From positions 434,001-498,000 of the forward strand of contig JABSSW010000002.1 in NCBI GenBank assembly GCA_018902385.1: a stretch of 64,000 nucleotides of DNA, read 5' to 3'. The notes under the pieces were generated by a model. That model was not told the DNA's origin. It did not search any database and was given only the letters and a program-made list of their open reading frames with translations. Of this stretch, positions 1 through 64,000 are shown piece after piece; the stretch's first letter is position 1; each line of letters starts with the position of its first letter. The DNA comes from Physcia stellaris. Taxonomy: Eukaryota; Ascomycota; Lecanoromycetes; Caliciales; Physciaceae. Position numbers and translations under genes: made by a program.

Positions 1-102
1 AACTGTCAAACTCAACCTACTTTCAGCATGGGAGATAGTCGTCCAAGAATCGTGATCGAGACCGAAACCCCGGTCGTCGGGAGCAATGCCCCCGAGTTCT
101 AG
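1..102 (+). CDS. possible 3' end of a gene cut by the left edge
   Basis: The frame starting at base 1 is open for 33 codons and ends in TAG at 100-102. The peptide has an acidic, hydrophilic C-terminal look (it includes PRIVIETETPVVG). No domain can be recognised and the stretch is short, so it may be chance. It is the only open frame that reaches the left edge with plausible codon use. Confidence 0.3.
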   Translation, partial: NCQTQPTFSMGDSRPRIVIETETPVVGSNAPEF

Positions 103-901
103 TGTAGTTCTGACCCACGGTTGAGACGAAACACTATAGCAAAAAGCTCTTCTTAGTTCACAGAAATCGCAAGATCATATGCCTTTTCGTGGGACCTGAT
201 TCCGCCGCCAAGGCCATCTTCTCATGCCCGCTTCAAAGCCCATGTACCGTAGCCCGGGTTTCTATTGGCTTGTGCCAAGCAGCTGATTCTACTCGTACAC
301 CCCCACCGCAAAACCAAGCTCGTAATCTTCTACACCCCGGATCTAGGGCTGCGGATCAGGGCTACACCCCTGTGCACCCCTACTAGTATTGACCGCCTAC
401 ACTTCCACGGACATTCACATCACTCAACGGTCAGCAGACTTCCATAGCTGGAAGACTAAGGTACAACGAAGCCATCCGCTGCTCGCCGAGATGTCCGGAT
501 GCACAACCAGTTTGGCTGGTGGTTAGGCCTCGCGTGAGTTGGGGGATGGTCTCACAGGAAAGCATCTCCCATCGAGAGGTAATAATGGACGTGTGAGTCC
601 TGATTCCGGGTACCCAACAATACTTTTTGCGTACTCCGTACACATGTAACGATGCCTGCTGTGCAATAAAGGGAACGAGATTTCATGAGTGCATTGCAAT
701 CAAGGAATTCTTTGAATGAATTCATTGCTGGATATGGTACCAGCTCTCATTATTATTGAGTTAGTTAGTAAGTTATTGTGGGACTTCTAGCTACAACCAC
801 CTTGTTTGCTTTCTTTATTCGATGTTGTGACCGCGGATAAGATCATCTTATCCCAAATCTTTCAGGCTCCGATACCGACGCTGACAGAGGAGGCTTGCAC
901 C
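103..901. other. no gene seen
   Basis: Only short overlapping open frames occur here, none with recognisable protein sequence. I see no RNA gene, repeat or clear promoter motif. Confidence 0.5.
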
Positions 902-1744
902 CTAATGCTGATTTGAAAGTTGCGAGGGACTCTTAGCTGCTCTAACGAAGTTTAGCTTGTAGCCATCTCTCGGCTGAGGAGGTTGCGGCTTTGGCTTTGG
1001 CTTCTGTGGCCCTTGACCGCTCAAGGAGCATATGCTATCCACCTTGGCACTAAGCAGTACATCAATACACTCATCAAGATCCACTCCATAGCCATCTCTA
1101 GGCTGCGGAGGTTTCGGCTTTGGCTGTGGCTTCTTCGGCCCTTCGCCACCCAAGGTCCACATACCATTCCTCCCAGTATCAGGCAGCATGTCGGTCAAGT
1201 CGACTTCCACCTCATAGCCATCCCTAGGCTGTGGCGGCTTCGGTTTTGGGGCTGGCTTTTTCGGTCCCTCGCCACCCCAGGACAGGAGGGGTGCATCGGC
1301 GTAAGTACCAGGTGGGTCGGCAATGTATACGAATTCACGTGGTGGCTCGTAGGGTGGGACCCAGAGATCGGGATCGGTCTGGAGCATGGGAGCTGCAAGG
1401 ACATTGTGCAGGCGAAGGTGTGACTCGATGTCTGTGAAGTGGTCAGCTGGGTATTTACATGTAACAACGGCCCAATTACCTGCGATGAGGATCATTCTAT
1501 GGTTGCGAGACTGCCACAAGGCGACTAGACCGAGGACGAACATCAGAACGCCGAAGACAATGCCGGCGATTGCCTCGGGCGTCCATGATGACTGCTTGCC
1601 GAAGACGACGACTCGTAAAGTCTGACGCTGTGGGGCTGGCGCTGGGGCTGTTGCGGGTTCTTTGGAAAGGGTTTCGTTCATTGGACGCCCGGAGACCATC
1701 TTGACGATAGGCGTGGCTGAAGTCGGATGGGATACGGCTGACAT
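902..1744 (-). CDS. single-pass membrane protein with three proline/lysine-rich repeats
   Basis: A 280-residue protein of unknown function. The start is the first ATG of the frame (1744); the frame runs further upstream but has no ATG there. Residues 1-57 are Ala/Pro/Thr-rich. Residues 58-77 form one strongly hydrophobic helix (IAGIVFGVLMFVLGLVALW). The C-terminal half holds three copies of a block reading G-x-GPxKPxPKPxPPQPRDGY, at about 157-177, 199-219 and 243-262, separated by 21-23 less conserved acidic residues. The repeat period is about 42-44 residues. The PxxP-like, Lys-rich units could bind SH3 or other proline-recognition domains, but that is inference. No family was recognised and no intron is needed. 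The topology (short N-terminal part, one helix, long polar tail) is common among unnamed fungal membrane proteins. Confidence 0.6.
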   Translation of the reverse strand: MSAVSHPTSATPIVKMVSGRPMNETLSKEPATAPAPAPQRQTLRVVVFGKQSSWTPEAIAGIVFGVLMFVLGLVALWQSRNHRMILIAGNWAVVTCKYPADHFTDIESHLRLHNVLAAPMLQTDPDLWVPPYEPPREFVYIADPPGTYADAPLLSWGGEGPKKPAPKPKPPQPRDGYEVEVDLTDMLPDTGRNGMWTLGGEGPKKPQPKPKPPQPRDGYGVDLDECIDVLLSAKVDSICSLSGQGPQKPKPKPQPPQPRDGYKLNFVRAAKSPSQLSNQH

Positions 1745-2531
1745 GACCAATATTGATAGATGCCGGAGGGGATGTTGGATGTATGATGCTGTACAAAGAA
1801 TCTGCCCTACTGATTTGAGGGTGTGTGAGAAGAAGGCAAACACGGGGGCTCTGTAGGTCTTTTAATGGCACGTTTCGCTCCCAAGCGTTGAGCAGAAAGC
1901 AGTACATTGTTCGGATTGGCTGGAAAGCGTGGAAGCTTGCTGGTGAAGCTATCGAGCGTAGTCCTAAGCGATGATGCGTTGAGAGCCCAGACTATTGCAC
2001 AGGATGAATGCAAGCTCATAATCCATTCAGAGGCTTATGCCATGCGTTGACGCTTTGGCTGTTGTGGAGCATTAAAGCTTGCTCGCATGCGCTAACTCGT
2101 CACAGTTACACGCATCCTAGGCACTCGTCCTCAGGTATTTTTGAACGTTGTCGACTCGTGAGTCCTTGCTGGCCTTACTAGCCTCTCTAACCTCTCTAGG
2201 AGACGGTTGGTTACAAACATAGGAAGAGCACGCGCTGCAATAGCTATGGGTTTCCAACGCAAGATAAACGGTAGAGAGAATATACATATGATCATGGAAA
2301 AATCTGCCCATCAATTTCAATATTGAAGCTGACTACTAAAGCGATCAAACAGTGAAGTTGCTGGCTGCTATGTTATAAGGAACACAGAATACAGCCATCG
2401 TCTGTCGCCATTGTCACCAATCGATAAGTCTATCATAACTTCAACCAGAGACTCTTTGTAAGTGATGACCCATCTGGCTTAATTCCAATCTCTCGCATCG
2501 TCTGCAATTGTGTAAGGGCGCAGAAACTTGC
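1745..2531. other. intergenic, nothing recognised
   Basis: No open frame with credible coding content is present on either strand. The frames reaching 1843-2019 on the minus strand lack an ATG or recognisable sequence. Confidence 0.45.
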
Positions 2532-5460
2532 TCATCCATTGTTGAAAGGCTCCTGGTTTAGCGAACGAATGGTGTTGAAACCCGATTGAAGGAAGATTCT
2601 TACATCGTCCCCCTCATCGATATGTGAGACTGAAATACAAGAGCTGTTCGAAATATCTTTATTTGTTTCTGAGTGATCCATCATAGGCATCGTGTGTACT
2701 GAATAGGATTCACCAGCGAGATGTGAAAGCAGGAGATTTGTGACAGATGTATGGCCATATTGGTTGGCAAAGGCCAGCGCCGTAGTCCCTGGCGTATACG
2801 CCTCTACGTTAACCCCAGCTCCTCTTTCGATCAGGAGCTCTGCGATGCTCAGGTGTCCAAAAGTAGCTGCGTAATGAAGTGCCGTCCAACCATCAATATT
2901 TCTGGCTCTCAAATCAGCGAAATATACTAGAAGTGGTAGCGCTTTGCCACAACCGAGCATTGCTGCGAGATGCAATGGTGTTTCTTTTGTCAGTTCCGTC
3001 GCTTTGTTCACATCGCTACCAGCCATGATGAGTTGTCTGATACTTTCCGGTCGGTCGGACAGTACAGCCCAGTGTAGTGGAGTTTCTCCTGATGCTGTCA
3101 CTGCATTGGGATCAGCGCCATGCTGCAGCAAAAATGTAATTATATCCGATCGTCCCAGGGCCGAAGCATGGTGCAGAACATAGCTCTCTTCTGAATCCAG
3201 TCCAGGGCTGTAAGAAGCTCCTCGCTTTATGAACATTGTCGCTAAATCCCAATGCTGATTGCTCAATGCCTTAGATAAAGGAGATGCCATCGGCGAACAA
3301 TCTCTGCTATTAATATCGGCACCCATTTCGATGCAAATCTTACTCAATTCCAAAAACCCATAAATGGCACACTCATGAAGGACAGTGGTGCGCCATTGAA
3401 CCTGCGTGGTAGCGTTGGGAAGATTAATCTCTTCCTCGTCGATATATAAAATCTGATGGTGTGAGATTTTGAGGTATTCATCGATAACACCAGTGACGTA
3501 GAAGCTTTCAGACTCCGCGGCACGACAGTGCTTTGTCCAATTGGTTTCAGCATACTCCAAGAGACCCAGCGTGTTACTGGAAGAAAGGATATCGCCAGAT
3601 GTTGGTGGGTTTTGTGATTGCCGAAGCTGGCACTGAGTATGCCAAGTCAACACACGCACGCAAGTTAATGCTAGCATTTCTTGAGCCCCATCGCAACTGA
3701 GTGTGGTACTCATACGGTGGATATCAGATTCCAGGAGCCTTCGCACCTCCTGATGAACGAACCTTACGAAATGCTTGTGATCTATGGTTACTAGCCCTCC
3801 ACAAATATAGGTGATGGATCCCCAAAGATTGTCTATCAAGCGACTTTCGACATATGTTGGTCCAACCGTTGAGGTAGGAAGATGCCAGTAGACATGCATC
3901 GCAGCCTTTAGTTCTTGCACAGTCAAAGGCTGGTTCGCCCACAATAGCCAGGCAAATATTCGACTCGCAAGAGCTTCTCTCTCGGACGTTATGTTCCCCA
4001 AAAGCTGTCTAACATCAATCATTGTTAGGATTGGCGAACACAAAGGTTCAGGATCATCGCCAGAATCCAGCCCAAGCATGTCCTCTTGTTGGCAAAGCGC
4101 TAAATGACGAGTGAACGCACGTATTTCGTAAGAATGATATGGAAATTTTTTGACTGGTTGTATTTGGCTGCCCGGGATATCTGTCCAAGCATGGTTTGGT
4201 CCTAGATTAATTCGTTGCAGGCATCTGCAGAATGTATCGAAACCATCGATTGTCGAGCTAAGGAGACCTTTTCGTTCTGTGAAACAGTCGCTCAACTCAA
4301 TGAGAGCGATTTCAAGCATTCGTACAAACCGAATATTTTTGATGCACCCTTCTGAGACGCTGAGGTGAGAGATATGGGATGGTGTGCCCGAGAGGGACCA
4401 AGAATAGCCGTTCCCAATATTATCCCAACTCCTTGAGCTCTCACAAAGGCAATGGCAGACGATAGTTTTGTCTTCACTTCTGGGGCTTAGCCATTGCCTC
4501 TCAAGACCATTGGTGCTCATGCACGCCAATGGATCGGTACATATCTCCCTATAATTCTGCATGGGCTGAGTTCGCCGAAACCAGTACGAAGTCTTAGCAC
4601 AGATCCTAGCAAAACGGTTTGTAGCTACCTCATCAACCGCCTCGTCATCTGGTTTGAACATCTGCAATGGCCTTCTGTGCAGGAAATTGCGCCATTGAGA
4701 CGTAGTTTCAAAATTTGGACTACTTATGAAAATCTGTTTCAAAAGATTAGCGCTGTTTACATTCAGTGCGCCTTGGAGAGTTAATTACCACCCCACGGAG
4801 ATATCTACAAAGCCAAGATGACATCCCATACTTCTGAGACTCGAGTAGAGCCTGTGCCTGTAAGCAACAAGGTTTCTACCCTGTTGAAATACTCACCTGT
4901 TTGACCACAAGGCCCCCAATACTGTAAGCCACCAATATGGTGGGACACCTGTAATCCTGACACAACTTGTTATTATTCTAAGAACTGATGTCCTGATAGT
5001 TGTGATGATACCTCAGAACAGTTCTCTGCCATTGCTGTTGACAACATCTTTGCAGATATGTCGATATATGTTTTGCCTTTGAAGTGATTTTGCGACCAGT
5101 GTCTTCCATCGTCTACCCAACTGCGTATACGCGAGCTCGGGCGCAGGCAATGCAAGGTGTTGATCAAATAGTTATGTGATTCCTCCGTCTGGGTCCACAG
5201 TGTGTCTGGCACTTCATCAAGACCGTCTACAATGACGAATACAAGGCTACAGGGTATTAGCCATTGATATGATTAGGTGTCGGTTTCGACTTACTCGGAC
5301 TCAACTGCTGAAGTCATTTGCGGTTCATACACTGTATTCATCCCAAGAAATTTCCCCATCTTGGATGCAGAGATGATATCGACACCCCCGGCTTTAAGTC
5401 AAGGTTGAGATATTGGGGATAGTAAATTTTACGATTGAACAATCATCTTAGGTATCAGGC
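2532..5460 (-). pseudogene. NACHT/ankyrin NLR-like gene, probably degenerate
   Basis: Fungal NLR-like proteins are STAND ATPases of non-self recognition: N-terminal effector, NACHT, winged helix, then repeats. Here the minus strand carries the C-terminal parts in one long frame of 736 codons (2532-4742). A winged-helix-like segment (ASRIFAWLLWANQPLTVQEL) lies around residue 260. About six ankyrin repeats lie around residues 445-680 (for example ETPLHWAVL and WTALHYAATFGHLSIAELLI). The frame has no ATG at its upstream end. Further upstream, about 5190-5250, is a Walker B-like stretch (LVFVIVDGLDEV). It is preceded by a plausible 48-nt intron with a GTAAGT donor. I could not find a Walker A, and the segment between Walker B and the winged helix does not look like a NACHT domain in any frame. 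The gene is therefore most likely decayed, or heavily intron-split. A short acidic tail follows the repeats. It points away from the next ankyrin gene. Confidence 0.5.
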
Positions 5461-5782
5461 CAAAATATCTCAGAGAAGTAAGGGAAGCACTGCCTACTAG
5501 GCATTTCTTGAAACGTAATATCTGGGAAGAGAAAAAGCCACAGCCTTGCATGAGGATATGTATGCCACTGGTAATCTTCTACCTCCCAACGAGGCAGTAG
5601 CTCCGACGTCTCGCCCAATGAGGCACTAACTCCGACTTTCGATTACCGCGCTGCGCGGCAGGATTGGATCATGTCCGATTACACTGTTCATCCGATTGGC
5701 GGACGAGATATACACGTTAAACAGGTCATCGAGAGCCATGAAGCGACAGAGCGATGACGCGCTGAAGCGGCAAAGCACTGAA

Positions 5783-5820
5783 GCGATGGAGCGATGGAGC
5801 GATGGAGCGATTGGAGCGAT
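5783..5820. repeat. short tandem repeat, 8-bp unit GCGATGGA
   Basis: Three exact copies of GCGATGGA are followed by a one-base variant copy and a partial one. Looser copies of the same motif extend upstream to about 5740. It lies between the two degenerate ankyrin genes. Confidence 0.8.
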
Positions 5821-6099
5821 CATGCATCACGGCGCAGAAGCGAAGCACCAGATATTTGAGGACGCTTAACGAGCCAATGACAAAAAAATGAGGCTGGACC
5901 GATAGCCAATGTGGTCAGATAGCAAGAAGGCTGTCTCAATGCAACACGGCGTCGTGGCTGTGCACTCCCCACAATTGTAATGGGTTGATCCATCCGATGA
6001 TGGATGCCAGCCTGATTTCGTAAAGAATCTTAGCAGCTTTTGTCAGATCAGCTATTGAGCCTCCTGGACGCCTCGAGTTGTGGCACCGAATCCTACATC

Positions 6100-8011
6100 A
6101 TGCAACGTACTCGTACCCTCAGAGCTTGTATCTATTGTCGACTGGATCGAAATAACGTGCGTTAATAGAGCCTCCATAGTAGAGCTACGTCACTTACAGA
6201 TTTCCGTATCGGAGATCATGAACCTTCTGCTAACAATTAGTAGTCCGGCTGCATACATCCGGCGAAGGAGGGAAAATTGGGCATTTGCACGCGTTGTGCC
6301 CAGAAGGACTTCCCATGTGGCCCCTACGAGCTCAAAGAAGAGTCAGAACGCTATTTGACTGCTCAAAAGCCAGGCCAACACTACCTTCTTACATTGAAAA
6401 CGACAAAGTCGAGCTGAACAGGTCTGTTCCAACCAGCAATACTCGGAATCGGGATGCACTGCAGATGCAACAAGAGGAAGGTGAGATCCTGGATTCGCAT
6501 TATAATGGACTATCAACATCGGGAACCTCAATGGAAGGCCTGCTAGTGGGAACGTCAACCCCGTGGAACTCGCAGGAACCTATAGATCCTCATCTTGAAA
6601 ACCTATCTCACGATTTCTTTGACCTGCCCCCACTCCAACCGCCGAGGCCGCAAGCCCAACTCTCTCGAGATATTCAGGACCACGGGCGGAGTCGAACCGA
6701 AGCGACGATTACCGTGGCCAGCATTGTTGGCCCGGAGGGGAAATAGATACCAAATCACCGTATGTAATTTGTGGAAATGACAACCATGTTCGACAAAGAC
6801 TTGGCTGACCTATCTGATGTCCAGTTTTGTGGCTTACGAAGTACTAAGGTTGTATCAAGAGCATATAAAGACGTTGCGGAAGGATCTTGAAGCTCGTGAT
6901 GGTCTGAGCCAGTCAGCTTTTCATACTATGAACGACGCAAGCGAGAAAATTCAGAAGGAGATTGGCCATATGGTGGCTAGTATGGTAGACTTATACCACA
7001 TAGCATAGAAGTCTAGCCATGTTGACCGGGTAAAGTGGATGAGTCCGTATGTGTAAAGAGCAATGGTGGATACCGATTATCTCCCGCCGGAGCAACGGAA
7101 AGACGAGCTCCTCGGAATAATGTATTTCCACCGAAGATGCAAGGATACCATGGCAGTCGACAAGGTTTTGCATAATTTGATGCAGCTTGGCATGGTCGAT
7201 TCTGCGACCAAGCCGACGGCAGCAGATTTGTTCGCCGAATCCATGGAATCATTTCCCCAGAGCCCTGTCACGGGCGAAAATGGCATCGGCAACAATGTCC
7301 TACCCCGTCTTCACTACCTTGTCAGCTTGGGGATCATCGCGCTCATGCCAGCACTGCAGATATTCGCCGCTGGTAAGAAAACCCCGAAGTTGGACATGTT
7401 TAACCGCAACCTCCTACACGTAGCTGCTGAGAGAGGATACACTTTGATCTTGGAGCATCTTCTCAATCTTACTAAGTCTCACCCAACCTTCATATTGGAC
7501 ATCGAGGCTCGGGATGTCGCTTTGAGGACTCCTATGTGTCTGGCCGTTCTTCACGGTCATGAATCTTCCTATCGGTTTCTTAGACGATGGGGAGCTAAGC
7601 TCGATGTACGCGATGACACCAGCCATTCGCTACTAGCTAGCGCTGCGAGCGGTAACCACATCGGGATCATGAAAGATCTAATTGAGGCAGGGTAAGCACG
7701 ATTAAATTTTCAAGTTATTGCAGTGCAGCTTGATCGTGTCTTTCTTGCTCCAAGGGGTTGCGTACCTTCTCCCTTCAAGGTCAATGCTTATTCATGGGTT
7801 TTAGACGCCCCGTCAACGAGAATGTCCTGGGAGGAGCATACCAGCCACTTCATGCTGCCGCAGAGAAAGGTCATCTAGAAGCAGTGCAGCTCTTAATTAA
7901 GAAGGAGCACGTCCTAGACTTCTGAAGATGCCTGAAAAGAAGAAAGCGTCCCAATTAGCACGAGACAATGGCTTCACAATTGTTGCCGACGCAATCGACG
8001 AGGCCGGCTGA
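6100..8011 (+). pseudogene. zinc-cluster-like / ankyrin repeat gene, probably broken
   Basis: The ATG at 6100 opens a short exon reading MQRTRTLRACIYCRLDRNN. A phase-0 GT donor follows at 6157. The AG at 6243 leads into a segment with a second cysteine cluster (CTRCAQKDFPC), so together they resemble a Zn2Cys6 domain with spacing C-x2-C-x8-C-x11-C-x2-C-x6-C; the x8 is longer than the usual x6. Downstream are a Ser/Pro-rich region (about 6360-6745), a helical segment (6830-7005), and ankyrin repeats in 7063-7695 (for example NLLHVAAERGYTLILEHLL). After a GTAAGC donor near 7692, a last ankyrin segment (PLHAAAEKGHLEAVQLLI) and an ankyrin-type tail (KKKASQLARDNGF) fall in different frames about 7800-8011. 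Several frame changes are not explained by good introns, so I treat the gene as degenerate. Zn2Cys6 plus ankyrin suggests a nuclear regulator, by inference only. Confidence 0.4.
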
Positions 8012-8766
8012 ATATATCAGGCTTGATAAGACATCATACCTCCGGCGAGCTGCTTTACACTGATTGTGGGTAAGTAATGCTGGCTTAGTGACAGTAGCAG
8101 TCACTATGCTTATCTCTAGACTTACTCAACATCTTTACAGTTTGGTAGTGGTGACCCAATTCATTAATACCCGGAAATCGATTTCAGCCCAGGCTTGACC
8201 CTACATCCAGGATAGTCTGAGGAGTGATACCATCTTCTAAACGACACCTTACTATCAGCAAGTTGAATACACGACCAGTTGGGAGCACCCAATGTCAGGT
8301 GACGTCTTGGGTAAATACAACTTGCACCTCAAAAGCTTCGCTGGTTCCAGTAACCACGATATATTGACTTAGGAGGAAGTAATAGCGTCTTCTCCGTGAG
8401 AAGACGTTGGATCTTGCGACGAAGCTGCCAAGCCGCCGGCGATGCGGTGACGAGAGGCGACACTCCCGTCGAGTCAAGTCCGATTAGACGCAACAGGGTA
8501 CAGGGGGTTTCCTAGCCGCCGCCGACAGTCAGTGGGGGTACTCCCCCTTTTGAGGTGTGAATATTGCTGGATCGGAGACCTTGATGGTGAGGATAGATGT
8601 ATTTAATGACTTATGCATCGAGATACATATGACCTTTTACTGTGTACGGAAAGCGCCGGAAAATTTGACTGGCAACTTCCTTTCACGTGCTGTAAACTTT
8701 TCAATGAGTGGAAAATGATGAAGTGAGGAGAGTTCTACCCGTATTCAACGAAGCAACCTCCGTCCA
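8012..8766. other. intergenic, nothing recognised
   Basis: No credible gene. The sequence includes a purine-rich stretch and short frames that lack recognisable protein. Confidence 0.45.
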
Positions 8767-9387
8767 TCAAACAGGCTCTTGCCGACTCCACCTCCATCCC
8801 CCGAGTTTCCCTATTGCACCTTCCCTCCAAGTCTTCCTTTTCTCCTTTTGTTCCTTCCCATCATCACCTCTGTCCCTCCCGACCCCCTTATATCCGTCCC
8901 CAAGCTCTGCCCTCGACTCCTCTGCCGCCAATTCAACACCTTCTCCTTCACCAACTTCACACCTTGCATCGCCAGTCTCCATCTCCGCCGCTTCCCTGCC
9001 CCCAGCCATCTCGATTATCTCTTGCGTGGCATCCAGCTCCATCTTCAAGTTCTGGTACCTCGAACTCCAATACGCTTTCTGGTATGACTGTGGTGCTCGT
9101 GATTCCCAGTTGGGACCCAAGCGCTTCTCTTGTCGGCGTTTCAAAAAGATCAGCCCCAAAGGTATGATTGCCAGCACGGAGAGTACAGGCATGACTATGC
9201 CTACGAGGGCCTTCGCCTGTGTGCGGTAAATGGTTTCGTGAAATGCATATGTTGGCGATGGGTAAGCTGCTTCATTGGGATCGGTGGAAGATATAGAAAT
9301 TCCAGATGGATTTCCGGTTGGTGCCGGTATGGCGACGACAGTCAAAACGGACAGCAAAGCTGCTACTAGTGTGTTTTCGATGATCAT
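8767..9387 (-). CDS. secreted-type single-pass membrane protein, unknown function
   Basis: A 206-residue protein in one exon. Residues 1-20 are a clear signal peptide (MIIENTLVAALLSVLTVVAI) followed by a Pro/Ser/Thr-rich ectodomain of about 35 residues. A single membrane helix lies at about 58-82 and is followed at once by basic residues (FLKRRQEKRL), giving an outside-N, inside-C orientation. The cytosolic tail is highly charged, Glu/Lys/Arg-rich and low in complexity, and ends in a Trp-containing basic stretch. This layout resembles fungal cell-wall-sensor-like proteins (Wsc/Mid2 topology), but no cysteine-rich WSC domain is present, so that name is not justified. The next gene at 10480-11598 on the same strand has the same topology. 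Confidence 0.6.
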   Translation of the reverse strand: MIIENTLVAALLSVLTVVAIPAPTGNPSGISISSTDPNEAAYPSPTYAFHETIYRTQAKALVGIVMPVLSVLAIIPLGLIFLKRRQEKRLGPNWESRAPQSYQKAYWSSRYQNLKMELDATQEIIEMAGGREAAEMETGDARCEVGEGEGVELAAEESRAELGDGYKGVGRDRGDDGKEQKEKRKTWREGAIGKLGGWRWSRQEPV

Positions 9388-10479
9388 AATAAATGTGATA
9401 TAGCTTTTGGCATATTCGGGGAGCAGGCAGGAAGCATTGCTTGATATAGGTAGGGAGCCACGGTCTCAGGCATAAGGATAGCCGAACAAGGCAAGATGAA
9501 CCATTTACCCTCTTCGTATCTCCGCACCATTGCTGATGAGTGTACGACAAGGAGATCGCAGGCCCAAGATTGTTACCCATGGCGATCGTGAAAGAAGCGT
9601 GAAAGGAACGCGGACCGCTTAAGGCAAGTGCCGACGGCTGTCATACAAGGCGTCGAGCTGCACCTCCAGCGGAGAAGCGCCCCTAATAGTTACCGCAACG
9701 GCCTTCAAGTAGCCCGGATCACGCATTTTGAGGCTGCTCATTGCAGATTAAGCGTTCTCGATGCATGAAAACGCCTTCCAGGCTGCGAAATGGTGACACG
9801 CATCGCAAACAAACGAATGGGGACCTGATCGAATGAACAATCAATGATCACCGTGGGTTCATGCTGTACTCTTTGCTAAAACCTCTGCAGCCTTTCAACT
9901 TCTGACACCTTTTAGAGACAGCTTGAGTGGTAGATCTCGAAATTCCATCGATCTAAGAATCTGGTCTCGCGGGACTTTCGCCGAGCATTTTTGCCGTTAT
10001 TTTTCTAAATAATAGTCTTACATCGATAGCGTGAGTCCTCAAAGCACACTGTGTACTTGCTCGCAAGAAATACATAGAGAAGAATCAAAGGAGATGGAGC
10101 CGTCCAGTGGTTCTGGCAAGGCGCCCACCTTGACAAATTTGAGTGCCGAATTGTGGAGTGAAGAGATCGTTGGCCACTTAAGAAGCATAGCGAATTCAGA
10201 ACTGCATTTGCAATACATTCAGAGACGAACATCCCAAACGTAATCTTGACCTGACCATGAATCCATCTGATTGCGGCACTCATTGACGTCTGGGGCGGAA
10301 GAAGATGTCCAGGGTTGAACCTCAGGCTTTGTAAGACATAAGATGCAAGATCTTGGAAACGTCGGATCATATCAAATATTAGATCGAGCACAACAACAAG
10401 AAGCGGTTGAGCAATCTGATGAGCAGCACCTCAGCTAGCTCAGTCCTAGGAGCTTAGTTCACTGCTTGGTTCGATACCT
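9388..10479. other. intergenic, nothing recognised
   Basis: The minus-strand frame at 10005-10391 and the plus-strand frame at 10031-10243 overlap each other and have no recognisable sequence. I leave both out as genes. Confidence 0.45.
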
Positions 10480-11598
10480 CTAAGCTCTTGCCGAGTACTG
10501 GTTCCCCGCTCCCGGTCGATGTGCATTTTGGTCGCCTTCCTCACTCATCTCAAATCTCGATTGCTCTGCTCCTAGCTCATACCTGCTCTGGTCTGCGTGA
10601 AGCTCTGGCTTCAGCGGGGAAACGATGTGAGAGGCTCCGTTGGCGTTGTCTCCAGCAGGGCCGCTTGACTGTGCTGCTGAATGAGCCGCTCTCACTTTTC
10701 GTCGACGATAAATAAGCACCCCTGAAATGAGAAGGAAGACCGTGACAACTGGCAGTATGGTAGCAAGAGCGATTACTGTTGGACGTCTATGCTCGAGTAT
10801 TGTACGATCCGACGTAGCTTTGGGTGTGGGCAAAGGCAACGTTATCGTTCCTGAGTTGACAATCACTGATGATTTTAGATTAGCATTACCCTGCTCTAAA
10901 TATGATTGATCTTTAGAAGCATCTAAATTGGGAAATTGAACTTCAAAGCAGGTATTTAAGATTGATGAAAGCATTCAAAGAATACATACCGCCCGAGCTG
11001 AAGCTTGAAGTTGAATCTAGCGTCGTAAGAGCGGCAACTGCGAAACAACTCGAGTATCCCAGGACATCCTCAATTCGGCTTGCAGCGAAATCATCAAGCT
11101 TAGTCCCCGCAAGTGTGGTCCCGAGGCTAATGGTATGGATGGTACCTGTGACTGGAGGCTGGGTGGTTGTGAGACATTTACCAGTGGATCCCTCCCCACC
11201 AATAAGGTAGCTTTGTAAAGCTGAAGTTACAGAATATTCGCTAAACTCAATGAAAGAAGATGATTCAGTCCTGTGAGGTCAACCTAAGTATGCGTACGGT
11301 TTCCGTTTTGAATAGCATCTGTTAAAGCTTACGACCTATATTTAGCGTTGATCAAGCATCCGATACCGCATCCTGTAGTGCTAACGGTAAGGTTGTCGAT
11401 TGGTACGAGGGAGGGTGAAGAAAGGTCAGCGTTAGAAGTAATGATGATACCCAAATCTATCATTAATCTCTTAGATCTTACATAGTGCATGCATTATGCT
11501 AACATACCCGGGGCATCAGAAGTCGAGCTACCTCTAGCACCATGAACTTGAGGCGCCAGCAAAGCGATAAACCATAGGACATACAACATTGTAAGCAT
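10480..11598 (-). CDS. single-pass type I membrane protein, four exons
   Basis: Exons 11598-11508, 11456-11333, 11270-10990 and 10940-10480 join in phase through GT..AG introns of 49-62 nt, giving 318 residues. The start ATG is followed by a signal peptide (MLTMLYVLWFIALLAPQVHG). The ectodomain (about 25-218) is Ser/Thr-rich with few cysteines, including a small CGIGC motif. One helix at about 220-242 is followed by a YRRRK stop-transfer. The cytosolic tail contains two related motifs, RYELGAEQS and RFEMSEEGD. The last acceptor has an alternative 29 nt downstream that also keeps phase. No family was recognised. The topology suggests a plasma-membrane sensor or wall-anchored protein, by inference only. 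It is the last gene before the AT-rich block. Confidence 0.6.
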
Positions 11599-12530
11599 GT
11601 TGGCGGTAGCAATCGCTTCTATATTCCTCTTCTCGTTAGCTTCTAACCATTATGGTCCTCGGAGATAGAAAGACAGATCTATTTCCAACGAAGAAGGGAG
11701 GTCGTCCAGTTCTTATCTGATCCCCCTTTGCGCCCCTACTCAGGGCTGTGTAGGTATGCCCTGGGACCAACATACCTTACTGTTGTCGAGACCTATGCAC
11801 AAACCCCGCACCAGACACTGCGATGCGAGCCATTGGTTACCTTCGAAAGTACCGATACGTCCCGCAATGAATTGATTCGTTTTGGTGATTGTGCTGCTGC
11901 ACTACGTGAGCAGTCATTGCCTTAATGCGCTATCCATAGTTGGCTGTTCTCCTAGGCTAACAACGGGCCCTGTCCGCGTAACATTTCCAAGGTCAGGTAG
12001 CGGAGTATCTCCTTGAGCAGATGCGCGTTTGACATGTACTTACATTAAGTTGCTTCCTATTGTACTTCATACGTACAGGGACCATAATATTAGCATAGTC
12101 TACCGTGCAACGTTGCTGGATTGTGCAACCACATGCTGACACTTGTTTTGAGATCGACCAAGAAACACTAGTAGATTAGGTCCTAGGCATCTGTATGCTC
12201 AAACCTGGGTCCGACTGAAAGTGACACTGTCCCAAAGATGGCCCAGAACGCTGCAGACAGGAGACACTAGATCCAGACCTTGACACAGCGTCGATCTCCA
12301 CGTAACGGTACGTATCCTTAGCTCATTGAACCTTGGCGTAGTAAGATGCAAGACTTGTAGTCACTGCTGGCTGAGAACATCTTCTCTCGGCTCGGAAGGA
12401 CTGAGCGAAGGATGACACCGCAGAATCATCTACATCATCTGTGGTCGCTAAAAGGGTCCTGATTTGGAACAAGGCATTGATGTTGATTGTGCAACAGCGT
12501 GCTACAGAGTGATCAGAAAGAGTTAAGGTT
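11599..12530. other. intergenic flank of the AT-rich block
   Basis: The base composition is ordinary, with normal numbers of CT, AG, CC and GG, up to about 12530, where it changes abruptly. No gene is recognised; the open frame at 11728-11925 has no support. Confidence 0.5.
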
Positions 12531-15149
12531 GATATGTCAATCGTATCGAAATAAAATTTCTTCTTGTCGATGAAAATATCAATTTCACGACATTTATTTC
12601 ATGATTTGAAATAAGATGAACGAAAACAATTGTTTGATCGCAATCAATGTTCATTGATTATCATTTTTCAATTAATGTTTTTTTAGATTGAAAAAAAAAA
12701 TATTCGTACAATTCACATTTGTCAACTCTGAATTCGTTGAAACATGATTAACTTGTAAAATAAAAACAAAAATTTGTATATCAGAAATATTTCATGATGT
12801 TTCATGTCAAAACACGATTTTGTGAAATCATTTGTTTGACAATATCAATTGATTTTCAATCATCAAAATTTTGTTTTAGTTGAATCAATGAATTAAAAAA
12901 TTTGTTCGTATCAATTGAATCAATTAATTAAAAAACAAAACGAAAAAATAAACAAACGAACTGATTATTTTAAAAAGATTTAAAATAGTTATTTCAAAAA
13001 TTACAAAAGTTTTTTCACAATATCGTGTATAACGATTTTTGTAATGAAATCGTCTTTCAATACAAAAAATCTCATAACATGATTTTATTTTTTTAATTCA
13101 CATATTTATTTTTTCATTTCGTTTTTCTTTTCGTTTTTTTCGTTTTTTTTTTCGTCACAATTCGATTCGACGTCGCGTAAATTTTACGCATTCATTCGAG
13201 TCGAAAACATTCAAAAAACGAAAATAAATTTTTTTTCACGACGATTGATCGTCGTGAAATTGAAACTCAAAATTTATTTCGTTTTGAAAAAAGTGTTTTT
13301 GTCGATTTTGTTTTTTCGATAATAAAAACAATATCATTTGAATCAAATTCGATATCGAAATCGAATTCGACGTCGTAATCGTCATGATGTTGTTCAAATT
13401 GAAAATTCTCGTTTTCGTTTTTTTTTTCGTTTTGAAACAAAAATAATGATAAATCGTCGACGACGTTCGAACGATTATTTAATGATTCGTCGTCGATGTC
13501 GTTTTCATTGAATCGCGCGCGATCATTTGTCGCAATCGTTGTTAAAAATAATAATTGACAACGTTTATTAAATGATCGTCGCGAAAAAAACAAATTTGCG
13601 ACAAAATAATTTTCATCATTTTTAATCGAAATTTTAATTTTTTTTTTTCGTCAACGAATTTTACGTTTGTGACGATGATTTGAAACATCATTTTTATAAT
13701 TTCGAATTGAACACGTATCGAATTTGAAAACAATTTAATATTTGACACATTAAAATTCGAAAATATTTATTGAATGAATAATTCGATATTTTGTGTTTAA
13801 ATACGCAATTTTCGTAAATTTCGAAACGACGTCGTGTTTGAATGCATTGAAAAAAAACGAAATTGATTTTGTATTTTTTTCGTGATCGCGCATCGATTGC
13901 AAAACGATATTGTCAATTTTCAACGATTTTTGCGACGTCAAATTAACAAATTTTCATTTTTTCACAAAAATGCGTATTTGAATGATCAACGTTTGTAATT
14001 GTTAAAAATGCGTCAAGTTCGCAAATATTCGATTTGCAAATTGCAAAAACATCGAACGCGTGTTATAAATATTGACGAATTGTGAACGATCGAAAAAAAA
14101 AAAACGAAATTTCAATTAATTGTCATCGTCAAATTGAACATTTTGATTTTTCGTTGTTTTATTTATTTGCGCGATATTAACGAAAATCGCGATTTCATTT
14201 TGATTTATTGTTATAATAAATATACATTTCACACATGCGAATGAATACAATTTACAAATGATTCAAAATTTCGTTTGATTAAACATCGTGATGCATAAAC
14301 AAAAAAAAACAATATTGCAATTAAATGTTGATCGTGAAAATACGTTAATGAATTATTAATCGAATGAATATAAATAACACAATCAATGAAATTTTCAATT
14401 TCATTCACAATATGATAAAAGAAAATCGTTTTATTTAGAATTCGTTGAAAACAATTTCACATATGTTAAATTTGTAATTTTTTTTGATAATTTATTGCAA
14501 TCGTACAAATTTGACTTGAAAAAAAATAATGATTGTTAAAAAATTTTCGATAATTGTATTGAAATTACAACATTTTTCATACAAAATTTCAAAATGCGAA
14601 TATCAAACGAAATGAAAAAAAAATATTTTTTGTTTGCGAAAATTATCATTTCAATTCACAACAATTTGAACGAAATAATCGTATGTCATGTATTTGTAAT
14701 TAAAAATTGAAATTGTCACATTGCGAACATTTTTTTCGTACAAAAATACAAAAATGTCGATGTACGTTTGCTGACAATATTAAAAATAATAACGAAACAC
14801 GATGTTGCACACGTCATAAATAAATTTGATTCGTATACATATTCGAAATAAATTCAACAATGTAATTTGTGTCATTTTTCGACGAATTTGTTTTATTACA
14901 TTCAATTTTTTTTCATTAACACGAAATTATTTTCGAAAAATTCGTAAAATTAAAACATTTTTCGTATCAACGACAAAATCGAATGTAAAAAGCAAAAAAT
15001 CAAAACAAATTTTCATCAAAAAATCAAAAAGAAAATTGTTGAAAAATATGATTACAAATCGATTCGATCGTCAATTCATCACGTTAATTTTTGTTTCATA
15101 CATTTTCGTGACAATATTTTTTAAACGATCATATTCGATTATTGTTTGC

Positions 15150-18100
15150 TCGTTCATTCGAAAAATTTTTGCATAAAATCGAAATGAATATTTGATTTTA
15201 TCGTTGCGTTTTATTTAATGCGATGTATGCGTATTTTGCGACGAACATATTGTTATCAAAATTTATCGATATATTCGTCATGATAAACGATTGAATTTTA
15301 TGAACGATCAAAACGAAAACGTTCAAAATCGAAAATTGAATTCGAATGTAAAATATTTCATACAACGTTTTGTAATTCGTGTAAAAAATTACATACAATT
15401 TTTAAAAACGAAATCAATAACGTTGAAACGATTAAAAAAAAATTTTAATTTTTATTCGTTCGATCATTGAAAAAATCACGATAAAATAATTTTTGTCATT
15501 TATTTTGATGATCAATTCACAATTGTCGTTGATTATGTTTCGAACAATGAAATTATTTTTCAAAAACATAATTCGTGTTTCAAAAATTATCATCATTTCA
15601 TTGAACAAATTGTTTTTTTTGACAAATTGTTTGTGTACGAATTTTGTCAAATTTTCATCTCGTTTTTTATTTTGAATTTTGTGAACGATAACAAATGAAT
15701 TGCAAATTCGTTGCAACAATAACGCGTTAAATCGTAACATTTCGTTTTTGCGAAAATAAAACGAAATACATTTATGAATTAAATTTTCGATTCGAAACTT
15801 TCTCTTCGTCGATGAAAAATATTCATGATTTCATTTATGATTTTTTCAAAACGAATCGTTTCAAAAAATCGTTCGAATTCTGAATCGTTGTCGTGTTTTT
15901 TGAAACGTTTCAAAAATAAAAAAATGAAAATTTTTCAGACGAAAAAATGAAAAATTTGACGATTTCGAATCGATGATAATTGCAATAAATCGTCGAAAAC
16001 AATAACATGAAAATTTTCAAAAAAAAATGCATTTTTGTGTAATTTGACAAACAATTTTGAAACAAAATTGAACATGTCATTGTTAATCATGAAAATTTCA
16101 TCAATGATAAAAATTCTGATTTTTTTGAAATCGTTTAACGAATTTTCGATGCGAAATATATTTGACAACAACGATTTATAATCGAAATCGTTTTGAAAAT
16201 TGATATGCAAATTGTTGTGAATGATTTTTTTTTCGACGTTTTTTGCAACAATATCGATAAAAATCATTTTCAAAATTTTTAATTTACGATTATTGCATCA
16301 TGACACGAAAATGTGCAACAGAAACGATTTGTTTGTTTTTTTGAATTTGTAACGAAAAATCTGTTTCTCGTAACTTTCGAATTGTGACGAAAAAAAAAAT
16401 TGTTTATGATTCGTTGATATGTCACATATTGATTTTCATCGAAATTTAAATTGTCGTCGAATATCGAAATCGATCGAATTTTGTTTTGCATTTCAAAAAG
16501 TTTTTGTCGTATACATTTATTTTCGAATTCGAAATTTTCAAAAAACAAACGTTGAACGATTTTCAAATAAAAAATGTTAATTTTTACGTCACGTTTAATC
16601 ATTTGAAATGTTGTTCAAAAATTCAAATTTCGATATTCGTTTGAATAAAACATCATGAAATGATTTCGATAACATGAAATTGTAAAATTCGATATGAATT
16701 TTCGAATTTTTTTTTTGTTCGTCATGATCGAGTCATCAACAATTTTTCGTAAAAAAACGTTTCGTCGTCGATTAAACGTCGTTCAATGTTTCGAATTAAA
16801 ATGTGTTAAATACGTCAATTTATATGTAACGTGATCGTCAATGAAAAAATCATATTTTTTTTTTTTGACAACGTTTTTTACATTATTCATAATTTCACGT
16901 TCAAAATTTGCGTTCGATTTTGTCAAATTGTATTGCGCGTGATAGTCGAAATACGTCAATTGATCGTAAAATGAATTTGAAAAACGAACAAAATATTTTT
17001 CGATTTAATTCTTGTAAAAAAAATCAAACTTTTCGTTTTTTTTTATTTTTTGTTTAATCAAATTTTTTTCTAATTGTCATAAAGATTTTACGAAAACGAA
17101 TCGTTCATTTGATAACGTGATATCGATATACATTACAATTTTGTTACATCGAAACATTTCGTAATTCAACATCAATATCATCATTTTCATCGAATTCATT
17201 TTACGAATCATTAAATGTTTTTTGATCGCGTTACGAATGAAAAAATTGTACATTTCGTTCGATTCGATTTTGATGACATATTTGTTAACATAAACGACAA
17301 AATGAATTTCGATGATGTATTGAATATTCATGTGTGCGTTTCAAATCAAAAACATTTGAACGTTATATGAAAAAATTCAACGATTTTTCTTTTTAAATCG
17401 TTTGTAAATGTAACGTTGATCGTCGTTCACGCATTCAATGACGAATGACAATGATTGAAAAAATTCAATTTTATATCGTGATTCGTTGATCAATTTTTTG
17501 CGACACATATTCGAACGACACGTGTGAATTTGATGTTTCATGATCAAAACGTGTAATTCAAATTTCTTGTTTTTATTCGAAACGTTTGTTCGTATGAAGT
17601 TTTCGACGATCATTTCGAATATGAATTTTTGAATTCAAAACAAAACATGAATGTGAATGATTTTTTTTAATTGAAATTTCATTCGTTTCATCATTTTTTT
17701 TAATTTTTCGAAATCGAATATTTTCGAATTTCGCAAAAAATAAATTTTAAATGCTTTTCATCGAAAATAATAATATATTACAATTTTTCAAAATCGATTA
17801 TTCGAAATGATGTCGCGATTGTTTGTATTTGCAAAAATTTCGACGTATTCAAATCATTTTTCGAAAAATGTCGTCGTGAAAAACAAATGAAATCGACATG
17901 TTGTTTTCATTATGATGTTGATTTTCTGTTCGATTTATATTCAATAAATAAAATCGATTCGCAATTGAATTGAAATTGTGATCGTTAAATTTTCGTTAAT
18001 AATCGTGTAAAATTCATAAACGTTTTGTTTGATCAATTTCGTCGTAACGAAACGTTCAATTATTTGACGTTTTTTTCGTTCGATCATCAATTTATTCGTG

Positions 18101-18750
18101 TTTTGAAAAATGCGCAATTTTTTCACGCGCATGTACATTCATGTTGTTCAATAATGATCGTCGCGAAAATGTGAAACGTTTCAATTCAATTTGTATTGTG
18201 CGTTTTTGAATGCAAATTTGAAATAAAAATTTTTTTTTTTACGAAAATGTTCGATTTCATAAAAATACAATCAAGAAAATATACGAATTTTCAAATTTTT
18301 GTCATTTTTAAAATATCAACGATCGTCATTGATCATGTTTTGTTTTTCAAAAAATCGATTAAAACGAAAATTTTTGTTATGAATTTTCGAATCATATTGA
18401 TCGACGCGCACGATAAAATCGAATTTGTGACACGATTTTTTTCATTTGAATCGAAAATTTCGAATGTCGAAAATTTTACAATGAAAATATCGACGACGAA
18501 AATGATATAATTTTGCAAAAATCGATTGTGAATTTTCAATCAATTTGTCACAATCGTTAAATTTTTTGCATTTTGATTTTTATCGAGAATTTGCGAAAAC
18601 GATTGAAAAATTTTTTCGATAATATCGAAATAAAAATCAACGTTCGCGAATTTTTGAAAACATACATGAAACTTTGATGCAAACGTGAATAAACATTTTC
18701 ATATTGAATCATGACGATTTATTTGAAACGATTTTGTAAATGATTCAATT
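15150..18750 (-). mobile_element. heavily mutated Helitron (Rep/helicase) remnant
   Basis: Helitrons are rolling-circle DNA transposons that encode a Rep (HUH nuclease) fused to a PIF1-like helicase. Reading down the minus strand, traces appear in the expected order. There is an HIHV segment at 17647-17655 matching the HUH motif, then a Cys/His part (HVLIMKHQIHTC) in 17377-17613. A YVNKY pair of tyrosines sits at about 17292 and 17280, the spacing of the two catalytic tyrosines. A helicase start lies near 16330-16480 (QYVTYQRIINNFF). A Walker B region lies at 15935-16273 (IIDEIFMINNDMFNFVSKLF). Late helicase motifs follow at 15432-15740 (TRIMFLKNNF) and 15198-15398 (NVFVLIVHKIQS, then AYIALNKTQR). 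Many stops and glycine-to-polar changes show it is dead. The termini (5' TC, 3' hairpin plus CTRR) were not located, so the limits are approximate. Confidence 0.75.
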
Positions 18751-21700
18751 GTTTCGAATATCGTCAACGTTTTGAATTTTTCAAATTCGTCATCAATTTC
18801 AAAAATGACAGAAAAACTTTCGATCGATGAAATAAAAACATTATTTCGTCAAATCATGATTTTATTTGAAACATAATTCGTGAATATTTTTGACACGAAA
18901 CACATACGATTATCAGTCGTTATTTCATCGTCATCAAATTTATAATGCAATGATTGACGAAAAATCATGTGAAAATCGTATTCAACATTTTTTTCGAAAA
19001 CAAATCATTTCGTATCGTCGAAAAACATCAAAATGTCGCAAAACGAACATGCAATTTTGAAAAAACGACGATTGTATTTTGTTCGAAAATTTTGTAACAA
19101 TTTGTCAAACGCAACATGTTGCAAATACAATTAAAAAACAAAAACGTCGATATTCGAAACATATGCAATTTTGATCGATACGATGATTTTCGATTTCATG
19201 TTCGTTTGATGAATTAATAAATGTCGATTTAAATGATTTTGACGTCGAAAAAAACGATTGCATTTTTCGCATTTTCAAATTCGATCGCTTTTATGAATCG
19301 AAAAATGTTTTGTTTTATTATGATTTTTATTGAAGATTGTTTCACACGTGTTACAGACGTAACGATTTTTCGTTGAATTTGAATTGCATGTTCAGCGTTG
19401 AATTGTTTAATCGCAATTTTGATATCATAAATCGCGATGATGAAATTCGATTTTTCAATAGTAATTATCGTAATTTAAATAGATATGATGTCAGAAACGT
19501 GAATTCACTCGAAAAATGAATCGTGAATAAAAAAACATTTTATCACAATCGGATATGAAGACGAAATAAGTTATAAAATATCATTTTTGACTCATTTTCG
19601 TTGACAGATTGCACAATATTGATTGTACGAAAAAATTTGATCATACAAAAAATTATTGAAAACAAAAACACGACGATGACGACAAGACGAAAAAACGTAA
19701 ACAATTTGAAAAATAAATATCGATTCGAACAAATCGAAAAATACAGAATTGTCAAAAATGTAAAATACGAAATGTGACATCAGAAATGTATAATCAAAAA
19801 CAACATTGTTTCTAAATTAATAAATGCAAAATTATTCGTTTTGCAAATTTTCAATTATAAAATCGTTTCGCATGTTTATTAGTACGAATTAGTCAAATAA
19901 CGTGTTTCAATTACAAATCATTGAATTGATTGCTTATTGTGATACAAAAAAATGTAAACAGCATTTTTCTGATTCGATGTTTGTTTTGCATACGATTTTG
20001 TTGAATTTTTGCTGATTTGAATTTTGAATGTTTTACATGTTACATTAATGTTCGAAAAATCACGTGATGAAAATTTGATTTAATTGATCGTTATGTTGAA
20101 TATATTGATCACGAAAATTATTTTTGAAACGAAAAACGTTATACGAACATTAATGATCGAAAGCGAAATTGATAACAATTTAAAAAAAAAATCAAATGCG
20201 AATCACGATTGACAAAAATGATTTTTTTTCAATTCGAAAAAAATGTTAATTTTGACATTTATTTTGTTTAATCGAGAAAATCAATTCGAACGATGCAACA
20301 AAAATCAAAAAAACAAAATTATTTATTATTTGTTTATTAACAAAAAATTAAACATTAAATCAAATCATTATTACGATTGTTTTTTTTTCGTTTAATTTTC
20401 GCGTTGCAAAAACAATTATTTGAAACTTTTTGTTGATCGTTTTCATAATAACATTCATTGTTTTTCAAATGATTTTTTTTCACGTCTGATTTTTTTGATG
20501 AAAATTTCGATTTTCATTTTATCGTCAAACGTTTTTGTTGTCGCATTTTCGATATTTATTTCAACGAAAATTGAATGATTATCGTTTGAAATCATAATCT
20601 GAAAATCATCGTCGTTTTCGATTTCGACTTGAGACATATGCGAAATGAATGAAAATTGTTGAATTCGAATCGCGACGAATTCGATGAAAAAATCAAATGT
20701 GAAAAAAATTATTGAAAAAATTTCTAAAAAGAAATTTGCGTCGACGCAAAATTTGAAAAAACGAAACGTTCGAAAATGAACACTGTTTCGCTCACAAAAT
20801 TGTTCAAAAATCATTGAAAATTGTCGTCAACGAGCGCGTCGACAAATTGATAAAATTTAAATTTGTAATTTCGTCGAAAATTAAATAACGAAACAATTGA
20901 TTAAAATTCATACGAAAAAACGACGAAAAAAAAAAAAATGAATATCAATCATTTTCATCGAATACGACAATGTAAATGATTGTTATGTTCAATATTTTGT
21001 CGACAAATGAATTTTTGTTGTCGTTTAAATAAACGTTTTTATTGACATACTTTTTCGAATTATGATAATACATGAATGAAAACGTTTGCTGAACAATCGA
21101 TTAATGAAATTTTCACGAATTTTGAATATAAAAACAATATTTGAATAACGTTTTTGTTTTTTGATTATCACGAACAGAATTGTAAATTTCGTTGATTTGC
21201 AAAAATTGACGTTTTATCGTTTTTAAATATTGCAAAACACAACATTCGTACACATTCGCTCATTTGAAATTCAATTAAAACATTGATTGCGAAATTTTGA
21301 ATCAAAACAATCGATTGAAAAATGAATTGAAAACATAAACAAAAATCAAGACGAAAAACACGAACGAAATCATATTTGACATGAAAAATTCGTTTTGAAT
21401 AACATGTCGTCGTTCAGCAAATACGTGTTTTCGAAATCGATGTTAAATTCATTGTTTTGTCAATGAAAAAAAAAAACACGATTTTTTGAATTTTTCATTT
21501 TTGAATGTAAACGATTTCGCTTTGACGAAAATCGTTAACAATCTGAATTTGATCGTCAATTTGATCGATGATGACGAAATGTATCGTGTAAAATTTGAAA
21601 AAATTGAAATCACAAAAAGAAAATCTATGCAACGAAAAAAAAAAAATGAAAAAATGTAAATTATGAAAAATAACTGAATGATAAAGAATGAAAAAAAAAA

Positions 21701-21980
21701 AAAAAAGAAATTATATATTCAATACTGAAAATTGAATTTTTGAATTTCGAAAATTTTGTTCATTCGAATTCGAAATGTTCATGTTTGATTCGAAAAATTG
21801 AATAATTCGAATTCAAAATATCAAAAAAATACGAAATACTGAAAATTGAATCAGTCGAATTCGAAATATGTGACAAAAATTACTAAAAAAAAAGACGTTA
21901 AAAGAAAAAACACTAAAAAGAATTTTTATAAAAAATGTATGATATATGCATATGATAATCATATTGTATATTATAACATA

Positions 21981-22005
21981 TCATGTCATGTCATGTCATG
22001 TCATG
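21981..22005. repeat. microsatellite (TCATG)5
   Basis: Five exact TCATG units in a row inside the AT-rich block. Confidence 0.9.
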
Positions 22006-22325
22006 ATATAAAGAATGTTGATTTTATCAAAAATCAAATAAAATTTGTTTCAACGAAACGTTCGATTTTTGCAAATTGAACGTGATCATGAAAATATTGA
22101 AACGCAAAATCGTCAAATTTTCATCGTATAATCAAAAAATGAATGTTATTCGAATTCATGTTGTTTGTCAAAAAACGAAATTGTTGTTGATTATGACAAT
22201 GCGAATTGTTAATTACAATTTTATAATTTCGAATCAAATTGAAATGAACGAAATCGATAAATATCACGAAAAAATCAATTTCATCATAATGCAAACAAGT
22301 TTTTCACATCGAAAATAATTTTGAC

Positions 22326-22760
22326 ATTTATACATTTTTGTCATTGATTGCGTACAATATTCTAAACAGCTGAAATAAAATATTGAAAATTTTAAAAGAT
22401 AATCAATTCAACAATTCATGATGTAAAAATCATTTTGTTTTTGTTATCAACTTTCGATGCTTTTAGTTTTAATTCGAAAATATCATGAAACAAACAATTT
22501 TATGACATTGATGACAAACTTTCAACACGACAATTAATTTTAATGTTTATACACAGATGTCGTTGATTGCGTACAATATTTTACGCAAATAAAATATGAA
22601 ATTTGAAATTTTGAAAAAGCGAAATTTGAATTCAATGATGTTGAAATCAATTTGTTTTTGTTGTCAATCAATAATTGATGTTTCATGATCAACATTTCGT
22701 GAAATTATTGTTACGAATTCGAAAAAACTTTATTTCGTACGTTTGTTTCAATCAATAATC
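22326..22760. repeat. diverged direct repeat, period about 219 bp
   Basis: A shared core (TTGATTGCGTACAATATT) occurs at 22344 and 22563. Other shared pieces follow at the same offset, including an ATGATGT-type motif and TTTGTTTTTGTT. The two copies are diverged. This part of the block also has more CT/AG than the rest, so it may be a different element or a later arrival. Confidence 0.55.
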
Positions 22761-23885
22761 GTCGTTTTTGCAATTTTTTTTGCATTTATTTCAATTTTTG
22801 CATTGCATACATCAATTCGCACGATCGTACATTTCTTCACATCGTGACGATGAGTTGTAATACGAAATTTTGAATTTCAAAAACGTATTTCTGACACGAT
22901 TCAACGCGTTTTTGAATTTTCATCACGTCGTAAATTTCACATACGTTCAATTGTGATCGCGCGACGATGCTTTCAATGACGACGAAATAAATGATTTTTG
23001 ACATCAATACATTCAATTGATTTTTTTGATCATTAACAATTTCACGATTTATTGCGTTTCTTTTTCTGTTACAATTCAGATCAAGAAATCTGTCGAAACA
23101 TTTGTTCGATTTTTTTCTTTTTCGTCATTTTCATCTTTTTCGTTTTCTATTTTTCGGTTTTTTTTTTTTTTTTTTTTTATCATTCGTTTCGTCAATATTA
23201 TTACATCGTTTTTATTTTTTCGATCGACATTTTCAACATTTTCTTTTTTTCGATTCGTACATTATTTCGTCACGATTTTGTTTTGACATTTTTTTGTGCA
23301 ATCGTCGTTGTTTCGTCAACGTTTCAATCATTTTTTTTTTTGTTTTGCGTTCAACATCAATTTTCAACGTTGTCACAACAACAAAAAAATAATGTTTATT
23401 GTTTGTTATATTTCACATGTTAACAGTGATTTCAAATTATCAATTCGATTATTTTGAAAATTTTCATTCGCGTCAAAATTTGCGTTTTGAATTTATAATC
23501 ATGAAATAATTCATTCGATTGTTCAACATTTTGTTCATCATACGATTCGAATTCGCGATTTTTTGAATGAAAAATGTTTATTTACAATTTTAATCGTTAA
23601 ATCATTCAATCAAATTCGTTTCATTAAAATATTGATTTTTTATTTGCATATATATACATTATGCGACATTCAAACATATTTATATTTCTTCAATCAAAAT
23701 AACGTTTCAGTCAATTTTTCATTTTTTCGTTTTATTAATTTGCAATTCTGACATTTTTTACATTCAATAATCGGTTTTTTGTAGCTATTTTGTATTCGTC
23801 AGTTTGAATAATCAATTTCTTTGTCCGAAAACATCGTGATTATTTTCATTCATTCAACAATCCGATACACTGTAATTTTAATTTT

Positions 23886-24250
23886 CTCGCATTTCACGCT
23901 GTTTCGAGATAAACTTTATCCGCAAGCCGTGCTCCTCACGCTAAGAAATCATTGTTGTACTGGGTTAAAGCGCCTAAAAATGCTCGATAAGGTTCAACAT
24001 GGTGCGAAAATCTTTGTTCAAAATCAGGAGGCAACTGTCAAATGAGACACCCTCGTAATTCTGTAAAAGAAGTATGCACTCAGCGCAGGTGCTCATGGTC
24101 TGACACTAGATGGATCTTGACTCGATGCATGTGATACGCCAGGACGTGTCCCCTTGAGGTTTCGTTTGTCCTCTCTTAAATCATGGAGCTAGCTTGATTC
24201 TCGGAAGACTCAGGCGACGACAGGTTTGTAGCTAGAATTGCTCGATTTCC
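23886..24250. other. right flank of the AT-rich block and 3' side of the hydrolase gene
   Basis: Normal composition returns here over a few tens of bases. No gene is seen. Confidence 0.5.
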
Positions 24251-25419
24251 TCAATCCACAGAATCGTCCCTCCCGGGCTCAGTGTTAAGCATGCGGTTCA
24301 ATAAGATGCAAGCTTCCCTGTAGTATATTTCAACTTTGGGATTGAGGACAAATGCTGGCATTTTATCAAATGCATGCTTTTCTTCCTCAATTATCGTACA
24401 GTTTACTCGCTTTCCCAACTGCTTCAGGCGTTGCGCGAACGATTTGCCTTCAGCGAGAAGCATGTCCCATTCACACAGATAAAGGACAATTTCATCAGGC
24501 AAAGCCTTATTGAGCAGCTCATCGGACGCTAACGCTGGCGAAACGAAGTGAGACCGTAGATCCTCGTCGTTTGGAAGATAAGATGCGTCAAAAAGATCTG
24601 TGAAAAACTTAGGAAGGGTTTTTTCAGGCCGTATCGAGGCAGCTCGTTTTTCATCCCGTGAGATTGAGTAGTCAAGAATAGGATAAAACGAAACGATACC
24701 CATGAGTCGTGGAATATTATGTGGCGTTAGGTTTGGACCAATTGGACTCGTGCCAGTGGTACTAAGTGCCTCAAGGGAAGCATGGAGCTTAAGTGGTATG
24801 CTGAATGTCATGTTACCACCGGCTGAGAAGCCACAGAGTATCATTTGTGAAGCATCTATGCCGAACCCTTCCTGGTTATTAGCAAGGTATAGTAAGGCCT
24901 CGAGACCATCTTCGACTGCGGCTGGAAATGGATGCTGAGGGGCAAGTCTATACTCTACGCTGACGAACACGGCACGGACTTCCTGAAGGACAAAAGAAGC
25001 TGTTGATAGGGGTGGGGTTAGCGTTTGGTCGAATACTTGTCAAGCATCGGGTCCACAAGGTTTTAGGAGAACACCTTATGATTAAGTAAACAGTGTAGGA
25101 GGGAACTCTGAAGACCATAGAAACACCTACCCCAACGTCCGTCATCAAGCGCTGTACCTAGGGTGAACCCACCGCCATGGAAGTTGACTATGACAGGAAA
25201 TCGTTCTCCTTCCATCCGGCGGCTGTAGTCTTCCCGGACGTAGAAATGGAGGTCGACAAATCCATCGCCATCTCCTTTGACGGTGCTTGGAGTGAACCGG
25301 CGGGAGAATTGTGGCACTTTAGGTTTGGGAACAGGGAAATCGTGGATCCACGTCCCGATCTTACCAAGTGCCCGCCACCAGGCAGCTTGTATTGAGAGAC
25401 CCGTCCTCCTTTCAGCCAT
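24251..25419 (-). CDS. erdH: alpha/beta hydrolase, candidate ergosteryl-aspartate hydrolase (ErdH)
   Basis: Two exons, 25419-25131 and 24999-24251, join through a 131-nt intron in phase and give 345 residues. The protein is a hormone-sensitive-lipase-type alpha/beta hydrolase (abhydrolase_3). It has an oxyanion motif HGGGF at 81-85, a nucleophile elbow GFSAGG with Ser155, an acid in CEWD (Asp275) and a histidine in EEKHAF (His305). VEYRLAPQHPFPAAVEDGL is the typical conserved stretch between them. No signal peptide is visible. It stands head to head with the AspRS-DUF2156 fusion, sharing about 0.65 kb or more of upstream DNA. Fungi that make ergosteryl-aspartate are known to have a dedicated alpha/beta hydrolase, ErdH, that removes the aspartate. 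The assignment here rests on position plus fold, so the symbol is an inference. Otherwise it is a general esterase. Confidence 0.65.
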
Positions 25420-26060
25420 GGTCCGATGGCCAACTTCTTGCCAAAAGGCGAATGACTACGTGAGGTCGCTGCTGGGATTACCGAAGTGATCTCTTCACCT
25501 AACTCGATGTGTTGCTCGTTGCCACATTCAAGCATCCTCCTCTTGCAAGTCTTGGAATTCTGTAGGGGTAATTGATGCGCGTGAACAAGTGTCCAACAAT
25601 TCAAATATTGAGAACGATGGATATTCTAACGGCCGGAGACATGTTAGTCACTGGATCAAAAACAGGAAGGAGGTACACTGACAGGCCCATGTGTTTCTAG
25701 TAGTAGACACGTAAGAGGTAAGCTATCTGAAGATTTGGGCGCTGTAACATGGAATAGCCTTAGATCTCATTGCCATCAGGTTGACTGCTACCAACGGGAC
25801 ACTGCCGCCTTCCCAAGATTCTGCACACGCTTCGTACCTGAGTTGGCTGACACGTGATTTGTGAGTGATTGATTTGAGGGCGACGTCACATAATATGACG
25901 TCCGTTTCCGATGAGTCCGTGTTGTAAGCACCGTCGGTCTTCGGAGGCTCATTTACGACAGTCATCGAACCTTCCTCGGCTGAGTGAGCACTGCAAGAAT
26001 CTACATATACAAGAAGATTCCTGCCATCGTGCTCTTTTTTCAGACTTTTCGACAACATGA
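25420..26060. promoter_or_regulatory. shared upstream region between the divergent hydrolase and erdS
   Basis: About 640 bp lies between the hydrolase start codon and the first open coding sequence of the AspRS fusion. I see no gene here. A minus-strand frame (25723-26058) has no recognisable sequence. Divergent arrangement makes shared regulation possible, but no specific operator was identified. Confidence 0.45.
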
Positions 26061-26456
26061 AGAAAGCATTAACTTTTTTTCAAAAAGGGAGCTGAGCGAA
26101 TTGAAGGAGATGGCGTCGATGGCCATGCTGCCAAGCGCCATAGCCTGGCTTCGGCGCTAAAGACCAACGGGCGGTCTTCTTCGGATAGTGACGGCCTTAG
26201 TCATCTCACCAACGCAGATGGCACACCTTACAGCAAGAACCAGAAGCGCAAAGAGGAGCGAAGACGGAGTCATGAGGCTCGACTCGCCGCGAATGAGCAG
26301 AAGGAGAAGGAGACTCGCAGACGTAAGGAGCAAGAGGACGAGAAGGCCTGGAACGATGAGCCTCATGGAATTAACCGACGATATGGAGACCGGCCTCTTG
26401 TTCAGTCGCAGCAACGCAAGCATGAACGCCGGCAGGCCATTGAGACCATATCCTCC

Positions 26457-29284
26457 ATGAACCCAGGCGAAGAAGTGGTCTTCCGGGCGCGCATACACAC
26501 AATTCGACAGATGAGCTCCAAATTAGCCTTTGTCCTCTTTCGACAACAGCTTCACACAGTACAAGGTGTCCTAGCAGAAGAGGGGAACATCATATCCCAG
26601 CACATGGTCCAGTGGGCCGAGGGTATTGCTACTGGCTCAATTGTTCTTGTCAAGGGTGTGATACAAACCCCTAAGGAGCCAGTCAAAGCGTGCTCGGTCA
26701 AGAATCAAGAAGTCCTCATCCGGGAATTGCATGTCATCTCAAGGAGGCCTTTAGCGGTGCCATTCACTGCGTATGAGGATGAAAATTCGAGGAATCACGA
26801 GCTCGCAGGAGAGAAGGCCAACATCAGCGACCGACTCCGCCTGAACAACCGCATACTCGATCTGCGAACTCCGGCCTCGCAAGCGATCTTCCGTGTCAAT
26901 TCCGGCGTTGGAAACGTCTTCAGATCATATCTTGATTCTCGAGGCTTCATTGAAATTCACACCCCGAAGTTACAAGGTGGTGCTACCGAGTAAGTCTTTC
27001 GTAATCCAGTCTACCCGCTCGGGATCCCATCTAAAGACATCAAACATATTTTACGATGGCTCAACTTGACATACTTATCCTGCAGCTGTATGTTGGACCG
27101 AAAATGGAGATGCTGACTCGGAAACTACCAACAGGTCGGGTTCTAGCGTATTCCAACTTGACTATTTTGGTCGCCCTGCCTTCCTGGCCCAGAGCCCTCA
27201 ACTTGCGAAGCAAATGTGTATCGCGGCAGACTTCGAAAAAGTATACGAGATTGGGCCGGTATTCAGGGTTAGTAGCATTCTCAGCTTTCTTTCCCTCTTC
27301 TGCCTGTCTCACCTTTTGAGACATCTCTCAAGGGCAATGCTGACTCAGAGATTTATTTAGGCTGAGAACTCCAACACACACAGGCATCTTACTGAATACA
27401 CGGGATTAGACCTGGAGATGGCTATCGAGGAGCATTATCATGAAACTCTCGAGCTGATACTGGATACTCTCAAGGCTGTTTTTGAAGGGGTCTACAAACG
27501 ATATGGCAAGGAATTGGACTTCATAAAGCATCACTTCCCGCACGAGGATCTTGTGTGGCTGGATGAAACCCCTCGAATTCCTTTCGCAGAAGGCATCCAG
27601 ATGCTCCGGGATAGTGGATGGACCGACGAAAATGGTAACCCCCCCTCACCCAACGAAGACCTACATACACGAGACGAGATCCGTCTGGGGGAACTAGTCA
27701 AAGAAAAGTACAAGACGGACTTCTACGTCCTCGATAAATTTCCCGCCTCTGCAAGGCCTTTCTACACTATGCCTGATCCAACCGATAGCTCAAAGACGAA
27801 TTCCTTTGATATGTTTATCCGAGGTCAAGAAATCCTTACCGGGGGACAACGTATTCACGATCCGCAACTTCTAGAAGAGCAAATGAGAAAGCAAGGGGTA
27901 GACCCTGACAGCATGAAGGAATACATGGAAGGCTTCCGTCTTGGGTACGTATTTTCGGAACCTCTTCGTTCTTTCTAAGTTCCTCAATCAAGCCTGACAG
28001 ACCTCGGAGTACCCGACTTGGGGTGGACTTTGAAGATGATGTCTTCTTCATGTCAGACTCAAATGTTTCGTGCCAAAGACAGTTGCTGACTCTGACATTA
28101 CGAATAGCGCTCCACCCCATGCAGGAGCAGGAATCGGGCTGGAAAGGCTGATCATGCTTATGTTCAAGCTCGAGAACATTCGCCTCGCTTCGCTGTTCCA
28201 TCGCGATCCTAAATCGCTTCCATCCAAGCCGCCTGCGTCCACTCTCCGCCATCCCGCAGACAGCACTCTCGAACCACACTGGGGTCTACGTAATAGAGCC
28301 TCAAGCGAAGACGAAATGCAGCCTTTGGAGAATCTGATTGCCAACTACGGCGATGCAACTAATACATCATGGACTGACGATCGCTATTTGATCTGGCGTG
28401 ACCTTCAAACTGGCGCCGCGGTATCCTACGTGATCGTTGATCGGTCCTATGCCATTATACCAGGCAATCCGCTCTGCGATCCTAGCCAGTACCTGCAAGT
28501 CTTCACAAATTTTCTTAAGTGGCTAAAGAAAGAAACTCACTTCCACCCCATTTCTGTCCTTGGTGGCACAGAGTTGGAGGAAATCCTCGGCCGCATGGGT
28601 TGGAAAACTTTCACTTGCGCCGCAGAACAACGCGTAGACCCAACCAAAAACCCCGCAGAAAGCGACCAGGCTGTTGGCCGCAAAGTCCGGCACGCGGAGA
28701 AAGAAGGCGTTAAGATCATCGACCTCCCGGAAGGCGAAGAACCTCCCAAAGATATCCAGCAAAAGGTCGACCAATTAATACAGAACTGGCTCGCCAACCG
28801 CAAGGGCAGGCAAGTCCATATCTCCGAAATTACGCCCTGGCGCGACTGGCGGCACCGCCGCTACTTTTACGCTCAAGACACCCATGGCAATATCGTGGCG
28901 CTTGTCGTCCTGTCCCAACTCGCCCTCTGCAACGGTTACCAAGTCAAGTGGTCCCTCGACTTCCCTCAAGCCCCGTCTGGGACCATCGAATACATCACCC
29001 TCCACGCAGTCAAAGCCGCCGCTGCGGCAGGCACGAAGAGTCTGACCTTTGGCGCTGCGGCAACGACCGATCTGCACGCGGGCCATAATCTAGGGGGTAT
29101 CAAGATCAAGATGCTGAGTCGCACATATCATTCGATCGCGGAGCAGTTCAAGCTCACGCAGAAGAGCGACTTTAGGCAGAAGTTGGGCGCCGAGGATGAT
29201 CCGGTGTTTGTGTGCTATCCGCCGCATGGGTTAGGTGCGAAAGGGAGTCGGGCGGTGTTGGATTTCTTTGAGAGCGACCATTGA
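26457..29284 (+). CDS. erdS: AspRS-DUF2156 fusion, ergosteryl-aspartate synthase (ErdS)
   Basis: Exons 26457-26989, 27135-27267, 27361-27944 and 28108-29284 join in phase to 808 residues. Residues 1-110 form the OB-fold anticodon-binding domain ([19 protein letters not shown]). The class II AspRS core follows: motif 1 near FIEIHTPKL (about 167-175), QSPQLAKQM, motif 2 [11 protein letters not shown] (221-231) and motif 3 GAGIGLERL (423-431). After a linker, residues 489-808 are a DUF2156 aminoacyl-tRNA transferase domain ([35 protein letters not shown]). This fusion is the known fungal ErdS, which charges tRNA-Asp and moves aspartate to ergosterol. The frame stays open and Lys/Arg/Glu-rich for about 130 codons upstream of 26457 without an ATG. 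The true N-terminus is therefore probably longer, through an undetected exon or a small frame error near 26086. Confidence 0.9.
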
Positions 29285-29508
29285 AGGAGTATTCATAGCA
29301 TAAGTGGAGTGAGAAAGCGATAGAGGGGAAAGTGCATGAGAGCTATAGAGAGAGATACCTATCCTGTTTCTGTCGGTTCGTTTAGCGTGGTGTCTAGGTT
29401 TCAGACTTGATCGAAGACGGCTATGGCCAGGGATAAGAAGCGGGAGTGTACTCCTGCCTGCATTGCTTGATATTATTGTTTGGTGGTAGTCAAACATCAA
29501 ACGTGGTA

Positions 29509-29647
29509 CAGTCCCTTACCACAGCGGGTGGTCAATTTCTCCAATCGCGATTCTCCAGTGACTTGGAAATTTAATCCCTGTGCAGACGCTTACTTCATGA
29601 GGTTAGAACAATCTTATCTACGCTAACCACTTGCTGTGGTAAGGGAC
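29509..29647. mobile_element. MITE-like element, 139 bp, flanked by TA
   Basis: Inverted repeats of 22 bp lie at 29511-29532 and 29626-29647 and match at 20 of 22 positions. The outer part reads GTCCCTTACCACAGC on the left. A TA dinucleotide stands on both sides (29507-29508 and 29648-29649), the target duplication expected of Tc1/mariner/pogo-type elements. The interior of about 93 bp has no coding potential, so it would be non-autonomous. It lies about 220 bp past the erdS stop. Confidence 0.65.
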
Positions 29648-29652
29648 TACCT

Positions 29653-29670
29653 TACTGTACTGTACTGTAC
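29653..29670. repeat. microsatellite (TACTG)n
   Basis: Three TACTG units plus a partial one directly abut the MITE-like element. Confidence 0.8.
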
Positions 29671-29830
29671 ATACATGTTCTGTATCTGTTCGTTGCTGGC
29701 AATCAAGCGAATCTCGAAACATCTCTCTCTTCCTAAAATCCCCCTCCTGGAGCAACATCATGCCAGCCCAATATCCCCTTCCCCGGAAAACACATTCTCT
29801 CCCTCCCCACAAACTTCTGTCCTGATGATA

Positions 29831-31992
29831 CTAGTCATCATTCAGCAAAGACGTAATCCGCATCGACCTCGCTTGGTCGTTTTTATCCCCAGCATGAGCC
29901 TCATCCAAATCCATCCGCATCCCCTCGTCCACCCTATTACCGGCCCTTAACCAGTCATCCACAAAATCCTGCGCCAAGCTTTGTTTCAAACTCGGCAGGA
30001 TCTGCGCAATCGGCGCTCGATACGTCATCCTAGTGCACGCACTCAGCAGCTCATCGATCTGGTACGTGGACGGCGGGCCGATGAGCTCGGCCAGGTCGTC
30101 CGGCAGCGCGATGTTGAGGTCGTTGAGCGAGGTGGCGAACATCTTCTGCAGGGGCGTTGCGAGCGGATAGCTCGCTTTTGCCTCTGCGAGCGACTCGATG
30201 CAGAAGCGGATTGTTTCTTGACAAGAGGAGGCGTCGCGGTCGTGGCTTACGATTGCGTCGCAGATGTGGACGGTGCAGAAGAGCTGGATGGGGGTCTGGT
30301 AAGCGGCGCCGTACCGGTGACGGTAGCGCATCAGTAACGCCAGTCCCTCTCTCGCGTGCTCCACTAAGAGGTCAGCGATTACCGTGTGATTGGAGTCTTT
30401 GGGTTGATCCAGGTATAGGAGGGGCTCGAAGAGGTTGATGAGAGCTACATGATACTGAATGCTAGAATATGGTCAGTATAAAGTCCCTGAATGGGAGAAA
30501 GAAAAGTCACTGCAAAGCCAGTACGTATGGCAGGGGGTTTGCAGTATCGTCGATGCTCTGCAAAATCTCTGGTAACTCGTGTTTCCATTCCCTGTATCTT
30601 TCCCACACTTTCAGCACCCCATCACTGGTGACCAGCCCGTAAGCAGCACAATAAAGAAGGATTGTTTCATGGACGACGCGGTAGAGCTTCGCGAGCTCGC
30701 ACGATGCTGATATCGAGTGTCCATGCTGTGCTGCCATACCAGCGTCCTCTGGTTGCCGGTAGGCTCTCCATGCCATCCCGGCAGCCTCGATTGGTATTCC
30801 CCGAAATACGTCTTTCTTCGGAGAAACAGGGATGGTCGGTTTCATGTAGAGAAAGCCGGACCAAGCCCTACCCAAGTCAGCGGTCATTTGGCTTTGTAAC
30901 GAACCAGAGACAAACGTAAAAAGGGTCACGACTCCCCAAAAGGCAATGCTGTTGGCGTCCTCCGCTTGTTCGAAGTCTCGTTTCGCTATCAATGTCTCGC
31001 TTGCCAGTCTTAGATGCGGCGTTGCCATCAGGCCAGCTCCCGAGCCCAACTCGAAGAGAAATATAACAGAGTAAGTCTGGATGCTCGTCATTTTATTGGG
31101 ATCGGCGGTCGCAAGCCTCGTCTTTGCTTCTTTCAAGAAGTTTTTTTAAGATCAGCAACGAATTCGTCGGTCTGCTCATCGCTGTTTGGTGTGGCTGTTA
31201 ACAAGCAGCATGACATGGCGCAGATGGCGTTAACAAGGGCGGCTGAGCAGTACGTGTCGCTACAGCTTTCGAAACTGCTGATAAACATCCCCTCGTCAAA
31301 GAGCATATGGAAGGGGTGTATCCAGGTGAGATACAGCGTGATCAGGTGTTCAAGAAGTCTTGGGATTGGGGTAACGTTGGTCCAATAACAGAGATCTCCG
31401 TTTTCCACCAGACTCCTTCTATGTCTTTCGACTCTGGCCGTTATTTCCATGTCTGAGGTTGATGACAGCCATTCGGCGATAGACTGCGGGCTATCGCCAA
31501 TTCTAAGACGTTTGACGAGCTCGACACACAGCTCTTCATCTGCAAACGACTCGATTATCTTTTCCGCCCATGCATGTTTCTCTGCTAGAGTGGTATGCTG
31601 TTCCTCAAGATCTTCAGTTTTGCGTTGAAGCTGCCGTATCTCACGCAACATCAGATCTTTCGCGGTCTTAGCATGCACCTCGTAACGACAATCTTCCATC
31701 GAACGGCTGGAACATCTAAAGCAAGCAGGTTTCGCGCCATTGCACTTGCAAGAAAGGGACAAGTCAGTCTGGCTGTCAGACACGGGTGGGAGGGTAATGC
31801 CACCTTCGCACGAGCTTTCTGGCAATTTGTGCAAGCGTTGGGGGTGACAGTTCCATTGACTCGGCGCCTTCTCTGTCTTGGAGGGAGGTCTGGGCCTCTG
31901 TTCTGGCTGGTCTGTGAAGAGCTTGAGCTGGCGCGAGAAGTCGAGGCTTCAGGGCGTGTAGGCGGAGATGCCTCCGAAGGCGTGCCTGTCAT
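29831..31992 (-). CDS. Zn2Cys6 fungal transcription factor with one apparent frame break
   Basis: Exon 1 (31992-31804) and exon 2 (from 31744) join in phase to form a canonical zinc cluster, CTNCQKARAK then CNGAKPACFRC and a last Cys (spacing 2-6-6-2-7). A Leu/Glu-rich coiled coil follows (IRQLQRKTEDLEEQHTTLAE), then the fungal transcription factor middle homology region (LEHLITLYLTWIHPFHMLFD). The last exon (30461-29831) joins the one before (ending 30512) through a 50-nt intron that restores the family motif LALHIQYHVALINLF. Between exon 2 and the following segment (31136-30512) the frame changes at a run of seven T on the plus strand (31141-31147), with no usable intron. It is a real one-base break or a homopolymer read error. 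The gene converges on erdS and would act in the nucleus; its targets are unknown. Confidence 0.7.
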
Positions 31993-32745
31993 CGCAGGCT
32001 ACTCGCTAATCGGGACAGATGCTGCGCCAAATGATCAGGGATGGCAGGTGCAGTGATGTAAGTGGTGTACAAACAACAGAAGAATAAGGAACGGTCACTG
32101 CAGGTCTTTGTACAAAGAAGAAAGGCTTGGTTCCGTTACTCGTAGGCATAATTTGTTGATGACGGGATCAAGCATCGCATCGGTGATAGCTCCGGCCCTC
32201 TTCCATCGCAATCAGGCTCCGTCCAACCAAAGTGCAGCTCTAGCATCCGTCGTAATAATACCAGATCTTCGTCATGGAAAATCTGCATAATAAGCTAAGG
32301 TGAAGTCAAGAAGCCCATGCTTGCTGTCCTGCAAATCAACATAATCTCTGGTGTACGCCTCAGCTCTCAGAAACAAATCCTTCACGGGATGATTACTACA
32401 AGTCACCCAAGGTATGCCAGATTGGAAGCCAGGAGCATGCTGCAAGACCTACCGAGGCCACAGTGGCCTGGGCTCGGATAGACGACAGTGCGACATCCGA
32501 CCGAGATGATCGGGGAGCGGGCGTTCCTCCGATGTCGCAATGATCTAATCACGATAGCCACCGTATTATTGAGCCACTTATCGAAAACTTGTTTTTGCCA
32601 TCCCGGAGCTTCTTCCTTCCCCATCTCCCCCCTAAATACGGTCGTAAATTCAGTAAGGTATTGCGCCAAGGCCACGTGTCCTAAAGAAGGTACATTCAAT
32701 GTGAACAGCTTCCTCCGGTGACAAAACGAGCTGGTAATGCATAAT
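31993..32745. other. intergenic with weak coding-like traces
   Basis: A minus-strand frame at 32403-32699 (for example GHVALAQYLTEFTTVFRGEM) looks protein-like, but I do not recognise it. It could be a gene fragment. Nothing else was seen. Confidence 0.35.
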
Positions 32746-33338
32746 ATGCCAGTGGTGCTCTACCAGCATTTGCCAGGTCTACGGTTATGCAAATCGTGGC
32801 GGCTGCTGACGACATCATCTCCAGCGGCAACGCCTCCTCTTTTCAGCAGCAGTGTCCCTCCTTAGCCCTGCAAAGAATTCGCTGTCCGAGTTGATCTGCC
32901 GGTAGTTTCATGTTAGCCCTCTTTTGTTGGTTAAATGCATCCACTACGAGTATTGAGCGATGAGAGACAAGCATCATTTCCAACCACCCCTATCGTTATT
33001 ACTATTCAGGAAGCAGGAAGCCGCACCTGAAATTAGAGATGCCAGTGGTGCTCTACCAGCATTTGCCAGGTCTACGGTTATGCAAATCGTGACGGCTGCT
33101 GACGACATCATTTCCAGCGGCAACGCCTCCTCTTTTCAGCAGCAATGTTTTTCCTTATTAGCTCTGCAAAGAATTCGCTGTCCGAGTTGCTCTGCTCGTA
33201 GTTTCATGTCAGCCTTCTCTTTTTGATTAAATGCATTCACTACGAGTGGTTGAGCGATGAGAGACAAGCATCATTTACAACGACCCCTCTCGTCATTACT
33301 ATGCAGGAAGCAGGAAGCCGCACCTGGAATTAGAGATG
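32746..33338 (+). repeat. tandem duplication, unit about 293 bp, two copies
   Basis: Copy 1 starts at 32746 and copy 2 at 33039; both begin ATGCCAGTGGTGCTCTACCA and end near GAATTAGAGATG. The copies differ by scattered substitutions and small indels. In one frame each copy encodes a peptide like ALPAFARSTVMQIV..ADDIISSGNASSFQQQC. This resembles the alpha-helical C-terminal part of Zn2Cys6 regulators. Just downstream (33338-33500) an acidic tail with NWDIDWMFDSSAL also looks like the end of such a factor. The region may be a transcription-factor gene fragment that duplicated internally. Confidence 0.75.
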
Positions 33339-34479
33339 CTACCTCCCTACTTTCCTTCTTCGGATAACCAAGACATCAATTACTCTTTGCTGGCGGCGCC
33401 AACAACGGACAATTGGGACATAGATTGGATGTTTGACTCAAGCGCGCTTTGTAGCGAGTCTGCCGCAAATGGGGGTGGAATTGGACGCCAGGCTTTCTGA
33501 TCTCAACGGGCATATAAGATGCCTTGGGTTACTGAGCACATAACAAGACACAGTCCTTAGTGCACAGAGCTGAGTCTAAATAAGAATTACTCTGTACGTA
33601 TACATAAGTACCGACCATGACTCCAGTATATTTGAATGTTGTTTTCGATTGAAAATCTCAGTACCCAATTGCTGTGCTTTTTCTTTCACTTCATGCTACG
33701 TCCACTCGTCCAGGCCAATCGCATGATCGCAAAGATCCTCATCCCAGCAGAACAACGTTGTTCTCTCTGAGTTCGCGTTTAGGGGGTGGAGGGAAGGCTT
33801 GGGTCAGAAAACGGAGTGTTTACTTTCAACAGGTTCATTGGGATGCTTGGCGTGAACATCGGATGTATCCCCGATGTGCGGAGCAACATCCGCTCCGCCA
33901 TGACATCACACCCGACTTTTGAGGTTTGAGTGGCATCTCAGATCGGGCTAGGCTGAATACTCGGATTCTCTTGATCCCACCATCGCACTCTGATCGTATC
34001 ATCGCAAGGAATCAATGCTAATCGAACAGTATCCAGGCCCGTAAACTATCGTGTGAGCGCATGACCGAGGAGCTTCATCCGTACATGGATACAGACATAT
34101 TGTTGTTTATTGTTCATCGGACAATTGACAGACGCCGTCAAAGGCTTTCCGAAGTCAAGGGCGCGGAGTATTCAATCAAGCATTTTGCTTCGCAAAAGTA
34201 AGTGGAGAGGTAATCCGCCGAGTCCAGTGATCATGTTTGCATTCTTACACATGTGGACAGATGATATCATATTCATCCCAGCTATTATCACTTTACAGTT
34301 CTTCGAATCGGTCTCTCCATGGCTGTCACTTTGCTCGATAGTTACATCTCACATTCCATGACCGTACAGGAATTGAGGTCACACTTGGCTTTTTGGGCGA
34401 CGAGCATGCCATATTAATTTAGCAGCTGTCAAACATCGTGCCTGCTTTCACCAGCAAATTACACAAACTGCTCGGAATC
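33339..34479. other. intergenic, possible end of a decayed regulator gene
   Basis: The first 160 bases hold the acidic tail trace noted with the tandem duplication. The rest, to the start of the next gene, has no recognisable gene. Confidence 0.4.
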
Positions 34480-37400
34480 ATGTCGGATTTAGACATGGTC
34501 TTGACATGGCTTGGCATGCGCGAATACCTAGATTGTTTCCTTCGAAATGGCTTTGACTCATGGGAAACACTCTGCGAAATTAGGGAAGAGGACCTCGACG
34601 TTATGAACGTCGAGCGGGTCCATCGAAGAAAGTTACAGAAGGAAATAGCCAAAACGCGCCAGTTGCATCGCAGCCCAACATTTGTGAGCCCACCTTATCA
34701 GACAACCCCTAGCAGAGCAGCTTCAGAACATACTAGTTCTGAGTCCCATTCGGTACCGCCGGGGAAACGAGCTTACCGACACCATCCCAAGCCTGACGAG
34801 AGAGCTCCATCCAGACCTTACAGTGCGTATGTCATGTTCTCCAATCATATCAGGGAACAAATCAAGGACCAAACCTTACCTTTCACCGAGATCTCAAAAC
34901 TTGTGGGTGATAGATGGCAGGCTCTACATCCTGAGGAAAAAGAGGAATGGAAACAGAGGGCAGCTATTCCATGGGACAAATACAAGCAAGACGTGGCCGC
35001 ATATCAGAAAACAGAAGATTTTCGGAAGTATGAGAAATACGTGGCAGATTTTAAAAACGCCCAAGCGGCCAAGAAAAATGAAGGCAAGTCTAGGGTAAGT
35101 CCTGGTTTTGGCAATGCCGATGCTATAGTGCTGCAACATAGTCCTGAATCGACTTCAGAGGGGCCGTTCGCACCGACGTCACATTCCATTGCGCTAGAGA
35201 ATCGAAATAGTCAACGGACTGCGCCTGTCAATACCGGAAGGGTAGAGTCCAAAGTACCCATTAGTCGTATGAGGGGGCAAGGAGGGACTAGCAGCACTTC
35301 AACCGTTCGAGGTCAGCGCGTTACCCAAGCCTGCAACTCTTGTAGGCAGAGACGCATCAAATGCACCGGCGAGCGTCCATTCTGTAAACCATGCCAAGAT
35401 TACAGCATCGATTGTGAGTATCAGGATGGGAAGAGGGACAAGGACAGAAGGTGGGTGTTTTCCTAATTACGCCTCCCACACTGGTGGTATTCTGACTGAT
35501 GGTTCACAGGTTGACCGAACAACTCTGGAAGAAAGTTAAAGCATATGAGGCATTGCTCATTGACTTAGTACCCAATCTCGACAACGATCAGCAGTCGGCG
35601 ATCCAACGTGCTCTTCTTCTAGTCGGTGACTCTGTTCCGAAACATTGCTGTGATGCTGATACAATTGCAGCCTCCAAGCACAGAGAACCGCCACGAAATG
35701 ACATTTGGCAAGGCTAAAGCACCTACCGAGGACAGCGACAGTGATCACGATGGGGAATCTACGGCTTCGGGTGTCGGCTCAATGGGATCAACTGATCACG
35801 TCGATTACGATGCGTTTCAAAGGCCACGCACAGAAAGAAAAATTCCCTCGTTCGTTGGTCAGACATCTGAGGTAGCTTGGATGCATAGACTAGGCTGGGA
35901 GCTCGGAAAAGGAGCTGGCAACGAACCTTCAATTCTACCTAGCATTGGGGGCCACCTCCTGGACAGCTGTTTCCGCCATGGCCAGAAGATATGGACTCTT
36001 CTGTCGTTGGAGACCGACTAGACCCTTTTCAATTGCCTATCAAATCTACTGCAGACGCACTCCTCAATACCTATTTCAAGACTATCCATCCAGCTTTTCC
36101 CATCCTTGACGAAGTCAGCTTTTTACGAGATTACGAGCTGCATTTTGCTTCTAACGAAAGTGATCCAACTCAAAACGCCACCTCCATGGCATTGCTCCAG
36201 ACTGTACTCGCCCTTGGGGCTGTTCATGCCCACGTGACTAATTCGAACTATGCTGGCGACGAGAGGGATCACCTCCTGTATTTTGCACGATCGCGGGTAC
36301 TTGGCACTCACACTGGTCTTCTGAGTGAACAGATTAGTATGGCGCAGGTGCAGTTGATGGGGCTAGCTGCCGTCTACTTGATCGCGACGGACCAAATGAA
36401 CAGGTGCGTCTTTAACAATCGCTATCATGGCAATACTGATTATGATGACAGAGCATGGTGTGCGCTCGGTGTAGCTATACGATGCGCTCAGGGGCTGGGA
36501 TTGCATTTGGAGAACGTCACGAAAAGCATGGGTAAAAGCGAGAAGTTGCATGGAGTTTATGTGTGGTATGCTCTATTGTCAACTGAGCGAGTACTGTCAA
36601 TCATGTCGGGGAGACCATGCATGGTCAAAGAGCACGACTGTTCCGCTCCAATCCCTCTACCTGTGGATCACGAGGGACAATCTAGCGAACTATCGACGAT
36701 GGAGAAGTTCCCATCAGCTCCTCCAGGAATGCCGAAAAGTAGATCTGCGAGCTCATCCCCTTCAAAGCCCTCAAATAAACCGTGGATTGACAGGATACTT
36801 GAAACAGGAAGCGAGTCATTATCGATGGTTTACTTCTTTCATTACCTTGAACTCAATCGTCTGTCTCAACGGGTGATGGAGGGACTCTATAATCCACATG
36901 TCAGGAATCTGAAATGGGCCGAGGTATACAGTCATAGAACCATGTATAGATTGAGCTACCCGGCATACTGATTCGAGGTTCCTCAATAGATCCAGCGAAA
37001 GATCGAACTATACGACCACCAACTGACGCAATGGTACACAACTCTTCCAACAGAATTTGATCCCGATTATCGAAACCAACACCCGCAAGCGGAGCCTCTG
37101 CGAGCAGCTCTAGTTATGCTATCGCACAGCACAAGGACTATCATCAACCGCCCAGCACTCTGCAGGATGGATCGTCAAGTCTCCAACCAGTCTGATGATT
37201 CCATCCGTAAGAGCCAGGCTGCTGCCAACAGGTGTGTCCACGCAGCGCGAGCAATTCTTCAACTTCTCCCAGGGGAGTCTAGAGGGTCCAAACTGCACGA
37301 ATCACCCATCTGGTTCACGCTTTTGCATCACATCAAACGCTCCGCAACGGTCCTCTTACTGGAATTGGCTTTCCGCGCGGAGCACATGCCCTCCGAGGCC

Positions 37401-37925
37401 GAGGAGATACTCGCCGACGCAAAGAAAGCGGTCAATTGGATCCACGCCATGGGTGCAGTTAGCTCGACGGCCCGCCGTGCCTGGGTGACATTGAACCGAT
37501 TCCTCCAACTAGCCTCCAAACGCGTCGGTGGCTCGACCGCAGACCTGATCACCTCGCCACCTCAGTCGCATAGTGCCAGCAGCGGCGGGGACGACTTCCT
37601 CCAATCGATGTCGGCGATGATGGACGCCCAGCCGTTCAACGCCGATACCTGGCGGCCCATGACATCGTCTCCAGGCAAGGCGGTGGTTACTAACAACCCT
37701 CTTTACAGCGATTTGCAGATGGGCGGAATGGACCAGTTCGGCTTCTTCACGTGGCCGCAGCAGGATCAAACTTTCTTTCCTTCTGCGAGTGAGATATGGG
37801 ATCTGGCCGCCCAGCATCAGCGCCAGCCGCCGCAGCAGGAACGGGACGAGGACCAGGCGATGTGGCAGCCGGCTGCAGATCGAGGGGCGTATTTCGGGTT
37901 CGATCGTGGTTCGTACCAGCAGTGA
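34480..37925 (+). CDS. SAM + HMG box + Zn2Cys6 transcription factor
   Basis: The start is the ATG of MSDLDMVLTWLGMREY. Residues 3-58 form a SAM domain (YLDCFLRNGFDSWETLCEI, then RRKLQKEI). Residues 108-178 form an HMG box (RPYSAYVMFSNHIREQI, then VGDRWQALHPEEKEEWKQ). Residues 285-312 are a canonical Zn2Cys6 cluster (Cys 285, 288, 295, 302, 305, 312). The C-terminal part is a fungal transcription factor domain (LNTYFKTIHPAFPILDEVSF, AWCALGVAIRCAQGLGLHLE). Exons seen: 34480-35450, 35510-35621 and 35671 onward, an intron at 36404-36451, an exon end at 36923, and 36990-37925. The joins after 35621 and about 35870-35990 are uncertain, because a conserved-looking stretch (TSEVAWMHRL) ends in a frame different from the next segment. 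The product would be nuclear, with two DNA-binding modules plus an oligomerisation domain. Related fungal proteins exist, but their function is poorly known. Confidence 0.8.
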
Positions 37926-40386
37926 CGAGGTGCGTATGTTTTATGAGCGATGAGCCATGTAATGAGGCCATGGTGGGCTGTCGGCAGCATGCTATCAGTT
38001 GAGGCAGCTTTGAAGGCACTCTAGCCGCCTTTTGAAGCTAGGCATGAAGCAGAGGCTTTGGGCGTGGGCTTTCATCCAGCCCAGATACCACAATCTCATC
38101 GCTCCCGGGCTGCATAGGTCTCTTTCGCTAGCTGGACGAGTTTGATGCCCCAGGAGAGCTCTGGGGCTGTGTAATACGAACTTGAATTCATAGCATAGGT
38201 GTATAGAATGATGCCATTTACCCTCGGCGGTCGGTTAGCATGGGGAGAGCTCTGGTATAGATATATTGAGGGGAATGAGGACACTATTGGTATATAAGAA
38301 TAGAAGAGCAATCGAATTGGCAATCTGCTTTATAGTTCAATTGAGAAACTAGATGCTGTCTGCGCTGGGACAATGCTTTTTGGTACCTCGGGATAGATAC
38401 TAACGGGGAGAAACCCCCCTTGGACAACGTCTCTCAAGTGGGCTGCCCAGGCTTATGGCACGGAGTGTTGGTCGTGATGGTTTTCTTTCGCTGTTCTTGA
38501 CAGGATAATTCAGTAGTTTTCCCAATCTTGATAATACATGCTCAAGTCGCTCCTCCTTAATCGCATTTGCTCCTCTTCCAATCTCTCTCCTCCCACGACT
38601 TCAAAGCTCCCACGTGCTTCTATTTGAATCGGCAAAACAGGAAGCAGCAAGTACTCGGAATATCACGCCCATTCCCGCGCAGGCAAACAGCCATACCACA
38701 ATCCAAGAAAGATTGTGCTGTCAAGCCCCAATCCTGCCGTTTCGAATATCAGAACTCCGAGCCGTGAAAAAGCTTTCAGTGCTAATATCTCTAACCCCTC
38801 ATCAGATACCAAGTCCAGTCTCGCTGAACTACACCAGGTATGTAGTTGAACACCCTATCGCACTCGTTTGATGGCCTCTTGCTCTTCCAATAGGGTGTCG
38901 GTGCTTTCATTCAATCAGTTGGAGCGTAAAACGGCATAACTATACCAAGCACATCCTCTCCGCTTTTGATGGCACGTGCTTCTTCAATGGGGGGTTCCGT
39001 TCATTGGGATACTATATGAAAGCACCGAAACACATTCGTGCATTTTTGACCTGGGCTCGGGCGAGCTGGTGGGTTATTCCATGGTCGAGTAGCCGGGGTA
39101 ATGCAATTTTTTTGTTGGTTTATTTTGGGCAAAGCGCGATCCCACCGGAAAACCGAGTGGAGGTGGACTTCCGTAGCTGACTCGTCAATTTTCTGGGTTT
39201 TGAGGTAGGAGAGGAGGGGAAGAGGGGGTCAAGGGAATGGATACCATGAGTTTTTTTGCTCGGTTGTACAATTTATTGTACAAATCGCCCCCGTAGCGTA
39301 AAGTGAAGTGCGCAGATCACGTCTTTTATGGACAAGAGTGGTGTTGGCCGAGGTGGTGACTTTGACGATGGTGCTGAGTACGGTGTGTATCAGCTAGCTT
39401 GTTGGTATGTGGAGTGCGGGATGGATTAAATTACCGGACTAGTTTGAGGGTGAGGAGTTGATTCTAGACTTTGCTGTAAGGAGATCGATGTCGTGTGTGC
39501 CTTCATCACTGCTCCGAGGATGAGGGATTAGCGCTCTCACCGTTGGTTTTACCTACAGGAGCATCTGTACCATGCGAGTATTGTGTTTAGAGGAGAAGAT
39601 GGGGAAGCAAGGTGAATGATAGACACGAAGCATAGATGATCGAGTAATTGAATGCGTTGCGTATCCGATGGTCATGGGTATGAATCGCCAAAGGAAGGAT
39701 TTCCCTGCTAAAGGTGAACGGAAAGGGAGGAACTGGAATACGAATGAAAGATGACTGTATCTACCTTTTCACAAGATAAACAACTCTTTACGCCCTTGAT
39801 TGGACGTAGCTACGATAGTAGTCCTATGAGATGCGAATTGAGACAATGATGTGGGGGCCACGGAAGGGAAAAGGGTACGCGGATGGTACATGGAATAGAT
39901 ATGCCATTTTGTGTCTATGCCTCCGTAAGAAAATCTCACCTAGCCAAAGCCCCTGATCTTGCAATAATAGTAAAAGTAAGATACGCTCTGCCAAATGATG
40001 CACCATTAGCCCGCTGTAGATGCTCGTGCAAGATTCGGCCGTTCGTAGATCGCAGATACAACCCATTTTTTTGTTTCGTCACCCCGTGAAAACGACAGTG
40101 ACTGAAGCCCACATCAAAGAAAAAACAGAGATCGCCCGCAAGAAACCGTAAAGTAGTGTACGCAAATGGGGAATCATCGCAAAATGCCCTGCAGAATCCA
40201 TCCGTCCCATTTCACGATTTCCTTCCCAAGGTCGTACATTATCCCCGGAATAGACGTGCATATGCCATGCCAGTGTGTCTAAAGTTGTGACAGAAAAGAA
40301 AACAAAGTCGTTGCAGCCGTGTAGGCATCCTAACGCCATAGCGCCACGCCAACGTCGCAGCATACTTCAACACGCGGATAAGGCCG
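37926..40386. other. 2.4-kb intergenic region, no gene seen
   Basis: No frame on either strand shows recognisable protein. It lies between the 3' ends of two convergent genes and should hold their 3' untranslated regions. No repeat or RNA gene was recognised. Confidence 0.45.
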
Positions 40387-42066
40387 TTAACGTCCAAGCA
40401 TATAATCGGGTAACGGTCCACTGTGGGTATTCCATTGTGAACCCTGGTTGCTAGCCATACCACCGGATGTCGGGCTTTTCAAAGGCATACCGAAAGCACT
40501 TACTCCCATACCACCAACCGGAAATCCGCCGCTCATCATGTTCCCCTGGATCGGGCTTCCAATGCCATTCATTAGACTGGGGCTTTGAAGACCTGGAGGA
40601 GCCGACAAGCCAGGTGGAGGTCCGTTAGCAGTGGAGAATGATTGCATGCTCCCAATGCCGTTCATACCAGGCATCGGCCCTTGAGGGGACATCGGAGTCG
40701 GTGGGCCCATTCCTCCTGGTTGTCCGGTTCTGACGCCCAGAGGGTTTTTCGAGAAGCTCAGACGTATACCACCCTTGACGCTATTGTGCAGCGGATGGCC
40801 GTAGAGCTCGTTCAGAGCTTTAGTTGCAAAAGAGATATCCTCAAACTCCACAAAACACATTGGTCCATTTTGCTTGGTCCTGAAACAAAGCCTCTTATAG
40901 CCACGCTGTTTTGAGAACATAGCCTTCAACTCGTCCTCGGATGTATCGATAGGTAGATTACCCACATAAAGGGTGTTGCAGGGAGGATTCTGGTCAGCAG
41001 GATTAACCGGTGGATAATTGTGGCGTTGCTGGTAGTGCTGGTTAGATAATTGAAAAGATCCATTTGTTCCCATTCCTGGCATACCACCCGGAGACATAGC
41101 AGCCGTAGGGCTCTGCATCGGCGGTACCGATCTTGGGGACGTGAAGCCCGGTGCTGGCGGTGATGTCATACCATTAGTACTGAGTGACAAGCCGGCAAAA
41201 CGTGAAGTCGGCAACTGATTGCTTGTATGACGACGCGCTAGAGAACCAGACATGTCATTCTTCGCATATGCCACAGGATCCTTTAGAAGGTCGCCTGGCT
41301 CATCATCTACTCCATCCTCACCAATCACGGCTTTGCCGCTATTTCTGGGGCGATCTCCAAATGCATGGCCGTTTGGAGACTGTTGAGAAGGTAGAAAGCT
41401 TTGAAAAGGAGAAGTGAGATCTGGCGTAGGTAGGTCTGTGGGGGACATGGGCCCACCACCTGACATACCCATGGGAGCATTTCCTGGGGAGATACGGTCG
41501 ATTCCAGAAAATGTGCCATTATATCTTGACGGTTGTCGACCAAGTTGACCAACTGATGAGTTGTTGGAAGAGGCAGAACTGGTAGTGCCGCGATTTGCGC
41601 CCATATCAAACGTGTTCCTTCTCGGGCCCAAACCCCCAGCTGGAGTCAAGGGCAGAACGTCGACAATCATTGGAGGCTCATTCGAGCTATTTTGCTTGCC
41701 ATCGAGCATTGATCTTGCCTCGTGGGCAGCATTGGATGTTCTAAATCGTGCGATGGCCGAGACATATCCCTTATCGCTGGGGGACTCGGTGGGAACAAAA
41801 TCGGCACCGATGAAGTCTTTTGCGAACAATAACATAGTCCTCAGCGCCTCATGACTCGTGTGCCGTGGTAAGTTGCGCATCAGTATTGCGGACGAGGAAT
41901 CGGTATCCGCACGGCCATAACCTCGCTCAAGGCCAAAGGGAAAGCTTGTGGAAGGTGTGTCCGGTTCGTACGACTTAGTCTGAGCTTTAGGTACTGTCTG
42001 CGAAGAAGGCATCCGGAAAGGATATTGGCTTGGTCCGTTGGCGACAATATAAGTTTCGGCAGCCAT
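40387..42066 (-). CDS. whi3: Whi3-like RNA-binding protein, two RRMs
   Basis: A single exon of 559 residues. RRM1 spans about 60-138 ([37 protein letters not shown]). RRM2 spans 362-444 ([20 protein letters not shown] with RNP2 and [18 protein letters not shown] with RNP1). The stretch between is low in complexity, rich in Ser, Pro, Gly and Asn. The C-terminal 115 residues are Gly/Pro/Met-rich and end in PLPDYMLGR. This layout is that of the Whi3 family, cytoplasmic proteins that bind mRNAs such as those for G1 cyclins and form condensates in filamentous fungi. The disordered middle and tail would support condensation, though there is no long poly-Q tract as in Ashbya Whi3. The symbol is by family resemblance. 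Confidence 0.8.
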
Positions 42067-44288
42067 GCCAGGCTGTTAGATAATTGAGCACGTTGAGCTG
42101 AAGGTCTTCGGGAGAAGAAAGTTGAGTGTTTCGAGGGTATCCGATAAGCTATTGGGGTGGATCCTAGCTTATAGGAGCATGATCTTGTGAGACTCCCCCG
42201 CGGTAGGACCTCCGTGCGGCTGCCCAGCGATTAAATTGAGATTCTGTCGCGAAATTGTATGAATGCAACGACCTTGGGCGCGAAGCTCGGTGACTCTAAG
42301 GAATTCAATCTCTCGATCTGTGTCGTTGTCAGTATTGCGATAGCCACATGTGCAGGGGGAAGAAGGATGGAAGGTAAGGGCGCAGACCTGATCGAGCGCG
42401 GAGGAGCACGGAGTATTCGGGTAACAACGCTATGCAATGTCTCCAATCGCAAGATATTGATCGATCTGAGATGAAGAAATGACCGAGAACAACTGGCCGG
42501 GACCGGTTGGCAATGGCGCTGGGCCAGTTTCTGTAGGGTGCGCTTGAGGGAGTTTCAATGCGACAGGTGGGGAAGAGATTGTAAAGGATTGGTAGTCGAC
42601 AGGCCTAGCGTCTTTTCGATAAGGAGAAACCGTTGAGGCGCGCAAGAATGACAGCAAGAGGAGATGTTTGACTGCTGCTCGACCAGAGTTATCGCGCCTT
42701 CAATCTGGAGTATGATACCAGTGCTTTCACGTGAATAATTTTGTTGGTCCGTGCCAGCGAGGATTGCGCTTGGTAGCTGCTAGCCTCGAGGATCTGCGTA
42801 GGCACTCCTCAGGCACCGACAGGTACGAGGTACGAACTTTGGGGGTAGCAACCGCAATTGGACTTGTGTAGATCAATGTTGAAATGGAACGAAAGATGGA
42901 TTGGAGGGGAACCGACAGTGTAGAAAGACTGGTCAACAATGATAAGTGGATGAATGCAAAGGCCCCACAGGTGAACAGTTCACAGTGGAGGGATTCTCGA
43001 GTACGGAGTACTGATACAAGTACCTGGAGGTAACTTATCGGCGGTAAGCAAACAGCGCCATGAAATCATGGTGGGGTTGTAGAGAACCTAACCTGGACTC
43101 TTTTCGAGAAGATTATTTCATTTTCAGGTCCACTAGGACTATCGGGGAGCCGCTGTTTTGCGGCTTGGATTGTGGCTATAGATGGCCTCCTACGTTCTCT
43201 CGAACATCAGGTAGAACTACATCTCCCTAGATCTAGACTAATGGTGCTGCGAAGATTGTTGTGGACATGGCGTGGGTATGGTAATGTATCACGATACGCC
43301 AGCCCAAGGATTACCTAGACATGATTGGTACGATTGCAGATTCGGAGTGCACGAGTGTATTACCTTGCTTCACCATAATTACTTCTTCTTGGAGCGATTC
43401 CCTGGTCTTCCCCGCAAATCTGCAACGCTTCCTGGCTAGACCAGATCCTTTTCTGCGAAAATAAATTGCAGCATCTCGATCTTGAGTAGGGAGTCCCGTT
43501 CGTATCACGATTCTGCCAAAAGATGATAGAGTTTTGGCTACCTTATCACCCCGCGAAAGGTGGTTCCAACCTCCCGGAGAGGAGCATCCTTCGTTCTGGC
43601 CTCTTACTCGTTGGATTCGACAACGCTATCGGCAACGTTGGCGCCACATTATGCAGCCATTTGGTACCGAAAACTCTATTCCAAGCGGGTAAGGTCACGA
43701 GATTGCCACTTGGCGCCTTCTAAGGTTGGAGGGTGAGAGACGATTCCGTTCAGTGGATGACATCTTGGGCGACTGACATAGTATCTGATTATCATCTCCT
43801 TCTGTCGAATCACTGTCAGTGACATTCCATATGTATCTTGCAGACTGGCATAGATCACGATTGCCGCAGGCTTCGCCCGTTTTCTTCGCATCCCGTTTTC
43901 AACACCCTGAGACATTCATCTTTTGCCCCTCACATTCCGGAAGCGACCCATGCGAATGTCTCAAGCGACTTGACCGGAGGCACCTCCTGACCTTCTCCCT
44001 TGCTTCTTCCACACAACTAATTCACACCACGCTGTCACTGATGGTTCACTGGGTTTTCGATGTAGCTTTGCCATTCAGGATGGAAAGGATTCGATCGATT
44101 GAGATCGATGAAAGGATGCATATCGAAGAAAATCTACAAAGATGCCAATTCTTCTTCTTGTATGGATTGAAAAGCTCTGTACCGCAATTGATGTTGGCTG
44201 GCAGCAATAGCAGCGTCTTTTGATGACGGATCTGGATGTCATCTGCTGCTTCTCCCCGGTGCCAACCACAGGTGACGGCCATATTCAA
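42067..44288. other. 2.2-kb region upstream of the Whi3-like gene, no other gene seen
   Basis: It probably contains the promoter and leader of the Whi3-like gene. Frames such as 43819-44223 have no recognisable sequence. Confidence 0.45.
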
Positions 44289-45026
44289 CTAGAAATCTTG
44301 AATACCTGTCTGGCCGGTAAGAAGCGTCTTGCTTGGGTCGAATACCTTGTCATCTGTAATCCATTCAGGCTCTTCCTCCCCAAACCAATCCTCTTCTACT
44401 TCTCGCTCCTCCAAACGTCGGTCATCGTAATCTTCGCTTTGGTCAACCAACGCGTAGTCGAAGTCTTGATCGTCGCCTTTCAGAAACACCAGCTCCATCT
44501 GCTTTCGCCATCTAGCTAAACCGTCCTCTTTATCCTTCGGAACTTCGTCCTTGTCTTCGGCTATAATCTCACCTCCCTCCCCTCTTCTGTACGTCATGGT
44601 AGACGTACCGGAGGGATTCTGGAGTGCCTCTACTTTCGCCTCTGATCTCCAGAGGTCGGCCTCAAGCCTTCCTGAGTAGCCTTTCTTACGGCCTTCTGCT
44701 TCCCGTTCAGATGCAGTTTGGAAACGACGTATCAGTCGATCATAGGCCAGAGGATCTTAGTCGCGGAAAGTAATTAGTAAACGCATGTAACGATGCGCTT
44801 AGAGCAGCGGACCTGCGAGCTCAAGCGCTGGAGATGTGAAATACTCTGGATGAATGTCAAGATAGCGTTTCCGTCTGTTCTTCACTCTGATTCGGGCAAG
44901 TGCTCCAGGCGACCGTGATAGACGACGGGTTATTTGGGTGGCTCTGGTGGGAACACGGCCATCGAAATTAGGATCAGAGCATGAACGATCGCTCTCCTTC
45001 GTATTCGGCATGGGTAGAGGCATCAT
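44289..45026 (-). CDS. CCDC97-domain protein
   Basis: Exons 45026-44813 and 44755-44289 join in phase through a 57-nt intron, restoring the family core LELADPLAYDRLIRRFQ. The product is 226 residues. The conserved part runs from RRKRYLDIHPEYFTSPALEL through REAEGRKKGYSGRLEADL to an acidic C-terminal segment (EEDWFGEEEPEWITDD). This is the CCDC97 domain. In animals CCDC97 is found with the U2 snRNP factor SF3B, so a role near the spliceosome is plausible. Two ATGs, at 45026 and 45023, are equally good. Confidence 0.75.
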
Positions 45027-45720
45027 GACTCAAAGCCTATAGATTCACATCCATGGATCAGTTTTCGTGGACTCGGAATCCAAAGGTCTGTTGCCCCACA
45101 CGTAACTAAGGTAAAGTATCCTTTCTTTCTTAGCTTTGGGATGCCAAGATGATCAGTGGGGGCCTCAGGGGTATACTCGGGGGTGTAGATAAAGGGTTAC
45201 AAGACTTTTCCTAATCTGTCGATAAGGAGCAACTACTCTACCTGGAAGAAATATATGTACTGTCAAAATCCTCAGAACTTCTTGTTGAGCAGCTCTCCGA
45301 CTGTAACCATATCTTGTCGACACTTTATTGCAATGAAGGTATTCTGCTACTCCAAAGATGTCATTTAGCACAGCCACGTATTAAGACACTTTGTCTTAGA
45401 ACACGCGACATTCCCAGTGTTGTTTTGTTACGGGGGTCTGGATGTGAAGCAAATCGAGGCTTATTCCCAGGATCACCAAATGGTTATACTAGATTGCAAT
45501 TTATTAGCTCTATACTTCCTATCTCGTCTCTCTGTAGCCCAAAGCACATAAGGTTGGACTGCCCTTTTGTCAGAGTACGACCTCTTCTCTCCTTCTCCAA
45601 ATCCTCTAAGTGCACGCTGTCTACCTTCCTTTGAATTGGGAGGAGCGCCGCAATCCACTGCTGACTTCATCATTGCTTCTTCGCTTTTACTTGAGCCGTT
45701 GAGAACCTCTCGCTAACAAG
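45027..45720. other. intergenic between divergent genes
   Basis: It separates the CCDC97-domain gene (minus strand) from the next plus-strand gene and should contain both promoters. No motif was identified. Confidence 0.4.
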
Positions 45721-47600
45721 ATGGAAGCAATTCCTCTGCTTTGCAATGAAATGTCAAAGCTGTCTCTCAAAACACCTAAAGGCGGAAAGGAGGATTCGCA
45801 CCGTTCGAAGAATAATGACGAGCCGTGGACCGAAAGCAGAATTTTTGAAGTCTTGCGTATGTCGATTTTACCGATCGAACTGCTTGCAATAGCTGCAGTA
45901 TCTTCGCCAGCATCCCAAATGATGCTTTCACCAGTCTATGGCTCTATTCCAGCTTCTATTTATCACCAACGGCTGGTAATTACTACCTTCTTGCTAGCCG
46001 CTGCGACTCAGACTTCGTTCAGATACCATTCGCTTGCTCTTATACCTATAGCAGCAAGGTTAATCCCGATCGTAGCTCTTGCACTACCGTTCATCCAAAA
46101 CTCCCTTTTGAAGAAGAGCAAGGCTTGGGGGCCCGCTGTTGGCCCATTGCTAACCGAGTCATGCACGTATGTTCCTATTCTCTATCTATCGGTCCTTTGT
46201 GCTGTTGTCAGCCTGAGTGCGCTCAGGAAACAAAGCTACGGCCACTGGACACATACTGGTATAGCATCTGTCGTGTCGTACACCATCTTTACGCTGATAC
46301 AGAAAGCCTCACGGAGTTTGATTGAGAAGAACATCGGAAGGAGCCTTATTGTTACTCGTTCTGGTCTCCAATACATGATCGCCATTCTCTACTCCTTGGC
46401 GCTACCCTCAAAAACATGCTGCATGGCATGGTTGCTCCTTATTTATCCCCTGTCACAAAACCAACATATGCCGCTGAAATACACAACCAATTTACAAAAC
46501 CAGAGCTTGCATGATCAGGGGTTCTCGCTGCTAGCCCGAAAGGAATCGGTGACTGGTTATATCTCAGTGTTGGAGAATCTCGACAAAGGGTTCCGAGCTA
46601 TGCGTTGTGATCACAGCCTCCTTGGTGGAGAGTGGGTTGATCGTCAAGGTATCTCAAGATCTCACCTTGGAGAGCCAATATATAGTTGTTTTGTCATGCT
46701 TGAAGCCGTCAGACTGGTAAGGGGCGAGTTTGCCCACGGTCAGCTGTTAAAGCCCGATTCTGAGAAGCAGGCTTTAGTCATGTGAGTTTTCGAATGCGTA
46801 ATCCTTAGTCAGAGCGTTGTTAACTTCTTCAGCGGGCTAGGAATAGGTACTTCGCCATCCGCGCTCATTGCTCATGGCATTCAGACCACTATTGTGGAAA
46901 TAGACCCAGCCGTACATGAGTATGCAACTCAGTACTTTCATCTTCCCGGAAACCACACTCCGATCATCGAAGACGCCGTTAGCTATGTCGACAGTTTGAA
47001 AAGCAATGGACAAGACAGCGGGAAATATGACTATATCATACACGATGTTTTTACAGGAGGCGCTGAACCCATTGAGCTCTTCACTAAAGAAATCCTCGAA
47101 GGTCTAAGCTATCTATTGAACACTAATGGGGTAATTGCTATAGTGAGTTGGATCCAAGTCATCACAAATTGACCCTGATCTGATGTTGCCAGAATTATGG
47201 CGGAGATCTACTGCTTGAGTCTGCCTCGCTTGTCGTCCACACGGTCTTGAATGTTTTTCCCACGTGTCGTCTTTTCAGGGAAGAGCCCGCTCCGGTAGGG
47301 CAGGGTCTGGAGAAGGACTTTACGAATATGGTCATGTTTTGTCGCAAGTCGGAAGGCGCATTCAGATTCCGGAAGCCTAAAAATGCGGACTTTCTGGGCA
47401 GTCAGGCAAGGAGAGAGGTCCTGCTTCCCGAACACGAGATCGAGGCAAGCTACTTTGATCGTGCGGGACTGAGCTCGAAGTCGAACGTGCTAAGACAAGG
47501 CCAGACGGTATGGCTCGCTGGCTTGCAGCAGAGAAGTGCAATGAATCATTGGCATATCATGAGAACGGTGATACCTGATTCCGTATGGGAAAGCTGGTAA
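45721..47600 (+). CDS. membrane protein with C-terminal spermidine-synthase-like domain
   Basis: Exons 45721-46781, 46833-47142 and 47193-47600 join in phase to 592 residues. The N-terminal half, about residues 40-250, has several hydrophobic helices. The C-terminal half is a Rossmann methyltransferase/aminopropyltransferase-like domain. It has the nucleotide motif GLGIGTSPSAL at about 355-365, the acidic TIVEIDPAVHEYA after it, and YDYIIHDVFTGGAEPIELF, the counterpart of the gate/substrate region of spermidine synthases. Fungi have an unnamed family of this design beside their soluble Spe3/Spe4 enzymes. The substrate is unknown, and polyamine synthesis should not be assumed. It lies 491 bp upstream of SSK1 on the same strand. 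Confidence 0.75.
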
Positions 47601-48091
47601 GGCTATCAGGGGCGGGAACCGTCGAAAGAGACAGCTATGAAACAAGGAACGTCGAAAGGGAGTGCCAACTGGACCAGCAGCAAATCGATTGGACGTTTGT
47701 CAAGCGTGGCTAGGTTGGCACGATCCGGAGCAAGGATCAAGAACGGCGGCCACTTTTCCTGGCTGCATATCCAATTTGAAAATAATCCATGAACTATTAT
47801 TTCAATTTTCGCGAATTTCCCACTTTTGAGCAATCATGACCTCTTGCAACGCTGCGGCGTAGATGTCTCCAGTTTCCTTCCAAGTTTTGTGTCTTTGTAA
47901 ATAGTAATTGAACAGTCATTAGAGCACTGTTACACGAATAACATCATTGACTTGATTCTAATCCGCTCATTCATCACGCGTGGCCAGCAAGCATCAAGAG
48001 CAACTTCTGCCTTTCTGCACAGGGAATCTCTATGATACCAGCCCAATCATACCGTGAATCCGCACTATGATAGCACATTAGTCTTTTGCGC
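47601..48091. promoter_or_regulatory. upstream region of SSK1
   Basis: 491 bp without a gene between two plus-strand genes. No specific site was recognised. Confidence 0.4.
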
Positions 48092-50403
48092 ATGCGGAAG
48101 CCCAAATTCTATGAAGTCGCGATGGACCTAAGAAGGTCCCTCGCGCCACGCTTTCGTCGGCGGACTTCAACCTCCTCCGTCAAATCTACAGCCTCTTCAA
48201 CATTCAATGCCCTAAGCAACCGTAGCAGGACCTCTCTTCTCTCACCTAAGAGCAGGCAGGGCTCACTTGGGGGTGCCACAGTCTTTGAAGAGATAGAGGA
48301 TCCTCCACCTGAACCCACAACACCACCAACACCGACCAGAGAGGAAAGTCAATTGGTTAGGAGCGAGGCGGACCAGACCCCAGAAACTAGGCTCGAGACA
48401 CCTCGCTCTACACCTCTGGGGCCGACCGTCTCAATCCAGGCACCAACACCAGACTTGCTGAGTGAGACTATCGCTGGCGGAACCGCTGGCGGGATCGCAG
48501 AGGCTTCCGCAAATTCCCAAGACAACACCACATCAACATCAACATCAACACTACAACGGCCGGACACAGCTCCGAGAAGACAGTCTCTAGCACACAGCAG
48601 TCAAAAAAAGTTTCTAGAGACACTGTTAGAACCGGAGAAGCCACAACAGCAGGCTGAGGGCAGCGACTACTTCGGTGGCCCTGCGGCAATCAGTGCTAAC
48701 ATGTTACACCGGAAAATATGGGTGAAGAGACCGGGCGCCTCAGCAACGCTGGTATCGATCAATGAAGAGGACTTGGTGGACGATGTTAGGGATCGTATAC
48801 TCAAGAAGTACACCAATTCGTTAGGTCGCAGCTTCGATGCTCCTGATGTTACGCTACGAATAATACCTCGAAATCACGCACATCGACATCCTCAACCAGA
48901 GCGAACTCTGGGCCCAGAAGAACCAATAGCGAGGACTTTGGATGCATACTTTCCCGGGGGACAGACCGTAGACGAGGCCTTGGTGATAGATGTTCCTCGG
49001 CGGACACCGCGGCACTCTCCACGGCCTGTGCCATACTATCTCGAAGACTCACGACCTGTTGAAAGTGGAACCGATTATTTTCCAATCATACCAGCTGCAC
49101 AGCAATCCCCTCATGTTCCATCCAATATCTCAGTCGCAAGTGGCCACACATCCTCACATCATATTCCCTTACATGCAATATCAGTCCTCAACACCGGCCA
49201 AGTCCCTCCCTTACCATCCCCAGGCGGCTCCCGTGGCCCTCGACATATCCACAGACCTAGGTATGGTCGAACACACACGACCTCCCCTACAGCCCTGAGC
49301 GGTACCTCTGGTTCGCAATCTCACGGTGGGTCATCCTCTAAGCATGACTTCTAGCAATCAAATCTGACGCCGAGACAGACAACCAAAAGTCCCATGCGAA
49401 TGGCATTCCCGTTCCACCGCCCTTACCTTCCCCTGGCCTTCCGAGCGAAGTCCCTCACCGCACCGACACTCCACCTCCACGTGTCTCCTCCCCCCGCCCT
49501 CTGAAAGCAAACAACAAGGCCTCCCGCAAACCCAAAGACACCGCGCCGAAATTACCAGCCGGTCTTCTCGACGGCGCCGTCCCTCCAATCAACGTCCTAA
49601 TTGTCGAAGACAACATCATCAACCTCCGGCTTCTGGAAGCATTCATGAAACGCCTAAAGGTACGCTGGCACACCGCCATGAACGGGCGAGAAGCCGTGAC
49701 GAAATGGCGTGCCGGCGGCTTCCACTTGGTGCTCATGGATATCCAACTCCCCGTGATGAACGGCCTGGACGCCACCAAAGAGATCAGGCGGCTAGAGCGA
49801 CTGAATCACATCGGTGTGTTCTCGGGCAATTTATCCAGCACGCCGGAATTCGATGACGGTATCAACGGCACTGGGGAAGAGGGACCCAAAGAGGAGGAGG
49901 TTGAAGGCGAGGATACCACTTTAAACACGGGCCTGTTCAAGAGCCCGGTGATCATCGTGGCGTTGACGGCGAGCTCGCTGCAGAGTGATCGTCACGAGGC
50001 TTTGGCGGCTGGTTGCAATGATTTCTTGACTAAGGTATCTCTTTCTCCCCTCCCCTTCCCCATCCTCCCCACCTCCATCCACGACCTTACAAAACTCCCC
50101 AAACTGACCCCCATCTTCCAGCCCGTCAACTTCGTCTGGCTCGAGCGAAAAGTCATGGAGTGGGGCTGCATGCAAGCCCTCATCGACTACGACGGCTGGC
50201 GCAAATGGAAAGATATCAACAAAAGCGCCGGCGTCAAGGAACCGGACGCGAAACAGGGCAAGGGGAAAGGGAAAAGCCCGGCGACGGGGAAGACAAGGGA
50301 GAGGGAGAGGGAGAAGAGGCTCAGTACCGGTGGGGTCGGGATGGTGGTTACGAGCAGTGGGAGCGGGAGTGAGGGTGCGATGGAGATTGTGGCTGGGGCG
50401 TAG
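48092..50403 (+). CDS. ssk1: response regulator Ssk1 of the HOG pathway
   Basis: Exons 48092-49301, 49355-50034 and 50122-50403 give 723 residues. The start is the first ATG of the frame; a second at 48122 is also possible. The N-terminal 400 residues are Ser/Thr/Pro-rich and disordered. The receiver domain spans about 482-643. It begins INVLIVEDNIINLRLLEAF, with acidic pocket residues Glu488/Asp489, phosphoacceptor Asp532 in LVLMDIQLPVMNG, and Lys630 in FLTKPVNF. The long acidic insert after IRRLERLNHIGVF is typical of filamentous fungal Ssk1. The tail is Lys/Gly/Arg-rich. Ssk1 receives phosphate from the Sln1-Ypd1 relay. In its unphosphorylated form it activates the Ssk2 MAPKKK, and through it the Hog1/SakA kinase. 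It converges on SHO1, the other HOG input. Confidence 0.92.
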
Positions 50404-51259
50404 AGGAGCCGGTTTGAGAAGAGGATAGATGGGATGGATGGGTTGGTTGGTTGCGGCTGTGTTTGGAGCATTTGGGATTTTTGGTCGTTACTGTAGCGTT
50501 TCCCCTCCCTATTCATTTTCTAATTGTTTGAATTTTTTGGGCGAGGAGTTTCCATGGCGGTGGCTGTTCACGAAGCGTGGGCAAGACATTTTTTCGCTCG
50601 CTGCGTTGGGGGAACAACCTTAGGGATATAAGTACTTCTGTTCCTGTATACTTTCCTTGGACGATCCATACTTATTTAATAGTATTAGCAGAGGCGGCAG
50701 GGACTATAGCCACGCAGAAATAGGGGGCAGGCAATCCAAATGATCAATAGGCGCCACGGTTTCACGAGCTACCATCGAGCTTCTCTCAACTTAACGATCA
50801 AAGGAGTGATATCTGTATTATCGCTCTCTCTCTGCTGTCAAACATCCACTAATAAGCTACCCCGTTTTCCCTCCTACTTTACAAAAACGCCTCTTCCCCG
50901 ACAGATAAGGTACCCAGCAATGTATTTTGCTGCTCGGCATCCGTCGTACGCAAACCAACGACCGCCACGCCACGCTGGTATTAAAGGTAGGGATAGGATA
51001 AAGAAATCCGAGATGCTTCGAAAATGTATTCGTAAAGCCGTTCGGAAGTTGGTATCGGAAGGTTGGTATACATACAGCCGCAATTGGGCTCCACTTTCGA
51101 AATGGCGTGTAGACGAAGGTTGTGATACCCTCAAAGTAAGCTGCCTGACAAACAAAAAGAGCCTCTCAAAATCGGAATAGAATCTTTCATGGCGTATGGT
51201 TTCTGCCGTAAAGGATGGAAGAAGGAGTCGTAACAGGTCGTAGCACGCAGGAAATGCAC
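50404..51259. other. 855 bp between the convergent SSK1 and SHO1 genes
   Basis: 3' flanks of both genes. A frame at 50740-51180 has no recognisable protein. Confidence 0.5.
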
Positions 51260-52491
51260 TCATAGTAGGATAAGGTAATTCGAAGGAGCAATGCCGGTTT
51301 CTGCAGCTAATGTCAGCATGTCGTTCAAGATGGAGCCGGCAGATGTGGAGATTTACCTCCAGATTCTTTCTTTGCTTGCCACCATCTCCCACTAACGTCT
51401 GAGACCTCCAGTATCTCGTGCTTTGAAAAGCTGATTTCATTTGCATCATCGGGATTTGCCTCATATGAATAGATCGCTTTCGCACGATAAGGGTACTCGG
51501 TAGCTGAAACGACATCGTTCCGGTTGGTCTGATGATCTTCTCCCCCCAGACCACCCAGAGGAGCAGCCGCAGTGGGCGTCTGTGCTGGTGACTGGGAGGC
51601 CATAGGTCCTCCAAAGCGCGGTTGGGAAGCATTGCGGTCTTGTTGTCCTGCCAGTCCACCAGGATAGCCCGATACCGGTGATGAGGTCTCAAAGCCATTG
51701 AGTTGGGCGGAAGTGTACATCTGCGGTGCGTGGTTACCCGAAACAGTTGTCTCGGGTCTGTAATGCGGGCTCAAGGGTCGACTGTTGCGCATGGAGCCGC
51801 GCTGCTGCTCTTTGTGCAACGCAAAGGAATCAATATAGCCTCTATGGGCTGCTTGCGGAGTTGATCCAAAGTAGAAAATCCATACTATCTGCAAATTGTT
51901 ACTCCATTATCCTGTAACTTCCAGGACCCTCGAATTCATACCGCGACCATAGATAAAAGAATAAACCCTGCTGCTGCGGCTTCCTTGGCTCCATCGGCGG
52001 AGTAAACCAGTGCATTAATGACCGAGCTGGTAAAAACCAGGCCTGCCGCGAGAAATCCAACAATCTGTCGTGTATTAGTGCAAACTCCTTGGCATCACAG
52101 TTCGTCCGGCGTACCGCTACGTGATATGTCTGGGTTGAATCCGATGCTACCACCACTAATACGCCAACTATACAGCAAAGCATGTAGGCAATAGCCCACC
52201 ATGCGAAGTTCGGGAAATCTGATCGGATGTCCGAGATCAGAGAGGCAATAAACGCAATCATCCAAGCCAGCTAAACCACGAATATCAGTCAAGTGTTTGC
52301 GACACGGGCATAGCGGGTGGACGAACGTATGCTATCGAGATCGTCGCAAGAGCAAAGGGGTCTCCAACGATATGACCTGCGCGATTTAGCCTTGTTCATT
52401 CCCCCAAGTACATGAGCGCTCTACCAAATCTGAAGCTGTGTCCCATCCCGCGCCGCTCGCGGCTGCTACCTTCCTCCAAGTTCCCGTTCAT
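51260..52491 (-). CDS. sho1: osmosensor adaptor Sho1
   Basis: Six exons (52491-52425, 52376-52327, 52270-52115, 52064-51942, 51888-51357, 51300-51260) join in phase to 322 residues. Four membrane helices lie at about 29-50, 60-80, 92-110 and 117-140. [16 protein letters not shown] marks helix 1 and [20 protein letters not shown] follows helix 4. A Ser/Pro/Gln-rich cytosolic linker leads to an SH3 domain at about 264-322. It has ALYDY-type [40 protein letters not shown] and the end LILL. The last exon is only 41 nt and supplies the end of the SH3. Sho1 sits in the plasma membrane and recruits Pbs2 and Ste11/Ste50. It feeds the Hog1 and filamentous-growth MAPK pathways. It stands tail to tail with SSK1. 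Confidence 0.92.
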
Positions 52492-54057
52492 TTTGCGAAG
52501 TGACGGCGAGTGAAGACTGCCGTACGATGGCATAGAGATCCCTCGGACCAGCGAAGATTATTGTGACGGACAGTTCATGTAAATTTGCTGAGGTGGTGGG
52601 ACAGATTGCGATAGGATCGTGGATTTGCGGGGAGTTATTTGTGGTGAAAGGATGTGGCCGTGTACGGGTAAGAGTGGATGGGAGTTGGGTTCTGAAAGGA
52701 CAGCCAAAAGAGCGAGGCTCACAAAGATGAAACAACAAGGTAAGGAGCGTCTGCACCGATGAGCCGAGTGCGTATTAGTACGGTTGAGAGCGAAGCAAGA
52801 GCTCGAGCTCGAGTTGGATGGAAAGAGAAGAGGTGGTGGTCGAGTGAGTGGTAGGCAGGGGAAGGATGTGTGGTATTTTTGCGATGCTCCTGAGAGCGGT
52901 TCGATGCTTGTCCCTGGCAGGCTAGTGCCTTCAATTGGCGCTTGGCTCAGGGTAGGGAAATTACGCCCGCACGGAAACGCGCGACGGCTGCTGCTAACGA
53001 GGAAGGAGCTCTGGCACCAATCAACTGCCTGCTTTCCGATTTATATGTGACAGGAGGAGAAGCAGAGACGTCTGTCCATGGAGGGATACTAAATATGTAG
53101 TTCAAGTCGGTTACCGATCGAGTCGCTCAGTCGCTGTCCAAGTATCTTTGTGCCAAATGGGCAGGTACCACCCGCGATTCTTTCCAATGAACGCTGCTTA
53201 TCTAATCGACCCCACTTGGTCCGCCTTCATCGCTTGTTCATGCAATCCCTTCAATGCGCTTGCCCGTTTGTCTCACTCGGAAAAATCGTTTGCGCTAAAT
53301 AACGCGTTGAACGAGGCAATAACCAAATCACCGAGAGTCTGCTAATGATCAACAATTGATGCTGAAAAGTTTGGTATGGGCGATCCAGAAGGGCTGTAAT
53401 TCACGATTCTAATATCATCACCCTCTCAACGTCCACGAATATGCACCACGAGAACCAGCCAGTGTCGTAGCCCTATCGCTGTTCCCCTCTCTCCTTAAGT
53501 ATGCATCTGCACTCAGGATTCCACAGCTTGGGAAAGACCACGCGTATTGCACAGACATGGTTGCCTGTTCAAAGGCAGCGAAGCAAAGCAAAGACGGAGG
53601 TTTACATCCATGAAGGTGGGAAGAGACTGCAATACCTCGCCTCTCATGGTCCGTACAGCGAACCAACAGACTTTCTGAATATTTCTGAAGAACCAATGTC
53701 TCCTACGCACAATAAAGTGTTCTAGGCATTATTGTCAGCTTACTCTTTGGATTCTGGATCAAAGAACTTTCTTACCCTCGAGATCCTTCCGCCACGATCT
53801 TAGAACAAATATATTCCTTTGTGCCACACCCCTCCGCCACAGCAAAGCCACCAGTCCTTGTACGTTGGACTCCAACCCTTGTTGCTATCGCATGTATCTC
53901 TGTCCACGGTAGTGGAAGCCAGTTGATGATGTTTGAAGTCACTTTGCAGCGTCTACAGCATGTAATACTTGAACCAATTCTGCTATTTGGGTCGTGGCCG
54001 TATACTCGTAATCTCTAGATCCAGAGAAATAATTCAAGCGGACTTCTTTGGACCTCT
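52492..54057. other. 1.5-kb intergenic region, no gene seen
   Basis: Upstream region of SHO1 and downstream region of the next minus-strand gene. None of the short frames is recognisable. Confidence 0.45.
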
Positions 54058-54761
54058 TCAAATGCTGTATGCTTGGTTCGCCTTTGAATCGCGTGCAGCC
54101 TGACCCTCTTCTTGGCGAACGCGCTTCTCGATATTCGACAGCCTACCTTCCCATTCGGACCAGCATTCGCTCGCACCGAGTACACTGACCTCGTACCATC
54201 GTTGAATAGCTGCGGCACTTCTTAGGCGTAGCTCTGCTAGTTCCTTGCCTTGCGATTCCTGTAGTAATTCCATCCGAGCGAGCCTGGGCTTCAGCGCTAT
54301 CAGAGCAGCAGACGGTTCAGCGGGAGGGATGGCCAAGTCCTTGACGGACGTCAATCGAGACACTGTGGTTGGGAAAGAGGAAGCGCAGGAGCTGATGATG
54401 GATAGGATCTCAGCCGTCGTCAACGTCGTTGGGACGTCGTCTAGGTCCGACGGTTGGAAAAGATCGGGGTAGGTAGCATCTATGTTCTCATAAGTATGGT
54501 ATCTAAGGTGAACAAGCTGCGAGGCCTACAAAGCGATAGCAGTTGGTGGACGAGAGGTGATTTCGAGGACAGTCGGGCTAAATCACGCTCCACCTTTGCA
54601 AGTTGTGCAAGAACTCCATGCTCTCGTCCTTGAGCGGCTAGCTTCTGTAGCGGTTCCAGACTGTCTTCGGATCCAGTCAAGTAGTATTGAATCCTCTGCA
54701 AGCGATACTGCAATAGGTCTATAGTTTCCGAGGTGGTCTTGTATTCGGCTGCAGTAGACAT
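54058..54761 (-). CDS. ro-10: dynactin p22/p24-like subunit (RO-10 type)
   Basis: Exons 54761-54530 and 54479-54058 join in phase to 217 residues. The protein is nearly all helix. The N-terminal part reads TIDLLQYRLQRIQYYLTG and LAKVERDLARLSSKSPLVHQ, then YPDLFQPSDLDDVP. The C-terminal half has ALKPRLARMELLQESQGKEL and a coiled-coil end with RWYEVSVLGASECWSEWE. This pattern resembles the dynactin p22/p24 family, named ro-10 in Neurospora, a shoulder subunit needed for dynein-driven nuclear distribution. Sequence in this family is weakly conserved, so the call rests on pattern and length. An upstream in-frame ATG at 54800 would add 13 residues. Confidence 0.55.
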
Positions 54762-55397
54762 GATAGACTGGTGCTGTCGCTCCGAGATCTGGATCGCCAA
54801 TCCGTAGAGTAGAGTAATCGATCAGATCTAGAGCTAAGGGTGATTCGGGCCGAGAGCCAGCGGCGTCTCGCTGGATGCACGTTTCAACCTTCGACCAGTC
54901 AACCTCCTCTCTCCTTTTTCCATGAATAACGTCGCACAACCAACAGTCTCGCCGACTCACTGTCGCGCTCCAACAATGTTTCACAGCACCCTCTATGCCA
55001 AGCGTACACTGGCCCACAGGCCCACGTACGCCGTCTCAGGTTCTAGCCCTCGTTTTCATTCAGGCACCCAATCCTTCACTGCTGCGCCGACCAGTGGGAT
55101 CGAAGTCGGTGATGTAGCTGGCTTCATCAGGCAAAGGATGACCCTTCTTCTATGCATAGATCTGGCAACCATCACGGCTGTGCCTGTCCATCTCACTCCT
55201 TCACCCTGACAATATGCTGTTTGAAACATGCTGCAGTTGACAATGGGCGAAGCTACATAACAATGGGTGAAGAACGCCAGCTCTGTCTCTTTTGTGTTTC
55301 CTTTGTCTGGTCACATTGATATACACTCCTTTTCAGTCGCTCTCTACCGAGTCAATTTTTTTCGCTACTTTTCGCTACTTTTCTTTGCATTTTCAAT
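54762..55397. promoter_or_regulatory. divergent upstream region of the dynactin-like and GH128 genes
   Basis: No gene is seen. Shortly before the GH128 start is a pyrimidine-rich leader with two copies of TCGCTACTTT. Confidence 0.45.
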
Positions 55398-56493
55398 ATG
55401 TTTGGCTTACAGTATACTTCCACTCTTTCCGTGCTTTCAGCGTTGACCGCTGTTTCCTTTGCTGCACCTAGACCCCAAAACTGGAACACCATTGACTGGA
55501 ACAATGTCGGTGTCGACTGGAAGACGGTCAACTATGGCGGCCAACCAGCGGCCGCCACCCCCGTAACAACTCAAGCTCAGGTCCAAGTGACTAGTGCTCC
55601 AGTAGTCGTTACTTCCACCACGGCACCCACTTCTGTCGCCGCTCCTAAGCCTACTTCCTCTCCCAACTCAGGCTCTGGCTCCAGCTCTGGCTCTTCCACC
55701 ACGCCAAGTGGCGGCAAAAGGGGCCTGGCCTTCAACTACCAATCGCCCGCTCTCGACATCTTCGACAGCTTCTCGAAAATAGGTTGGGGTTGGAACTGGG
55801 ACTCGGCGCGCGCGGGTCTCCCGGATAAATATGAATTCGTTCCCATGATGTGGAGCCCAAGCCACGCCGACAAATTCGATTCCGACTTCAAGGCCTCCCC
55901 AGCGAAATACGTGCTCTCCTTCAACGAACCCGATATCCAGGGGCAAGCCACCATGTCCGTCGCCGACGCCGTCAAAGGCCATATTGACAAGGTGAACAAA
56001 TACGCCGACCAAGGTGCCAAGATCGGTGCCGTGAGCGTTAGCAACGGCCAAGCGCCGATGGGGCTGGATTACCTGAAGAATTTCCTCCAGCAATGCGGGG
56101 GCAATTGCAAAGTTGACTTCTGTCCCGTGCACTGGTAAGCTTCTATTCATCCCTCTCTACACCAGCGTGTCAAGCCCCTCGTTTCTAATTACATTTCGCA
56201 GGTATGGCTGCCCCGCCGCGCAACCCTGCTCGGTGGACGACGACCTCAAAGCGTTCCAAACCCAAATGACCGCCGCCGTCGCGGCCTGCAACGGGAAGCC
56301 CGTCTGGATCACGGAGTTCCAGAAACTGGGGTCTATGGATGATCAGCAGTCGTTCGTTACGAAGGCCATCGAGTGGCTGGAGGCGCCCGAGCAGTCCAAG
56401 ATCGAGCGGTACTCTTATTTCATGGTTGCGGACGGCAGTTTGACGACTGGGAAGAGTTTGAGCAATGTCGGTACTGCTTATGCTAGTGCTTAG
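55398..56493 (+). CDS. secreted GH128 beta-1,3-glucanase
   Basis: Exons 55398-56134 and 56202-56493 (67-nt intron, split Trp codon) give 342 residues. Residues 1-22 are a signal peptide ending SFAAP. Residues 50-106 are a Thr/Ser/Gly linker with no carbohydrate-binding module. The GH128 catalytic barrel begins at KRGLAFNYQSPAL and runs to the end. Glu177 in SFNEPD is the expected acid/base and Glu284 in VWITEF the expected nucleophile. FCPVHWYGCPA and VPMMWSP are further family motifs. Members (Asl1-type 'glycosyl hydrolase catalytic core') are secreted or wall-bound endo-beta-1,3-glucanases, likely acting on the fungus's own wall glucan. There is no GPI signal at the C-terminus. Confidence 0.88.
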
Positions 56494-57925
56494 AAGGATA
56501 CTAAGGGGATGGCGTATATAAAGGGCCAGGTGCTCGGGGGAGTTGTGTATTTTTTTTTTCTTTTCTTCGTTATATGTATAAGAGTTTTGTGGAATGTTGT
56601 TATGGATGTGGGTAAATAAATGAGAAAACGATTGAACAAAAGATCTCATATGCGAAGACATCCTCATACCTATCTCGCTCCTTTTGCTACAGTACATCTC
56701 TGCTAGTTAGTACACCTTGCCTACATCCTTCTCTCTAGGCTCTTGGAAACAGTCTATCCCTCAGACATACATAACCCATCCGTGAACTTCCCAACCACCC
56801 CCAAGACAGATAATAACTCCCATAGCTCTCCCTTCATATTTCACCTCAATCCCACAATCCTACACTCTCAGGACTTGGGAACCCTCGATTCTTGCCTCAA
56901 TCGCTTTCCCGGATTATCGTCAGCGCTCCGGGAAATCGGCATCGAGCCGAATGGAGAAGGCTCGCTACGATGTTACTAGTGAGGCGCTCATTGTTAGGTA
57001 GGTAGGTTCCAGGGACATCGAAACCTCTTTGGGCCCCTTGAATTGCCAAATCCGTAAATCCCAGGTCCTCAAATCCCAACCCCCAACAATGTATTCTCGT
57101 AGTAAATCAATCAAAGCCTAAATAAATCATAAATACCTTACCATCCCAGCGCGAGCACCATCTCCCCTCCCTTCCCCTTCCATCCCCGCCCATCCCGCCC
57201 ATTCCCAATCCAATCTCCTTAAAGCTAACAACTCTCCTCAAGATAAAAATTCTTTCAAGAGCGTTTGACCTTTCCTTTTTCCTATTTTTTTGGTGGGTTG
57301 GGGTTTGGGCGGGGGGATTATCGTCCCTCTCGTGCGCTCTTCTCTCCTTGAAAATGTCCATATACAAAGTCCTCGTCTCCCTCCAACAAGCCCAAGCGAA
57401 AAATTTCTAGATCTCTGCACTAATCATTTACCCCTCCCCCCACCCCTTCTCGGGGTTTTTTCTCGACGAGTCTAATCGGGGTCAAGGCTAGGATTCGTCC
57501 GTTGAGGGTCTTGAGGGTAGGGGTTTGAAGGGGAAGGGGTGGATCGAGGTGGGAGAATAAACAAGGGGGCAGCCCGAGGAGGAAGGAGGAAGGAGGAAGG
57601 AGGATGGGGGGGGTTAGTCTAGGGGTGCTTCCTTTTTCCTTGAGAGATTTCTTTCTTTCTGGCTTTTCTCGTAGATGTTGGGGGATGGGTTGGTTGTAAA
57701 TTGTGGGGAAAAGGGGGAAGGGGGTTGCGAGTATGTTCGATAATGTAACGAAGGGATAATGAAAACAAGGATAAAAGGAAAGCGGAGAGAAGAAATCAAA
57801 CGATGGGAATATCGAGACAGCGATGACCCTGACAGAGATACTCATCTGCTGATCAGCTGAGCCGTGCTGCACTCCTCGCAGGGCTGTTGATATACATCCC
57901 ACCGCCTGCACCCTTCTCACACCCA
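56494..57925. other. 1.4-kb intergenic region with strand-asymmetric low complexity
   Basis: No gene is recognised. About 57130-57220 is pyrimidine-rich and about 57480-57720 is purine-rich on the plus strand. The many long frames here are products of that bias. Confidence 0.5.
57576..57615. repeat. purine tract, GGAGGAA-type repeats
   Basis: About five units of GGAGGAA/GGAGGA end in a run of G. It is a pure purine strand and could form an unusual DNA structure. Confidence 0.75.
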
Positions 57926-59266
57926 CTACTCCACCCTCCTGGGGATCTTAACCATCCCCTTCTTCCGATCCTCATGCGGCATCCCATACCGCGCCCCCAC
58001 CCCCCTCCTCCCCCTTCCATCCATCCCCGCCTCCTCAACACTAAAATCCCGGAACCGAAACTCCCACCTCCCCTTCTCTCCCCCAGGCAGCACCCTCCTA
58101 ACGCTCCTCTCCTCCTCCCTTACCCTGATCTCCCTCCTCGCGTCCTTGATCCGCGCCTCCTTCTCCTCCCGCTCCCGCTGCCTGCTCGCTCGCTCCGCGA
58201 TGCCCATCCCCGAAGCACGGTCGCGGAAGGCTTCGATGAGTTCCGGGTGCGGGATGCGGTCGTCCGCGGGGAGGAGCTGGGGGTCGAAGACGCGGCCGGC
58301 GTCGGCGCGTGTGAAGTGGCGGGATTCGGAGACGGGGTGGAAGGCTTGGCGGAGGGTGGAGGTGTGTACGGGGAGGTCGTTGATGGGTTCGTGGGCTGGG
58401 GTGGGGATGCGGGGGGTGTAGCGGGTTTGAGGGAGCATGGATAGGATTGAGCGGGCGTAGGGAGTTGCGAGAGGTTTGCCCTGTTTGAGGAGAGAGAGGT
58501 GTTAGCTGAGGGAAGCGCTTCGGAGGAAAAGGGATGGTGGAAAGCGAGTAGGGGAGGGGATAGGGTTCAGAGAGTTGTAATTTGTGTTTGATAACCACGG
58601 TGGATGTCTTCAAGACTAATCGAATTTTGGTTTCTCATCATCGTGTTGCGCGCGCTCCCTCTTGCTTCTATTGTTACGCAGCGACGGATTGAGACATACC
58701 TGGTTCTTCCACTCTTCCTCCACCGACTTCAACCTCAGCACAGCGCCTACCCTCCTCATCTCCACCTGCATATCGGCACTAATCCTCCTCACCGTCATCC
58801 CATCTTCTTTCCACATTCGGAATATTTCATCCTTAAGCTCCTCACTGAGCACTGGCTCAGATCGAAATTGCCTGTTCAGAGGAAATGGCATCAGGTCGTC
58901 CAGTGTTTCCCTCGGTATCGCCCTCTCGCCTTGAATGTTCTTTGACTCCAGGCTAGTGATCTCGGCCTCGGAAGACTCATCCGAGTCAGGATCTTCAGAT
59001 CGCTTTTTCTCGGTCGCACGTATCAGGCGACCCGTAGCGTCATAGGCGTTTAGATAGTTGGTAGAGCCTGGGAGTGGGTTGCGAAAGGCTGCGCCAGGGC
59101 CATTCAGCCAGCTGAACATGGCGCGGCGCTGACGAGTGTCATTACGGGGAGTAGAGGAGAATGATCTTCGTGTCTGTTGGAGCAGGCAATGACATTGCGA
59201 CGATGGGTAGGAATGTGATTGTGGTTGAAGATGGGGTAGGGAGGGTTTGTGTATTCGGGGCGCCAT
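57926..59266 (-). CDS. mrps35: mitochondrial small-subunit ribosomal protein mS45 (Bot1/Mrps35)
   Basis: Exons 59266-58700 and 58480-57926 join in phase (intron 219 nt) to 373 residues. The N-terminus looks like a mitochondrial targeting peptide (basic, Ser/Gln-rich, with RRSFSSTPRN near residues 33-42). The family core is PFPLNRQFRSEPVLSEELKD followed by IFRMWKEDGMTVRRISADM and VEEEWKNQGKPLATPYA. The C-terminal half has HPELIEAFRDR and a Glu/Arg-rich helix. This is the EMR/Bot1 family, the fungal mitoribosome protein mS45. It has a structural role in the small subunit, with known effects on mitochondrial translation and respiration. Confidence 0.85.
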
Positions 59267-59781
59267 CGCTTTCTTCAGATCAGACTGGGTGTAAAAGACA
59301 GACTGTACAGGTACAGAGTCAACAGCTAGTACACACTGTTGCTATGTGCAAACAGTTGGTGGCTTATGTTGTCAATTTGCTGATCTGATGTTTGTTTCGA
59401 GCCGAAAATATTTCCGAGATTCTCGGTGCCAAGCCCAGGAAACCCTAAGATTTCGAACCTTGGGAGAGGTTGGGTACGAGCTACTTGCGGAGGTATGAAG
59501 TTGAGGGCCTCTATCCAGGACTGATTCAGGAGATTTACGGTGTTCCAAGAAGTAGGGCATAATAGTGTCTCTCCCAGATTGCTCATACCCCGTTGCTATA
59601 CACTTTAATTATCGCTAAATTCACTCGTCTGGGCTGATCGAGTTGATCCCAAACACATTTACCGTCGTGTAGCCCCCTTTTTTCGTCTAACAAGAAAGCT
59701 CTAAAGTACTCATAGGTGGTATAACGCTCAAAAACACCATTAATCCGAAAACATAGACAGAAGAACTCCGCGCTCTAATTC
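59267..59781. other. intergenic, nothing recognised
   Basis: It lies between the mS45 gene start and the 3' end of the ceramide synthase gene. Short frames only. Confidence 0.45.
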
Positions 59782-61432
59782 TCATGATGCCCCTTTATCA
59801 CAGCCTATCCGTCCTAATAATTCCTTGCTGTCACTCGGTATAGTGACCCCACTCGCAGCTCCACCCCCTTTCCGAAATTTCCTAGGTGGACTTGTTCTTC
59901 GGTAGGTAATGGCTCCGGCATCAACATCTTCTTCAAATGGGGTAGATCCAGGGAAGTGATTATTAGCGTACTTCTCTGGTGAATGGTCATCCAGCTCCTC
60001 CTCGCCCGATTCTTCATCGTCGCTTCTTGAGTCTTCGGCTTCACCACCTCGGATCACTTTGACTGCAACCCTGATAATCATTGCGAACCATAGTAGCAGG
60101 ATTACTTGCAAGCCGAGTAACGTAAACATGAATGACCATCTGATGTTGGGATTCCAGCAGACGAGGCCTACGGGGTTTAGAAACGGCTGAAGAAGATGGC
60201 CAAAGGTGTCAGGAGCTTCAATTGGCCCTTGGAGGTCGCTAGTCGGACCCCAATAGCACCCATCTTCAATTTCTTCGGTGGAGTCGGTATGTAATGACCA
60301 AAGGACGAGGAAATAAAAGACATGCCTCGTCATAAACCATACGGCCATGAACAAACCGAAAACGATGTCGCACAATAGCCGAAACTGAAGGTATTTGAGC
60401 ATCTTCGCTAGCTGTATGTCTGATTAGTCTTGTAGAAGATGGGAGATGCAGAGTGTCTCACGGGAAGTAGGATGTCGACTACATCCATCAAACACAATAT
60501 CACGTTCCCCACTTTTGTCTGATGATAACCATAGCTCGTGAAGATCAGGGCGGACGTAATGATGTGGTGCGTGAACATCTGGGCGTAGTCCTTTCTCCGC
60601 TCCTCAATATTGACCACTAATATTTGCTGGAGCCAAAAGGCGAATTGTACAAGGTAGTACCACTTTGACAGGCCGTCCATTTCTCGGTTGGGCCAATCTG
60701 TCCACATGTGGCGCATGTTTAACCAGTAGTCAGAATTGTACATTATATACTAGCACGAAAAATCAGCGCTGTTTAGGGAGATAGTTCTGTAGGTTTGGTA
60801 TACCATTCCAAGTGACCAGACCCCTAATGGATAGACGAATATCCACGCTTGCTCAGCAAAGCGGACCTTTTCCTTCTTTTTTTCAATGCCTGCTATTTGG
60901 GCCAGAGGTACAAAGACATAATCCATAACAGCCGCACGCAGGCCAGTGAAGACAACGATCCAGTAGAAGACCAGAGGAAGGTCATCCCAGCCGAGAGCAT
61001 ATTTTCCGGACGAGGGATTGAAGTATGAGAGCTTAAAAAACTTTCTTGTATGCTGTCGGGCTCGAGGAAAGCAGAGGTGCGTTAATGCGAGGAGCATTAG
61101 GAGGTTTACTGCGAGACCTAGATCCTCAATCAGTAATTGCTCCAGACGCAGTACTCGAAGAATCTACCAATTTGATGTTCCACAACCCATTGACATAGGA
61201 CAGCCAAGAGGCTCTCGGTCTTCCGTTTACCTTTACGCTTGGGGATTTTGTAAGGTTGCGATTGCTTGTGCCATGCTAGCGCGAGCTCATCGTCCAGGTC
61301 ATCCCTTTCAACATCCGTGGTACTGCCAATGGCGTGACCATTGCTTGGTTTGAGGAATCCATTGCCGTTCGCAGTCTGAGGCTTATCTTCTCCAGGCCGT
61401 GCATCAATTATTCCAGTTTCTTTCGAGTCCAT
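59782..61432 (-). CDS. lag1: ceramide synthase Lag1/Lac1
   Basis: Exons 61432-61168, 61117-60804, 60749-60462 and 60411-59782 join in phase to 498 residues. The start ATG (MDSKETGIIDARPG) was chosen because the upstream frame does not look like protein. A basic N-terminal region (KRKGKRKTES) precedes about six to eight membrane helices. The TLC/Lag1p motif is present: YAQMFTHHIITSALIFTSYG with His254-His255, and CLMDVVDILLP with Asp282 and Asp285. LSYFNPSSGKY and MYNSDYWLNMR are further family signatures. The acidic cytosolic tail (EDSRSDDEESGEEELDD) fits the CK2 sites known in yeast Lag1/Lac1. The enzyme N-acylates sphingoid bases in the ER. Confidence 0.9.
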
Positions 61433-62385
61433 GGTTTGAGGGGAGGCTAGTCGAGAATTGAGCGAGAATCGAAGGCTTAAACAGGCATTGAAAGATAGCT
61501 TGGAGAAGGTAGCGACAGAGGTATGTAGAAGAAGACTTTGGTAGGGGAAGCTCCAATAGGAGGGTGGATATAGAGTAATGGCGATGGGAATTCGAAACGG
61601 GGACAGAAAGCGGCGAAGAAGGTGCCTGGTCAGGGAGTCGAATGGAACGAGACTTGACTGTAAGCAGAATGATAAACGAGTGGTGTACAACAATGTCACG
61701 CAATGTCCGAGGTCACAACAAGGAGGAGGTTTTCACAATCTGCAGGAAATGGAGAATCTTTGGAGTAGATTACTTCCATTACTTTTTGGCACAAGCGGAC
61801 CATTGGCTTGTCAGATGCAGGGTCCGGATCTCGTCTTGGCAGCCAATCAGCTTTGCATACATGCAGGTAGAGGATAATAGTACCTGCCAAGCTCGCCTCC
61901 TTCTGATGAATCCATCCCAAACCATCCACAAGTAAGTGATAAATGATATGGATGTACCTTAGCTCTGGACTGGATGCTCTTCGCAGTTTGGGCCACCATT
62001 TGTCCACCAGTCTTCGCACTCGATTCACTCAGAGGCAATTACTTCAAATGGTGACTCGATAGAAGATCATTTCGGGCATTATGTTAGGGTCATCGGAGAT
62101 ATGGCAAGTCATCCCTACGAATACAATCAAACCTGCCGACTGTGTCCATGGAGAGGGACAATGCATGCACGTATACATTCATTCTACTCAACAGGAAAAT
62201 TACAAGCCGAATGCCCATCAACGCCTATGAATGTCCACGAATGCCCAAGTTCCATTTCCTTATGACCTGCTGCCCAATCCCCGGCGCCTAAAACATCCTG
62301 CGGTCTTGAGCTCATGTGATTCGTCACGAGTCCACCCTGCTGCCCAGATTCAATTTTCTCCAACTTCTCTACCCGATATATTGAC
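61433..62385. other. intergenic, nothing recognised
   Basis: Upstream region of the ceramide synthase gene and 3' flank of the BI-1 family gene. A minus-strand frame overlaps the leader but has no recognisable sequence. Confidence 0.45.
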
Positions 62386-63323
62386 TTAGTTGTTGGACTG
62401 GCTGTTGAGGATCCTGAGGATGGCTAGAAAGAGGTTGATGATATCGAGGTAAAGAGAAATTGCCGCAGCGATCTCTTCCTCAACATGATAATGCCGCATC
62501 ACCAGCTGGGTGTCAACCAAGATATAGCCACTGAAGATCAGCGCGGCGAGCGCCCCATAGATGAGTTCCGACGTGCTATTGTATGGGAACCACACTGCCA
62601 CAAACCCAAACAGGATGAGTGCCCAGAGTCCGCCGAACAGGTACGGCATCCACGACGTGAAATCGTATTTGGTTTGGCAAGCGAATATTGTCAGTGCCAC
62701 GAAAATGCCGGCAGTGAGGACAAGCGCTTCGAGCACGACCGTTGATTTGTAGAAGGAGACGATGACCGAGATCGAGTAGGCTTCCAAGGCCGTGAAACCG
62801 CCAAGGAAGAAGAGATTCGTTGGGTATGACTTGCGTTTCCAGAAGGTCAAGAGCATGAAGCCGATGGCTCCGAAGAGTGAGACCCAGACCATCCATTGAT
62901 GGCCCTGGATCCACGCTTTGTACGTAGGGCTAACATAGGAGATGGAGCTGAGAATGACGGTGGCAAGGATTTGGACGGTCCTGGATAACATTAGATGGTT
63001 TGATCTTGATGACGTTGTGGGGAACATACAGGATTGAGTAGACTTTGCGCACAAACTGCATACGGATAGGGAGAGTCGCCTCTGCCACTGAGCCACCAAA
63101 CTGTAATTCCGTCAGCACAACGTCTTTGCTTGTTATGCTTCATTCTGCTGATAGTGAGACTCACCTTGAAGTCATCAGGTACATTATCGTCTTCGCCTCT
63201 GGGTGCGCCGACGAGTGGGGTGTTGCTGGCTTCAGCCTGGTATGAAGGGGGTGCTTGGGTGTAGTTGTCTTCTTCGAAAGAGTCCCGCTGAGGCGCTGGC
63301 TGATACTTAGTATTTGCTGCCAT
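62386..63323 (-). CDS. bxi1: BI-1/TMBIM family membrane protein
   Basis: Exons 63323-63165, 63100-63030 and 62980-62386 join in phase to 274 residues. The N-terminal 50 residues are polar and Pro-rich, ending DDFKFGGSVAEATLPIRMQF, the typical entry to the BI-1 fold. Seven hydrophobic segments follow, including FLGGFTALEAYSISVIVSFY and VVLEALVLTAGIFVALTIFA. The family's acidic end motif is YHVEEEIAAAISLYLDIINL followed by FLAILRIL. This is the Bax-inhibitor-1/LFG family (Bxi1/Ybh3 in yeast). Its members act in ER or vacuolar membranes in calcium leak and the unfolded protein response. Confidence 0.88.
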
Positions 63324-63808
63324 GGTATGAACGGAGTGAGTAGATGTTCGAGGATAGAAAATTTGAGAGGCAGTGATGAAATCAAAGGATACCTCGAAGG
63401 CGGTCCAAATGCTTCCAAGCTGAGTCTCTTGGCACGCTAGTCCTTTTTAGGTCTATCATGTGAATGGAAGACTGGCTTGACTGGAACACTACTCTGGAAG
63501 ATGACCGCCGGGGTATTACTTGAAGGTGTTGGCCATTATGCATCATCTATAAGCGCAGGATATGAATATGTGAACGAATGCAGCTTTTGAACTGTCCATG
63601 CCCATGAATATATCATAGAATTTGAAGCGGTGTCACCAGGTGCCATGCGACAAGTGAAATAATTGCATTAAGAACAGAAGCACGTTTTTTATGGGATATC
63701 TACTAGTCGCTCAAAGCCATTAAAAAGAACTACGCCTTCACCGTAAAGGCAGTTGGGGACAAGGGCTCCGTCTTGTAGAGCTCCAGTTGGCCTCATCGGG
63801 ATACCCAC
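63324..63808. promoter_or_regulatory. upstream region of the BI-1 family gene
   Basis: No gene. It also holds the 3' flank of the gene running off the right edge. Confidence 0.4.
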
Positions 63809-64000
63809 TCAAGGAAGCTCACCGTTCGTGTCGTCCGTTGCGATGCTCTGTTCTCGCTGCATCCGCGCCTCAATCTCCTTTAGTTGACTTTCACGAGCCA
63901 ACAGCTCCTGCCTCTTCTCATTGATCTCACGTTGCACCTTGAGCTCAATCTCCCTAAGCTTCTCTTCTTCGCGCCTAAGCTGGTCCTCTTTGACACGGAC
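63809..64000 (-). CDS. 3' end of a coiled-coil protein gene cut by the right edge
   Basis: The minus frame is open for 63 codons from the window edge to TGA at 63809-63811. The sequence is almost all Glu/Arg/Lys/Gln/Leu (LRREEEKLREIELKVQREIN; QLKEIEARMQREQ), a strong coiled coil. It ends in a short polar tail (TDDTNGELP). A GGTGAGC near the end could instead be a donor to a further exon outside this reading. The family cannot be named from this part. Confidence 0.6.
   Translation of the reverse strand, partial: VRVKEDQLRREEEKLREIELKVQREINEKRQELLARESQLKEIEARMQREQSIATDDTNGELP

Follow-up and report, generated by a model that had tools for sequence, protein, structure and literature searches.

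A block of the Physcia stellaris genome that has lost nearly all cytosines preceding a pyrimidine is very probably explained by a RIP-type process with CpY instead of CpA as its target. The block occupies positions 12530-23885 of the window, the whole stretch of 64,000 nucleotides that was analysed (contig JABSSW010000002.1). Changes of C:G to T:A occur on both strands in the order CpC >= CpT >> CpA > CpG; near-saturation was reached before other mutations could accumulate, and the signature recurs at the AT-rich loci that were inspected genome-wide. That mutation is restricted to repeats is shown in part. In the proposed mechanism, repeated DNA would be recognised and its cytosines converted to thymine on both strands, probably in the sexual phase, and the block would be a transposon copy mutated in this manner; the target would be C before a pyrimidine and not C before A, with CpC hit no less strongly than CpT. 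The initiator may be a RID-family DNA methyltransferase with altered recognition of the 3' neighbour base.

A sharply bounded zone nearly without CpC and CpT

The mutated zone (12530-23885) comprises 11,356 bases with a GC content of 0.253 and is depleted on both strands; dinucleotide counts, with observed over expected in brackets, were CC 2 (0.01), GG 3 (0.02), CT 78 (0.14), AG 69 (0.13), CA 699 (1.34), TG 737 (1.34), CG 640 (3.53), TA 642 (0.40) and AT 1537 (0.97). In the flanks (1-12529 and 23886-64000), CC, CT, AG and GG stand at 0.90-1.07 of expectation. Both edges are sharp: on the left, the number of CpY plus RpG sites per 100 bases drops from 21-27 (12130-12529) to 3 (12530-12629), and on the right it rises from 6 in 23785-23884 to 19 in the following 100 bases. 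The residual CpY sites did not cluster by strand in a run test (85 runs versus 76.8 expected). The first-pass annotation had counted four 60-base lines by hand, and a recount agreed that these hold no CT, AG, CC or GG, with CA+TG at 33, CG at 17 and TA at 11. Its broader statement, near-complete CpY loss with CpA intact, is confirmed, CpC loss being near-total, with two refinements: CpT depletion is large but incomplete (78 sites left), and CpA is slightly hit.

The zone lies within a repeated element, probably a Helitron, at about 12468-23970 (strand not assigned), with copies on nine other contigs. The element edges were obtained with an extended query, as a query cut at 12530-23885 cannot show them; left ends fell at 12464-12471 in five of the seven pieces reaching that edge, and right ends at 23968-23975 in all three. 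The repeat is therefore slightly longer than the mutated zone, with edges 60-90 bases further out; CpY is normal in its outermost ~60 (left) and ~85 bases (right), which are not mutated. When seven of the nine open frames of the block were scanned, one on the minus strand (15935-16297) resembled the PIF1-like helicase of Helitrons, a weak match (E 0.0015, 18.6 bits) below the Pfam cut-off of 25.9. Helitron_like_N (PF14214) was not detected in the block itself, only in a sister copy on another contig (C18:257133-257576), where it exceeded the cut-off at 43.1 bits; transferred through the alignment of the block with that contig's less mutated copy, L011, its approximate place is 17670-18115 on the minus strand, uncertain by ~10 bases. 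The block is thus a decayed multi-copy element, probably a Helitron.

Substitution spectrum of mutated retrotransposon copies

Within the 44 Mb genome, a retrotransposon has one copy, L027, with normal CpY (observed over expected: CC 0.95, GG 1.00, CT 1.04, AG 1.10), against which its mutated copies were compared. Summed over 11 copies, C-to-T changes were found at 4188 of 4282 CpC, 3915 of 4535 CpT, 302 of 4317 CpA (7.0%) and 135 of 3997 CpG sites, together with 146 transversions in 33,911 and 260 T-to-C changes in 16,508; matches of less than 400 columns were dropped from this total, and ten divergent rows were excluded (L028, L029, L031, the second piece of L039, L041 twice, L042, L053, L054 and L056). 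Because L027 has normal CpY while its mutated copies have lost it, the CpY bias is mutational and not pre-existing.

The cleanest copy, L044, gave the clearest spectrum; over 3,466 columns aligned to L027, 920 of 922 substitutions were C:G to T:A, the remainder being one transversion and one reverse transition. Changes affected 438 of 440 CpC, 451 of 462 CpT, 26 of 443 CpA and 0 of 410 CpG sites, and CpG decay was rejected as a candidate on the last of these counts. The two strands were alike, with CpC at 183/183 and CpT at 191/196 on the plus strand and 255/257 and 260/266 on the minus strand, such that CpY was changed at 97-100% of sites on each. The sparing of CpA is not absolute: CpA was hit at 6-7%, against a T-to-C background of 1.6%, and its changes favoured CpApY (184/1649 versus 89/2264). 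A 5' context was sought and none was found, CpT being changed at 0.83-0.90 across the four 5' bases; it is the 3' base that decides.

Mutated copies of the frame carried by L027 contain 79 stop codons, of which 73 arose from TGG to TGA and one from CAG to TAG, although the frame itself has 7 TGG and 12 CAA/CAG codons. Since stops arise almost only from TGG, disrupted elements retain long frames with abundant missense changes.

One observation runs counter to a RIP model, namely that L027 is untouched, though L044 differs from it by two bases besides the C:G-to-T:A changes; in RIP as described in PMC2621366, both members of a pair become mutated. L027 coexists with matches of 67-75% identity, with none between 75% and L027 itself. 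RIP recognition generally spares copies that are below about 80% similarity; the position of L027 fits this threshold but does not prove it.

Independent comparisons and genome-wide spread

The block was compared with L011 over block positions 1941-6306, yielding changes at 33/33 CpC, 220/236 CpT, 60/570 CpA and 12/514 CpG sites, with 266 CpY changes and 22 transversions in 4,349 columns; the L011 row alone is quoted, as totals of the block-versus-copy alignments contain overlapping loci. The first-pass annotation's proposal of a C-to-T process that hits CpT and CpC and leaves CpA and CpG alone is thus supported by the L027, L044 and L011 alignments, in which changes lie at CpY and not mainly at CpA. 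None of the outcomes that the annotation had named as refuting it came about, the unmutated relative L027 included, since its CpY is normal.

The only 5.8S match (39 of 2,644 candidates scored) is a mutated rDNA relic. Against conserved Rfam columns, taken from all of 5.8S, six of eight LSU blocks and two SSU blocks (one minus its first columns) picked for good alignment, the relic was changed at 32/39 CpC, 21/42 CpT, 3/49 CpA and 2/45 CpG sites. When all columns were counted, lower-case ones included, the contrast was weaker (CpC 93/135, CpT 57/93, CpA 12/88, CpG 21/116), because the consensus does not represent the ancestral sequence in those columns. Both the rDNA relic and the stop codons agree with the CpY spectrum; one of the scans behind this covered 149 of 150 rows, with 150 of 527 candidates scored.

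The classical RIP thresholds were passed by none of 377 AT-rich 500-base windows, a non-random sample drawn from 611 that include overlapping loci, and the highest TA/AT among them was 0.69; five had a CpA share below 0.30 and one a CpC share above 0.10. An AT-rich, CpY-poor part was present in 24 of 30 reverse-transcriptase loci. In the only unbiased sample, made up of 20 fixed-position stretches of 600 bases each, two were AT-rich and CpY-poor, one was intermediate (L062, GC 0.38) and 17 were ordinary.

Candidate enzymes and alternative explanations

The genome encodes two RID-like methyltransferases, L001 and L003/L004, on contigs C5 and C6. L001 and L003 carry PF00145 and are identical to each other at 70 of 174 residues; from their layout we take them to be putative members of the RID family. 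The RID-like genes are split by presumed introns; the frame of the one on C6 contains two TGA codons, which we read as lying in predicted introns. A DIM-2-like gene, L002, matched PDB chain 9bap_A in phmmer at E 2e-181 over two aligned stretches in a best-hit test within PDB; the entry is named only DNA (cytosine-5-)-methyltransferase, and we presume the chain to be Neurospora DIM-2. Of the branches left open by the first-pass annotation, the RIP variant is favoured because RID-like and DIM-2-like genes are present. Whether a RID-family enzyme sets the CpY context is about evenly balanced, and we hold with equally divided confidence that one RID-like methyltransferase changed its base recognition, such that RIP is directed at C preceding a pyrimidine, CpC most strongly of all, and leaves CpG entirely alone.

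It is unlikely, though worth weighing, that the context of this same hypermutation is determined by DIM-2 and not by an enzyme of the RID family. The strong match of the DIM-2-like gene to 9bap_A would allow it, a CpT preference is stated for DIM-2 in a 2026 review (PMC13297926), and in Neurospora RIP of older repeats was reported in 2025 to be abolished only if both genes are deleted (PMC11969663). However, the same review assigns DIM-2 all CpN contexts, whereas in L044 CpG was unchanged, CpA rarely changed and CpC almost always, and CpC as the strongest site matches no DIM-2 preference that we found described. CpY methylation of repeats followed by slow spontaneous deamination of the methylcytosines could draw on the DNA methyltransferase genes present, but it is highly improbable: slow decay would be accompanied by many substitutions of other kinds, and is excluded by the single transversion and single reverse transition beside 920 C:G-to-T:A changes in L044, as by the 22 transversions beside 266 CpY changes in the comparison of the block with L011. 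Just as implausible, in our view, is a process driven by a cytosine deaminase, whether APOBEC/AID-like or from a different family, and not based on a methyltransferase. Deaminase editing resembles C-to-T hypermutation in general, but APOBEC enzymes generally read the 5' neighbour, whereas here the 5' base hardly matters; moreover, a six-frame search of the genome without introns returned no APOBEC_N hit at E <= 1, though it had no positive control, the control genomes also being without a match over the cut-off. The deaminase branch of the annotation accordingly found no support in this search, which covered the APOBEC_N family alone. Ordinary RIP at CpA, to which AT-rich repeat blocks in fungi of this sort are usually due, can be dismissed, and so can a compositional bias already present in the element prior to mutation: full counts show CA/TG not depleted and TA not raised, with TA/AT at 0.42 and (CA+TG)/(AC+GT) at 1.39, both on the non-RIP side of the classical signature (TA/AT >= 0.89 and (CA+TG)/(AC+GT) <= 1.03; PMC3164635), and the normal CpY of L027 contradicts the bias.

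Implications and comparison with known systems

A RIP-type process directed at CpY bears on a rule that has been regarded as general. According to a k-mer survey of 1,239 fungal genomes, RIP-like defences share a CpA preference (PMC12543289); this genome is a clear counter-example of near-complete specificity, and therefore the sequence context that RIP targets is able to evolve. Altered RID recognition, if true, would turn around the CpA rule that RIP-like defences are believed to share. The genome also offers a natural contrast for finding which RID or DIM-2 residues read the 3' base, still a question because purified RID is reported to show no methyltransferase activity (PMC13297926). Classical indices would score such blocks as RIP-free, a blind spot of standard scans; the usual tests miss the process because its signature reverses the usual one. 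CpT use beside CpA, noted for some fungi in the first-pass annotation, is borne out by the reports cited below; of a CpY target with CpA spared we found no instance in searches of the open-access PMC literature.

With RIP of Neurospora crassa and other Pezizomycotina, the process shares C:G-to-T:A changes on both strands of repeats, sharp-edged AT-rich blocks, mutated transposons and stray rDNA, and RID-like and DIM-2-like genes. The order of contexts differs; it is reported as CpA>CpT>CpG>CpC in Neurospora, and as CpA~CpG with CpT>CpC in Trichoderma reesei (PMC5496416), unlike the CpC>=CpT>>CpA>CpG found here. C-to-T changes at CpT in repeats are shared with several fungi. CpT signatures beside CpA are described in Magnaporthe, Botrytis and Sclerotinia, with CpT termed predominant for M. 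oryzae and B. cinerea T4 (PMC4352252), and also in Colletotrichum truncatum (PMC6180176) and Anisogramma (PMC10998396); CpT is reported as the dominant form in Neurospora Tad1 (PMC2621366) and in alignments of RIP-capable control fungi (PMC7882544). In these fungi, as far as the accessible text of the reports goes, CpA is also a signature or is exhausted, as in C. truncatum (TpA/ApT about 1.6, CpA index about 0.1; PMC6180176), whereas here CpA is nearly spared and TpA is low; CpC, the strongest site here, is mentioned nowhere in PMC4352252. Microbotryum and other Basidiomycota likewise show RIP-like change at a non-CpA target, reported to be CpG (PMC4352252), the context that remained untouched in L044.

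Composition and extent of the mutated block

Across the Physcia stellaris genome (43,974,083 bases in 147 contigs; the window is C2:434001-498000), the AT-rich places examined carry a variant of repeat-induced point mutation (RIP) that is real and very sharply defined. By window counts, the block at 12530-23885 has a GC content of 0.253, against 0.48-0.50 in its surroundings, and contains 2 CC, 3 GG, 78 CT and 69 AG dinucleotides; CA (699), TG (737) and CG (640) all exceed expectation, and TA stands at 0.40 of expectation. These full counts bear out the first-pass annotation, which had described an AT-rich block with loss of C before a pyrimidine (CpY), abundant CA/TG and CG, and low TA. The boundaries of the mutated zone are sharp, resolved to 100 bases or less. 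Elsewhere in the window are frames that we take to encode an SSK1-kind response regulator, Zn-cluster proteins and HMG-box proteins, as would be expected of a filamentous ascomycete; by eye, a single open frame at 34438-35466 seems to combine an HMG box and a Zn2Cys6 cluster with a SAM-like region.

Copies of the block occur at 66-94% identity on at least nine other contigs, a lower bound because 14 of 276 candidates were scored. With a longer query, left ends fell at 12464-12471 in five of the seven pieces that reach this side (of the two that deviate, one runs into the end of its own locus), and right ends at 23968-23975 in all three pieces; the repeat exceeds the mutated zone by about 60 bases on the left and 85 on the right, and these margins (12468-12529 and 23886-23970) show normal CpY although they too are repeated. 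Judged by its coding content, the element is probably a Helitron, since the block holds a PIF1 helicase-like frame on the minus strand (E 0.0015, below cut-off; seven of nine frames scanned) and a sister copy on C18 gave a Helitron_like_N match above the Pfam cut-off. A Helitron_like_N region also lies on the window's own contig, at C2:1304017-1304595, within an unbroken frame of 794 residues.

Direction and context of the changes

Block positions 1941-6306 were compared with L011, a less mutated copy on C18. C/T differences affected 33/33 CpC, 220/236 CpT, 60/570 CpA and 12/514 CpG sites; the block had T and L011 C at 206 CpT and 33 CpC sites, whereas L011 had the T at 14 and 0 sites, and the same 4,349 columns held 22 transversions.

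A reverse-transcriptase search, in which 150 of 527 candidates were scored and 30 made into loci, yielded 24 loci with an AT-rich part 500 bases long or longer, where the CpC share was at most 0.012. Among the other six was L027 (C52:253840-257322), a retrotransposon copy with a GC content of 0.51, normal CpY and a matched reverse-transcriptase frame free of stop codons. A DNA search with L027 returned 23 matches, L027 itself and 22 at 67-75% identity in about 18 places, with none in between; 11 mutated loci aligned closely. Over the 11 copies with transversions below 3% (10 rows left out), CpC had become TpC at 4188/4282 sites (97.8%), CpT TpT at 3915/4535 (86.3%), CpA TpA at 302/4317 (7.0%) and CpG TpG at 135/3997 (3.4%), while T to C changes numbered 260/16,508 (1.6%) and transversions 146/33,911 (0.4%); the 5' neighbour had hardly any effect on C to T change. 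The CpY bias of the repeats is thus mutational.

In L044, the cleanest mutated copy, 920 of 922 substitutions were C:G to T:A, the other two being one T to A and one T to C; summed over strands, 438/440 CpC, 451/462 CpT, 26/443 CpA and 0/410 CpG sites were changed. Almost all targets were mutated before there was time for other mutations. The rare CpA changes preferred CpApY (21/26, versus 165/414 of unhit CpA sites), as they did over nine copies (184/1649 CpApY sites hit, versus 89/2264 of the other CpA sites). Once C:G to T:A changes are set aside, L044 is two bases away from L027, yet L027 is untouched; L027 may have escaped by inserting later, or L044 may have been paired with another copy.

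Independent tests of the signature

Ancestral letters from outside the genome were supplied by Rfam for L026 (C41:44399-47552), a stray rDNA relic that comprises LSU, 5.8S and SSU pieces and is heavily mutated. At conserved columns, which are part of the alignment and show a stronger contrast than all columns together, changes affected 32/39 CpC, 21/42 CpT, 3/49 CpA and 2/45 CpG sites. L026 holds the sole 5.8S match among the 39 of 2,644 candidates scored, so the assembly may lack the functional rDNA array.

CpY-only change can create a stop codon only from TGG, as TGA. Stops in mutated copies of the L027 frame numbered 79, made up of 73 TGG to TGA, 4 TGG to TAA, 1 CCG to TGA and 1 CAG to TAG; the scored reverse-transcriptase matches (149 of 150 rows) held 249 TGA, 33 TAA and 3 TAG. 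Across 377 AT-rich 500-base windows, the median shares of C before A, G, C and T were 0.47, 0.43, 0.00 and 0.09; none of the 377 passed the classical RIP thresholds (TA/AT >= 0.89 with (CA+TG)/(AC+GT) <= 1.03), and the highest TA/AT was 0.69. Two of 20 fixed-position stretches were AT-rich, both with the CpY signature, and one was intermediate.

Process and candidate enzymes

The process turns C:G into T:A on both strands, densely and fast, and where tested its changes lie in repeats, which is RIP's way of working; given also the methyltransferase genes and no APOBEC_N match in the genome, we read it as a form of RIP whose target context has changed, and infer its enzyme, sexual timing and dependence on duplication. 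The context would probably be set by a RID-family enzyme. Four C5-methyltransferase domain matches are read as three genes. L002 is DIM-2-like, matching PDB 9bap_A (E 2e-181), a chain we take to be DIM-2. L001 (C6) and L003/L004 (C5), which by their layout we take to be of the RID family, carry the motifs FGDCFxGxGG, SPPCQ and KQIGNAVPP; the L001 and L003 cores share 70/174 residues (40%), and SPPCQSFSPAQS in L001 stands where L003 has SPPCQFFSDAHT.

Comparison with known RIP contexts

CpT targeting by itself is not new. In the accessible portions of the papers cited here, the order of preference is CpA>CpT>CpG>CpC in Neurospora and CpA~CpG, CpT>CpC in T. reesei (PMC5496416); CpT is listed beside CpA for Sclerotinia and B. 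cinerea B05.10, and for M. oryzae and B. cinerea T4 it is given as predominant, ahead of CpA (PMC4352252). CpT likewise stands beside CpA in Anisogramma (PMC10998396), overshadows it in Neurospora Tad1 alignments (PMC2621366), and is described as dominant among control fungi capable of RIP (PMC7882544); in a table of that paper, large RIP-affected regions have a product index of 1.6 and a substrate index of 0.2-0.3. According to a survey of 1,239 genomes from 2025, a preference for CpA is shared (PMC12543289). The accessible parts of PMC13297926, PMC5555474, PMC3164635, PMC11969663, PMC5602860 and PMC8959702 do not describe a CpY-only case. The CpT families of Colletotrichum truncatum have TpA/ApT of about 1.6 and a CpA index of about 0.1 (PMC6180176, as far as its accessible text goes); there CpA is already exhausted, the opposite of the case in P. 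stellaris.
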